Positions 1 through 64,000 of a DNA stretch of 64,000 nucleotides are shown one piece after another. The stretch's first letter is position 1. Each line of letters begins with the position of its first letter. Source of the stretch: Siphonodentalium dalli (Eukaryota > Mollusca > Scaphopoda > Gadilida > Siphonodentaliidae); NCBI GenBank assembly GCA_032622095.1, contig CP136066.1, positions 92,961,319-93,025,318 of the forward strand, written 5' to 3'. Position numbers and translations under genes: made by a program. The notes below the pieces were generated by a model, which did not search any database, was not told the origin of the DNA, and saw only the letters and a list, made by a program, of their open reading frames with translations.

Positions 1-439
1 TCTTTTAAGACCTATCTAATAACGCTCCCTCGGTCAAATTATCCCTATATGCTATTTTTTTTAGCTCCGATGGTCCAGCCGGTTGGTCGCCTATAAGCGG
101 AAAAACATACGAACAAACAAACAAAACTGAGTTTTATTATTGTTGATTACTGCCTATATTTTAAACCTCCTAATTAGCAGTCATGCCTGACAACAAGCAT
201 TGTCTAACTTGTTAATGGTGTTTTAAATGCCAGCGATGGCGGGTTTGTGCGATGTCGATTTTGACACTGACCTTGATTTTGTCCTTACCGTTATCCATGA
301 TGTTTCACAAGCCATTTTTGTTAAGTTCACCATCCAGTCAATGCTATGCCAATACCATCCATGCAATTGTGCTGTTGGCATTTCTATAGTTTGTGAAATT
401 ATACCTTTGCCGTAGAATCACCCAAATAAATTATTCGGC
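1..439. other. No gene seen; left edge
   Basis: I see no coding region supported here. There is a short AAAC-type simple stretch around 106-130. The short open frames lack recognisable domains. The text becomes recognisable as repeat R1 at about 440. Confidence 0.4.
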
Positions 440-1525
440 TCTTGTACTATTTGTTTTTGGCTGTCTGTAATTTGCTTTTATTACACGAGCATCCCTCCAA
501 ATGAATACTAGACCATTGCAATATGTATACGTGTATAACTGAATGGGGGGAGAATCCATTCAGCATAGAAAGGGTTAAGAGAATGCATGCAGTGCAAGTT
601 ATGAGCTTGTCACGTGTACCCCCTACCAAAGGTCGTGTACATAGTCACGTCCCTTTAATTGAGCGAGGCGTTAAAGGCAATTGTCTGTTTGAAGGTCCAA
701 ATAATGCTCACTTTTGTTATATCGTGGTCTTGTTCCAGTGATCAACATAATTATATACGTTAGGTCGATAAATATCGTCCAAAGGCATCTGTATGCCACA
801 AAAAGACTAACTCCCGTGAATCAATACAGAACTGTCTCTCGAACTGCCTTCGGCGTGAAAAATAAAGAACGTCCCTCGTTAGTCTATTCCTGATATGGTA
901 GAAATAAAGAGCGTATTCATTCACAAATTTAGAATAGCTGTGAACCTGGCAAGTATTTTTCAGATCGTATATATGAAGTCGGGATATCAATATATCGTGT
1001 ATTTATCAACATATCTTATAATATCCAAATTACGTCGCAAATATGTATATAGGTTCGAATGAGCCATATCCCTTTAAACTATGATTACATATCAGTTGTG
1101 CGTTTATAAACATATCTTTACGTTTCTGCACGGAACAGCTATTTTATGTGGAAACACCCAGTTGGAAGTTTCAAGATGGAACCCACCCCACCCCCCAAAC
1201 GTCCCTGAATGTCCTCATGGGTTCAATCTAAATACTTTCGGGTATACAAAACGTATAAATAGTACTAGCATAGTGATGCCAAGTATCAAAGATAGGGTAA
1301 CTGAATTACTTTCTATACTAAATACCCAGTGCCGAGACAGTTGTTGAACTATTATCTGAAGATTTCCCTTTTGTATTTGCTGTCTGTCTGCCCGAGCACC
1401 ACTCGAAATGAATAATAGACCATTTCAATGTATATGTTTATAACTGAATGGGAGAATCTATTCAGTATAGAAAATGTTAAGAGCATGAATGCAGCGTAAG
1501 TTCTAAGTTTGTCACGTGTATACCC
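440..1525 (+). repeat. R1 tandem repeat, first block
   Basis: This is the first block of a roughly 0.8-0.9 kb tandem repeat called R1 here. The phrase CTCCAAATGAATACTAGACC near 494 returns in slightly changed form near 1399, a period of about 905 bp. The same text recurs at 12059-13883, 20706-21310 and 28105-28245. The unit carries the recurring motif AATAAAGAGCGT. R1 text is interrupted at 1525 and resumes at 12059, so everything between is inserted DNA. No coding potential is evident. Function and family are unknown to me. Confidence 0.7.
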
Positions 1526-1584
1526 ACAGTTGTTGGAAATTTGTGTCAAAAACCCCGAAAAACAGATAACCCCACCCTACTTAT
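1526..1584 (+). repeat. Left terminal inverted repeat of the 10.5-kb insertion
   Basis: The first 32 bases match the reverse complement of the right arm exactly, after which the match is interrupted but recoverable through CCCCACCC and TACTTAT. A Helentron-like 5' end (TCTCATATATATTTTG) begins directly after it. Confidence 0.65.
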
Positions 1585-1949
1585 CTCATATATATTTTGA
1601 AGACCTCTGTATGTCTGTATGTCCTTTATAGAATCGAAAACGACTGACCCATCGAGCTCAAATTTCGTATATAAGTGTAAAAACCCACGGGGATCGTCGA
1701 CGTCGCATTTTGGACAAGCTCTGAGCACCGATTATCCACTCCCAATCATCAAAATCACCGCAAACGCCACTTCGTAGGTTAAGGCAACAACGATCTTTAT
1801 ATTGACCATATTCGGAGGTGTTAAGGATGAACGCTCTTTATTACAATCGAAGCTGCTAAACGGCTACCCATGCGTAAAATACGGATGCAAAACGAAACGC
1901 GGAATTTTTCATCGGGTCAGTCTTTGAGGGACGGGTACCATGAATTAAT
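1585..1949 (+). mobile_element. Older Helentron-like 5' end fragment
   Basis: It opens with TCTCATATATATTTTGAAG followed by a TCTGTATG simple stretch, as elements A and B do. It continues with text that is a diverged copy of the 5' region of element B, including 'gagctcaaa' and 'ctcagagcac'-like phrases. No CTAGT end is seen before element A starts, so it looks truncated. It contains no recognisable gene. Confidence 0.45.
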
Positions 1950-2308
1950 CTCATATATATTTTGAAGACCTCTGTTTGTCTGTATGTTTGTCTACGATTC
2001 TCGACCGATCGGGACGAAACTTGGTACGTGTGTGTAGTTTGACCAGGCGGTCGACGTTGTCGTATTGGCGAGCCCGTGCGGCGCCCGCTTCGCGCATGCG
2101 CAGACGAGATCTCGGAAACGGGTGGAGCTATCGACTTGAAATTTGCTATGTGAATGTATCTTGCCCCGGATACGAATTTTATCGGGTCGCCGAGCCCGTG
2201 CGACGCCAGCTTCGCGCATGCGCAGACCAGATCTCGGAAACGGGTGGAGTTATCGACTTGAAATTTTGTTTTTGAATAGCCCGGACAACGTCGGGCTCAT
2301 CGGCTAGT
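1950..2308 (+). mobile_element. Helentron-like element A (non-autonomous)
   Basis: Its start resembles that of the preceding copy. It ends with a hairpin (GCCCGGACAACGTCGGGC, 2279-2296) followed by eight bases (TCATCGG and a C shared with the terminus) and CTAGT at 2304-2308. A 3' hairpin a few bases before CTRR(T), with no target duplication, is the classical Helitron 3' end. Its body (2001-2270) is homologous to the 3' part of B and C. It has no Rep or helicase domain, so it is non-autonomous. Confidence 0.55.
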
Positions 2309-3502
2309 CTATACTATATATTTTGAGACTTCGTATATATGTGTGTATGTGTGTACTTCATAGAATCCAAAACGCGTGTAAAGATTGAGCTCAAACTTCC
2401 TATGTAAGTGTCAAATCCCACCGACACGATCGTGGTCGCAGTTTAGAAAAGCTCAGAGCACCCGTTCTCCAATCTCAAATCACCGCAAAGGCACGGCGTG
2501 GGTTAATCAAGTGATTATTTAATGAGCGTTTGTTTTTGACGCATCTCTATAAAGAGCGTCTGTTTGCCATTCAACGTTATTTGCATCTGCAGAGAGATAT
2601 ACGGAACATACATTAAATTAAAAAAACATTTGTTTCTGACCAACCCTGCGAGCACGGATGGCGCGCTTTGTTTTTACAGTATATAGTTATATACCGAAAT
2701 CATCCCAGATAATCACGAATATAGCATCAGATTTCTCCCCAGATATAGCTACTGGAATCTGCCAATCTACGGGAAATTCCAGGGAATGCCGATTGAGCTC
2801 AAACTTGCTACCCACGGGAAGTGTCATATATATGAGTGTGTCCTTTATAGACTCGAACCGATTGAGCTCAAACTTGCTACATAAGAAAATAGCCCCCAAG
2901 CCGTAAATATCAACAACAACGATATTGCTACCTACGGGGAGAAACGTTGTTAGCATCTGCAGAATTATGCAGACAGAAAGTGCTTTCCTATTTTTAGAAC
3001 GCAACACATGTTTACGTCGCGTTGGTGATTGAGGTTCACAACGGGGTTAATTGACTGTCCGCTCTTTGCGACGATGAGGTTCACGGCGGGGACTATTGAC
3101 CAACACTCACAATTTCGTCTTTTGCATCAGATACCAACACCTCGACCGATCGGGACGAAACTTGGTACGTGAGTGTAGTTTGACCAGGTGGTCGTCGCTG
3201 TCGTATTGGCGAGCCCGTGCGACGCCCGTGCAGCGCATGCACAGACGAGATATCGGAAACGGGTGGAGCTATCGACTTGAAATTTGCTATGTGAATGTAT
3301 CTTGCGCCGGGTACAAATTTTATCGGGTCGCCGAGTCCGTGCGACGCCAGCTTCGCACATGCGCATACCAGATCTCGGAAACGGGTGGAGCTACCGGGTA
3401 CAAATTTTTCTTATTGAAACGCGTGGAGCTAAAAATTAAAAAAAAATATTAAAAAAATGTCATGTTTCGGACAAGCCGCCGGTGGCGGGCTAACCTGCTA
3501 GT
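2309..3502 (+). mobile_element. Helentron-like element B, 1.2 kb
   Basis: B begins directly after the CTAGT of A (CTATACTATATATTTTGAG) and ends at CTAGT 3498-3502, preceded by the hairpin CCGCCGGTGGCGG. Its first 273 bp (2309-2581) match 3503-3775 with no difference seen. Its last 569 bp (2934-3502) match 11161-11729 with no net indel and about seven mismatches. Only 2582-2933 is private to B. B therefore has the same two ends as element C but a different, short interior. It contains no gene. Confidence 0.65.
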
Positions 3503-3775
3503 CTATACTATATATTTTGAGACTTCGTATATATGTGTGTATGTGTGTACTTCATAGAATCCAAAACGCGTGTAAAGATTGAGCTCAAACTTCCTATGTA
3601 AGTGTCAAATCCCACCGACACGATCGTGGTCGCAGTTTAGAAAAGCTCAGAGCACCCGTTCTCCAATCTCAAATCACCGCAAAGGCACGGCGTGGGTTAA
3701 TCAAGTGATTATTTAATGAGCGTTTGTTTTTGACGCATCTCTATAAAGAGCGTCTGTTTGCCATTCAACGTTATT

Positions 3776-3804
3776 ACTTGCGCCAGTCCATGCTGGACGC
3801 AAGT
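3776..3804. repeat. Short inverted repeat at the divergence point of B and C
   Basis: ACTTGCG and CGCAAGT enclose a second nested pair (CCAGTCC with GGACG-like text) exactly where C stops matching B. It could be a captured internal hairpin or an old terminus. It is followed by three copies of a TTTGTCTG-type unit (3825-3865). Confidence 0.45.
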
Positions 3805-4066
3805 AATGTTTTCGGTGCGGATATTTGTCTGTTTATTTGTCTGTTTATTTGTCTGTCCTTCCGTGAATATGTTACGTCATACCGGAAGTACATAGGGGCC
3901 TACTGTAAAGAATGCACACGCAATAATATGAAATGGTTGCATCAATTGTAATTTAAATCCACATATATACTTAATTTGCATTGTTATTTGGTTTTATTTT
4001 GGTAATAAATCGTTCATAAATGAACAATATTGAATGTTTTCTTTCTGGAAACCGATCAAGACGCGA

Positions 4067-4074
4067 TGACGTCA
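4067..4074. promoter_or_regulatory. Perfect CRE palindrome upstream of the RecQ-like gene
   Basis: TGACGTCA lies about 340 bp upstream of the RecQ-like ATG. Further ACGTC copies follow within 150 bp (about 4088 and 4210), and the region is richer in CpG than its surroundings. This would suit a promoter captured with the gene. The site is short and its function is unproven. Confidence 0.35.
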
Positions 4075-4409
4075 CGACGCTCATCAGGACGTCACAAGCT
4101 ACGTGGGCGCGCAAAACACTAGACCAGACGCTAGCTCTATGCCTTCACTACGCTAAGGCGTAACGTTCCCAGCATGAGAGACTAGTCAGTACCACCATGT
4201 TCGTTTAGGTTGTGACGTCGTAGCTGACGGCGCAATCTAAAAATAAACGTCGGGCTCCCCCAAAGCACCGAGTTGCCCCAGCTAACCTTTTGAGTGCACT
4301 CGGCACACCTTTTTCTTAACCAATGAAATTCAACCTGCGTCGTTATGTGATTGTTTTGTATCTAATGTAAACATAAACAAGGACCAGGTGCTAAAAAAAA
4401 ATTGTCACG

Positions 4410-5294
4410 ATGGACTGGTTTGTTGCGAGTCGATTGGCCTTGCAGAAGCTAAACAAACATAGGGGAACAAATTTTAATGTTCTGAAGCCACAGCAATCAA
4501 AGTGTATTCAAGCAATTTTGAATGGAGATGTTATTGCAAATTTGCCTACGGGTTATGGGAAGTCACTTGTGTTTGAGATACTTCCCCATTTATTTGAAAC
4601 TGTTGCAGTCGATCATGAAGCCATTGAAGCAGCAATAATAATAATAAGCCCATTGAACTCTATAATTGAGGAACAGGCCGCCAGACTTGGACAATGTTGT
4701 TTCCGGGTGGATGGCATTGCAGCAAAGAATGATACTGGTTTCATTAATTGTCAATTTAAATATTTCATTGGTCACCCAGAGTCAATGTTGGATCAAAGTT
4801 TAACAACTATATACAGAAGTTCCAAATGGCAGGACAAAATTAAATGTATAGTTATAGATGAAGCCCATGTAGTGAGTAAATGGGGCTCAGGATTCAGGCC
4901 AAAGTTTTCAGAATTGGGGAAACTGCGATCCCTTTTCACCAAGGCCAATGTGTTATGTTTATCTGCTACAATATCACCAAACATCAATGAGGATATCCAG
5001 AGAATTCTGTCCATGAAAAATGTAACCAATGTCAAATCAAGTGTTGATAGGCCCAATATTTCCATGGACGTTATCAAAATAAAAAACAACACGGATCAAT
5101 CTTTCCGGGAAACAATCAAGCCGTATATAACAGAATTGGTCAGGGAAGATGTTGAATTTCCGAAAACGGTGATATACTGCAAACTGCACTGGTGTGGTTT
5201 GGGGTGGGAAGAGGCAGCACGGATTTTAAATGAAGACCAACAAGATCTGGTGGAGTGCACAGTTGCCCAGTACCATGGCTCCTGTACAAATGAT
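4410..5294 (+). CDS. RecQ-like helicase exon 1 (295 codons)
   Basis: The ATG follows an A-rich leader and opens 295 codons ending exactly at a GTGAGT splice donor. Residues 45-52 are LPTGYGKS (Walker A, ATP binding), preceded by the Q-containing LKPQQ at 25-29. Residues 150-153 are DEAH, the Mg-ATP hydrolysis motif. WGSGFRPKFSELG at 158-170 is the RecQ aromatic-rich loop region. SAT at 185-187 is motif III, and DRPNI at 213-217 leads into the second RecA-like domain. Reading past the donor adds only a few residues before a stop, which supports the splice. All catalytic residues are intact in this exon. Confidence 0.85.
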
Positions 5295-6504
5295 GTGAGT
5301 CATTATTAAAGTTTTTTAAATGGTGATTTATCAAGGAACTATCGATTTATATGATGTTGTGTTAACTGAATACGGTCAGGGGTTGGGGGGTTCTGCAAAA
5401 AAATAAGAATAAACACAGGAGTGAGATGGACTAATGGTATGACAGACAATATTTCCACATGAAGAATTCCAAATAACATAAGAAAATTAAATTTTAGTAT
5501 ATCTTGATGTGTACACATTTTTCTTGTGCGCATATGGGGGGTGGGGTAATGTTAAGCAAAAAAAAAAAATTCAACCCTGTGTGTGGATTTTTTTGGTTTT
5601 GCAGGACTCCCGGCAATAGTTCCTTGATAACTGGTCAAATTTAACCCTTTCTATACTATATATTGATTCTCTAATTAGTTCGAAAACTACATTGGAAGGG
5701 TCTATTTTTCATCTGTAAGGATGTGTAGGAAATAAAAAAAAATTTATGCAGGAGGGGGGGGGGGAAACTGCGGGACACAATGTACCGGGGGTGGGGGGTA
5801 CCTAGGCGTAAAAAATTTACACGTAAATTTTTTCCTTATTCATTTTGGGGGGGGGGGGGGTTGTCGGACGGACAAAATTTGCATGTAATTTTTTTCCAAA
5901 TATGTATTTTCAGACTCACAACTTCAATTTTCTCTCATTTTATAGAATATGGATTAACCTTAATATCCAAATCATATATACATGAGTAGTACAATCCACC
6001 TAAAACAATTTTGGATAACCACTGTCTTGGTTTACATGTGATATTGACCCTCTTAATAATGCCGACTATGTCAGTGTCTACCAGTCGAATGCAGAATTCT
6101 ACCCTGCGATCGCTTATCTGGCAAATTTTTACTGCAGAACTATCCCATGTATTAAACAATTTCTCCTCCAATGGTATCAGAAAACAGTTATATGCTGGTA
6201 TCTCACTCATCTCATTTGCATCTTTTTCAAAGTCGAGGTAATGACTAGTTGTCATTTTTTAAAGTGCATACAAAGCATTGCGATCACCAATATACATGTT
6301 TGTACATGTCATGACATCACGAGGTACAAATCTGCGTTCTACTGGTAGACAATGACCATTTTAGTCATAATAATCTAAACTAAGTTACCAAGCACCTTCT
6401 CGTGAATTGTATGCTCCGGTGTTTTTTTTCGGTCAAACCGAGTTGTTGTCCGGCTGGGGTAGATTTGATTTTTTTTTCTGGGGGGGGGGGGGTTGGGGCA
6501 ATGG
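5295..6504 (+). other. RecQ-like intron 1, left part: homopolymer-rich
   Basis: No coding sequence is supported. Long G runs lie near 5752-5764, 5849-5861 and 6480-6492, and short open frames through them encode glycine-rich shadows. A GAACGAGAGGCCGATCACG repeat begins right after the third run. Confidence 0.5.
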
Positions 6505-6510
6505 TCAGTG

Positions 6511-6685
6511 GAACGAGAGGCCGATCACGATCGGCAGATGTTTAACCCATCCCTTGGCGATAGTAAATTGTTATGATCAGAATCATAATCTTTTAATGTT
6601 GAATTATAGAGTATACTGTTATGATCTAAAGTAGTATATGACAAATGTACATAATAACAGTAATAACACAAATTATTGGAATGTA
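6511..6685 (-). repeat. Dispersed repeat carrying an empty TTAA site
   Basis: In reverse complement this matches both flanks of the element at 55613-56012: CATCTGCCGATCGTGATCGG on one side and ATCCCTTGGCGATAGTAA on the other. Here the two flanks are joined at a single TTAA (6542-6545). It is therefore the unoccupied form of that insertion site. The homology runs for well over 100 bp and includes GAATTATAGAGTATACTGTT. Confidence 0.75.
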
Positions 6686-7139
6686 TGAGTCAATATAGAA
6701 GGGTTAATATAACATCTAAACTCTAGAGCCTGTCACCACTATCATAGTGTAAGCAGTTCTATTCATGTTGTTGCAAATTGCCATGTGAGATATCAAAATA
6801 TTATAATTATTTATTTAATTTATTTAATGGAAAAGGTTAAAAGACATGGAATGGGTAAAAGGGGTTAAATCACCTATCTCTGCCCTGTTTGATCCAATGT
6901 AGTCCCATCATCCAAGGACTTAGAGAGCTCCATTGGTCTAGTTAAATAAATTCACATGGCTAAGTTGTGGTTAAAAAGATAGCTAAATCAATTTATCCAA
7001 TAATTCACTAATCTGTGTCTCTTATACAGAGCTAACATATGAGGGCTACCCGGTATAAATAACTCTCAAAGCAATAAACTATATTGTCTTTTATCTTGCT
7101 CACAGAGAAGCAGGTATTCATTAATTGTAAGTTACTTGG

Positions 7140-7960
7140 GTTATAATCTGGATAATTCTTAGTTTAAAAAGGGCCATATCTCTGGTATAACAAATTGGAT
7201 CTAACCCATATTCAAACTCGTTCTGTATTTTGAGTTGAGAAACTCACATACCAAATTTGGTTCCTATCAGATGAAAAATGGTTGATTTATCGAAGTACAT
7301 GTATGTGTGAATTATAGGTCAAAGGACCATAACTCCATTAAAAAAAATCCGATCAACTCATACACCAAATTTGGTTCCAATCAGATAAAAAATGTTTGAG
7401 TTATGGCAGAATTAATGAATTCTAAGTCGAAAAAGGGCCATAACTCCGTAAAAAAAACTCGGATCAAACCCATATTCGAACTCGATCTGTATTTTGGGCT
7501 GAGAAACTCACATACCAAATTTGGTTCCGATCAGATAAAAAAATGTTTGAGTTATGGCAGAATTCATGAATTCTAAGTCGAAAAAGGGCCATAACTCCGT
7601 AAAAAAAAGTCGGATCAAACCCATATTCGAACTCGATCTGTATTTTGGGCCGAGAAACTCACATACCAAATTTGGTTCCGATCAGATAAAAAATGTTTGA
7701 GTTATGGCAGAATGCGTGAATTCTAAGTCGAAAAAGGGCCATAACTCTGTACAAAAAAGTCGGATCAAACCCATATTCGAACTCGATCTGTATTCTGGGC
7801 TGAAAACCCCATATACAATATTTGGTTTTGATCAGGTAAAAAATGTTTGAGTTATCGCATTACACGTAAAGTGTCTACGGACGGACGGACAGACGGACGG
7901 ACAGACGGACGGACAGACGGACGGACGGACGAACGACGAGTGGTCAATCCGGACAACGAC
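7140..7960 (+). mobile_element. Pearl/HINE-like element: about 150-bp tandem core plus ACGG microsatellite
   Basis: Repeats of about 150 bp start at TTCTAAGTCGAAAAAGGGCC (7420, 7571, 7721), with more diverged copies upstream to about 7140. Each unit holds CATACCAAATTTGGTTCC and GTTTGAGTTATGGCAGAAT. The array ends in an ACGG/ACAG tetranucleotide run (7876-7937). Tandem core plus tetranucleotide tail is the architecture described for Pearl elements of bivalves, later linked to non-autonomous Helitron-related elements. No protein is encoded. Confidence 0.6.
7876..7937 (+). repeat. ACGG/ACAG tetranucleotide microsatellite
   Basis: Fifteen or so tetranucleotides run without break at the tail of the tandem core. 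The arginine-threonine-aspartate open frames across it are artefacts of the repeat. Confidence 0.9.
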
Positions 7961-8200
7961 ACTATGTTTACCATACATGGTATGGGTAAACATAAAAAAA
8001 CTGCAGTTTTTGCTGTTTTGGGGGGGGGGGGGGTACCCAAACCGAAGAATCCAGTTTTTTCCACCCTGTGTCTGCAGTTTTTTTCCGCCCCCACCCCCCC
8101 CCCCCTGTGACCAATAACATTATATATATATATTGGTCGATTCAGACCGCTGCATTTAAAAATAGGAAAAAGATTCTTATTCATTAAGGTGGAGATGTTC

Positions 8201-8251
8201 AGATAATAAGTTCAACAAATGGCCTATGGTAGTTTGTTGAACTTATTATCT
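8201..8251. repeat. Perfect 17-bp hairpin
   Basis: AGATAATAAGTTCAACA (8201-8217) is followed, after a 17-base loop, by its exact reverse complement (8235-8251). It lies in intron 1 of the RecQ-like gene. It may be a small MITE. Confidence 0.7.
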
Positions 8252-8567
8252 TAATATTTTCCGAGGGATAACTACTGGCTTATCAATGAGTATTTAGAAA
8301 AGAAAGGGTAAATACATAGAATCATGTTTTGCATAAATCCATTACATGTAGGTCATTTTTTATTTATAGAAAACCAATTATTATGGATTTCATGACTATA
8401 AACCGTTTGGAAATGAAATGTAATTTTAATGTAAATTCACATTTTCTCCAAACAAATCTTTAAAACTTCTATTTTGAAATGGCATGGCATTTTTTAAGAA
8501 TAACATATTCTATGACTTACTATGACTTATTAAAATGCCTTAATAATTTACTACTTCTTTATTTTAG

Positions 8568-8706
8568 ATGAGAAAAGGAGTTTTAGCAGCAATGAATAGC
8601 CAAGGTAGAGTTAAATTGCTCTTTGCAAGTGAGGCATACAGCATGGGAACAGATGCGCCTGATATTAAAAGAGTAATCCATATAGGTCCCCCAACATCAC
8701 TGGAGA
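8568..8706 (+). CDS. RecQ-like helicase exon 2
   Basis: This 139-bp exon follows a pyrimidine-rich TTTATTTTAG acceptor and ends at a GTAAGT donor. It starts in phase 0 after exon 1 and ends with one extra base. It encodes MRKGVLAAMNSQGRVKLLFA, then SEAYSMGTDAPDIKRVIHIG and PPTSLE. This is the helicase motif V region, in which the Gly-Thr-Asp and Pro-Asp residues are typical of RecQ. It is too short and too late-starting to be found as an isolated open frame. The exon joins perfectly in frame to exons 1 and 3. Confidence 0.85.
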
Positions 8707-10449
8707 GTAAGTGTCATTCTTGCATATAGATCATCCTTTGACAAGCGGGCCAGGTTTGAATGACAGAAATTAGTGAAATATAGTACTGTGTATACTGCTT
8801 CAAGAAAATAGAAACAGATAATATACATGAACCATAGCCAATTATCTAGGTTTCTATGATGTTTTTTTTTCATAATTATTTTTTCAATTTTATCCATTTA
8901 ATAGCTAAAATGGATGTAAATGGCCTGAGCAAGATTGATACTAATATTAGATAGAAATTAATACCATGTTAGCAGTCTTAAAACTAAAAATAATTTCAAA
9001 ACAGCAATAGTTCTAAGACAAAATTAGAGTTTTCTCATTAACCAATGATTTAACATACATGTACCAAGGCCAATGCTTGGTGTTCAACAATTTTAGTACT
9101 ATATCTCTCAGCTACAGACTTTCAAACCGGGCTTGCTTTAAACAGAAATGTTGCTATTTTGAGAACATTACATCATTCTGTATTGTTTTTTGTTATGGGC
9201 TGTGGTGCCAGGAAGAGATTTAGCATCTTCAATTTAATGTATCTCCTCACCCTTTGTCAGTGGTTAATAAAATCAACAAATTTTCATTTAACTTATTTAT
9301 TATTAAAGACTTTAATATGGTAACTCAACAGAAAAATGCAATAATATGAAGATACAATTGACTGGTACTATACTGAATTACAAGTACTAGTTAAGGATCT
9401 CATTCTCAACTTAACCCTTTCACAATGGGAGCTGCGCTGGTGCAGCATTCAAGATTCTGTGTCAGTGCATTCTCCTATATATGCAAGTCTCACATTGGGA
9501 GCCTCACATATATAAGAGAATGCACTGGCACATGATCTTTAATGCTTAATTTTAAATAAGTGAGTTGATTTACAAAGGAAATAAATACATTACAGAGTAG
9601 AGTGTCTCAACTATGAGCACAGATTCAAACAATTAACATTTTGTTCTAATCAAATGTACATACTAGTACATACTAGTAATGATTCAAACCAAATTAGTAC
9701 TGTGCCATGTATGTTTCCGAATTATCATTTTCTATAGAAAAGTGAGGAATAAAAAAAGGACTTACTCCAGCAGATGACGATAAACATGACCATCAGCATC
9801 AGCCTTTCCCCTATAAAATAAGATATGAAGTTAAAGAGTAATTTCAACACTCATGAACAATGAGAACATTATTGAAAGTACACCATGGTCTTCACAAACA
9901 GTGAGAAATCCAAATATTATGGTCAGTTCAGGCCTAGCTTAATCAGTACAAATCTTTATTATCTTTCAGGAAAGATCTAAAATTAAAACTTTATATTCAT
10001 GAACAAAATAATTTCACTTGAATATTTTGAGAGATAACCTTATTCTCCCTCCATATCTTCTAAGCTGAAAATAGACGCTCTTTATTGTTGTTATTATTAT
10101 TAAACTGAGCTCTACGGCACCTATCCCATGACAATCCCACCTATCCCATGACAATCCCTGGTCAAGTTACGGCTATGTACCAATTTTCTTCTAAGCTGAT
10201 AATAAGGCTCTTTATTGATCATCTATCTTTGTTCATATAATGTATTAGTCCCCCTTTAATGCATGGCATTCCCCTTGTCAAATTAAACCTGTGTAACAAT
10301 TTTCAGCCCCATGGGTCCAAACATTTTAGGTACACATGTAATTAATTATTTTATTTAATTAATCATGAGTCCCCCTTTAAATCATCTGATGTCAATGGCA
10401 CCTATCCCATAACACTCCCCGTTAAATTATCATTTTTAATTTTTTCTAG
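8707..10449 (+). other. RecQ-like intron 2
   Basis: No further exon is recognised. It holds the TTAA-type hairpin fragment at 9411-9545 and a tandem pair of CACCTATCCCATGACAATCC near 10120-10160. It also holds two copies of a 'ctctttatt' phrase (10077 and 10208) that also occurs in R1. Confidence 0.5.
9411..9545 (+). mobile_element. TTAA-type hairpin MITE, half copy
   Basis: It opens with TTAACCCTTTCA and the phrase GGAGCTGCGCTGGTGCAGCA. One hairpin follows, formed by CAGTGCATTCTCCTATATAT and TATATAAGAGAATGCACTG. The second hairpin and the right end found in the full copy at 41041-41309 are missing. Confidence 0.65.
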
Positions 10450-10681
10450 CTTATGTTCAAGAGATTGGTAGGGCAGGCAGGGACGGTAGTCAGGTTGTCA
10501 GGTTGAAGCCACTCTTTTCTATTGTTCTTCTGATATTGCGGTCAATGTTCCTGGTATGACAGATCCAATGCGAAATTTTTGTAAGAGAGATACTTGTCGC
10601 AGGGAATTCATTTGCAATTATTTTGGAACAAGTTTGAATAACATTCCTTTAAAAATTTATTCAACCCTTCCCCACACCTAA
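10450..10681 (+). CDS. RecQ-like helicase exon 3, with internal frameshift
   Basis: The exon begins after TTTTTTCTAG. With the last base of exon 2 it reads TYVQEIGRAGRDGSQV, helicase motif VI with its two arginines. TCAGGTTG is then repeated in tandem (10490-10497 and 10498-10505). Past the second copy the RecQ text continues in a different frame: EATLFYCSSDI, then GMTDPMRNFCKRDTCRREF and NYFG. Counting only one copy of the 8-mer keeps one frame through the whole exon. The frame closes at TAA 10679-10681, before the last zinc ligands. Confidence 0.8.
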
Positions 10682-11160
10682 AAAATTGGACAGCACTCCG
10701 CTTCCCAGGATATTTTGCCCCACCCGATTCACCCTGAAAAAAAATCAACACCCCAACCCCCCCCCCCCCCCCCCCCCCCCAGAAAAATTGGACATAATTT
10801 CTGTATCTTAGGTCCAAAAAAAAAATGGACAGCATTTTGTTTCCTAGGCGCTTGCCAGGATTTCTTGCCCCACCCGTTCCGAAACAAAATATCGTGTTAT
10901 GGGCGTTATGAAAATACAAATTTGAATACATCTATACGCTATAACTTAGTATAGCTATTAGTATAGTATATATATAAAAAATTAATATCACTCAATTAAT
11001 GAATTATCATGTTTAGAATGCCTGTGTTTTTGAGACTTGAGTGTTGTCTAGTATTATCCTTACCTGGTTTTCTGAGAATTGAATCTCTCATCTCAACGAA
11101 ATTTCCGTATAATGTCATCAATCTTCGTCCACAACCTCTGCATATCGGACACCCAACTCA
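10682..11160 (+). other. Low-complexity segment between the RecQ-like gene and the 3' end of C
   Basis: A long C run lies near 10757-10780. Two similar phrases around ATTGGACAGCA and TTGCCCCACCCG (10685-10730 and 10825-10880) suggest a local duplication. No gene is seen. Confidence 0.5.
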
Positions 11161-11996
11161 ACGGGGAGCAACGTTGTTAGCATCTGCAGAATTATGCAGA
11201 CAGAAAGTGCTTTCCTATTTTTAGAACGCAACACATGTTTACGTCGCGTTGGTGATTGAGGTTCACAACGGGGTTAATTGACTGTCCGCTCTTTGCGACG
11301 ATGAGGTTCACGGCGGGGACTATTGACCAACACTCACAATTTCGTCTTTTGCATCAGATACCAACACCTCGACCGATCGGGACGAAACTTGGTACGTGAG
11401 TGTAGTTTGACCAGGTGGTCGTCGCTGTCGTGTTGGCGAGCCCGTGCGACGCCCGTGCAGCGCATGCACAGACGAGATATCGGAAACGGGTGGAGCTATC
11501 GACTTGAAATTTGCTATGTGAATGTATCTTGCGCCGGGTACAAATTTTATCGGGTCGCCGAGTCCGTGCGACGCCAGCTTCACGCATGCGCATACCAGAT
11601 CTCGGAAACGGGTGGAGCTACCGGGTACAATTTTTTCTTATTGAAACGCGTGGAGCTAAAAATTAAAAAAAAATATTTAAAAAATGTCATGTTTCGGACA
11701 AGCCGCCGATGGCGGGCTAACCTGCTAGTATTATATATAATAAAAGTTCGGCCGACCACAGTGTCCCCCGACAACGTGGCAAGTCGATGCAGCTTTGCTA
11801 AAGAATTATTTTTTTAAATGTTGAAATTTTCCACGTCGAAAAGGGTTAATAACTCCGTCAAAAAATAATTGTTCCGTCATCTATATACATGTTGCACATC
11901 TCCAATATATGTGACCGACAGATGGGCGAACGGACGGACGGACGAACGACGGAACCCGTTTCTATAGTCCCCCGAAAATAAATTTTTCGGGGGACA

Positions 11997-12058
11997 ATAA
12001 GTATGGGTGGGGCATATTTTTTCTCTCGGGGTTTTTGACACAAATTTCCAACAACTGT
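11997..12058 (-). repeat. Right terminal inverted repeat of the 10.5-kb insertion
   Basis: This is the reverse complement of the left arm at 1526-1584. Just inside it lie a hairpin (GTCCCCCGAAAA with TTTTCGGGGGAC, 11967-11995) and an ACGG microsatellite (11933-11950), which is the layout of Pearl-like elements. Confidence 0.6.
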
Positions 12059-13883
12059 ACGTGTACCCCTACCAAAGGTCATGCATATAGTCACGTCCCT
12101 TCAATGGAGCAATGCGTTAAAGGCAATTTGCGGCTTGAATGTCGAAATCATGCTAACTTTTTTTTCATCGTAGTCTGGTTCCAGTGATCAAAACATAGAG
12201 GTCGATAAATACGCTAAGCTAAGACGACCTCTTTATTCCACAGCAATACTATAAATCTAGCGAATAAATACAGGTTTGACCCCCGAACTGTCATGGGCAT
12301 TGAACAATAAAGAGCGTTCATCGTTAGTCAATTTCTGAATGAATGAATATACAATTTCAATGTATACGTTTATAATCCATTCAGTATATATAAAGGGTTC
12401 AGAAAATGGATGCAGCGTAAGTTCATGTACATAGTCACATCCCTTCAATTGAGCGAGGTGTTAAAGGCACTTGGTGGTTTGAAGGTCGAAATTATGCTCA
12501 CTTTTGTTATATCGTGGTCTGGTTCTAGTGATCAACATAATTATATACGCTAGGTCGATAAATATGCCAACCATTCGTATATGGCATATGTGTGCCACAT
12601 AAAGACTAACTCTACTGAATGAATACATAACTGTCTCCCGAACTGCCTTCGGTGGATCAATAAAGAGCGTTTCTTGTTATTCTATTCCTGATATGGTAGG
12701 AATAAAGAGCGTTTCTTTCACTTATGGTGGAACAATTTAAAACAGCTGTGACATTGGCAAGTATTTTTCAGAGCGTAAATATGAAGTCGCGGTAGCAATA
12801 TATCGTGTATTTATCAACATATCTTATATATCCGTTCAAATTACGTCGAAAATATGTTTTGGCTCGAATAAACTTTGATTACATATCAGTTGTGCGTTTC
12901 TAAACATATCGTTAGTTTCTGCACGGAACAGCTATTTTATGCAGAAACACCCAATTGGCAATTTCAAGATGACGGACACCCCACCCACCCCAAACGTCCC
13001 TGTTGTCGTGGGTTCAATCAAATTATTTGCGGGTATACAAAACGTACAAATAGTACTAGCATAGCGGTGTCAAGTATCAAAGATAGAGCAACTGATCGAA
13101 TCACTTTCTATACAAAATACTCATTGCCGAGTGGTTCCATGTTCAGACAGTTGTTGAACTTATCATTTGAAGATTTCGCAGTTCTGTCTGCCTGAGCACC
13201 CCTCCAAATGAATACTGGACCATTGCCATATGTATACGTGTATAACTGAATGGGAGAATCCAATCAGTGTAGAAAGGGTACAGAGAATGAATGCAGCGCA
13301 AGTTCTGAGGTTGTCACATGTACCCCCTACCAAGATCATGTACATAGTCACGTCCCTTCAATTGAGCAAGGCAAGCAATTGTTACATCGTGGTCTGGCTG
13401 TGGGATCAACATATACAGGTCGATAAATACGACAAGCATTCGTATACGGCATCTATATGCCGCAGAAAGAATAACTGAAGTGAATGAATACAGAAAGGTT
13501 GGCTCCCGAACTATCTTCGGCATGGAACAATAAAGAGCGTTCATTGTTAGGTTTTCCTGATATGGTAGAAATAAAGAGCGTTACTTTCACTTATATGCGA
13601 ACAATTTAAAACAGCTGTGACATTGGCAAGTATTTTTCAGAGCGTATATATGAAGTCGGGATAGCAAGATATCTTGTATTTATCAACATATATTATATCT
13701 CCTTCCAAATTACGTCAAAAATATGTATAGGTTCGAGCACCCCACCACACCCCAAACGTCCCTGTTCTCATGTGTTCAATCTTAATTATTTACGGGTATA
13801 CAAAGCGTACACATATATAGTACCAGAATATTGGTGTCATGTATGAAAGATAGAGCAACTTAATCCCTTTCTATACTAGATCA
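12059..13883 (+). repeat. R1 tandem repeat, second block
   Basis: R1 resumes at the point where it was broken at 1525. About two units are present: the first is internally shortened (restarting near 12340), the next starts near 13205. AATAAAGAGCGTT occurs repeatedly (for example about 12306, 12659, 12701, 13529 and 13570). The block ends at TTTCTATAC (13868-13876), which returns at 20706-20714 after the next insertion. The short open frames here are not supported as genes. Confidence 0.7.
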
Positions 13884-14139
13884 TGCATGCCATGAATCTC
13901 TTCTCTGGCAAACGCCCGTAGAGATCATATTCCATGGCACCAGCATAAAACCTGGGAACTTTTTGAAGTTTTGACCGGGAACCTTATAAAGTCGAAAAAA
14001 TAACGTTCCTTAGATCAATGTGTAATCTGGAACAAATTAAAACGGCCAAGGAAATTTTCATTTTCCTTCTGTATCAACACGCATGCACTTGCTCCAAATA
14101 CTTCTTGTAAAAATTTCGTCTCCGATATCATGGTAACAA

Positions 14140-14721
14140 ATGAATAAATACAAACTGGTAGACTACATATGTCTGTATTTGAAGGAATCAGTATTTCCTT
14201 CTAAAGAACAATGGAAACAATTAACTAAAGCTCTCATTAATGAGACTGAGAGCGCGGCCTGGTCCGAGAGAATTATTGCTGACAACTCCTTAAATCGATT
14301 CTCGAAGATTCAGACCACGTTCGAAGTTTCGCATCTATGGAAATTGTGCCGCCTTTTTCCAGAAAATAAATTGTCTTATTACAAAATGGCTCAAATTATC
14401 CAATTCTCCTGCGTTCCATGTGATACAGGTATATGTTCAAATTGCTCTCGCGTGTACTCTGATTACATGCGGCATGCAATAGTCCAGTGTTCCTCATTAA
14501 CGTGTATCCGTGACGAAATAGAATTTTCTGTTTTGTGTAGATTTGGAGTTCAAATTTACATACGTTTTGATTCTCTTTCAGATGAAGATAAATTGTTATT
14601 CTTCTTGACGGAAAAATTTGAAGAAATTGCCTCTTATGTCAAAGATATCAACGACTTTGCACATTTCATAATAAAGTGCACATGTAAACCATGGGAAGAA
14701 TATCATTGCCTCTCTGTTTGA
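14140..14721 (+). pseudogene. C-terminal fragment of a non-LTR retrotransposon ORF2-like protein
   Basis: This 193-codon open frame has the cysteine-histidine knuckle C99-x2-C102-x9-H112-x4-C117, followed by an Arg-Asp and hydrophobic segment (IRDEIEFSVLCRF). Such a knuckle behind the reverse transcriptase is typical of Jockey/CR1-type elements. An in-frame stop lies just upstream (14134-14136), and no reverse transcriptase or endonuclease motifs precede it, so it is 5'-truncated. It could also be an unrelated zinc-binding protein. It lies between the left end of the 6.8-kb insertion and the foldback element. Confidence 0.5.
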
Positions 14722-14858
14722 ATTGTATTTAAATAATTAATTATATAAGTTAGTAATGACATAATACTATACATAACTCATATAACCTTATAATAACACA
14801 TCACATTTAGCCTGTCGCGGAGAGTCAGTTTAGATATTCGACCATATGTTCAATCCAT

Positions 14859-17800
14859 TATAGTGGGGGGGGGGGGGGGGGGTACTTACAGGAAAACATA
14901 AAAATCGTTAACTTTTTGATAGAAGCACCAAAATTGGCACATATGTAGTTTAACATATTCTCAATGAGAATCTAGCTGGTTCCAGCTTTTCAATGAGTGG
15001 AACTTGGAAAAATATTGACCGGAAGTAGAACACCCCCTAAAAAAAACGATTTGTTTTATTTATCAGTTTTATCCAAATTATAGCGGGAAAATCAAGTATA
15101 ATGTATACACATGTATACATTTTCGTAAAGCTAAGACATAACGACACTTTTCTGAGCTAAAATTGAAACTCACCATCCAAATGGCCGCCAAAATGGCCGC
15201 CGGAAGTTGAAAATATGACATTATTTCCCAAATATCTTCTAGATCAATTCATGCTGTTTGGAACTAGTTGAGTAATATGACTTTATTTTGTGTTTTTTAT
15301 ATTAACTGATCATTGGCGCAATTAAATATGCAATTATTGGGCTCCTAGCCCCATCCGATCCCTCAAAAATTCGATTTTACAGAACGCGGTATAAACTTTT
15401 ACCAAAAAAAATCACAATTGGGATTCTTGTCATATTTCAACAAGAAATGAAAAGAACATTGTAATGTAAGTGAGGCATATCATTACCTATGAATATTCCA
15501 ACTCTCGGGAACAAAAATCTTACCTTGGCTCAAAATGGCTGCCAAAAGGGCCGCCAAAATATGGAAAATGGTAAATATTGCCCCATGGTGTCCTGCATTC
15601 GCTTACAAGTTGTGGTTGATGTATACAATTGGCTAATCTGTATTCTATACATTGAATACTAACATGTCTGATGCACCATGTGTCATTTTTACTATTGCCA
15701 TCACTGACATCACCAGATATATTGGATTTTTCTATCACAATGGTATCAAATGTGTTTATTGTTTTGACCTATCTTAAATGTGTCACACTACGGTGTTTAT
15801 AGACTAAATTGCTCAAGATGGCTGCCAAAATGTCAACCAAATTTAAAAAAAAAAAAAAAAAATTACACATATCCCGAACATTATTCTCTGCGTTATCCGA
15901 AATGGTAGCAAATTGTGACTCACTTGGTTAGTATATGTGTTAGTTAATTAACTGACAACTATGTTCTATTATGTTTGTCCTAGATCCGTATGGGGCATAA
16001 CAAATTCATTTTAAAGTTGCAGTAAAGAATTTTGCGGAGAACCTCTTTTGTGATTCTGGCCATATTATTGAAAGGAAATGGGCAGAAATTTGAAACGGAA
16101 CTGAGATGAACCATGAGATGTGGGTAGTCTGGACCATTATGATAACAATTATCAACTGGATACAGGGTGGAAGCCAAGATGGCTGCCAGGGAGTTACTCT
16201 ATGCTCATAGATGATGATAATAGGTATACAGCGAGTTATTGTATGGTCATGAATGATGTGTGGGTATATAGGGAGTGCCCTGTTGGTAACGGTGGGACGT
16301 TTATTTATATATGTTGTGGATGTGTTATCATTGGTGGTGTATGGGGAGTAGATGTATGATAATGGACGGTGTTATGAGGATTGCAAGTGTGGAACTTATG
16401 AGTGGTCGTATGTGATGGTATTAGATATCTGGAAGGGCTCACCATTGGTGATGTGCATATGTATACATGGATTGACTCTATGATCATGGGTATGGCGAAT
16501 AGGTATACGTGTAGTGGCTCTATGGTCCATGGTGAGGTGAATATGTATACAATGAGTGAATGTATGATCGTGAATGTAGTGAATATGTATACATAAAGTG
16601 ACTATATGGCCATGTGTCGGGTGTAGGTGTATACCTGGTGTTCATACATGGTGACTCGTGGCTGTATCGTAATTTGTGGTATGTACGGGTATAACCAAGT
16701 ATGGCTGTATGATCAGGTGTACGTGTATAAAGTGGGTGACTATGTTGTCATTTGTGTTGTGTTTATGTACATATGGAGTGACTGAGGTAATGGGTGGGTT
16801 GTTCATGTATACCTTGGGTGGCTATCGCTTTCCACAATAACTCAAGGATATGTTAATCAATGGAGAGGTCATCTCAGAGAGTTATCCATCTTGATGGTGT
16901 TTATGTACATGGGGGGATGTTAAGCGCGGGAAGCGATAGCCACCCATTATCACACAGTCAATACATATATACATAAACACCACAGACATAACAATACAGT
17001 GACCAACTGGATACATGTACACCTGACCCATGACCACGGATGACCATACAGCCATGCGTCATAATACAGGTACACCGGGTATACTCCTAAACATGACCCA
17101 TAACCATATAGTCAGTCACTCCTTGTATACCCATTCATCTCACCATTGGCCATAAGGCATCCCTTGTATAACTATTCTCCAAACACATGGTCAAATAGAC
17201 AATCAATATATACATCAGCACCACAACAATGACCATAAAGTCACTCCGGGTATATATATGCACCTCACCAATGGCCATATAGCCACTCGCTTCATACACA
17301 TACCCTCACCAATGACACCTGGTGTACTCCTTCACCTGACCTATGGCCATATTATGCATATAGTCACCCCGTCTGTACCAATTCATAAAACATTCATACA
17401 CGATCATGGTCAATCCTTGTATACATATTCACCTCAACGTTGGCCATGTCACTCCCTGTATCTCTTATTTGTCACACCATAGCCGCATATTCACTCAAGA
17501 TACACTAATACACCCCAGCCATGTCAGTACAGTCACTCCGTGTATGCATATGCACCTTATCCATGGCCATGTAGCCACTCGCTATATACACATCTCCCTC
17601 GCCCATGACAATAAAGCAACACATGTGTATACTGGTATAACCTACACGTGGCCATACCGCCACGAGTCACCAAACAGGAACACCAGGTATACTCATACGC
17701 CTGACACATGACCATTTAGTCACCCCTATATAGATGTCCATTACAATTATGATCATACAGTCACTACTTGTATACCTACATGTACTCATCTCACCATTGA

Positions 17801-19955
17801 CCATACGGTCACTACCTGTATACATATTCGGCACACATAGTCATATAACCACTCGATATACATGTGCAGCCCACCGTAGACCATAGATTCACTCCAATGA
17901 CCATTCAACCCTTCCAGATATACACACGACCACTCAAACAATCCATACTTGCATAATTATACACCTCACACATGACAATTCACCCTTTCACTGTATAATC
18001 ATACACGCCATCCATGATAATACAGCTAATCCATATACACCCACCAATGATAATACATCCATGAGATATATAAATATACATCACACCCGTTACCACAAGG
18101 ACACTCCCTATATACCCACACGCTCGATAATGTCCACCCAGCTTACTCCAGATATTCATATTTAATCATGGCCGTACAGTCATTCCATGTATACTTATAC
18201 ACATTACCCGTAATAATAAAATCACACCCTATTTATCCACACACCCCATCCATGATCATACATACAACACATGTACATCCCACCCACGACCTTACAGTCA
18301 CTCCATATATACATAATCAACACATAGATGACCATGTAGCTATATCCATACACCACACCAATGCCCATACAGGCACACCTGGTGCACCCGTACTGGATAT
18401 ACACAATCATACACCATACAGTCACTCCATGCATACCGATTCAACTCACACCTGACCATGATCTCTCCCTGTATACCTAGATGCATCTTACAGTGGACAA
18501 CCCACTCGTAACCATATAGTCACTCATTGTATACCTATTCACATAAGTCATGACAATAACTCCCTGTATACCTAATCACCTCACGTGTGATCATAGAGTA
18601 ACTCCCTGGCTACGATCTTGGCATCCATTTTATTTTAGCATAATGGACCAGAATAGTCAAATATTATGGTCCATCTCAGATCCGTCTCAAAGTTCTGCCC
18701 ATTCCCTTTCAATAAATATGGCCAAAATCACAAAATAGGTTCTCGGTAAAATTACATACTTTAAAAGGAATGTGTCTTGCCCCATGCGGAACTGGGACAA
18801 CCAGAATAGAACATGTAGTTGTCAGTTAATTAACTAACACGTATAATAACCAAGTGAGTCACATTGCTACCTTTTCGGATAATTAATGCAGAGAATGTTC
18901 GGGATATATGTAAAAAAAATTACAATTTACAAATTTGGTTGCCATTTTGGAAGCCATCTTGAGCAATTTGGTCTATAAACACCGTAGTGAGACACATTTA
19001 AGATAGACCAAAACAATAAACTGCTTTCAATACAAAGATAATTACATTTTACCTGAAAAAATGGTCCAAACCTGAAAAGTGAATTTTTGCCAATATTTAT
19101 GTTAAGTTTTTGAGAGAAAAGTCCTATATTTTTGACGATGTTAGTGGTGACAATAGTAACAATTAACCATAGTGCATCAGCCATGTTAGTATTCAATGTA
19201 TAGAATGCAGAATAGCCAATTTTATACATCAACCACAACGTGTAAGCGATTGCAGGACACGCTGGTGTAATATTTACCATTTTCCATATTTTGGCGGCCA
19301 TATTGGCAGCCATTTTGAGCCAAAGTAAGAATTTTGGTTCCAGTGATTTGGAATATTCATAGGTAATGATATGCCTCACTTACATTACAAAGTTCTGTTC
19401 ATTTCTTGTTGAAATATGACTAGAATCCCAATTGTGATTTTTTGTGAAATTTTATACCGCATTCTGTAAAATCAAATTGTTGAGGTATCGGAAGGGGCTA
19501 GGACCCCAATAATTCCATATTTAATTGCTCCAATGATCAGTTAATATACAAAACACAAAATAAAGTTGCATTACTCAACCAGTTCCAAACAGCATGAATT
19601 GATCCAGAAGATATTTGTGAACAAATGTCTTATTTTCAACTTCCGGCGGCCATATTGGCGGCCATCTTATGAAAATTTTGATATGTTTTGGCCCAAATGA
19701 AGCGTGGTCACCCCCAACTATAACTGCATTGAGAAACTGTGAGAAGATGCGATTTTCACAAGAAAAGGATGGCATAACCCACCCAACCCAAAAATTGAGA
19801 TTTTCAAAAAGGTCAAGGTCAAATTAAAGGTCAAGGTGACATCCAAAATCCAGCCAGTTTAGTGATATTCACCAACTACTGAACAAACTCTGAAAGTTTG
19901 GCGCTTCTATCACAAAGTGAACGATTTTGCAAATATCCCCCCACTATTACACGAT
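14859..19955. mobile_element. 5.1-kb foldback element with minisatellite centre
   Basis: The left arm (about 14859-16200) is matched in reverse complement by the right arm (about 18600-19955). Shared landmarks include GATAGAAGC, ACTTCCGGCGGCC, GATCATTGG, CCCAATTGTGA, GTGAGGCATATCATTACC and CAATGTATAGAAT, in order. Each arm carries GCCATTTTGGC-type phrases. Both outer ends abut a G run (or C run) next to TATAGTGG/CCACTATT. Between the arms are diverged repeats around GTATAC, one orientation to about 16880 and the other after it. No transposase is visible. Open frames in it are repeat artefacts. Confidence 0.65.
16160..18610. repeat. GTATAC minisatellite core of the foldback element
   Basis: Irregular units of roughly 35-45 bp share GTATAC, TGACTATATGG and CATG phrases. 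They read G-rich up to about 16810 and C-rich after about 16950. The turn is marked by GGGTGGCTATCGCTT (16815-16830) and AAGCGATAGCCACCC (16932-16946). The two halves differ in length (about 0.7 and 1.7 kb), so one has expanded or the other has contracted. Confidence 0.65.
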
Positions 19956-19994
19956 AATGTTACACTGCCATTTTGGTAGTCTGTCTCTGTCTAT

Positions 19995-20235
19995 AAATAC
20001 AACGAATGTGTGTCTGTTAGTATGTATACTTCTGTGTGTATGGTTGTTGTAAAGGGAAGTCATGTTGTAATTCGCCAATGTTTTGTGTGTGTCTGCTAGT
20101 ATGAATGCTTCTGGGAGTTTGGTTGTTGAACATGGAAGTCATGCATGTACATCTCCAATGTTCTATATGTGTGCCTGTTAGTATGAATGTTTCTTTGTGC
20201 ATGGTTGTTGTAAATGGAAATAAAGTATGTAATTC
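19995..20235 (+). repeat. About 90-bp tandem repeat, three copies
   Basis: Three diverged copies share GTTAGTATGAATG, GGTTGTTG, GGAAGTCATG and CCAATGTT phrases. An AATAAAG lies at the end of the third (about 20219) and another near 20350. The role is unknown. Confidence 0.55.
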
Positions 20236-20705
20236 TCATGTTCATCACTTAGTTGATGACTGTAAATATGTTGAGCTTTGTTCCCTGTTTATGTTCTTAT
20301 AATTTATATTAATTGTATGCATTCTCTAAATATCTCCATGAATGGAGGAAATAAAGAATATATATAATGTACTTCACTATAGGTAAAGGTCCCTACTCGA
20401 AATTTCACGACTCAGTGGGCGATTTTGCTTTGCGTCGCTTACAATTATTGAATTTTTCCTGGCTAATTAGTCCCGATGTTTATTGCGATATCGGCTCATA
20501 AAAGTCGCAGAAAAGCATGGAGTTTCGAGTTGGGATCTTTACATATAGTGACGTACAATATTAAGGAGCAGGTAACAACTAAGAACTATATTCCCTGCGT
20601 TATGTTTTCGGGACTTTATAAGGTTCCCTGTCAAAACTTCAAAAAGTTCCCAGGTTCGCACTAGTGGAATATCTCAACATGGGCGTTAGCTAGAGTATAG
20701 ATCTA

Positions 20706-21310
20706 TTTCTATACTAAATACCAATTGCCAAGTAGTTCTATGTTCAGTCAGTTGTTGAACTATTATCTGAAGATTTCCCATCTGTATTTGCTGTCTGTCA
20801 TCTGCTTTCCCTGAGCACCCCTCCAAAATGAATAATAGACCTTTCAATGTATATGTGTATAACTGAATGGGAGAAGGGTTAAGAGATTGGATGCAGCGTA
20901 AGTTCTGAGCTGGTCACGTGTATCCATACCAAAGGCCATGTATATAGTCACGTCTCTTTAATTGAGCGAGGCGTTAAAGGCACTTGATGGTTTGAAAGTC
21001 AAAATCATGCTCACGTTTGTTACGTTGTGGTTGCTCCAGTGATCAACATAGATACAGGTCGATAAATACGCCAACCATTCGTATAGGATATCTGTATGCC
21101 ACAGAACGACTAACTCAAGTGAGTGAATACAGAAACGTTGGTTCCCAAACTATCCTCGGCATGGAACAATAAAGAGCGTTCCTTGTTAGTTTATTCCTGA
21201 TATGGTAGAAATAAAGAGCGTTTCTTTCACTTCTGCGCGAACAATTTAAACCGGCTGGAAAATTACTGTGACGTTGACAATCATATTTCAGAGCGTATGA
21301 AGCCGGTAAT
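20706..21310 (+). repeat. R1 tandem repeat, third block
   Basis: R1 continues from the same base at which it was broken at 13876 and includes two AATAAAGAGCGTT motifs (about 21170 and 21211). It becomes unrecognisable near 21310 at a GAGCGTATGAAG phrase, and the missing continuation appears at 28105. Confidence 0.65.
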
Positions 21311-21336
21311 ATTAGTTACCTCGTGTCTGTAAACGG

Positions 21337-21463
21337 ATCCACGTAGTACGGGGTTTTACCTACCCGAAGCCAGCCGTATCCAATGAGGCGAATGGGATAC
21401 GGCTGGCTGAAGGTAGGTAAAACCCGGTACTGTACCGTACTACGCGAGCAGACACGGGTGACG
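21337..21463. repeat. Long hairpin next to R1
   Basis: GTACGGGGTTTTACCTACC and GCCAGCCGTATCC are matched in reverse complement by GGATACGGCTGGC and GGTAGGTAAAACCC. The outer part (CGTGTCTG with CAGACACG) also pairs. The fold covers about 125 bp. It is probably a MITE. Confidence 0.7.
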
Positions 21464-21892
21464 ATTTTTTCTATTGACCTTAACAGTATATATTCAAATC
21501 AACATTTCCCTTCTTTCCCCCATAGAAACGAATAGGGAAATTTGAACCTAATATTTCAGTATTTGTCCATTTTTAACTACAGTTAGAATAAACTCAACAC
21601 ATAACATAACAACATAACAACACGCAGATTTCCGAGTCACCATAAATAACTGAACACAAATTGAATTGTCACAAGTATTAAGAAATACTACACTCTTGAC
21701 TCATATTTAATTTGAAATAATTCCTCTCCTTTATTTGACAAATACACAATACGGAAACATTTCGCGTTGCACATGACGTATGCGACAATATGATATTCTG
21801 GAATCGAGGCAGCTACACGATACGGAAAACAATATGTGTGGTTCCCAGAAACATCATGGTGTTCGATGTTAACAACACAATATGGGTTTATA

Positions 21893-22270
21893 TGGAATCC
21901 TATTACGGCCACTTGCTAATGGCGCTTTCGGCGCTTTCGGCGCGATGCGCCGAAAGCGCCGAAAGCGACAAAAAGTGCGCCATTAGTAACGCGCCGAAAG
22001 CGACAAAAAGTGCGCCGTAACGGCGCACTATTTGTCGCTTTCGGCGCTTTCGGCGCTTTCGGCGCTTTCGGCGCGGTGCGCCGAAAGCGACAAAATGTGC
22101 GCCATTAGCGTTATTTCGGCGCGCGCCAAAAGCGACAAAATATGCGCCGTTACGGCGCACTTTTTGTCGCTTTCGGCGCTTTCGGCGCTTTCGGCGCACC
22201 GCGCCGAAAGCGACAAAATATGCGCCGTTAGTAACGCGCCGAAAGCGCCGAAAGCGACAAAAAGTGCAGC
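21893..22270. repeat. GC-rich GCGCCGAAA array, copy 1
   Basis: The segment is built from GCGCTTTCG and its complement CGAAAGCGC, with spacers AGCGACAAAAAGTGCGCC and CATTAG. It begins with GGAATCCTATTACGGCC. The composition contrasts sharply with the AT-rich surroundings. The nine-base period makes long Ala-Leu-Ser or Arg-Lys open frames in several frames on both strands, which I regard as artefacts. The same array occurs inverted at 24610-24880. Confidence 0.8.
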
Positions 22271-22904
22271 GTTTCCGGCATGCGTAACGAGGTGTAACTT
22301 CTGTATGCCATTAAAATGGAGGCGTTTATTGTTGACAATTTTTTTCTAAATTTTACACACCGTGAAATTATCTATAAGTTTTATCAGAAATATGGAATTA
22401 CAATTAGGTGAGTGAACTTCAAAAGCCACAGCTCCTGAACCCCCCCCCCCCCCCCCATTCGCATGGATGCAGGGATGTGGTAACGGAGAGTCCAACATGT
22501 TCTCTGCCTTGTTTGTTCAATGTTATAAAGTTCCATGTTAGAACATAAAAAAAGTTCCCATGTTTTGCACTGATGGAATAATATCTCTACAAGCACTATG
22601 CAGAGTAAAGTTTCATGGCACAATCTGGGGGGAGGGGTTCTTCTGACTTCAATTTCAACTACATGTTTGGGGGGGGGGTGTCCATCTTGGGAAATTCCAA
22701 CTGCATCCCCCCTTTAGTCAGAATCAGACCAACACAAGTTTTTGAATAATTCCATTTGCACCCCCCCCCCCCCCCCTTGAACCTCAGTCAGGCCTAATTT
22801 CTAATATATTCATAAGCCATGGTTTTATATTTCTATATTCCTGGTATGAGAACATTGACAGATATTTTAACCTGAACATTTATTAGTTATTTGAAAATTT
22901 CAAA
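22271..22904. other. No gene seen; C and G runs
   Basis: Long C runs (22440-22456, 22758-22776) and short G runs are the main content. A GTTCCCATG and GATGGAATAATATCTC stretch near 22555-22590 resembles the right end of the 6.8-kb insertion. No coding region is supported. Confidence 0.4.
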
Positions 22905-23553
22905 CCTCATACTCCCCTCAGGTTGGAAAATTCTTCAAGTGATGACCATTTCTGTCCACAAATTTGACCAAATGTAGTAAAATATTGTTTTGCTAAACTA
23001 ATTAGCAGTTTTGTATTGGCCATGTGGATGTGGGGCAATGACACACCGGGCCGACCATGGTTCGATCCGGTGTGCGAAAATTTAGAAATCTTAACAAGAA
23101 AATTTTGAAATCGTAACATCTACACTAGCCTCAAGCCTTCCTACCGTTGTAAATTTAAACCCTACACCCCCCACTTAGGTTGGAAAATTTCCAACTGATG
23201 ACAATTCCAATGACAATGTTGACCAAATGTATGACAATATTGTTTTCTTAAATTAACTAGAAGTTTTTGACTGGCCACGGGGGAGGGACCAGGACACAAG
23301 CTTTCCAAGTGTTGGAAATTTCCAATCTGTTACCCCCCCTAAGGTTGGAAAATTTCCAACTGATGACCATTTCTGTCCAAAGTTTTTACCAAACATAGGA
23401 ACATTTCCCCCCCCCCCAATAAATTGTTTTATAATCAAACTACAAGAACATATTTCACCTATTGTTGGTGTGAAATTTCCAACTAATGTTTTGGCAAGTA
23501 TGAAATTTCCAACTGTTATACTTTTGACCAAAGTTGGGGGGCTAACTACTAGT
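22905..23553 (+). repeat. Diverged tandem repeat ending in CTAGT
   Basis: Units of about 165-260 bp begin with GGTTGGAAAATTTCCAACTG (about 22920, 23178, 23343) and include TGACCAAATGTA. The series ends in GCTAACTACTAGT (CTAGT 23549-23553), which resembles a Helentron-like 3' end, though I see no convincing hairpin before it. Confidence 0.5.
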
Positions 23554-23575
23554 ATACGTGCGAAATAAATCTCTG

Positions 23576-23690
23576 TAGTTCCACTGGTAACGATGCTACC
23601 GGAATTTGCCTGTAAATATCATGCAAATTATCTCACAAGAATAAATCATACAGGTATTTGGAGGTAGCACTGGTAGTACAAGTGGAACTA
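23576..23690. repeat. Imperfect inverted repeat of 115 bp
   Basis: TAGTTCCACTGG at the left and CAAGTGGAACTA at the right pair, as do GATGCTACC and GGTAGCACT. It is probably a small hairpin MITE. Confidence 0.55.
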
Positions 23691-24609
23691 TATAAATGTT
23701 ACTTCCGATGTCTTTCGCTCTGGTAAAGATGCATGTTAGGTGCATATTTCCGTTCATATTCTGGCACCATGTGGTTTTCTATGACGAAATGCCCACAAAA
23801 ATGTACCTTGCAAACTTGCCAGCGTATGAACGTACCCTGAATCATGCCAGAAGCTGGGGTTTGTCCCACAAAAATATTCATGATTGCCAATTACTCAATC
23901 AATATATTCACTGCAAGTCTATCACAGCTAGTGACAGTCAGTTGTGGTGTTCAATTATTAACAGACTTTTTCATTATATTACATTTAATTACATGCGGCA
24001 ACACTCACTTAAAAAGTTGCTCAAATGTATGCATACTAATCACTTGACTATATTTAGACTCATTTATAGTGAAAATTCATACATGTGTTAAGTACCATAT
24101 TAATAAATAATTTTAAATCTGAATAATGACAAATTATAGCATTTAGAGGTGTATCTACAGCAAAATTCAGCCCCTCCCTTTTAAAATTGATACATAGGCT
24201 TATACATTGTACACATATGGCCATGTCCGATCTGCACTGAGGTGCCGGGAGCATCCAAGGGCATCGGGGGGGGGGGGGGGAGAGCCTACAAAAATGGCAC
24301 TTTTCTGCCCAAAAAAGGGAATTTTCTCCGCAAACTCGGAAAAAACAACCATAAATTCATTGTGGCAAACATCCCTATTTTAAAGGTATTTGTCGGTTTT
24401 TATGGCCGTTTTTGACAAAAAATTAATATTCCTTGTGAAATTGGTGGTATTTGGACCCAAAAAGTTACATTTTGCTATAAAAACACGAGATTAAACACAG
24501 CATTTTCTGTCTCCAGAAAAAGGGCAAGTCCTGCCCCCTTGGTCAAGGGCAGGGGATCAGCTGCCCCCTCTTCCGGCACCCCTGCTGGGCTGATCACATA
24601 CTTAATTGT
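23691..24609. other. Open frames without recognised domains
   Basis: A 131-codon open frame at 23696-24091 has no motif I recognise. Its composition is not clearly that of the intact gene in this window. A G run lies near 24267-24281. I call no gene here. Confidence 0.35.
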
Positions 24610-24880
24610 ATACATGCGCTAATGGCGCACCGCGCCGAATGCCCTAATGGCGACGAAAGCGACAAAAAGTGCGCCGATCGGCGCACATTTTGTCGCTTTC
24701 GGCGCTTTCGGCGCTTTCGGCGCGCGCCGAAACAACGCTAATGGCGCACTTTTTGTCGCTTTCGGCGCTTTCGGCGCTTTCGGCGCGCGCCGAAACAACG
24801 CTAATGGCGCACTTTTTGTCGCTTTCGGCGCGCGCGCCGAAAGCGCCATTAGCAAGTGGCCGTAATAGGATTCCATAGGT
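24610..24880. repeat. GC-rich GCGCCGAAA array, copy 2 (inverted)
   Basis: This is an inverted copy of 21893-22270: it ends with GGCCGTAATAGGATTCC, the reverse complement of the start of copy 1. Two internal stretches of about 60 bp are direct repeats of each other (24688-24755, 24756-24812). Confidence 0.8.
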
Positions 24881-24939
24881 TTATCTTGTGTAGCTATCGA
24901 CAAATCAAATGAAGATATAACACACACGTTGATAGATAC

Positions 24940-25250
24940 TCAATAAGCGAGATCACTGAGTCTCGGACATATACATTTATTGGATTCACCCAATCTCCGT
25001 TCCGCGGTTTAAGTGCCAGCTACAGGTCAAAGTTCTGGAGGTGCATTCCATATATGGAACGTTTGAATATTCATGATTACATATATGGAATTCATGAATA
25101 TTCAAAAGCTCCATATATGGAATCATGAATATTCAAAAGTTCCATATACGAAATGCACATCCAGAACTTTGACATGTGGCACTTAAACCGCGGAACGGGG
25201 TGGACTAATCCTATAAATATGGTCGAGACTGAGTTATCTCGCTTATCTAT
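24940..25250. repeat. 310-bp inverted repeat element
   Basis: Arms of about 130-150 bp pair: AATAAGCGAGATCACTGAG with CTGAGTTATCTCGCTTAT, GTTCCGCGGTTTAAGTGCCA with its complement near 25165-25195, and CCAGAACTTTGAC. The centre holds three TCCATATATGGAA palindromes. Confidence 0.7.
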
Positions 25251-25265
25251 ATCTATATTTACGAA

Positions 25266-25304
<39 letters not shown>

Positions 25305-28095
25305 GTTCTATAGAAATTCACAGGGGACCATCTAGATGATGCCAAAGGGGTCTACTAGGAGTAGCTTTTTACGAGAAAGATAATGGTCGGGGTTAGAATT
25401 TTCTAAAGTGACGCCGTTGTTGTCAGGGGCAGAAAAGGGGGAGGGGCAGAAAAATAAATTGTCCCCAATTGCCACCAAACTTATATATAATCATCCCCAT
25501 AATATGAGGAATCTAATGTCGTGGTTTAAATATGGCAAACGTCACGCCGTTCGCGTCAGGGGTGCCCGGAAGAGGGGGGGGGGGCAGATTTTTTTTTCTG
25601 TCGCCGATTGCCACGAAACTTACATATAATCATCCCCATGATATGAAGAATCCAACGGTGTGGTTTAAATATGTTAAATGTGGCGTCGTTTGATTCAGGG
25701 ATGAACGGAAGAGGAGAAGGGCACCAAAATTGATAAAACTAATTTTAGCGCCGATTTCCACCAAATTGATATATATTCTTCTTCATGACACAAGGAATCT
25801 AATTGTGCGATTTAACAACGCCAAACTGTTGTTTTTGGATGAGAGATTGGGAGGGGTGGGCACTAAATTTGATAATAAGTCGCCGATTGCCACCACACTT
25901 ATACAAAATCATCCCCACGGTATGAGGAGTCTAATGGTGTGGCTTTTATCTGTCAAGTGTGGTCTCATTCGAGTCAGGGTTGCATTGAAAGGGACAGGGG
26001 CACCAAAATTGATGCACAATTGTTTTAGCGCCAATTTCCACCAAATTGATACACGTTCTTATCCATGATACGAGGAATCTAATCGTGATTTAAAGACGCC
26101 ATCGTGATGCTGTTTGGTGAGAGATGGAGAGGGGAGGGATTGGCATCAAATTTGATATAAAAAATTGTTTAGTTGCCGATTATTACCAAACTTATAAACA
26201 ATCATCTCCATGATATCAGGAGTGTAATCGTGTGGTTTAAGGATGTCACAAGTGGGGCCATTCGAGTCAGTGGTGTATAGAGATGAGAGGGACACAACAA
26301 ATTATATCTATATGTTTAGTGCCGATTTCCACCAGATTGATATATGTTCTTCTCCGTCATACGAGGAATCTTATCGTGTGGTTTAGATATACCAAATTGG
26401 TGCTCTATGAGTGAGAGATATGGGGACCTTAAATTTGATACGAATTTGTATACTCGCCAATTTTCACTAATTTCATATATACGCATCTCTAATATCTAAT
26501 GAGTCTTAGTGTGTGCAGCATGAGTCCGAAATAGGGACGGGAGGGTCACCAAAACTGATACAAAATATTTTTAGTACCAATTACTATCAAATTCAGACAC
26601 GTTCTTCTCAAATGATACAATAAATAAAATCATGCTGTCTGTCTGTCTTTTTGTCTGTCTGTGTGCGTTCTATATATAACTTCACGCGGTACAATCGAGA
26701 TGGCACCAAGGCGTTCTAAGAGGGGTAACTTTTTACAAGGAAGATAATGGTGCGGGTTAAAATTTTCTAAAATGACGCTGTTGGTGGGAGGGGAAATTTT
26801 AAAAATATGGTGAAATAGTTTTGTCGCTGATTTACACCGAACGAATACATAATCACCTTCGCAATATGGTGTTGTTCGAGTCAGCGTTGCATCAACAATT
26901 GATTTAAGAAACCAAATTCCACCAAATTCATACACGTTTTTCTCTAATGATATACCATGAATTAAATCACATTTGGTGTCGTTTGCGTCACGGATGGCGA
27001 GCGGATATGCACTATCATTGATAAGATTGCTATTCGCCGATATCCACGTATAAGTTATATACAGTCACCAGGTCATCTCCATATCATTTTAAGTAGTTGG
27101 GCGTTCACATTTCACAACCCCGACATATGGTGACCCACATAAGTCACTTGAACAATTATATCTTCTTAACAGTCATATTTATATGGGAATGGCAATCAAT
27201 GCATTCACACAAAGAGCTAGCAAAAAGAGATAACTGGAAGAAGCATTAAACGTATATTTATCATTCTATTGAAGAGATACATATATTCGTGCAAACTGAG
27301 AGACCTCGAACCGTCAGAGGATTGCATATATATAATACAAAAAATTAGTCTGTTCCATTCAATACAGTTTCCACAAAAAGTTACAATTTGTCAAGATATA
27401 TGGAAGGCCTGTTCAAAAATAGTGGTCACAGTGTGCAGTCAAATATAGTTTCTTCTGATATACAAGAAAATGCAGTTAGTAGCACAAGACTTTTCAGGAT
27501 CCTACCAATACTGACATCTGACAAGGGTTTTAGAACACACTCATCGACTGACATAAACATCTCAAAATCTCGCTTTGTGCCTGGCACATGTAGCTGATAT
27601 ATATGCGCAGCAATATTTCGTTTAAACTAAGAATATTTAGCCAATATATAGCACCATGAACAGAGGAGAACCTGGAAATTTCTTTGAAACATCTGTATCT
27701 TCATGGAGATGTGATAGCCAGGTGTCCTCGAGATCTTAGTCCAACCCACTAGATTGATTGATACATCTCAATATGTAAAACCCAATTATCATCTTTTATC
27801 GAACTAATGTGTTTATGATGGTCATGTATCATATTATAACGTCTAATGTATACGCAGTTGTAAATAAATAAATACTTCATTATATTGGTGGAACGGATTA
27901 ATCGCGATAAACAATGACAATTGACAAGGTGCGCCACTACTTATATTCCATGACTGTAATAATCATGTTTTGTGATGCTATTTGAATATACAATTTATGA
28001 GAAAACGTATAACACTTTAAGCAAGAGCATTCTCTATTCCCAACAAATATCCACAGCATACATTAACCTGGGCAACGCCGGGTAACCCTGCTAGT
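25240..28095 (+). mobile_element. Helentron-like element D, 2.9 kb
   Basis: The 5' end (TCTATATCTATATTTACG) is followed by a GTCT microsatellite (25266-25304). The body is a series of diverged units of about 110-130 bp with GCCGATTGCCACCAAACTT and AATCATCCCCATGATATGA phrases. A second head-like segment with a GTCT run occurs at 26635-26665. The 3' end is a hairpin CCTGGGCAACGCCGGG followed by TAACCCTG and CTAGT (28091-28095). A piece of repeat R3 lies at about 27085-27245. No Helitron protein is encoded. Confidence 0.6.
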
Positions 28096-28104
28096 ATATA
28101 TATA

Positions 28105-28245
28105 TACCGTGTATTGATCAACATCTTTTATATCTCCTTCCAAATTACGTCGAAATGTATAAGTTCGAATTATAATGAGCCATGTCCGTTTAAATTGTGA
28201 TTACATATGAGTGGTGCGTTTGCAAACATATCGTTAGTTTCTGCA
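28105..28245 (+). repeat. R1 tandem repeat, fourth fragment
   Basis: CTCCTTCCAAATTACGTCG and GATTACATATGAGT are R1 text, continuing roughly from where the third block was lost near 21310. The third insertion therefore spans about 6.8 kb. It ends at a CATCTG tandem. Confidence 0.55.
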
Positions 28246-28309
28246 TCTGTCTGTATCTGCATCTGTAGATATTTCAGTGCAAGAACCAATTCTGGTTACA
28301 GGCGCACTT

Positions 28310-28500
28310 GTCAAGGTGCTACTTTATAACCCTGGGGTGACTTCAGTAGCGTACTCGATTGAGACTTTTCAGCCTGACAAACTTTGTATCTGACCGAGTT
28401 CTGATTTTTGTCAGAATACCCTGACCAGGTTGCGATCCCCACACCTCCGGCCAGCTCACACGAGAGACCAGTACGCTACCTCTCGGCGACCGACTTCCGT
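28310..28500 (-). mobile_element. tRNA-derived SINE-like element
   Basis: On the minus strand TCGCCGAGAGGTAGCG resembles the pol III A box and GGGATCGCAACC the B box, about 40 bases apart. A CAGAACTCGGTCAG tail follows. This is the head of a tRNA-derived SINE. It lies upstream of innexin exon 1. Confidence 0.5.
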
Positions 28501-28949
28501 GTCAATTGCATGCATAAAGCAGCTACTTTGCTACGTCTTACCCATTCTCGTAAATCATAAAGTAATGCCTGTCACTCAAACCCCGCCCATACACGCTGTC
28601 AAATTTTAACTTCGTCGCACGCACCTGTCGCGTCTACTGCCCTTCGGAGGTTAGCCAACTTTTTATCGGCGGAGAGTCGTATTGACATGTTTCGCGGAAA
28701 ACTTCAATAGATAACCACGGAACGTTCAGAAGAAACTTTCTTCTGTATTCTTTATCTATTCGGTTGTTTGCCCAGCCCAGGTGAATTGCGTTTTACCTGT
28801 GAATAGTTTCGAGTTGGATTGAGTAACTTTCGCACTGATTGACGAAGACCTCTGGACTGTGTTTAGCGTGAGAACGCATTGTATTCACCGGGACAATAGG
28901 TAAAATTCACTCATAATCCACCAGACGCCGTGGATACGGGAGCGGAAAG
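28501..28949 (+). promoter_or_regulatory. Putative promoter and 5' UTR of the innexin gene
   Basis: This repeat-free stretch immediately precedes the innexin start codon and has many more CpG dinucleotides than the flanking intron (for example CGTCGCACG and CGGCGGAG). No clear TATA box was seen. The transcription start is not determined. Confidence 0.45.
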
Positions 28950-28969
28950 ATGGGTGACGTCGTGAAGTG
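28950..28969 (+). CDS. Innexin exon 1, 20 coding bases
   Basis: ATGGGTGACGTCGTGAAGTG is followed by a GTAAGT donor. Joined to the exon at 45909 it reads MGDVVKW, then TQKLLGG, without changing frame (phase 2: the TG of exon 1 and the G of exon 2 make the Trp codon). The start has A at -3 and G at +4, a strong initiation context. A very short first coding exon with the N-terminal residues fits the innexin N-terminus, which is short and lies in the channel pore. The exon is too small for open-frame prediction. Confidence 0.75.
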
Positions 28970-30907
28970 GTAAGTACACTCACTTAATATTTAAGAGCAT
29001 GTATGTCATTCTGTAGTTTTATGACCATGCATTTTACATTCCCTGACAGGTCATAAATGTTAACCATGCGCCTTTACGTGTACACATGGGTGTCGAGTGT
29101 GTATTAAAATTGTACCTGAATCTGTTAAATATTCAACTTTCACACTAAAAAAAACAATATATAGACTACATATTTTAATCGGCAGAACATACTTCAATAT
29201 TTTGTCAAGTCTGAAACCCCAATTGTTGATAATCTTGTCCAACACTGAGGGCACATCCCTCTCCCAATCCCCACATGTTGGCACGTCCCTGAACATATCA
29301 TGATATATATGGCGCAATTGAACTTCGAAATTATGTCTGCCCAATATGGAAGGATGGGCAAGATAGGTCGATAAATACACGAAATATCAATATACAGGCT
29401 CTCTCTCTATATATCCTTTGAACAGTCTTCCCAAATATTTCACAGAAGTGACATGAACGCTCTTTATTATATTTTACCCTATCGGAAATAGACTAAGAAG
29501 TAATAATACATGCTCTTTGTTTATCCACATAAGAAACATCGGAACCAGACTATTTTTTCTAAATTATATGCATGGAATAATTTTGTGTGGAATATAAAGT
29601 CCTCATAGAAGTATTTAAACCTTGTTATAGACCTATTTTAATACCTGGAACTGGACCGAGGTGTAACAAACTAGATACGTTCAGTCTTCAAACGGCCATA
29701 TGACTTAATGGGTGCATATAATGTTCAATGACCAGTCTAGAGGAATTATAAACTGAAATTCAGTCATTCTGAAGAGAACTAACTCATTGACTCATATCCG
29801 CCAATAAATTCATGAAGTCCGGCTTTCTTCGGTCTAATATAAAAGAAATGTTATTTGAATGCCCACTCCCGATACGGATATTGATGTATCAATGTGTGAC
29901 GCTATTTTTGTCCCACATATGATGTAACTCTAGATCGGACTTACATTCACATGAGCACGTTGTCAAGCTACTCATGCATGCATTGAATTACCCCAAGGCA
30001 AAATAGAGATAACACGAACAAACATTCTTTTATTTGAAAGGATCTGTTCGGTGTATTATTTATTTATGAGCATGCATATGGGCGTCCAAATGCACATATC
30101 GTATATCAGCCGATAAAACGACCGTGACTTTACATCTATAAAGTCACTCATCTGATGTACAATCGTCATTAAGAAGAAAATTGACGCCAAGTCTTTATCG
30201 AAAGATCTAAAGAGGGCCCCCCAATTCTCAATGGAACGGGCTATCCGTTGAAAATGGAGGGGGTCTCATATACATACGTACAGTATATTCTTGCGAAGCT
30301 GATTGGAATCTCGATTAGATTAATCTGGTGATCAAGCCTGGAATTAGTGTGTCTGATATTTGAAGAATTAGGTCCCCAGAGGGTGAATTTAGTGACGCTA
30401 TCACGCACGGCCGGCGGGCTAGCGTCACCAGATTCGCCTTACGAAATGCACACATGTATCACAAAAATGTCAAATGTATTGCCAGGGACGGACAGACCGC
30501 GAACTCTGTTCATTTCATTAGAAACACTGTATGTTGAAACTTACTTACCCAGATAGATGAATCAGGATCAGCATACTTGCATCTATCATTCTTTGAAACT
30601 CTAGGGTATACATGTATGAACAGACAAACGTTATACACAATTCCGTTAACATTGTTAGTATTATAGCGCTGTTGTCTTTCTTCTTTTCCACTCTTGCTAC
30701 ACTGTGAAGGTGATTAGAATTAGCAGCTGTCTGCAAAGTGCACCAGATGATCAGTTATGGGAAACGCCCAATATCAAACCTGTGAATGTGCATGTATATC
30801 TTTCTCGAGTTTATATGTATGTCTGTACGTGTATTATCTTCCTTTATACGTCTGTATGGTATCTCCAGATAGGAGGCAATAAAGAAATACATGTAGATAC
30901 CACCGAC

Positions 30908-31055
30908 CCTGGTAATCAGCCGACAAACTTGCGCAGATGCAGATGCATCAGGATACCTTCCATTTGCGTCACAAATCGAATCGGCCTCTTCATTGATGGG
31001 CGGCTAACTACGATCTAGTATACACGATATACACTTTATTACTGAGCCACCGGAT
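30908..31055 (-). mobile_element. SINE-like fragment, related to 33365-33565
   Basis: GGTAATCAGCCGACAAACTT and GCGCAGATGCAG correspond to GGTAATGAATTGGCAAACTT and GCCCAGATACAC in the copy at 33391. The far end reads CTGAGCCACC, the complement of a tRNA-like GGTGGCTCAG A box. The A-box side is otherwise degraded. Confidence 0.45.
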
Positions 31056-32382
31056 CCGGGGAAAACGATCGAAAATTGATCTATGTTTCACGTGCACCGG
31101 TTTTGGGAAGACAATATATTGACATAGCAAGATGGTAATTTAATATATTAGCTCACAAGCAACACGAAGGAGTGGTTTATTTATTAGTAAAAAACATTGT
31201 CGACAATGGCGCATTGCGTAGCTAAAATTCACGTGGTGCATGTTTACGTGATGCGAGTGGGGGACCGAAACACTTGAAGGTACCCACTGAGGATAGAAAC
31301 GTGAGTTTCCACAATCAGCTCAGACTTCACTTAAATTATCTTTGACCTTCTTATCTGGGTCACAACCCCGTTACAATTTTCGAATTGTAAGAAAAGCGAT
31401 TCCCCTTTTTACATTAGAAATGGTATAAGCTGTTGTTCAGATAAACGATTTGCTTGGCCGCTAGCCCACAATACAATGAGAGAGCCGACATGACATTGAA
31501 CTCTTTTTCATGTTTGCACAATGTACCAAGGTCTGTTTCCTTCTCGAAATGGATAGGGGGACAATGTCTAGTGTGCAGTCTGTACGCGTTCACAAAACAG
31601 TAAATTCTGGGAATTATTTGTGTCGCCACAGGGGAGACTTTTAGCGAAATTGCATGTTTTGCCTGTAGACCAACTGAGACGTATTTTGTGCACGGATTTA
31701 AACGAGCCCATTGAATTCAAAATTTATTGTTGCGTGAAACATTTCGCTGATGTGTCCAGTGGTATTGCATGTGAGATAATTATTATATAGTTTCATCCCC
31801 CGATGTGATATCCAACTTATAGCAATATACATTAAATGTCATCCTTATATTAATTTTGAAACACGACCCATTTGTTCTCTCTCACATTATTTCTCCGAAT
31901 GCAAGCATAGGTAGTTTATATAGAACAAATCGGTGCATGGCATTGTCACAGAAATTCGGTCAAACGTTATCCCATTCCCTATATACCGAACGCTATTGCC
32001 ATACGGCTGCATAGTTATTGGCATGTCCTGTACAGAATACTGCATTGGTGACAACTCTACTTTAAGTAAGATAGGGGAACAATGAATATTAAAACCATTT
32101 ACCTGGCAGTCACGGATTAATGATACGAATGGCCTTCGCGATGGGTATTGCTGTTAATATATTCGCATCCGTTAAAGGTACGGTTGGCCTTGGCGGTGGG
32201 TATCCTGTGAAAATATTTCCACCCGTCAAAAACCGCCACAAACAGAAAGAATATTAAAATTTAGATAGATTTTGTTCTTAGACCAATAATAAATATCGCA
32301 TAGACATCATGTTACTATCAAGATCGTACGCAGTGTTAATAAACAAAAGCCATGTTATGTTACATACATGCAGTATACGTAA

Positions 32383-32591
32383 AGAGTGTGCGATAAGCAA
32401 AACACCTAACACCGGGGAGATCACACTACGTTAACTTTGGTTAAAACTGCACCATGTTCTTTACAACATATTGTTATATATAGCACCCCATATTCCTCGC
32501 TACTCGATATGTTTGTGTTGAATGGATCACAGTGAATCAATCTCCCCAAAAATTCATCACGGTGTTGAGTGTTTTGCTTATCGCACACTCT
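32383..32591. mobile_element. Hairpin MITE with perfect 23-bp terminal inverted repeats
   Basis: The ends are AGAGTGTGCGATAAGCAAAA plus CAC and its exact reverse complement. The next bases (ACACCG and CGGTGT) also pair after a short gap. The length is 209 bp. No clear target duplication was seen. Confidence 0.7.
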
Positions 32592-33364
32592 GTGTGTACT
32601 CTATATAAACAAATACTCGGCTTGCACAGGTGTGTTTTGTGGATACTATCATTATACTATACTATTAGTATATATTCTTGAAGAAAATTTCATAATTTAG
32701 TATAGTAACTTTTATTTCTAAATTATATATAATCTACAACCAAAGCCATTCGTGCCCACAGGTTCCTATAGGATTAAGTATTATTGGGGGTGGGGTCTAT
32801 TTTTGTTCTGGGGACCTGTGTTCGTGCCTTTAAAGTAAAACATGTAAGCATCGTACTCTTTAAAAAAAAAAGTCAACTCAAAGAAAAAATTAAACGTATT
32901 CTCTTGATAATATATAACACTTCAATCTGGGTTATTATTTATAAAATGAATTCTCCTTATTTCGGTGTATTTTGACAGTTACAGGCACTTGTTCAAACCA
33001 TTTGACATGTATGCATAGAACATATATCAGTCTAATCCTAGATCGAAAGCAAGTAAATTCCCCTCGGCTTTTGTGTAAATAGGGTGCGCAATCGTTACCT
33101 AAGCAACGCCAACTACAAGGTATGTCTTTGTTTGCTTGTGGAATTACAGCAAACTAAAGGCAGTTAACTCTTTCACCTAGACTGGTATAAAATCCACAGG
33201 TATTACGATAGCTCAACGTGACTCATTGGTATGCCGTTGGTGGCAATGGCTTTTCTTTCCTTTTAGATGCTGGGTGTAGCCATAGACCATATAGTTCACG
33301 GCGTTGCCAGTTTTTTTTTGTGTGGGAAAGACTGCATCGAGTGTAATTAAATTCACTTAACTCA

Positions 33365-33565
33365 CGCCGACATCACCCTTCGGCTCCGGTAATGAATTGG
33401 CAAACTTGCCCAGATACACGAATCAGATTACCCTCTCTTTGCTCGGATCCCAAATCCGATCACATGCGTGCATGGGTATCAGAACCAACTTCGCCCTGGC
33501 GACGGCTTGTGACAGTCTGATCTGCTACGTGCACCTTAGTGACTGAGCCACCATGGGCTCGTTCA
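33365..33565 (-). mobile_element. tRNA-derived SINE-like element
   Basis: On the minus strand it opens with GGTGGCTCAGTCACTAAGG, a good pol III A box. GGTTCTGATACCC, a plausible B box, follows about 50 bases later, and then a non-tRNA body. The body matches 30908-31055. No A-rich tail is obvious. Confidence 0.55.
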
Positions 33566-35716
33566 TATGCCGTCGAATTCACGAGTGTCCTATATATTCC
33601 ATGGGTATCTTGCCTTGTTCTGCATAACCTATAGGCGCTTAACTAAACCAGTCATCAATGTTTCATCGGTCCGAGAAACTATTCAGGAGTTTGCATGATG
33701 GGCTCTATACGCTGCACATGTCATTACCGTTGACAGTAGTAAGTTTTGGACATGGGACAGGTCTATTCAACAAGAGACATTGCGTCAGCGCAAATAAACA
33801 GACATGAGAATCACAACAGTTTAGATCGAAAAGTTCATTCACGAAGCATTGATCTATATAGACTGTTTTTGACCACATGTAACCTGCGCCCGATTAATTG
33901 TAACGTCGTCCTTTTTGCGCCCTTGACTGTCGTGTTAGTGTGACGCAAATGACGGAAGAATGTACTGCATCCATCTATTGAATAACGACAGAAATCGTTG
34001 AGAATTATTGACGAGTGAGATGGTCGATTAATGACAAATTCGCCCCAGGTGACCATTCCCGTCGACGAAGTTTGCGTATATATAATGTGTTAATTGGCCA
34101 TAACGAAAAGTGCACACCGTTTAGGACAGAAGTCATTTCAACGTGCAAATAACAAACATATTGCGTACAAACGTCATTCATTTTCCGGAGTAATTTGTCA
34201 ATATCGTGTTGTGACATTATTTTCTGGGGAAATTTGTCATTTGCTTTCCGTGGGTCAGTTGTTTCCAGACGCGTGCAGTGATGTGTCTCCGTTGTACGTT
34301 TGACACCCCTTGTAACCCCGTTGATACAAACCATGTGTACCGTCTTTCCTCACAGATAATACAGTTAACGCTATGACATATGTAGGGTCTAAACCGACGA
34401 TGAACCAATACTTTCATATATACTTTAGATGGAAATTATAAATATACATTTACCCCGTTTTCAGCCGTTGGGAACACGTGGCCTATGAGAGTGGTGGGTT
34501 TAAAGGTGATATTTCGACCCCATATATAAGCATATATAGATATCAGTTTCGGCATTTGATTGTTAAAAAAATATTAAATTTAGTATCATGTAAGGCAACA
34601 GTTGAATGTACGTTTTGGTATGCATAATAGTATCATATTCTGATAGTACGTTCACCACATAATTCCCGTCTATACTTTGTTCAGGTATTGTGTGCTGTTC
34701 AGATAAAATGTAGCCCATGACTACTTGGCGTTATTGGTTGCGTAACAAAAGGCCAACATGACTTATTGTTGTGTATAATGGAACAATTGTCACTCGTGTC
34801 GAAAGTTCGAAACGCAATGGTCACAACGGTTCAATGAGAACGGAATTTATTTGTTTGCTGTTTGACTAAAACCCACCCGAACCAGCCGGTGCCTAAGCCA
34901 GAACATTCCTGGAATATCGAAAGGGAGCCCTGAGAACGGAATTGTATAGGGTAACCAGGGAACCCACTCATGACAGACTTAAAGTCATACGAAAAGCTCA
35001 AATTGTGGTGTTTACGTGTTCAAAGCCAATATGCTTGCTGTTATTATATGCACATATTGCTTGCAATGGACCGCTGTTGTACAACTATCCCAGAAAATAA
35101 ATCTTTTTTATCAGTTCATATTCTTACATTATCAGCATATGTACCATTTACATAACAGTTGCACACATAGGGAGTTGTGTGTATGAATACCACTGTTTGA
35201 ATGCTTTGTACAAATATCATCGGATGATTTTTGCTGTAGATAAATATGGCGTATTTTGTTGTTTTTTAGAGAGATAGCTTGAGTCATCTAATTATGATGT
35301 TGTCCATATTGGACAATAGCCCAAGTCGTAAGTGATTTATAGTGGATTGGACTTCACGCGTCCACTCCATTGTACTTCATTTATTCAGAGTATATATCTC
35401 TTTTGTTGCGATAAAAATCGCCCTCTATTATCGCGAGTGGTCAAGAGAGAACGCGCATGGGGGTCTTTCAAATTACCCCAAGCATATATGAACAAGGGGG
35501 GTCAGAACGAGTTCATTTCGTGTACTATCACTGAGTACATCAACGTTTAATGAATATGCTAACAGACATAAAATACAATCAAATTTCGCTGACATACCTG
35601 ATGACAATTTGACGAATTAAAACGATTCTGGTCTGAACATCGCATAATTTGTTCTTGGCCCGACGTCTACACGAGAGAACTATATATACGTGCAGTTTGC
35701 TTACACTCTTATGGTG

Positions 35717-36099
35717 ATATGTGACCCGCCATATCAAATCCAGTCGTAAGTCGGGATTTTTTTACCCTGTGCCAATGCATTCTCTCATATATGCGAGTCG
35801 ACCATAGGTCGCCTCGCATATATAAGAGAATGCATTGGCCTAACACTTGTTTTACAATTTTAATAATTTTTTCTTGTATTCTTTAACAATTTTATAATTT
35901 TACACATACAGAGCCCCAGACAAACATGAGCAGACGACACTCTTCTATATGCTTCTATATATGTGTGGGGCTCCCTGCAGGGTAATGGATGTTTTTTATT
36001 TTATGCCCTATGGTCGACTCGCATATATAAGAGAATGCATTGGCACAGGGTAAAAAAAATCCCGACTTACGACTGGATTTGAAATGGCGGGTCACATAT
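35717..36099. mobile_element. 383-bp MITE with about 75-bp inverted repeats and the shared hairpin core
   Basis: The ends are ATATGTGACCCGCCAT and its complement. The arms run inward through CAGTCGTAAGTCGGGAT and TACCCTGTGCCAATGCATTC. The left arm then carries a complete core hairpin (GCGAGTCGACCATAGGTCGCC at its tip) and the right arm half of one. A second hairpin (GAGCCCCA with TGGGGCTC) lies between. The termini differ from the TTAA-type elements although the core is the same. Confidence 0.65.
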
Positions 36100-36654
36100 G
36101 TGACTTTGGTTACTGTTGGCAGTGTCTGGTCGCCCACATGCACTATATAAGAACGTATGTTTTAACCATCTGATAACTTTGTGTAATCGTTGGTAAGTAG
36201 TTTTCTTGATTCCCAATGTATGGGGATGTTTAACAATATCAACAACCCATACGCGGTTGCATGATTATTGAAGTTAACAATTGAATATGCATTTCTACAT
36301 TTGAATCAAAATACCAGTCTCTGTTTGTATAATTTGCCTGATACATAAGAGTTTTCTTTGCTCCGTGGGGATATGCACGTATAGAATGAATCATCAAATA
36401 TGATACGTGATTCAAAGCACTCTTGGGAATTGTTCGTGTGCGCCTTTCCGTCTTGTTGTGGGACTGAGCCTCTGACATGCGTAAACATTTAGTACATTAT
36501 TACGCCACACCGTGGTGTTGCTTGGTACGCAGATTTTCATATTCTGTGGTCGATCGATAATCCACTGGGCGACTGTATTATTATGGTTACCGATAGAGTC
36601 ACGATAGTACAACAAAGATTAGCACATGTGTTTACGTCAAGGTGTACTTGTGGG

Positions 36655-37440
36655 GGCACGTTTCTATTATGAAGGTTCGCTATCCCGAAGGTCCGCTATT
36701 CCGAAGGTTCTCTATTCCGAAGGTTTTTGTTATTTTTAGGTTAATTCTATATTCTAAAGTATTGAGACTAATTTGAGAGGGTTCATTATCACAAAGATTC
36801 TTTTTACGGAGTGTGCGCTCACATCCGAACTGATCCTGCGCGCATACCGATACAGATACAGGAGGAAATAACTTAACTTAGAACATTAAATGTGATTTTG
36901 TTTTGTTTTCGCGGGTTTTCTTGAGATTTAATGTCATTACGTGGGCCCATACTTTTGAATTCTTGGCATATAATATGAATGTTGTGGTATATTGTGGACC
37001 CTCCCCCATTGGGACATGACACAGGTACAGTTGACTTAAGTGATGTTCCGTGTGGGCTCCAATTTGGAGTTCAATATTTTAAGGGCGAAATTTAGGATTT
37101 TATGGGCCCATACCTTTGAACTCTGGGCATATAATATGAATATTGGGGGCATGTCTCTAATCCGAAGGTTCACTATCCAGAATGTCCACTATTCCGAAAT
37201 TTCTCTGAATGTTCGCTATTCCGAAGGTTCACCAATTAGAAGGTTCGTTATTCCGAAAGTTCTGTATTCCGAAGGTTTTTGTTATTTTAATTCTATATTC
37301 TAAAGTATTGGGAGGGTTCATTATCACGAAGATTCTTTTTATGAAGGAAATAACTTAAAACATTAAATGTGATTTTGTTTTGTTTTCGCGGGTTTTCTTG
37401 AGTTTAATGTCATTACATATGACTTTATTTCTCATTAAAT
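36655..37440 (+). repeat. Tandemly duplicated block with GAAGGTTCGCTATTCC minisatellite
   Basis: A minisatellite of 12-16 bp units around ATTCCGAAGGTT occurs at 36667-36727 and 37160-37280. Each is followed by TTAATTCTATATTCTAAAGT and then GATTTTGTTTTGTTTTCGCG. The whole block is thus a direct duplication of about 500 bp. The 87-codon open frame across it is a repeat artefact. Confidence 0.65.
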
Positions 37441-37671
37441 ATTCACGCCAAGCAGCCCACACAATTGCTATGTTTCCATGCGATTTAATGTCACTACGTA
37501 TAATATATCAATAATCTGAGGCAAGAGTACGCCTGCTAAAGGCGAATTATAACAGTGGGGCTATAACGCTCAATGAATACTGGGAACTATAACAAACTGC
37601 GCAGCAGAATATCGCTGATTAAACGAGTATGAGATGAGCCTAACTGCAATTGTGACTTTGTTTAAAGGCCC

Positions 37672-37820
37672 ACTTAATTTTCGAGTCATTCATTTTTGTT
37701 ATAGTATATACGGTTTTAATAACAATTTATGCCATAAAATTTGAATAAATTACTATAATTCATCACCATTTGAAACGCAGAATCCTTCTATCTCCTAGTT
37801 TGAAACACCTTTAAAATACC
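37672..37820. mobile_element. TTAAAGGCC-type MITE, partial copy
   Basis: It begins TTAAAGGCCCACTTAATTTT and shares AACAATTTATGCCATAAAAT and TCATCACCATTTG-type text with the complete copy at 52272-52738. The far end is degraded near a CTTTAAAA. Confidence 0.5.
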
Positions 37821-37899
37821 GCGACAAGTCGTGCGTCGTATATCTAGCAATTAGCAACTAACATGTCCTCTTCGGCTTTCCATAGATTTCAACGTAATT

Positions 37900-38450
37900 T
37901 GATACTTATGGGTATTTGTGTCCAGGAAGTGTTTTGGACGGGTCAAATCGTGAGCCCGACCTGACCTTTAAAACTGTCAATGCAAGGTCAATTTGGGTAA
38001 AACGGACAAATTTCGGCGAAATTTGATACCTAGGGATACTTTTGTCCGGGGAGTGTTTTGAACGGGTCAAATCGTGACATCGGCGTGATTTTGACCTCCA
38101 ATGTGGTCAATCAAAGGTCAAATCGGGTAATACGGATGGATTTCGATGAAATTTGATACCTATGGGTACTTTTGTCGGGGGAGTGTTTTGGACGGGTCAA
38201 ATCATGACTCCGACCTTACCTTGACCTTCAAAATTGTTAATTAAAGGTCAAGTGGGGTAAAACGGACGGATTTCGACGAAATTTGATACCTAGTGGTACT
38301 TATCTCCGGGTGGGGGTGTTTTGGACGGGTCAAATCATGACCCTGACCTGATCTTGACTTTCGAAATAGTCAATTGAAGGTCAAATCGCGCCTTTCGCCG
38401 GAAATCAGATGGGAAACATCCCGGACGAAGTCGGGCCCATCAGCTTGTGT
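37900..38450 (+). mobile_element. Helentron-like 3' part with about 120-130 bp tandem units
   Basis: Four units share GTTTTGGACGGGTCAAATC (about 37928, 38061, 38185 and 38320) and a GATTTCGACGAAATTTGATACC phrase interrupted by small changes. The end is a hairpin CCCGGACGAAGTCGGG, then CCATCAGCTTGT, a decayed form of the CTAGT terminus. It is the opposite-strand relative of the array at 60633-64000. A 5' end was not identified. Confidence 0.6.
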
Positions 38451-40002
38451 AATAAAGAAGACAGTTTGAAGAAAGTAATGTATAACACGAGAAACGGGAA
38501 AACTTGAAATATAGAAGTATGCAAATTTCCCAGATAAAATTTGAAAGCTAGTTTATAGAATAATTGTATTATAATTTATATTTATGGCTAATAATATGAT
38601 CTTGGTGGCGTTACCATTTCTGACTATGGTTTTCTTGTGTTTACTCGTGGACAAGATAACCGATTTCGTATGCGTTCGTACGGCCGTGGGTCCACGTGTC
38701 ACTCTCACGAACAAATATTACTATCTGTTCAAGATGATTGCCCTGTGCGATGTCTTGTATACATAGCTGTATATTGATTTAGATATGCAACTGCAATGTA
38801 CATTGTAATTTACCTAAACGTATAACATAGCTTTTGTTGGTCTCCTTATGTGTGGTGGCCTTTATGATATTTAGATCTGATCAAGTATGATATGCGAATA
38901 TCCTTCTGCACTGCACTCTTTCGTCTGGTTCATGCCAAATTTTAGCTGGAGTTGGGGACATTTCACTTCAATCGACCCCTTTTGGTTAGAAATCTCCGCC
39001 TGGTATAATAATATACCTCGAGTTTCTTATTGTTGGAAAACTCCAACTAAACATAGTAGTCGATTATAGAGTTTATCGTGGATCGTCCTCCAACCGCGGC
39101 CTTGCGAGTCTAAATGTGATCGAAAGTTGGATAACATTAAAATATGTGTTTAGAAATCACACACGTTAAACTAAATACAGATTGGAAACCTAAAATATAA
39201 AAAAAAACATGGCCAATAACATCATGTTCAGTATAACTGCTTAATTTGGCCAAGGAGTGGGGTAGCTACACTTAGCCCTTCCGTTGAATATGGCATCCAT
39301 GCATATACACATTTCGTTTATTTGATTATCGACCTATTTTTATCCCCGGGCGCGACGGACATGAGAAAGTACCAGGTACAAGGTTTAATTAGTGACCTAA
39401 TAATGGATTATTTGTCGCTTTAAATCAAAATGAGTTTGGACTATTCTAAAATAACTGCCCCATAAAACTCATGCTCTGTTTCAATCTTCAGCGCTTAAAT
39501 ATGTTTGGCCCGACGGCGTTAGTCGCATAATGATGACAAGTAGAAATTTAGTTGAACCATGAGATGACGCATGGCAGGTTCGTTGAGATACATGTACATG
39601 TAATCGTATATAATATAACAAAATATATTTAGCCAATCACGCTCCCCGAATGGAATTAACAATTTAAAGTGATGTGAATCACTCTGGTAGGGTGATCAAA
39701 TATAATTAGAGAATAACCTTGCTCATTAACGCCCTCGGGTGTATACTGTCCTAGATATTCTAGATATATGTGGTTCGCTAGGCGTTTTATTTATAGATAA
39801 TGGGTTTTTCCGGTTGTGACAATTCGCAGTAGGTCCCTATTTGCGGAGGTCTATTTTCGGAGGTGCCCGAATACGCGGAGTTCTCCTAAAATGGTCGAAA
39901 TATGTTATATATTTTAATGAGGGAATGGGTGCGTATATGTCAATTGATACGTATTTTAAACAAATAGCGACACAATCATCATAATAGTGGTTTGTTCTAT
40001 CA

Positions 40003-40043
40003 ATCATATCATCATCATCATCATCATAATCATCACCATCATA
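40003..40043 (+). repeat. ATC trinucleotide microsatellite
   Basis: It is a run of CAT/ATC triplets with a few interruptions. Confidence 0.85.
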
Positions 40044-40189
40044 ATACGGAACAAGTCTTGCGACTTTTCGTCCCAATAATATTATTTGCAATGCTTGTTT
40101 ACAAATATATGTATCGTCATTCGATATTTACGTGTGAGTCACTTTAACATATTACTTGTCGTCGAACTCGTATTTTATATAATAGAAGA

Positions 40190-40730
40190 ATGAGTCTATA
40201 TGTGTATTTTGAATTGATCGAGTGTTGGAGCCCCAACAGCGAAGTCTGGCAGAGAGTTCCAGCTATTTACCACCCTCTGTGTGAAGAAATATTTTCCTAT
40301 GGCCTTGTTAACAATGGGCATCTGTAGCTTTTTAGTATGTCCTCTTGTTCTTCCCGATGACTGTCTTTCTAATAGGTCATAGGCATTGATATTTTAATGA
40401 CCATTCAACAGTTTATATACCTCGATTAGATCCCGTCTAAATATTCCATATTTTAACGACATCAGATTGAGTCTTATCATTCGGTCTCGGTAGCATTGAG
40501 TTTTGATTTGACGAACTTCTGGTTTCGCTGCTTTTCTTTGTATTTCTCTAACACAATGCTTTGATATTTGTGATGTGGGCTCCATGCAGAGTTACAGTAT
40601 TCGATGATAGGTCTGACCATGCTTATGTTTTAGCGATTAGAAAGTGTCGATGTCCAAGTTCGTGAAAGTTCTGTTGAATATGCCGATGATTTGAGAAGCT
40701 TTATTGTTTTAGGATATTGTAGGAAGGCTA
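40190..40730 (-). pseudogene. Degenerate non-LTR reverse transcriptase, C-terminal part
   Basis: Read on the minus strand, family-typical pieces appear in the right order but in different frames: QIIGIFNRTF and TNLDIDTF near 40690-40640; MVRPIIEYCNSAWSPH near 40622-40575; RLNLMSLKYG and RRDLIEVYKLLNGH near 40480-40394; and SSGRTRGH plus FFTQRVVNSWNSLP near 40350-40245. These match the end of the reverse transcriptase and thumb region of Jockey/CR1-type elements. Frameshifts and stops between the pieces show that it is dead. It lies antisense in the innexin intron. Confidence 0.75.
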
Positions 40731-41040
40731 AACTGGACGTGTCAAATTGAGCTATAGCGATGGGATATCTCGCATGACAACACATTTCGGGTTTTCGTGG
40801 GGTGTGTATTCGCTGGATATTAATCAAATGCAATGAATCTCGATGGCGAAATCATTTGTGTTAGTTTATCGCCGATAGTTGCGTCCCGAATCGAGATGTA
40901 AATATATACGATTGAGTGTAGTTCTGACGATGTTTTATATGGAGTGGTACGGCCGATTACTTTGAAATGTTCACCGATGCTAGTAGAATGCTACATTCCC
41001 CATATTGGCATTATAGAAGGTGTTAATACCAATTATAATA

Positions 41041-41309
41041 TTAACCCTTTCATGACGGGAGCTGCGCTGGTGCAGCATTACAGATCATGCGCCAGTAACT
41101 GCTATTATGTGTGCGAGTTTCCCCATAAGTATACCCTCGCATATATAAGAAATTCACTGGCTTACAATGTAAAGGTAAATGTTTTTAGGCCAGTGCATTC
41201 CCTTATATATGCGAGGCTCCCTATATATGAGAGACTCGCATATATAAGAGGATGCTTTGGCACAGGGTTTCTTCAAAATTTCAGGAAGCTCCAGTCCTGG
41301 AAGGGTTAA
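41041..41309 (+). mobile_element. TTAA-type double-hairpin MITE, complete copy
   Basis: It starts TTAACCCTTTCATGACGGGA and ends TCCTGGAAGGGTTAA. It has TTAA at both outer edges and inverted CCCTTTCATGAC-like termini. Two hairpins of the shared core lie in tandem, separated by TACAATGTAAAGGTAAATGT. TTAA duplication with CCC-starting termini is the signature of piggyBac-type elements. At 269 bp it encodes nothing. Confidence 0.75.
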
Positions 41310-42013
41310 TGGTACCGTGACGATGTTCACAGACAGACAGAGATGGAGAGAGATATAGAGATAGTTTTATTCCCCCATATAGATCTTTATTGCCTCCTGT
41401 ATGGATAGATTATACAAACAGTATAATGATACACATACAGACATAAAGAATTCATATATACACGAGAAAGATACATGCACAATCACAAGTTCGATAGATA
41501 GTGTGCGTGTTGGATAACTGACCATTTGGTGCGTAATTTAGTATAGTTATGAACACCCATCAATGTTTCCAGAAAAGATAGACAGCAGCATCAATAACAA
41601 GGTTCAAACCCTGAATTTAATGGAATATGACCTGCAGTAGATGTTTGTTCCATGTAGACGAACAACCCTCACGTGATGATGGAAAACATTGCCGTTTAAA
41701 ATATGATGGGCAGAAAATCGTGTTGTGCGTTGTTAGTGTAAACATATTTTTATTTCCAAATCCAAACATAATACACATAATACAGAAATGACATAAATAT
41801 ACAACATATAAGAGATAATGTATGGAAATGAGGATCAGACAACAAGCCCGAGGGCTTATATGAAGTCTTCTCCTCTTTTGCGACATGCCCCTTCCCCAAT
41901 AAGTGAGGGAGGGGTATCGATCAGACGGGAAATAATAGAAATAATATTTTTAAAGGAGAAGTAACTAAGTTGGGATGGACACAGCGGAAGATAGTGTTAG
42001 GGATAGCAGGAGG

Positions 42014-42018
42014 CAGAG

Positions 42019-42049
<31 letters not shown>

Positions 42050-42068
42050 TGAGAGAGAGAGTGAGAAA
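42014..42068 (+). repeat. AG dinucleotide microsatellite
   Basis: It is an AG run with a few interruptions. The Arg-Glu-rich open frame over it is an artefact. Confidence 0.9.
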
Positions 42069-43060
42069 GTAGAGGGGACAGAGTTTTCAATAATTTATTT
42101 GCTGCGTGATGAAAATTATGCTCGTAGTAATATGCATGCGTCAGGCTTCACGGGAGGGGGTCAATCGCAATTTGGCCAATTCCTATTTCATTTCAATGGG
42201 GTTCACTGCGAATATTGCTGTATTCTTCATGTAGAATCATTTCACGTGTTGTGCGTTGTTAAACCTGCATGCATGTTGTCTGAGGTTTAACGTCATTAAT
42301 GCCATTTGAATTATGAACTACTTTCATATCTTCATGTACTAATATATATCCTTCACATTATGTATGCTAATTTAGTCTTGAACTAATATGGCACACATAT
42401 CAACCTGGACGAGCTATAAATAAGGGCCATATATTTTACACGATGACTCGTTCCTTTGTTAATAATTCAATGCATACCACTTGCACTGCAGCTTTCTATT
42501 CAAGTAAGTGTTTGACCGTTTGCTCCACCATATACATAAACGAATGGCAAACATGGACTCTGGTAGAGATTTCAGCTATTATACGAAGAGTTTGTTTGCT
42601 AAAGGAGCTGTTTGCTTAAGGATTGAATTTTTTTTCCCCATGTACTCGTCTGTAAATTGTGCAAACTGCATTGTGTGAGGTTTCGGTCCTAGTACTAGTT
42701 TGCTTAAAGTGTGTATGAAATCTGGTGTAATAATGGGACATACATTAAAATGCAGTCTGTCCTTGACTATTGGTTACTGAAGTTCAGTTTGTAACGTCGC
42801 TCGTATTCCATATATATAATTATTACATGGGATACCCACATTGGTATTAATGTGTGTTTCTATAGGTGACATTTAGCGACTTAAACATTTTATCTCATAT
42901 ACCAGAAAATATAAATGAAATTCCATGCATCTTTAACGCGCTATAAATATTGTCCAGATGCTCAACTGACTCACCGCGCGGAAGAGCATTTACCTGGTTC
43001 GTCATGCGTGTATAGATTATACTGACCTAGTTATGCATCTGTTGACACGTTGGTGCTTTG

Positions 43061-43135
43061 CCCCGAAGCCCAGATAGATGCCCCGAACCCCAGATAGATG
43101 CCCCGAAGCCCAGATAGATGCCCCGAAGCCCGGAA
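43061..43135 (+). repeat. 20-bp minisatellite, 3.75 copies
   Basis: CCCCGAAGCCCAGATAGATG is repeated with one or two changes per copy. Confidence 0.9.
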
Positions 43136-43485
43136 AGATTATTCGATATGTCACTTTGAATACAAATTATTAAATATGAAGTCTACTGTGACCTAGAGCG
43201 CACACGTGGTGTTAGCAACATCCATCAATTTATGAGATGAGTTAGGCACCGTTCACATCCGCTGCACTATGCCTCGGTTTGTGACCTTATTTGGTCATGT
43301 CAGCCTTTTATTTTGATGTCACACACCGAACGGGATGACATAATAACAGGTCAATCGAGGAAAGATCTGCATAAGTGGGAACCAGCAAGAACGTGTGTGT
43401 CAAAACAATAGGATTAAGACCAAGCGTGGACGCGAATCGTCTCTCTCGCTGTTTGACAATCAAATCAGAACTCCAATACGACCTA

Positions 43486-43686
43486 TCCCTCCCATGACTG
43501 GAGCTTTCTGAATTTTTGCGAAAATCCTGGGCCGGCCAATGTATTCTCTTATATATGCGAGTCTCCATAATATTTACCTTGACATTGTAAGTCAGTGCGT
43601 TCTCCTATATATACGAGACTCGCATATATAAGAGAATGGACTGGCACATGATCTGTATTGCTGCCGCTGCGTCATGCCAGGGTTAA
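43486..43686 (-). mobile_element. TTAA-type double-hairpin MITE, shortened copy
   Basis: It carries CCATGACTGGAGC at one end and GTCATGCCAGGGTTAA at the other, with the TATATAAGAGAATG hairpin core between. The first hairpin has lost its second arm, and the left TTAACCC has decayed. Confidence 0.65.
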
Positions 43687-43714
43687 ATACGATCGCTATT
43701 CGATGCATAGCGTA

Positions 43715-44060
43715 TGTGAAGCGTCTGAGTGAATACATCAGCTCAACTGGCTCGAAACCTTACATTATGGTCGCTGAACATTGTTACTGCGACGGTCCGG
43801 TTTCCGGGATCAAAATATATGTAGGTCGATAATTACGATATGCCCCTATGAAAAGACTCATTCAAGCGATAAGAGTCCCGACTTTTCTTCATGCAGTATG
43901 AAACAATAAACAGAATTCGCTAGTATTGTATGTTCCTGATATGCATGGTAAAAATGAAGTATGTATCTCACTTCTTTCCGAAAAGTTAAAAACACTGTTG
44001 ATCTGAAAAATTACTCTGAGTTCGGCATCTTTTTTTCCAGAGTGTATACAGTGCGTGTAT
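43715..44060 (+). repeat. Diverged R1-like fragment
   Basis: GGTCGATAATTACG, GTTCCTGATATGCATGG and a GAAACAATAAACAGAATTCG stretch match R1 phrases at lower similarity. It is an old dispersed copy. Confidence 0.5.
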
Positions 44061-45908
44061 ATATAGACATTTTATCGATATTTCGTAAATTTATCGACCT
44101 ATACCTAACTAATTTCGGATGTGCAAATGAGCCAATTGAAGTAAATTTTCTTGATTACTTGTCTCCACAAACATATTGGAGTCATGCTAGCGAGTTGAAC
44201 GTTCACTTGACAAAACCAACGATGACATAACATCATCGATGACATCACCGTCTGCCTGGTCTGCTGTTCGATGTTCGAATGGCCTGACGAAAATCGCGTC
44301 GTGGTCACATGACCCACTGTTCGCGAATATTCATAATCGCCGGTATACGAAAACACAGACTGTCCACACATCGGTATCAGTATCTTCACAAAAGCTTTGA
44401 TCAAAACAGAGACAGTAAATATTATGAATTATACAATTTTCTTCAATTCCCAAATGTGCACAGTTTTATATATGCTCAATATTCAGAAATACGAGTTTGT
44501 TTAGAAATCATCGAGACAACACATGTATTGCAAAACTGCACGTTATCCACTTCCTTTGTGGCGAAGCTATTGAAGACGGACATTGTGAAAAGCGAACTCG
44601 CTTTGTTATATGATATTTGTGTTCCCGGAGCTATAAACCCCGAAATCTGATTAATAACTAGTTTCAAGAACCTCACAAATAACATTAAAACCCCCCAGGA
44701 TATTGGAAATTGGTATCATTCAGACCGCTCGGTATATCCATTATTGTATAACGACGAAGCAATTATGTCATTATTCGCGGCGAGTGTTAATATAATGAAC
44801 ATAGCTCCGAGACACCGTATTATTTTTTTCATAAAAGATTGTTTCCCTTCCAAGTGTCCCTCTCGGTGCATGTCGTCTTGTGTGACTCTTAGAGAGACAA
44901 CCTTTAAATAATTGTAATATCATATTCACGAAAACTTCACAAAACTCGCTAACTTGGATCCCTAATACTGATACTGGGGGGTCTCGAGATTCGTGTTATG
45001 TGAAAGTAAATAGACTTAGCGATATCTAAGATATCATTACGTCTTCCTATATGGGGGTGAATAGCCATTGTTACCGCAAGTTTGGAGTTTGGGATGATAC
45101 CCGGGAAGATTTGAAAGGGCCGTCGGATCTCTCCTACAACCCACTTTTGAATGCTGTAATTCCGCTGATGAGCGTTTGTAGGGTTTGTGAGTTTGTAAGA
45201 AGATTACTATCTGCCCATGCACAATGGGTGTTTGTCTACTGTGTGTGGGGTGGATGCCATTGTTACCTGATGTATTAATTTACATTATAGTTAGGCATAT
45301 CGTGCACCAAAACTATATATAAGGCTCCTGCCAGTTGTTATGGCGAAGTTGTTTCTATTTCTAATGAACGCTAATATACGTAACTTGTTCCAATATTTAG
45401 ACAATTTTGTCATTTCCTTACTGCGTACAGTTTCATATAGTGAATGCAATGTGTGGCCCCCAAACGAACTAAAGTGATGTCGGTAGGTTTCCGGCTAAAC
45501 AGGGTCCAACAATTGAACATGGATATCGGAATATAATTGCATTATTATTTTATCGTACATATATATAGTCGCTATAACATGAGCAGACATAACCGAGATA
45601 AGAGCAAGGTGTGAGGGTCGAAAGCTAGTTAGATAATCATACTCTATAGTGGCGTAATGGTGCTAAAAAAAATTGTTCAAAGAAAAATATACATAACCTA
45701 TCGGTTGTACATATCATACCATAATTGGGTATGACATTGCATCGCATTCTCGGAATCTCCGCCCATGTTGCTGTGACGTGCAGACGTGTAACACGTTTAA
45801 TCACTACTGAGATCATTCTGGTACGCCATATGCAATGGAGATTTTAGCCATATATATAATCGATAATCGAAGTTTAATATATTTTTACATTTTTGATTTT
45901 TTTTTCAG

Positions 45909-47037
45909 GACCCAGAAGCTCCTTGGGGGTGATTTAAAAACACATTACACAGACAGTCGCATAGACCGCATGAACCATGTTTGGACTGTGGCGCAACTTT
46001 GCTTCTTCGCCATCTTGGTCGTTTCCAAGCAATTCGTCGGTCAACCAATCAAATGCTGGCACCCGGCGCAGTTTAAAGGATTCTGGATCCAATACGCAGA
46101 ATCCTACTGCTGGATTAAAAACACGTATCATGTTCCAATGGATGAAGTCATTCCTGTCGAGCATGAAGAACGAGAGAAAACCGAGCTAAACTATTACCAA
46201 TGGGTGTTTATTATTCTGCTGTTCCTTGCTATGCTTTTCAAACTACCCAATGTCTTGTGGAACAGATTCAACGACTACGGAGGTCTACACATTGACAAGA
46301 TTATCAGAATGTCGTCCGATATCCATTGGGCTAAACCAGATCAGCGCGCGGAAAAGGTCAAGACCATCACCTACTACTTCCAGAGATGGTTCGAAGCCTA
46401 CAGTCCGAAAAAACTAAACGCCTGGGACAAAATCAAAGAAAAACTGGGCGACCTCTTCTGCTTTCCGTTCGCGAAGAGGACCGGAAATTATCTCACAGGG
46501 CTGTATTTGTTCATCAAGATCCTTTATGTCACTGTCTCCATCGCCGTTTTCTACATCCTCAACCTGTTTTTGCATTCCGACTACAGCTTGTATGGTTTTG
46601 ACGTAATCGACCAACTTAGTAATGACGGTGAAGTGCGAGATCTTCACGTATTTCCACGCGTGACTATGTGTGATTTCGATATTCGCCAGTTGAACAACAT
46701 CCAACGGTTCTCGGTGCAGTGCGTCCTGTCAATCAATTTATACGTGGAGAAGATGTTCGTCTTTTTGTGGTTCTGGTTCTTCTTGATGGCCATTGTAAAC
46801 GTCATTGATCTTTTCAAAGCGCTATACATATACGGTCTCAACAAGTATGGCGATGATTTCGTGAAGAAACATCTCATCGTTAGGGATTGCCTTCACACGT
46901 TTGCAGATAAGGAGAAATGTCAGAAGCTCAGAGGGCAGCTGAAGAAAGACGGACTATTCGTTCTGAGAATGATTGAGCGAAATTCTTCTCCTATTCTTGT
47001 TGCTGATATTATTGTGGATCTCTATAAGGATTTATGA
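45909..47037 (+). CDS. Innexin gap-junction/hemichannel protein, exon 2
   Basis: With exon 1 this gives 382 residues, a normal innexin length. Innexins form gap junctions and hemichannels in the plasma membrane, passing ions and small molecules. TM1 is about 32-50, followed by KQFVGQPIKCW. Loop 1 has C56 and C74. TM2 starts after the family signature YYQWV (102-106). TM3 is about 204-228. Loop 2 has C261 and C278, followed by VLSINLYVEKMFVFLWFWF, where most innexins have Pro at the position of S281. TM4 is about 288-308. The C-terminal tail is short and charged. All four loop cysteines needed for docking are present. The open frame upstream of 45909 is intron, as shown by the T-rich acceptor. 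The family is certain; the paralogue cannot be named. Confidence 0.95.
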
Positions 47038-47231
47038 TGGTAAGCTGGTCTTGATCCCCCCAAACAACATTGTGTCGATTTTCAGAGGTGTTTCATGCCT
47101 TGGGTGATTCTGTTGATGCAATTTCGTGACGTTCTTTCGGAGAAAGTTTCGTATCGCTACACATGGACTGACATCGCGCATTCGATTGCATGAACACGTG
47201 TGCTCAACTGGAACGAGACCAAATGTGTATA

Positions 47232-47685
47232 AATGCTACACAATATGTGTTACATTTGATCTTAAAATTATGTAGAAAGGACACTTGGCATACATGTGTT
47301 GGTTCAAATTTATCAACATTGAATATCAGTGAATATGTGAATACATTATAGTTAGTAGATGAGATATGTTCCATTTGAGACACAAACCTCGTGAAAGCTA
47401 CCATATTAAAACTCTGACAGCAGCTTTAAAACTGTGTGCTACACAATTATGTGCTGTTCAGTTTTGACACAAACACAGTGTATAACACATTTTTAAGTTG
47501 CTGCCATTTTTGTTTTGGTTCTGTGGTAGCCTTCACTTGTTTTGTGTCTCTAATAGAACACATCTCATATAAAAACTATACATAATCACTCATATTCAAC
47601 GTTGAGGAAATTCTACCGACACATATGTCATGGGTCATTTCTACACAATTTTGTTTAAGATAAAATGTAACACATATTGCGTAGA
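47232..47685. repeat. Imperfect inverted repeat 3' of innexin
   Basis: CACAATATGTGTTACATTT (about 47236) pairs with AAATGTAACACATATTG near 47662. Further pairs follow inward (GTGTAGAAATGA-like, TTGAATAT, GATGAGAT). The arms are about 130-150 bp. It is probably a MITE in or beyond the 3' UTR. Confidence 0.55.
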
Positions 47686-47691
47686 CTTGAG

Positions 47692-48210
47692 ACACATCTG
47701 TTATAAGAGTGTGTGTATATATAAACGCGTATCTCGCCTCTGTTCTTCTGTGTGGTTTGGATTCCTTTGTTTGAGAACTCACGGGGTTGCAACCGGAAGA
47801 GGATTTTATATTTTGACAAATTACTGAAAGTAGATTACCTTAAATTTGCTTCATGGGAAGATCCAGGCTTATACATTGGTCGAATAATAAATGTACCTTT
47901 CAGAGTGCGACTTTTCGCTGAGGACAAGTGGAAATAACCTATATATAGATATATGTACGCGAATGCCCCCCCCCCCCCCCGTGAGTTCACCGACACGAGA
48001 AATAATCCAGATGAGCGAACGATGTTTAAGAGATAATGACATTTATTACTTATTTTATTATCGCGGTGCTATAAATTTTCGTGCAGACTTTCTTATCTTA
48101 TCCGCCATGCAAATATTTGTGACATTAAACGTACAGCTTCTTATAGATAATTTACTTTGAAAGTTTCGAGCAGTGAATTCCTCGCCAACAGCAGAAATGT
48201 TCTAATTGTT
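47692..48210. other. No gene seen
   Basis: It contains a C run (47967-47980) and short open frames without recognisable domains. Confidence 0.4.
47886..47891 (+). promoter_or_regulatory. Candidate polyadenylation signal
   Basis: AATAAA lies about 850 bp beyond the innexin stop codon. An ATTAAA at 47405-47410 is an alternative. No strong GT-rich downstream element decides between them. Confidence 0.25.
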
Positions 48211-48211
48211 A

Positions 48212-48343
48212 CAGTAATTCCCTAAGTAATCGACCCCTTAACCACAGCATCATTATGGGTAACTTTTCAGGATTTAGTCGGAAATATGGCTTGTTGCCAT
48301 TCATCGGGAAGCTCTCCCCGGTCGATTACTTAGGGCATTGTAG
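48212..48343. mobile_element. pogo/Tc1-like MITE, short copy
   Basis: CAGTAATTCCCTAAGTAATC at the left pairs with GGTCGATTACTTAGGG at the right. The right end has lost the final ACTG-type bases. The interior CAGGATTTAGTCGGAAATAT matches the copy at 50963-51411. Confidence 0.65.
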
Positions 48344-48777
48344 ATTTAATTACGTTCTTAAATATAGCTTACTTGTATCGTGCCTCTCAGTATCGGTATC
48401 AGTTTCTCGCTGTTCAAACGAAGGGCTAACTATTTACATTTACCAATAGTTCGGATACCGTGTTTTCTAATATTTGGTACAACCAACCCATGTGCTTGGA
48501 GTTTTCAACCATAATGGTCCGCAAATGTCCAATCATATACGGTGGTGCTTGATTGTAAATTTATTTAGTTGAAAAGTTTGAGTTATATGTACCAGTGTAC
48601 CCTTGGGGCACAAATAAATTTTCCGACATGGTTCAAGGGGGGGGGGGGGGCAACTGGGTTATTTTGGGCACCTCACAGATAACCTCTAGCCACGTCCCTG
48701 CATGGGTTTGAAACACGGACAAGTATCTCACTATTTTGATTTGCCTCAGGCATTCTGATATTTAAATGGCGGATGAA

Positions 48778-49023
48778 TTAACCCTTCCATGACTGGTGCT
48801 TCCTGAAATTTTGCGAAGACCCTGTGCCAATTAATTCTCATATATATTATCGCATATATAAGAGAATGTATTGGCCTAACAATATTTACCTTGACCTTAT
48901 AATCCAGTGCATTCTCATATATATATGCTATGCTCCCTGTGGGACACTCGCATACATAAGAGAATACACTGAACCATGATACATAATGCTGCACCAGCGC
49001 AACTCCCGTCATGAAAGGGTTAA
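48778..49023 (-). mobile_element. TTAA-type double-hairpin MITE, complete copy
   Basis: It is bounded by TTAA on both sides, with TTAACCCTTCCATGACTGG at the left and CGTCATGAAAGGGTTAA at the right. It holds the two hairpins with TATATAAGAGAATG cores in tandem and the GCTGCACCAGCGC phrase. It is in opposite orientation to the copy at 41041. Confidence 0.75.
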
Positions 49024-49270
49024 GGTAACCATGTACATTTCGCTTCATTTCCCATTGCTGCGTTATATGTTTTTATATGATATACATCGATTGTGACTGA
49101 CGTTTTTCTACTTTGATTTTGAATGGTTTCAAATTGTTTGTTTTGGGCATCACAGATAAGACATATTTAGTGAATCCCATTGATGACATTGTTCATAATG
49201 GCGAATACATTAAGATACCAAGTGATATGTATATCACGCGTATATATACGATTCTAGGACTGGGAACATT

Positions 49271-49882
49271 TACGTCATAATTTGCTAAAAAATGGCGGCA
49301 AGATACCAAGACTGGCAATTTCAACATTCGTTTTTTTCTATATGTTCCTACATATATCAGCGAGCAATTATACTAAATTGTGAACTAACACAACAACTCA
49401 TCTCGGATACTGCAAAAATCCCGATATCGAACATGTTTTCTTAAAGAAGATTTGGCGTTCAAACTTCGGCCTCGAAAATGGTGACCGTAGTAACTTTTTA
49501 ACACATACCTTCTCAACAGTCATATTTATGTTGACGAGATTCATGGTGATCTAGCAAAAATTGCCCATAGCTCATGCGCTATCGTTTTTGGTTGAGTTAT
49601 TTATATTGGTGAATAAAACCACACATACTCACTTAAAACCCTTTCAGTGCCAAGTCCAATTTTTGTATCAACCCATATTTCCTTGATCATTTTTCAAATT
49701 TATTGATTATAATAATGTGATATATTGATGGAAATAGCTCTTAAAGCTCTTTCCATCAATGTATAACATTATTATAATCAATAAATTTGAAAAATGGTCA
49801 AGGAAATATGAGTTGTTACAAAAATCGGACTTGGCATTGAAAGTGTTCAGCAAATTATGACGTATGGGTTACTGGACCTGAT
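49271..49882 (+). repeat. Dispersed repeat R3, copy 1
   Basis: This copy shares AATGGCG..AAGAT, CTCAACA/TCAACAT, GTGACCG, CAGTCATATTTATG and CAAATTATGAC phrases in order with 50393-51510. It lacks the two insertions found there but has its own palindromic insertion at 49641-49843. Confidence 0.65.
49641..49843. mobile_element. 203-bp palindromic MITE
   Basis: CTTTCAGTGCCAAGTCC and GGACTTGGCATTGAAAG form the ends. The arms continue inward through ATATTTCCTTGA and AAATTTATTGATTATAATAA with few mismatches, leaving a small loop at about 49740. TTAAAACC sits just outside the left end. R3 copy 2 has no such insertion. Confidence 0.75.
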
Positions 49883-50470
49883 ACTTGAGAAACGCTATCT
49901 AAGCAAGTTCTTTTGTGTTGAATTATGGGACAACTATAGTTTCTGTTTCTGTTATCTGACGATTCGCTCCGAATGACATCTCTGCCATTTATACGATCGC
50001 ACTATGTGTCTTGTCATGCACGTTTCGAACAAATATGCAAGATTGTCGTGTCTTTGTATATACCATGTCTCAGAACTTTACATGCATGCAGTTAATAAGC
50101 ATCTGTGAATAAATGGTGGAGTTATTGAATTGCGTTCTTGTGGAATAAGTTTATATGTAGCCTGTATTCCATTGTATTTTATACCCCATTCGGGCTGCAT
50201 ACATCCCTAATTACAAGGACACTCAGCTATCTTGTGTTAGTAGCGCCAGTATAACCTCTGGCTTATCATTATATGCACACACCGACCATAATCGGTATAC
50301 TAGGTATTGCAAATGCAGAACATCCCTGGTAGTCATTTTAGTTTATGTGAATATCTATAGTACTAATATTGCTTGTCTCAATTTACCGGGAACCTATACG
50401 TAAAAATTTGTTCGAAAATGGCGACAAGATGTATAACGTCTGGCAATCTCAACATCGTTTTTTCTTCAAA

Positions 50471-50721
50471 CATTTCATGACATGGGCTGCGCTGGTGTAG
50501 CATTAAAGATACTGTGCCAGTGCATTCTGTCATATATATGCGAGTCTCACATAGGGAGCCTCGCATATATAAGAGAATTCACTGGCTTACAATGCCAAGG
50601 TAAATATTGTTAGACCGATGCAGGCTCTTATATATGCGAGATTATGGGCGCCTCGCATATATAACAGAATGCATTGGCATAGGTTTTCTCAACATTTCAG
50701 GAAGCTCCAGTCATGAAAGGG
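50471..50721 (+). mobile_element. TTAA-type double-hairpin MITE, decayed ends
   Basis: CATTTCATGACATGGGCTGC and CAGTCATGAAAGGGA are the eroded termini; TTAA is lost at both sides. Both core hairpins remain. It is nested in R3 copy 2. Confidence 0.7.
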
Positions 50722-50962
50722 ATATATCCCAATGATATCAGCAATCTATTATTAGACTAGTGAGCTATCGCAAAAATCGGACATCGAACATATTTGTTTT
50801 AAGGAGACTTCGTCTTTCTAATTTCACAACCTCGAAAAATTGTGACCGAAGTCACTTGAACAACTGTATCTTTAGTAGTCATATTTATATGGGGCGGGAT
50901 TCACAGTGAGCTAGGAAAAAATGGGCTATCTTTCTTCTTTTCTTTTTTTTTTGGTTGAGTTA

Positions 50963-51411
50963 CAGTAGTGCCCTATGTAATCGACCTCTTAACCACAGCA
51001 GAATTATGGGTAACTTTTCAGGATTTAGTCGGAAATATGGCTTGTTGCCATTCATCGGAAAGCTCTAAGTGATAGCTTTCCGATGAAGGGCAACAAGCCA
51101 TATTTCCGACTAAATCCTGAAAAGTTACCCATAATTCTTTTGTGGTTAAGGAGTCGATAATTTAGGGCATTACAGTATATTGCAAACCGTCTGAAAAGTT
51201 ACCCATAATTCTGCTGTGGTTCAGTGAGAGCTTTCCGATAAATGGCAACACGCCATATTTCCGACTAAATCCTGAAAAGTTACCCATAATTCTGCTGTGG
51301 TTCAGTGAGAGCTTTCCCATGAATGGCAACAAGCCATAGTTCCGACTAAATCCTGAAAAGTTACCCATAATTCTGCTGTGGTTAAGGGGTCGATTACTTA
51401 GGGCATTACTG
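50963..51411. mobile_element. pogo/Tc1-like MITE with TA target duplication
   Basis: The ends are CAGTAGTGCCCTATGTAATC and GGTCGATTACTTAGGG..ATTACTG, flanked by TA on each side. R3 copy 1 shows the empty site GAGTTATTTAT with a single TA. CAGT-type termini and a TA duplication fit the Tc1/mariner-pogo superfamily. The inner arm (CCATATTTCCGACTAAATCC) occurs three more times in tandem after the central hairpin, so it has internally duplicated. Confidence 0.75.
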
Positions 51412-51510
51412 TATTTATGTAGGGGAAGAAAACAATTAATACTCGCTTCGATGTGAGATATCTTGCCGCCATCTTCGAACAAATTATGACTTAGGGTCCC
51501 CGGTCCTGAT

Positions 51511-52271
51511 TTAACCCTTTGATCATATAATATAAAACATTCAGGAGTCGGGTCATGGATGACGTCTCCTTGACTTACTACATGTATCTCAGCATTTGCT
51601 ACTAACGAATGAATGGGCTACCGGTTTTCTGTATTTATCAAAACATGTGTACAAATGAAAAAATAGATCGTTATGCAATATGATTCTATATGTAGTTATA
51701 AGAATCAAGGGTTAAATGAACGCGTCACCTAACCACGTGCACACATTATGTATATATGAGCATAATGGTGGATATGTAATAGTTCTTTTGCTTTTCTCAT
51801 CTTTTTTAAGGTTGTAATCAAAAGCCATGGGTTATGCACGTGTTGTGGAGTATACTCTGTACGTGTCACATAACATCTGTAGATGTATTTTCCTGCATAA
51901 GTATATTGTAAACATATACAGCGTCCGAATCCGCGGGTAGTTGCGTCCACACATAAGTATACACTTGCATGTGACATACAACCCCTGGCTATGCAGACAT
52001 ATGTATATTTCGTTTTGATGAAAATGGCTATTCTTAGTTGATGGAATAAAGTAGACCTTTGTTAACTAAAATAAACATAATGTTTTATCTCCCATAATTT
52101 TACAGACGACGCCAGTGATATCGTGTTCCTTCTTATGTTTGTTATTATGTTTTATCAAGACACGTCTCCAGTCCCAATTCGCTCTTGTTTATAAAGCGTT
52201 CCTTATCACGCTATACATATTGTGGGACAACACATTCTTTGTCCTTGCCTTCGTTAGGTGGTTAGCACTAG
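51511..52271. other. No gene seen
   Basis: Only short open frames without domains are present. Confidence 0.4.
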
Positions 52272-52738
52272 TTAAAGGCCGACTTAATTTTCGAACCCCC
52301 AGATCACATTATATAAAATATATGCCATTTGAAAGAGTAAGCTCCAAAAGTTGTATTTGCAACTTATTCGATGTAATAAACTGTGAACATGTTGTTTTTA
52401 TCGATAAACTGGCGTCTGTTCTGTGATAAAGTTTATGCACAAAGTCAATTATTTTCAATGGAAAATATAAAGAGTTATTCCCCTTCCATTGAAAATAAAA
52501 CTATAGTTTGAAATATATGTTGCATTCTGGGAGCCAAAACGGGGGAAATTATTTTATGATTTCAGCTATTTTCTATTACTCTATGGGCATTATTGGGCAC
52601 CGTATGAGACACAGACGTTCCAAATGGTGATGAATTATAGTATTTTAATCACATTTTATGGCATAGATTGTTATTAAAACCGTATATCAAGGCACTATAA
52701 AAAAAAAATCGGTGACTCGATAATTAAGTGGGCCTTAA
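52272..52738. mobile_element. TTAAAGGCC-type MITE, 467 bp
   Basis: The left end is TTAAAGGCCGACTTAATTTT and the right end ATTAAGTGGGCCTTAA, with TTAA at both edges. Inner arms pair partially. A partial copy lies at 37672-37820. Confidence 0.65.
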
Positions 52739-53985
52739 AACTACAATTCCATCATAGTCACTATATATCGTTCCACTGGAGTTGATCTGGTCCCTTCTGT
52801 AACTTGATCTCCATTAAAATATATTTAAAGGTTCACGTATGTCTGGGAAATTTTCAGATAGAGTTCTACTCGTCAATAAATAGTTGCATAAAGGGTTCCT
52901 CAGACTCAGTCCGTTGGTTCCAGAACAACAATTATAACATATTTCACAAATATAAATACATGTAAAATAGCCAACGTTTTGACGGAAGTAAAATGCGGTG
53001 CATGACTTCACGCGATATATATGCATGTGTTACGTGGTGCGATGTCAATAAACCAAAGAGTTCACCGGTGCAATTTTTGTTTGGCTAATTAATCTTTCAC
53101 TTTACTATATATGTTGTTGTTGTTGTTGTTTGGTAATCGTGTCATACATTCACACACGACTGGTCGTGTGAAATTTGGTTAATCCCCAGGTTATTCGGAC
53201 CTGTAAAGGATTTTCCGAAACAACTGCATGTGTTAGGATATCAATTTAGTTTGTGTAGATATGATTGGCTATACATGCATACACGACTGCAGGAATAAAC
53301 GAATTTACAATTAAACAAATTGCTAGCGCGAGAAAATGTGCAAACGGTCACCTCGTATAAGCTAGCGTCCATAGGAAAGATAACTCGACAAAGCCTACCA
53401 AAGTGAGACGGTCATCTGAAATAATGCATATAAACGTTTGCTTCTGTATCAGCGATACAATGAGATAATATATGAAGGTGTCATTTAAAATCGGAATTGA
53501 AAACATAACACATAAGCTGTTTGTATGGGTCATATTATAGTTACAGGTATCGCAAAGGTAGATATAAATACAGCTGTTCGTTGCACAGGAAAAAACTTCA
53601 TTGAAACTGAACAGTTTTTTCCGCCTTCGTATATATATGCTTGGATGAGCAGAGATTTAAAACGGCTGCCAGGTCTTATAAAAGTTCTGGTTTCGTTCAC
53701 ATGTAGCTAGCTAGGAAAGCTCGACAATCGTGATGATCCCATGAGCGAGATAAAGTGCAAAATACGTGAGTAATGTAAATATATGAATGCACGTCGACTT
53801 CTTCCTGGGAGACAACAGAGTTTGATAATCTCAACATTGATAGTCTTGGCAAATTTATCAGAAACTTAATCTTCCAGAATTGAAACTAAATTCTCAATCG
53901 TTTGGCTTCATCGAAAAACTAGAGCACCTATAAAGTGCAATCTTTTGGGTTATCTTCCGGGAAAGGATACGGTTAGATCATTTTT
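52739..53985. other. No gene seen
   Basis: A GTT trinucleotide run lies at 53112-53131. The open frames are short and unrecognised. Confidence 0.4.
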
Positions 53986-54603
53986 AGCTCAACTTTACAA
54001 AGTAAAGTTTGAGTTATTGCCATGGGTTGGAGTCCGTCGTCCGTCGTCCGTGCGTGCGTCAACAATTTCATTCGGCACGCCCTACAGGCCGCATCCCTTA
54101 TCCGATATTCACCAAACTTCACATGTAGCTTCATGGTGACCTATAGATGGGAGCTATCAAATTTTTTGAAAAATCTGGCCGCCAGTAAACATCTTGGATT
54201 TCAAATTTGAATCCATCGGCCTGTATTTATGGCCGGATCATTTTTTTTTATTTTACATGCACGATTGTGACCACGTGTAGATGGGAGCTATCAAATTTTA
54301 ACGATTTTCGATTAAAAACATGGCCGCCGGCAGCCATCTTGGACTTTACTCTATGGATCTTCGGAGTGACCTCTAGATGGGAGCCTCCTAATTTGACCGA
54401 AATTCGTTGAAAAACATGGCCGCCAGTGACCATCTTGGAATTTACTCGTTGTATGACCAAAATACTTTGGCGCACACTGCAGACCACATCTCTCATCCGA
54501 TCATCACCAAACTTCATTTTCGGGGTGATCTCTAGTTCACTTTTCTTCTTTATCATTCTATTCATTTCTCAGCAAAAAAATTAGCTCCTTCCCAAGTTGA
54601 GCT
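53986..54603 (+). mobile_element. Pearl-like element with inverted AGCTCAACTT ends
   Basis: It is bounded by AGCTCAACTT and AAGTTGAGCT. A GTCC/GTGC tetranucleotide-like run lies near 54031-54058. The core has three units of about 110-120 bp with GATGGGAGC, AAAACATGGCCGCC and CCATCTTGGA. A CATCACCAAACTTCA phrase occurs near both ends. It encodes no protein. Confidence 0.6.
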
Positions 54604-54799
54604 ACAGTGTCATTGACACTTTCATTTTACATTTTCTTTAGAACGACACTTTCTGGTCTTCAACAGAAGTCGATTTCAAGTAATAAACCAATCGGCATTC
54701 GATATTACAACAGGCGCTAACTAGAGTTTGATTTCAACTTGTTTTTCAAAATTATTTGTTTGTGTTCAGTAAATAAAAAAAATATAACAAAATATTTGT

Positions 54800-54960
54800 T
54801 TTTTTAAATAATTTAAAAAAAAGAATTAAGTTAACAAAAATTGAAAATCTAACACCATTATAACTCTGCCAATTAAGGGTACCCCGAGTCAACACACCAA
54901 ATTTGTTTAAATCGGTCAAAAACTTGTGTTATGTACTGGTAAATTTGTTTGGAGCGACAT
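54800..54960 (+). repeat. Fragment resembling a Pearl-like core unit
   Basis: TATAACTCTGCC, ACACACCAAATTTG and AAATCGGTCAAAAACTTG follow the same order as the units at 7140-7870 but at low similarity. Confidence 0.35.
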
Positions 54961-55424
54961 TAATTCCAATTCAGCAATTCCATCCCATGCCTTTGGACTA
55001 CTTAGCTATTGATAAGGCTATATTATTTTCTGATCTCTTTTATGCCAATGTGCAGATAATCTGATAAAGAAAGCTATGGTATCTAATTTAAAATAAAGAT
55101 TCAACAATACACGTCACATGATAATAACAGTAGACTTGGACATCTGTGTTGCCTTGCACAGCTGAAGATATCACTCTACAGATGGTCTGAGGTCATTATA
55201 AATGTTATTGGTTTAATAGAGATGTCAGCTTTCAACATAAACAATTCCTGTGATTTTTTGACAGCTCTGCTATATAATTGATATTAATGGGTCCGCAGTG
55301 AGGTGGCTTATCTTGATCTATATTGTTGGTAGAATTTGATACATTATTATTGTAAACTTAAATTGGACTCTCTTAACCCAAGTATTCCATGTCCAGGTCA
55401 CCTTTCACATTTAACTAAAGGATG

Positions 55425-55490
55425 TGGTGGTGCAGCATTACAGATCCTGTATCCATGCATTCTCTTATATAAATGCGAGTGACCATAAAT
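55425..55490 (+). mobile_element. TTAA-type hairpin MITE remnant
   Basis: GGTGGTGCAGCATTACAGATC and CATGCATTCTCTTATAT are the left part of the double-hairpin family, broken off after one arm. Confidence 0.55.
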
Positions 55491-56050
55491 TCCAATAATT
55501 TGTGTTATGTACATTTGTCTATAATAGTACATAACAGTATACTCTATAATTCAACACCAAAACTCTCATTTATGATTCCGATCATAGTAAGTTACTATCG
55601 CCAAGGGATGAGTTAACCCTTTACCCAACAAACCGGCCAAAACCGGCCAAATAAAGCTTCAACAGCCTAAAATATCTTCGGTCTGTCTCAATAGAACCAT
55701 ACAAATATGGATATCATTGGAACCGGCTCCTTGGCCACATTGTGATAGTTACAGTTATACCCTGTGCCAATGCATTCTCTTATATATGCGAGTCGACCAT
55801 AGGTCGCCTCGCATATATAAGAGAATGCATTGGCCTAAAAAAAAACTTTTTTTAACACTTTTTACCATTTTTTCTTACAATCTTTAACAATTTTATAATT
55901 TTTAATGTGTTAAGCCAATGCATTCTCTTATATATGCGAGGCGACCTATGGTCGACTCGCATATATAAGAGAATGCATTGGCACAGGGCCCTTCTGTTGG
56001 GTAAAGGGTTAACATCTGCCGATCGTGATCGGCCTCTCGGTCGGTACTGT
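55490..56050 (+). repeat. Dispersed repeat copy occupied by a TTAA element
   Basis: Outside 55613-56012 the sequence matches 6511-6685 in reverse complement. It is the filled form of that site. Confidence 0.7.
55613..56012. mobile_element. 400-bp TTAA-type MITE with two core hairpins
   Basis: The ends are TTAACCCTTTACCCAACA and TGTTGGGTAAAGGGTTAA, exact inverted repeats with TTAA on the outside. Two copies of the core hairpin (TGCCAATGCATTCTC arms with a GTCGACCATAGGTCGCC tip) lie at about 55762-55835 and 55913-55985, facing each other. The paralogous empty site at 6542-6545 has a single TTAA. This fits a piggyBac-type non-autonomous element. Confidence 0.8.
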
Positions 56051-58011
56051 ATACAGACTATCTTGCGAAACGAAATAAAATATTTTAAACATGGAATTAA
56101 TGGTTAGGCCCAATCACAAGACTACGTAGTACATATATATCCTACTTGTTTCTTGAATCGGAAAGGAACACATAATTATGAAGTTGAAGATACATTCAGG
56201 TTCACGCCAATGTGATCAATTGGGAAAGCTACATTCGTGGAAATCGACATGTCATTTTATGGATGAAATGAACTTGACGACATTTTATGGATGAATAAAC
56301 ATTATGAAATGGACAAGCTACTATATTTAGTATCTCAAACGGAGATCTCCCCCCAGCGTCAAGATGTATATAATGGAATAGATGGATGGTTTCAGTAAAA
56401 TACTTTCCACTTCCCTCTCGACAGCATACAACTATCTTCACTTTTGAATACGTTGCTGTTAGTAGTTTATATTTTATAATTTGTACCAAACGAACAGTTT
56501 CTGGTTTTTAATGGGTTTTAAAACTAATGTTGTGGACCGGTAGTTTGTTTACATTATGAATTTTGGATTTATCAGATATCCGGAAGTACATGTACCATTG
56601 ACCTAATGTATACTCGAAATTACGATTAGGGTCCACTCTTTTGACGAAACCTTGTGTACGGAGTGTAGTTATTCATAAACACTGCATTAAATAAAGCCTC
56701 ATATATAACCACCGCACGAAATAAAGCCGATGTTAATCTTATTTGATGGGAATACGTATCAATGAACTGATTTTGATAAAAAACAAATTTAAAGCCAGAG
56801 ATACCCTCAGGCATGTCGTTTAGCTGTTGTTCGTTAACTATACGCGTATATATCCAATCCACCTTGGCCCCGTTACATGATTATTAGTAACTACGGAGCG
56901 AACATTTTGTGATGACCTGATATATATATTAAGCGACATAAGGTTTATGGCGTTGTGGTTACAAAGACGTAGCAAACTCTACATGGACGCCGTTAAGTTC
57001 AATTAAACATGGTAGCGGAACAAAAAAACACAAAATATGGGTTGCAATTACCACCCCTGGTTAAGTGGCCGTTTGAAATTGCTGTGATGTTGGTAGAGCA
57101 AAATGAGCTGTACAAATATTTGTATCTAAATTGTTCATGTGCACTGTGTTTGGCTATTCGGATCGAGCTATTTGAGAAAAAAGCCACTGTCTGTATGAAA
57201 CATTCAAGAACATATATTTTTTTAATATTTCAATAATGGCTGCGCTGGTGTTTACAGGAATATCCATCACATTTATGTTCGATTTGCAAATAACTAGCAC
57301 AGTCATTATTCAAATATTGTACAATACACATGTTTTTTAATGTTTTATACCCATAATGGCTTCAATTCGATCAGATTAGCCAAACACCACAATCATGTAT
57401 GACAACGTTAGACACAATAACGTTAATTTTTCTTAATAACATCATCTTACCCAGCATCACACTAACTCAGCAGAACACACCAACACCTTAGCAAATTAAC
57501 AGTACCGCTTAAACAGGGGTAATGGTTCATATCCCGCATCTTTTGTATTTTTCGTTAACCAACCATGCATGCACTTTCGTTGTACGCCAGTATAAGTATA
57601 CTCGACAGACATAATGTGTTGTACAGTCCGTCACAGTACACCGTATATAATTCTATATGAAAATTACTTATATGGATAAAACAGACAACACCCTTGACAT
57701 ATCTTACCAACGTCCTTTCAAATCACTCATACTGAGTCACAACATTGTCTGAATTGGAAAAATCCTTACCACGTGTGGGCTATGTTAAGCTGACCGTATA
57801 AATAGAAGATATGAATAGTTTATGATATTTTCAGCTGATAAAAAGATAAGATTGAGAGCCATAGAAATGTCTCTTTTCTGTTGAGTGGTACACCTATACC
57901 TTCGTTTTGTAGAAATGTATTCACACACTAATCGTGTAAGTAATCTTAATCAATCTCGTCATGTTTGATGTGCATTGTGTTCAACATATGTGTAGGCGTA
58001 TGAAAGCGCAT
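56051..58011. other. No confident gene
   Basis: Several open frames of 60-86 codons are present, including one at 57009-57236 with two Cys-x2-Cys-like pairs. None has splice context or a domain I recognise. Confidence 0.4.
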
Positions 58012-58140
58012 CCGAAACACCCCCAAATATACAAATAGACTCGCACGTCGTCGAGTTGATGTAAGTCGTTATAACGACTTGGAAGTCATTGTAACGAGTT
58101 GTGTATTTGTATATTTTAGGGGGTGCAGTAGTGTTTCGGG
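58012..58140. repeat. Hairpin of about 128 bp
   Basis: CCGAAACACCCCCAAATAT pairs with TATTTTAGGGGGTGCAG..GTTTCGG, with CAAATA/TATTTG continuing inward. The centre (GTCGTTATAACGAC) is itself palindromic. Confidence 0.65.
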
Positions 58141-58794
58141 TGGCCTTAATGTGCTTTCGTAATAAGCGATTGCGTGGAAAGCTTCATTCTCGGTTTAGTC
58201 ACGTTCACGCAACCGGTCAGAACTATATACGCAGTATTGTGTCGTACGTTACCCACTAGCCAATAACTGGTAACAGCCCTCCCACTCAGGGACGTGGCGA
58301 CCCAACTTTGGTCAAATGTTTCACCTGTTGTAATTGCCATTCCTGACACAACATTAGTTGGAAATTTCACACACAATTAGGTTGAAGTCGTTCTCATTGG
58401 TTTATTTCCAAACCAGTAACATTTGTTGTTTCAGATCAACCTGCAGTTGCATATGTTCCTACTTTCGGTAAACTTAAGGTATATTATACAAAGACAATGG
58501 GGTGCAAATGGAATTTTGAGATCATGTGAGTTTGGTCTGGTTCAGTTGGAATTGTGAAGGTGGACACCCCGCCCCAAACATAGATCCTATAGGCACGTCC
58601 CGGTGTGAGCCGCCTGTATCCAGCTAACGGGAATATTGAACACTAGAGATGGCACTGTCCTGGTGGGATAATGAATAACATCAGTGCAAACTGAGCTATA
58701 CATTAAGGGTGAATTAAGGGTGACATACTAACATATCTGTTAGTTTTTTTGTTTTTTTTTTCGAAAAAAAAAAACCATAAGGAAAACAAACTCA

Positions 58795-59085
58795 GACACA
58801 ATTGTGCATGCTGCGAACATTTTTATGTCGAAAAATCGGGATAACTCCACAAAATAAGTCGGACGGACCTCATAATCGCAGGTGCACATGTTCCCATGGT
58901 ACTAAATATTTTATTGTGTGCCAAATTTCAAAAGCTTTGACCAGACAACGTATGAATGAAAACAAGTTCGGATAAAATTACGCATGTTGCGAACAATTTC
59001 TAAGTCGAAAAAGTGGAATAAAACAAGTCGAACGAACCTCGTGCTCGCATGTGCACATGTTCCCATGGTCACGGTGGGGAATCAC
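58795..59085 (+). repeat. Two Pearl-like core units
   Basis: Units of about 160-180 bp share TTGCGAACA, AGTCGAAAAA, GTGCACATGTTCCCATGG and an ACAAGTCGAACGAACCTC-like phrase. Confidence 0.55.
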
Positions 59086-59501
59086 GTGTTTTCGAGGATG
59101 GTGAGTACCACGAATTCAAAATATACAAAAACACAACATATAAGGAACTGACACAAAATATAGCATTTTGACTGTTACGAGCATATGCTAGTTTATTATT
59201 AAAACAAGTTCTTATCTTATTTGTTCCGAAATGCGCAGTAGTTTTCTATAACATTCTGACCAAAATTACCAGGCGGAGGTTCTTGAATACACCATGCAGT
59301 GCATACGTCTATATAGGAGAATCCTTCGACTGACAACTTGAATTTTGTTAACAGCGATGTGAGAGTTTCGTAGAAAATAATTCAGGTGTTAAACTGGTGC
59401 AAGCATGGTTCATGTTGTCGCACACAATATACCAATTTTACACACTTCTTCAATTTGGCAAAACTTACTGCTTTTAAAGACAAAACCTATTTTTCTTACA
59501 G

Positions 59502-59531
59502 AAATGACTCTATACTTGAACTAATAAAGAG
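59502..59531 (+). CDS. Possible isolated 30-bp exon
   Basis: Thirty bases lie between TTTTTCTTACAG and GTGAGTG, both strong splice signals. Read from the second base they give NDSILELIKR. No partner exon was found, so this may be chance or a remnant of a decayed gene. Confidence 0.2.
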
Positions 59532-60308
59532 GTGAGTGTATTTGCTGACAATGTTAGCGGTCGGTGTATTCTGTTGTGATTTTCATGATGACATGATGAT
59601 TCGACTCAAGCTCAATTTAAAAGTACTCAATCCGATCAGACGGTCCCCATTTCTTCAAAATACGCTTTAGTTATCAGAATCGATTAATTACAACAAAATA
59701 ATGCTAACCACTGTCAACTATGGTATACAATTTCCCAAAACGTGTTATTTATCAACATATTGTTCAACGAAATATGACCGTAAATTATCACATCATTATC
59801 ACGAAATTTGGCCGTATTGCCCCTTGATTTTAGAGTTATCCATCTTCATCTCCAATTTGGTCCGAGGCCGTCTTCTCGTCGACTTTTTACCAGGCCACTA
59901 AAAAGTACCGATGGTGAAAAATAATAGATTTCACCAAAATTCGATATATGATCACTCTGAGCTTTGATGTGTGGGTTCCTCAACTCGAATCAGATATTTT
60001 TTTTTACCGCCGTATAGCGAAATAGTAATTTGCGAGCGTTAATTCGTATTATTAATCTTTAATTTAATTTTTAGGGATATGTTTGTTCTGCTCAAAATAT
60101 GTCACCTATTCTGATTCAGGAATTATTTCCCTGTGTCTAATTTACTATGAATGTGGTTCAGTCTTTTGTAACTTATATTTATGTGACAGTAGAAATATTG
60201 GCCACCTCAGCCTCATCTTAAACGGACATGGCTCATTCCGTCTTCCTTCCATGTTTTCTGCGTAATATGGAAGGAGGTATAAGATAAGTTAACACATGTA
60301 CGAAATAG

Positions 60309-60611
60309 TATTATACCGGCTCCATATGCTCTGAAAAATACTGTCCATGGTCACTGCCATTTTCCCGATATTCTTGTGGTGAACAAGGAACTATACAGCA
60401 CTACATTCTCAACTGCAGCTTAAACCAAGGGTACAGGGACATTCTGTTTTCTTATCTCACCGAAAGTCCGCAACTCCAGGATTCTATAAATGACAGCGGC
60501 ATAACAATAAAACTTCTCCTCGGACAATGCGAAGGACTGTCAGCAGATACAGAACTTCTTCGACATAAACTTGTTCACAGCTTTGTCAGATCTTCAGGCA
60601 TCAGTGTCTAA
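60309..60611 (+). pseudogene. C-terminal remnant of a non-LTR retrotransposon protein
   Basis: An open frame without its own ATG runs from after the TAG at 60306-60308 to the TAA at 60609-60611. It contains SCGEQGTIQHYILNC, the C-x7-H-x4-C part of the knuckle found behind reverse transcriptases, with the first cysteine position altered. A basic tail, LRHKLVHSFVRSSGISV, ends it. No reverse transcriptase motifs precede it. It stops just before the Helentron-like array. Confidence 0.5.
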
Positions 60612-60632
60612 ACAATGATATTATATATGTAT

Positions 60633-61371
60633 ACTAGAAGGTGACCCGACTTCGTCCGGGCTTTGACCTTGAATTGTCCATTTTGAAGGTCAAGGTCAAG
60701 TGGGGTCACGATTTGACCAGTCCAAAAACACTGCCCGGACAAAAGTACCCGACAAACGTGCTCGTCGAAATCCATCCGGTATTACCCGATTTGACCTTGA
60801 ATTGATCATTTTGAAGGTCAAGGTCTGGTCGGGGTCACGATTGGACCCGTCCAAAACAATCAGTGGACAAAAGTAACCCCACGTATCAAATTTCGTCGAA
60901 ATCCCATCAAAATTGGCGATTTGACCTTGAAGTTACCCGATTTCAAGGTCAATGTCACGTCGCACGGGCAAATGAATATGCTTATGAGACTCGCCATAAG
61001 AAAGTACCCCCACATACCAAGTTTCATCGAAATCCCGTGATATTCGGGCGTTTGACCTTGAAATGACCCGATTTCAAGGTCAAGGTCACGTCGCACGGGC
61101 AAATTAATAGGCCTATGTCACTCCCCGCCTGCACGTATCCCCACATACCAAGTTTCATCGAAATCCCGATATATTTGGGCGTTTGACCTTGAAATTACCC
61201 GATTTCAAGGTCAAGGTCACGTCGAACGGGTAAATTAATAGGCCTATGCCCGTTCCCGGCCGAAAATACCCCCACGTACAAAGTTTCATCGAAATCGGGT
61301 CGGCCGTTTTCTAGTTCATCGCGAACACAGACACACGGACAGACAGACAGATCTTCCAAAATATATAATAG
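60633..61371 (-). mobile_element. Helentron-like array, unit 1
   Basis: On the minus strand the 3' end is the hairpin CCCGGACGAAGTCGGG, then TCACCTT and CTAGT. The 5' end (ATTATATATTTTGGAAGATC) is followed by a CTGT/GTGT microsatellite. In between are repeats with 'ttgaccttgaa' and AAGTTTCATCGAAATC phrases of about 120 bp. It encodes no protein. Confidence 0.65.
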
Positions 61372-61977
61372 ACTAGAAGGTCACCCGACTTCGTCCGGGC
61401 TTTGACCTTGAATTGGCATTTTGAAGGTCAAGGTCAGTTGAGGTAACGATTTGACCCGTCCAAAACACTGCCCGGACAAAAGTACCCGACAAACGTGCCC
61501 GTCGAAATCCATCCGGTTTTACCCGATTTGACCTTGAATTGATCATTTTGAAGGTCAAGGTCTGGTCAGGGTCACGATTGGACCCGTCCAAAACAATCAG
61601 TGGACAAAACTAACACCACGTATCAAATTTCGTCGAAATCCCATCAAAATTGGCGATTTGACCTTGAAGTTACCCAATTTCAAGGTCACGTCGCACGGGC
61701 AAATGAATATGCTTATGAGACTCGCCATAAGAAAGTACCCCCACATACCAAGTTTCATCGAAATCCTGTGATATTCGGGCGTTTAACCTTGAAATTACCC
61801 GATTTCAAGGTCAAGGTCACGTCGCACGGACAAATTAATAGGCCTATGCCAGTTCTCGGCCGAAAATACCCCCACATACCAAGTTTCATTGAAATCGGTT
61901 CGGCCGTTTTCGAGTCCATCGCGAACAGACAGACACACAGACAGACACACAGACAGATCTTCCAAAATATATAATAG
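61372..61977 (-). mobile_element. Helentron-like array, unit 2
   Basis: It has the same ends as unit 1 (ACTAG at 61372-61376) and is shorter, lacking one internal repeat present in unit 1. The sequence is otherwise nearly identical. Confidence 0.65.
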
Positions 61978-62747
61978 ACTAGAAGGTGACCCGACTTCGT
62001 CCGGGCTTTGACCTTGAATTGACCAACACCAACACCCCAAAAATGGTGGAAATCGGCCCAGCGGATACCGGGAAATCGGCCCAGCGGATACCGAGATACC
62101 CTATGCATCAAATTTCGTCCGTAAAAATCCGCCAGTTTAACCCGATTTGATTTCCACTCAAGTATATAAACGCGCCTCATATACACACGCTCATTAATTA
62201 TCAAGTTTCAACGTAAAGATAAATTACCATCGGTGCCCGAGATATCGCCAAGACGTCTGAAACAGTCAAATGCATCGGCCGGTTAAGCGTTAACGTGATC
62301 TAACGTTGTGACCTCTAACGACGTCATAGAAGTTACGCATTGTTTTTATCCTGATGGAAGATAGTACCACTTCTTCTTGATAATTGAGACAGATAACTAA
62401 AACGGATACATACGCATTATATATCGTTGGAAAGAGGAAACACGAAAGATTCTCACAGTGTCATTATTATGACTGGCATTTTATTATTCGCGCTGTTTCG
62501 AATCGATTTGTAAGCACCGAACTCAAATGAAAGTCCCGTAACACAGCGTAAAAACAGATTTGACCTCGGCACGTGAAAAGTTGACCTCGGATCTGAAAAT
62601 CAATAGGCCTATGCCACTTCCCGACCGATAGTACCCTCACATACGAAGTTTCATCGAAATCGGGTCGGCCGTTTTCGAGTTCATCGCGAACACACACAGA
62701 CAGACACACCACACACACACAGACAGATCTTCCAAAATATATAATAG
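61978..62747 (-). mobile_element. Helentron-like array, unit 3
   Basis: It has the same ends, but the interior is replaced by a different segment of about 600 bp (from about 62030, with CACCCCAAAAATGGTGG and TATATAAACGCGCCTC). It carries ACTAG at 61978-61982. The interior is shared with units 4 and 5. Confidence 0.65.
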
Positions 62748-63552
62748 ACTAGAAGGTGACCCGACTTCGTCCGGGCTTTGACCTTGAATTGACCATTTTG
62801 AAGGTCAATGTCAGGTGGGGTCAAACACCAACACCCCAAAAATGGTGGAAATCGGCCCAGCGGATACCGGGAAATCGGCCCAGCGGATATCGAGATACCC
62901 TATGCATCAAATTTCGTCCGTAAAAATCCGCCAGTTTAACCCGATTTGATTTCCACTCAAGTATATAAACGCGCCTCATATACACACGCTCATTAATTAT
63001 CAAGTTTCAACGTAAAGATAAATTACCATCGGTACCCGAGATATCGCCAAGACGTCGGAAACAGTCAAATGCATCGGCCGGTTAAGCGTTAACGTGATCT
63101 AACGTTATGACCTCTAACGACGTCATAGAAGTTACGCATTGTTTTTATCCTGATGGAAGATAGTACCACTTCTTCTTGATAATTGAGACAGATAACTAAA
63201 ACGGATACATACGCATTATATATCGTTGGAAAGAGGAAACACGAAAGATTCTCACAGTGTCATTATTATGACTGGCATTTTATTATTCGCGCTGTTTCGA
63301 ATCGATTTGTAAGCACCGAACTCAAATGAAAGTCCCGTAACACAGCGTAAAAACAGATTTGACCTCGGCACGTGAAAAGTTGACCTCGGATCTGAAAATT
63401 AATATGCCTGTGCCACTTCCCGACCGATAATATCCTCACATACGAAGTTTGATCGAAATAGGGTCGGCCGTTTTCGAGTCCATCGCGATCACACACACAG
63501 ACACACAGACACACACACACACACACACGGATCTTCCAAAAATATATAATAG
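62748..63552 (-). mobile_element. Helentron-like array, unit 4
   Basis: It is almost identical to unit 3 over about 700 bp, with about 35 extra bases near its 3' end (62795-62825). It therefore arose from unit 3, or the reverse, very recently. Confidence 0.65.
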
Positions 63553-64000
63553 ACTAGAAGGTGACCCGACTTCGTCCGGGGTTTGACCTTGAATTGTCTA
63601 TTTTGAAGGCCAAGGACAAGTGGGGTCACGATTTGACCCGTCCAAAACACTGCCCGAACAAAAGTACCCGACAAAAGCACCTGTCGAAATCAATCCGGTT
63701 TTACCCGATTTGACCTTTTAACCCGATTTGATTTCCACTCAAGTATATAAACGCGCCTCATATACACACGCTCATTAATTATCAAGTTTCAACGTAAAGA
63801 TAAATCGCCAAGACGTCTGAAACAGTCAAATGCATCGGCCGGTTAAGCGTTAACGTGATCTAACGTTATGAACTCTAACGACGTCATAGAAGTTACGCAT
63901 TGTTTTTATCCTGATGGAAGATAGTACCACTTCTTCTTGATAATTGAGGCAGATAACTAAAACGGATACTCAAGTTTCAACGTAAAGATATATCGCCAAG
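63553..64000 (-). mobile_element. Helentron-like array, unit 5, cut by the window end
   Basis: It starts with the same 3' terminus and a unit-1-like first repeat, then switches at about 63718 to the unit 3/4 interior. It is thus a mosaic of both types. Its 5' end lies outside the window. Confidence 0.6.

Follow-up and report, generated by a model that had tools for sequence, protein, structure and literature searches.

A broken multi-exon RecQ helicase gene between canonical Helitron-type ends in the scaphopod Siphonodentalium dalli

A nested Helitron array

The window analysed is a stretch of 64,000 bp of contig CP136066.1 from Siphonodentalium dalli. Near its start lie three Helitrons, A, B and C, with repeats on either side:

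449–1520 (+): left-hand portion of tandem repeat X (repeat unit about 905 bp, from self-comparison), interrupted by insertion
1526–1583 (+): left terminal inverted repeat of an outer, MITE-like 388-bp element, an inverted match to 12058–11998 (88.5%, E 9e-15)
1584–2307 (+): Helitron A, starting TCTCATATATATTTTGA after ACTTA and terminating in hairpin-CTAG, with an extra 5′-like start at 1949
2308–3501 (+): Helitron B, 1194 bp, TC...CTAG, cargo-free
3502–11728 (+): Helitron C, 8227 bp, TC...CTAG, holding the RecQ cargo
3502–3775 (+): 5′ end of C, the same as 2308–2581 of B
11161–11728 (+): 3′ end of C, 98.8% identical to 2934–3501 of B
11729–12058 (+): right-hand portion of the outer element, with its terminal repeat at 11998–12058
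12059–13880 (+): right-hand portion of tandem repeat X, continuing the phase of the left-hand one

B and C adjoin head to tail (2308–3501, then 3502–11728), as the initial annotation had it, and the shared ends it described were borne out by pairwise comparison. The common 5′ end is 274 bp rather than 273 bp, with 274/274 bases the same between 2308–2581 of B and 3502–3775 of C. The common 3′ end spans 569 columns (2934–3502 vs 11161–11729) with 7 substitutions and no gaps, giving 562/569 identical bases, or 98.8%. Between these ends C has 7385 bp of unrelated sequence (3776–11160) in place of B's 352 bp. All 7 differences between B and C sit in the 3′ part, for which the chance under an even spread is 0.06; this hints, weakly, at different histories for the two ends of C.

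The Helitron array splits the outer element, which is the inverted-repeat element around the array and measures 388 bp once the array is removed; the outer element in turn splits tandem repeat X in phase. Its target duplication is imperfect, at 8–10 bp (ACGTGTA(TA)CCC / ACGTGTACCC). When its flanks are joined the inverted match resumes (12/13 bases) only past 32 unmatched bases, and the match score shows a small gain, 88.1 joined vs 82.4 unjoined. Neither an empty copy of the outer element nor an empty site for the Helitron array was seen in the window. Because the array is nested in the outer element within repeat X, the RecQ block probably does not occupy its native site. The enclosing outer element and repeat X, together with the frameshift described below, go beyond what had been annotated.

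Termini and classification

A, B and C all begin with TCT, agreeing with the 5′-TC of canonical Helitrons (Helitron1), and all end in CTAG, a form of the 3′ CTRR. The flanks of the whole array read ACTTA^TC...CTAG^TATT; judged from these flanking bases insertion was at A^T with no target duplication, a site read for the array as a whole. B and C both finish with a hairpin plus CTAG and then T, as annotated. In DNA folds the 3′ hairpins of A, B and C have stems of 6–7 bp and a total of 18–20 nt and end 10 nt before the terminus, where the canonical Helitron palindrome has 16–20 nt and lies about 11 nt before the 3′ end. Compared with shuffles using DNA energies, the hairpins scored z −2.01 (A), −0.69 (B) and −0.98 (C), all of them only weakly better. 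Under RNA energies B and C fold best, over their last 41 bases, into another hairpin, which extends into CTAG.

Six-frame Pfam scans at E 0.05 covered 1200–3778 and 3776–11163 and found no Rep, PIF1 or transposase domain. We class A-B-C, from its sequence, as a canonical Helitron array that would be non-autonomous, because no Rep or PIF1 domain occurs in the scanned stretches. The label "Helentron-like", given initially, has to be dropped, since the ends are TC...CTAG, the flanks are A and T, and in none of A, B and C does an 8-mer from the first 60 bases recur, exactly and in inverted order, among the last 100. Helentrons have subterminal inverted repeats of 11–15 bp, of which this exact 8-mer comparison showed no sign, and a T-T target, where the flanking bases here are A and T; membership among them was rejected.

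The window closes with another Helitron array, this one on the minus strand; it repeats the same design, with four CTAG|TC junctions at 61372–63553, each preceded by the pattern CCCGGACGAAGTCGGG ahead of CTAG. The bare CTAGTC motif alone is no evidence; it occurs at 11 sites in the window vs 27 expected from base composition. A hairpin precedes CTAG at 6 of the 11 (those of A and B by folding, the four on the minus strand by pattern), and at the remaining 5 none was apparent by eye. Exact patterns drawn from the Helitron sequence had 0 hits in each of genome_contigs and viral_contigs, which is unsurprising for an element from an animal.

The RecQ gene

The cargo of C holds the following parts of a helicase gene:

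3776–4409 (+): presumed promoter region of the putatively captured gene, CpG-rich, with CRE-like TGACGTCA at 4067
4410–5294 (+): exon 1, 295 codons, with Walker A TGYGKS, DEAH box and SAT; Pfam DEAD at E 2.2e-21
5295–8567 (+): intron 1, GT-AG, phase 0; it contains repeats, among them a 150-bp tandem array at 7355–7859
8568–8706 (+): exon 2, motif V region; Pfam Helicase_C at E 5.6e-5 for 8571–8709
8707–10449 (+): intron 2, GT-AG, phase 1; 9410–9546 is a repeat with further copies in the window
10450–10559 (+): exon 3 as read in frame, with motif VI QEIGRAGRDG, then frameshift, then stop
10489–10504 (+): 8-bp tandem duplication that shifts the reading frame
10490–10681 (+): zinc-binding part of RecQ, in a different frame from motif VI, with no recognisable second cysteine group

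With three exons, two GT-AG introns and matches to DEAD, Helicase_C and RecQ_Zn_bind, the earlier description of a multi-exon superfamily 2 RecQ gene with introns stands. The spliced protein matches TIGR00614 over residues 22–356 (E 2.7e-53), covering the SF2 core from Walker A to motif VI, at 181.4 bits, which is under the NCBI cut-off of 219.8 for this 470-position model. Exon 1 alone found WRN as its best match in PDB (75.6 bits, E 3.6e-20), and with the exons spliced the WRN match, still the best, rose to 118.6 bits over residues 24–356. The spliced helicase scored 104 bits with bacterial RecQ, about 89 with RECQ1, about 88 with BLM, 83 with RECQ4 and about 82 with RECQ5; no one human paralogue is clearly closest.

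The RecQ copy in C is broken. Its incomplete zinc-binding part is out of frame because of the 8-bp tandem duplication, and the RecQ_Zn_bind match in that frame is at E 1.6e-5 (26 bits vs a cut-off of 25, profile positions 29–53 of 66). A second RecQ copy was sought across the window and none was found. Searches with exon 1 returned 3 weak viral contigs, whose best segments had 22–24% identity; none of 49 candidate stretches proved to be a prokaryote relative, a single-protein search of this kind reaching close relatives only. By tblastn the spliced helicase matched 27 phage records, with identities of 28.5–31.4% among the 5 of 27 listed. These searches give no sign of a recent transfer.

CpG pattern

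The CpG-rich upstream region noted initially is present, with an observed/expected CpG ratio of 1.26 in 3776–4409 vs 0.41 in exon 1. Exon 2 had a ratio of 0.17 and intron 2 one of 0.20; the exons and intron 2 together spanned 0.17–0.45, and seven windows starting at 8403–9003 fell to 0.12–0.17; TG and CA are in excess (1.2–1.5) across exon 1, exon 2 and intron 2. The repeat block of intron 1 shows no depletion (1.01), and the two Helitron ends stand at 1.36 and 1.45. Elsewhere the mean over 541 overlapping one-kb windows was 0.96 and the minimum 0.22; the 15 of the 541 that fell under 0.45 all had start positions from 15401 to 23601.

Oyster methylomes are described as having CpG methylation chiefly in gene bodies, with promoters generally free of it, and oyster Helitrons as likewise methylated above background (PMC4378273). 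Borrowing this methylation argument from oyster, the CpG valley in C would fit a long-resident host gene methylated in the germline. CpG depletion by itself is also compatible with a native gene.

Origin of the cargo

Our preferred interpretation is that C is probably a non-autonomous canonical Helitron holding ∼7.4 kb of captured host DNA, including most of a RecQ gene. The initial annotation had taken RecQ to be cargo, and this is upheld: the block lies between the ends of one Helitron family, its site looks derived, and its CpG content is like that of a host gene. A strong hairpin (3773–3807, +) falls exactly at the left cargo breakpoint; the DNA fold of 3773–3812 has −13.6 kcal/mol and z −7.57, with 0 of 200 shuffles as good. 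Capture would have been at the DNA level and from the genome of its own host, taking the upstream region, three exons and two introns, with the cargo taking the place of about 352 bp of a B-like element. The most likely route would be break repair or a replication template switch within the element, of the filler-DNA type, the break or switch being placed at the strong hairpin; the next most likely would be chimeric end bypass, joining one copy's 5′ end to the 3′ end of a different copy. Movement would depend on Rep/helicase from another element, and the RecQ copy would have no part in transposition and be decaying. Nothing in this explanation depends on any further move by C after the capture. 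Counted against it are the single copy of the cargo, the small gain on joining the outer element, the fit of CpG depletion to a native gene as well, the undepleted repeat block of intron 1 and the low-CpG windows elsewhere, the methylation of oyster Helitrons, the confinement of the B–C differences to the 3′ part, and the 3′ hairpins of B and C, which barely surpass shuffles and fold differently under RNA energies.

C may instead have landed cargo-free, with the RecQ block added later by break repair or some other insertion, so that C never moved with cargo. We give this a lesser though appreciable chance; it overlaps the preferred explanation, which leaves later movement open, and the two sets of odds are not exclusive. 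The single cargo copy and the strong hairpin at the left breakpoint suit such an insertion in place, as does the comparison of the cargo edges (331 vs 316 bp), whose best inverted match scored 19 where 200 shuffles gave a mean of 20 and a maximum of 30. B's 352-bp middle is absent from C, however, so the event was a replacement rather than a plain insertion. The same edge match, no better than shuffled, shows the RecQ block to be no simple inverted-repeat transposon, and the cargo was rejected as such. It also weighs against the helicase having come from a DNA transposon with a RecQ gene of its own, of the Academ or Kolobok lineages, that the Helitron swallowed. Such RecQ-bearing lineages are on record (Academ, KolobokH, AcademH), and the human paralogues offer no clearly closest relative, but a six-frame Pfam scan of the cargo at E 0.05 found DEAD, Helicase_C, ResIII and RecQ_Zn_bind and nothing else, hence no transposase domain, and the CpG valley with its CpG-rich upstream region is unexpected for a young transposon gene. 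We regard this origin as unlikely.

We think it improbable that RecQ is a resident host gene with Helitron fragments flanking both sides by chance. The gene-body CpG depletion is host-like, the splice sites are intact and exon 1 is open for 295 codons, all as a native gene would have them. Yet the two Helitron flanks nearly match the ends of neighbouring B, and do so in the correct order and orientation; repeat X (in phase) and the halves of the outer element resume beyond both sides of the array, and the RecQ copy is frameshifted. The frameshift bears also on the suggestion, made initially, that the helicase could act in rolling-circle transposition, which gains no support here because the reading frame of this copy is lost past helicase motif VI. 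Some other Helitrons are accompanied by RPA genes, an analogue for a reading in which a helicase is an accessory. A Helitron line might keep a whole, promoter-bearing RecQ gene as standing cargo, with intact sister copies expressing RecQ and aiding rolling-circle replication or donor-site repair, and the copy in the window a broken member; we consider this very improbable.

Helitrons pick up gene fragments, and their capture of genes is well known. C is a good new example of gene capture and no new kind of thing. It carries almost an entire repair helicase gene, introns and upstream region included, and makes a clear animal example in which breakpoints and nesting order can be read. A CpG valley framed by CpG-rich Helitron ends offers an easy marker with which gene-body-methylated genomes could be scanned for other captured host genes.

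Comparison with known systems

Among the titles and abstract openings listed by the literature searches, none tells of Helitron capture of a RecQ gene. Other mobile elements with a RecQ-family gene are recorded: RecQ is reported in Academ transposons (PMC3627910); KolobokH, said to occur only in fungi, has RecQ beside the element's transposase (PMC9587614); AcademH occurs in animals and fungi, going by the title of the paper on it (Kojima 2020); and the Tolypocladium CPA element has a RecQ-family gene, according to a reference title in PMC4289320. Academ, KolobokH and Tolypocladium CPA thus likewise join a mobile element to such a gene, but unlike in KolobokH the RecQ here looks like host cargo, with no transposition protein found in the Helitron. 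Fungal subtelomeric RecQ repeats offer a likeness, a RecQ-like gene multiplied in repetitive DNA; they are a telomere-linked family, however, and Helitron ends are not among the features described (PMC4522978).

Helentrons and HINE elements share a 3′ hairpin with the array and are known in bivalves (PMC4067079, PMC7492417); in contrast to them, no subterminal inverted repeats were found here and the target is A^T, not T-T. The closer likeness is to the canonical Helitrons described in Pacific oyster, with 5′ TC, 3′ CTAG, an upstream hairpin, A^T insertion (86% there) and non-autonomous copies without Rep (PMC7992393). Subterminal inverted repeats, present in 257/751 of the oyster copies, were not found in A, B or C. 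Gene fragments were reported in 17/751 oyster copies (PMC7992393). The oyster non-autonomous copies are short, whereas C, at 8.2 kb, is far above the oyster mean of 1092 bp and has most of a multi-exon gene aboard.

Structure of the Helitron array

Three Helitron elements, A, B and C, lie in tandem, and the last of them holds a RecQ helicase gene within a cargo segment (the RecQ block, 3776-11160). Features of the window are:

1584-2307, plus strand: element A, preceding B in the array
2308-3501, plus strand: element B, head to tail with C
3502-11728, plus strand: element C, head to tail with B
4410-5294: RecQ exon 1, with the DEAD/DEAH domain (E 2.2e-21)
8568-8706: RecQ exon 2, encoding part of Helicase_C
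starting at 10450: RecQ exon 3, reading QEIGRAGRDG
1526-12058, within 449-13880: 388-bp inverted-repeat element split by the Helitron array and itself splitting tandem repeat X, which stays in phase
about 60634-64000 (window end), minus strand: second Helitron array of like design, head to tail

The initial annotation had described B and C as adjacent elements with near-identical ends, and this was borne out: 274 of 274 bases match at the 5' end (one more than the 273 it gave) and 562 of 569 at the 3' end, with no indel in either. Between the shared ends lie 352 bp in B and 7385 bp in C. All three elements start with TC and terminate in CTAG, and in each a short hairpin stops ten bases short of the end. 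Against shuffled sequences the hairpins of B and C are weak, and RNA energies favour a different hairpin. The flanks are ACTTA at left and TATT at right, placing the whole array between A and T. Judged by sequence, A, B and C carry the defining marks of canonical Helitrons, the array termini and flanks fitting these marks as set out in extracts of PMC4067079 and PMC3627910. The earlier label of Helentron-like had to be dropped, given the TC...CTAG termini, the flanking A and T, and a failure to find subterminal inverted repeats of the Helentron type (the first 60 bases and the last 100 have no exact inverted 8-mer in common). A six-frame search of 1200-3778 and 3776-11163 revealed neither a Rep nor a transposase domain.

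The head-to-tail arrangement may stem from rolling-circle read-through; alternatively, a new copy may have inserted at the edge of an older one, between the A on its flank and its initial T. Helitrons in tandem have been described before (PMC7492417). The second array shows, on the minus strand, junctions of CTAG with TCTATTATATATTTT at 63553, 62748, 61978 and 61372, these four delimiting three complete units of 805, 770 and 606 bp, and its last end joins CTAG to TATACATA. Hairpins accompany 6 of the 11 CTAG/TC sites in the window (2 in the A-B-C array and 4 in the second array); none was seen by eye at the other 5.

The RecQ gene and its probable host origin

A multi-exon RecQ gene with introns had been proposed for C and was recovered as three exons, separated by introns with GT-AG ends in phases 0 and 1. 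Joined, the exons encode an unbroken RecQ core, which matches TIGR00614 at E 2.7e-53 with 181.4 bits, short of that model's curated cut-off of 219.8. Their top scores were to WRN (118.6 bits, residues 24-356) and bacterial RecQ (104 bits); because RECQ1, BLM, RECQ4 and RECQ5 follow closely at about 82–89 bits, we assign no single human paralogue. Exon 3 contains an 8-bp tandem duplication (the 16 bases 10489-10504). Read as it stands, the frame ends with the stop codon 10557-10559, and the sequence for the zinc-binding part is in a different frame. Of the 66 positions in the Pfam model this part covers 29-53 alone, which means that the C-terminal end, too, is lacking or sits in an exon that went unrecognised.

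The CpG-rich upstream region noted previously was confirmed, with an observed/expected ratio of 1.26 over 634 bp. Ratios were 0.41, 0.17 and 0.45 in exons 1, 2 and 3. Intron 1 had 0.53 in its initial section and 1.01 in its repeat block, and intron 2 had 0.20; exon 1 and intron 2 showed a surplus of TG and CA (1.23–1.51). The two Helitron ends stand at 1.36 and 1.45. Over 541 overlapping one-kb windows beyond the element the ratio averaged 0.96 (fifth percentile 0.48, minimum 0.22), and the 15 windows below 0.45 all start between 15401 and 23601. In extracts of PMC4378273, oyster has gene-body methylation with unmethylated promoters, and oyster Helitrons are methylated above background. With oyster as model, the RecQ block pattern would be the expected trace of long gene-body methylation beside an unmethylated promoter, which suggests a host gene of long residence before capture.

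The intron 2 repeat (9410-9546) recurs elsewhere in the window, so the RecQ block shares this genome's repeats, though the repeat could have arrived after capture. It belongs to a short palindromic family with copies near 35767, 41041-41265, 43591, 48904-49024, 50486-50586 and 55762-55986. Separately, 22301-23600 is also low in CpG (one-kb windows at 0.22–0.42, discontinuous) and is perhaps part of a methylated gene, and an innexin open reading frame at 45814-47037 (Pfam Innexin, E 2.8e-86) has a normal ratio of 1.07. This frame gives the window the appearance of animal DNA, and the innexin and the character of the repeats suggested a mollusc host, probably a bivalve.

Insertion site and possible route of capture

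Two segments beyond the array, 1526-1583 on its left and 11998-12058 on its right, match in inverted orientation (88.5%, E 9e-15), and joining the flanks across the array yields a 388-bp inverted-repeat element. In the joined flanks the inverted match continues for 12 of 13 bases beyond the array, after 32 unmatched bases, with a small gain in score (88.1 versus 82.4). Tandem repeat X (unit ~905 bp) breaks off at 1520 and restarts at 12059 with its phase kept, and an imperfect 8–10 bp target duplication of ACGTGTACCC flanks the 388-bp element on both sides in X. Most simply, the small inverted-repeat element first entered X and was itself later invaded by the Helitron array, in which case the RecQ block is a newcomer at its present site.

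A strong hairpin (3773-3807, z -7.57) has its foot at the left cargo breakpoint, exactly where B and C diverge; it may have caused the break, or it may mark the terminus of another element. Inverted repeats at the cargo edges were no better than shuffled. Filler DNA at a break inside an element would place cargo internally, replacing a B-like middle, a model that extracts of PMC6544945 support for insect Helitrons. Alternatively, C would be a chimera, its 5' end from one copy and its 3' end from another. Either fits, because the cargo is internal and the middle part of B is absent from C. The 3' part holds all 7 differences between B and C (an even spread would give this with probability 0.06), and we lean weakly to the chimera on this pattern. 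The one cargo copy would be compatible with capture followed by movement or with capture in place.

Comparison with known systems

RecQ genes in mobile elements are already known, as is gene capture by Helitrons. The CPA element of Tolypocladium is reportedly a mobile element with a RecQ gene, going by the title of a paper that PMC4289320 cites. Extracts of the respective papers place RecQ genes in Academ mobile elements (PMC3627910), in KolobokH of fungi (PMC9587614) and in fungal subtelomeric repeats (PMC4522978). Helitrons with extra genes possibly serving replication, such as that for single-strand binding protein, appear in parts of PMC4683698 and PMC4067079. The latter genes are the model for a reading in which intact sister copies of C express RecQ to aid rolling-circle replication or donor-site repair, which we consider very improbable. 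Among the titles and beginnings of abstracts listed, with subscription papers mostly outside the search, we found no report of a Helitron-captured RecQ gene. Pacific oyster Helitrons, in the sections of PMC7992393 cited here, resemble the A-B-C array in TC, CTAG, the hairpin and insertion at A^T (86%); subterminal inverted repeats occur in 257 of 751 oyster copies, whereas none were found in A-B-C. Gene capture is well described for Helitrons, with 17 of the 751 oyster copies as instances (same source), and C with its RecQ cargo is a further example.
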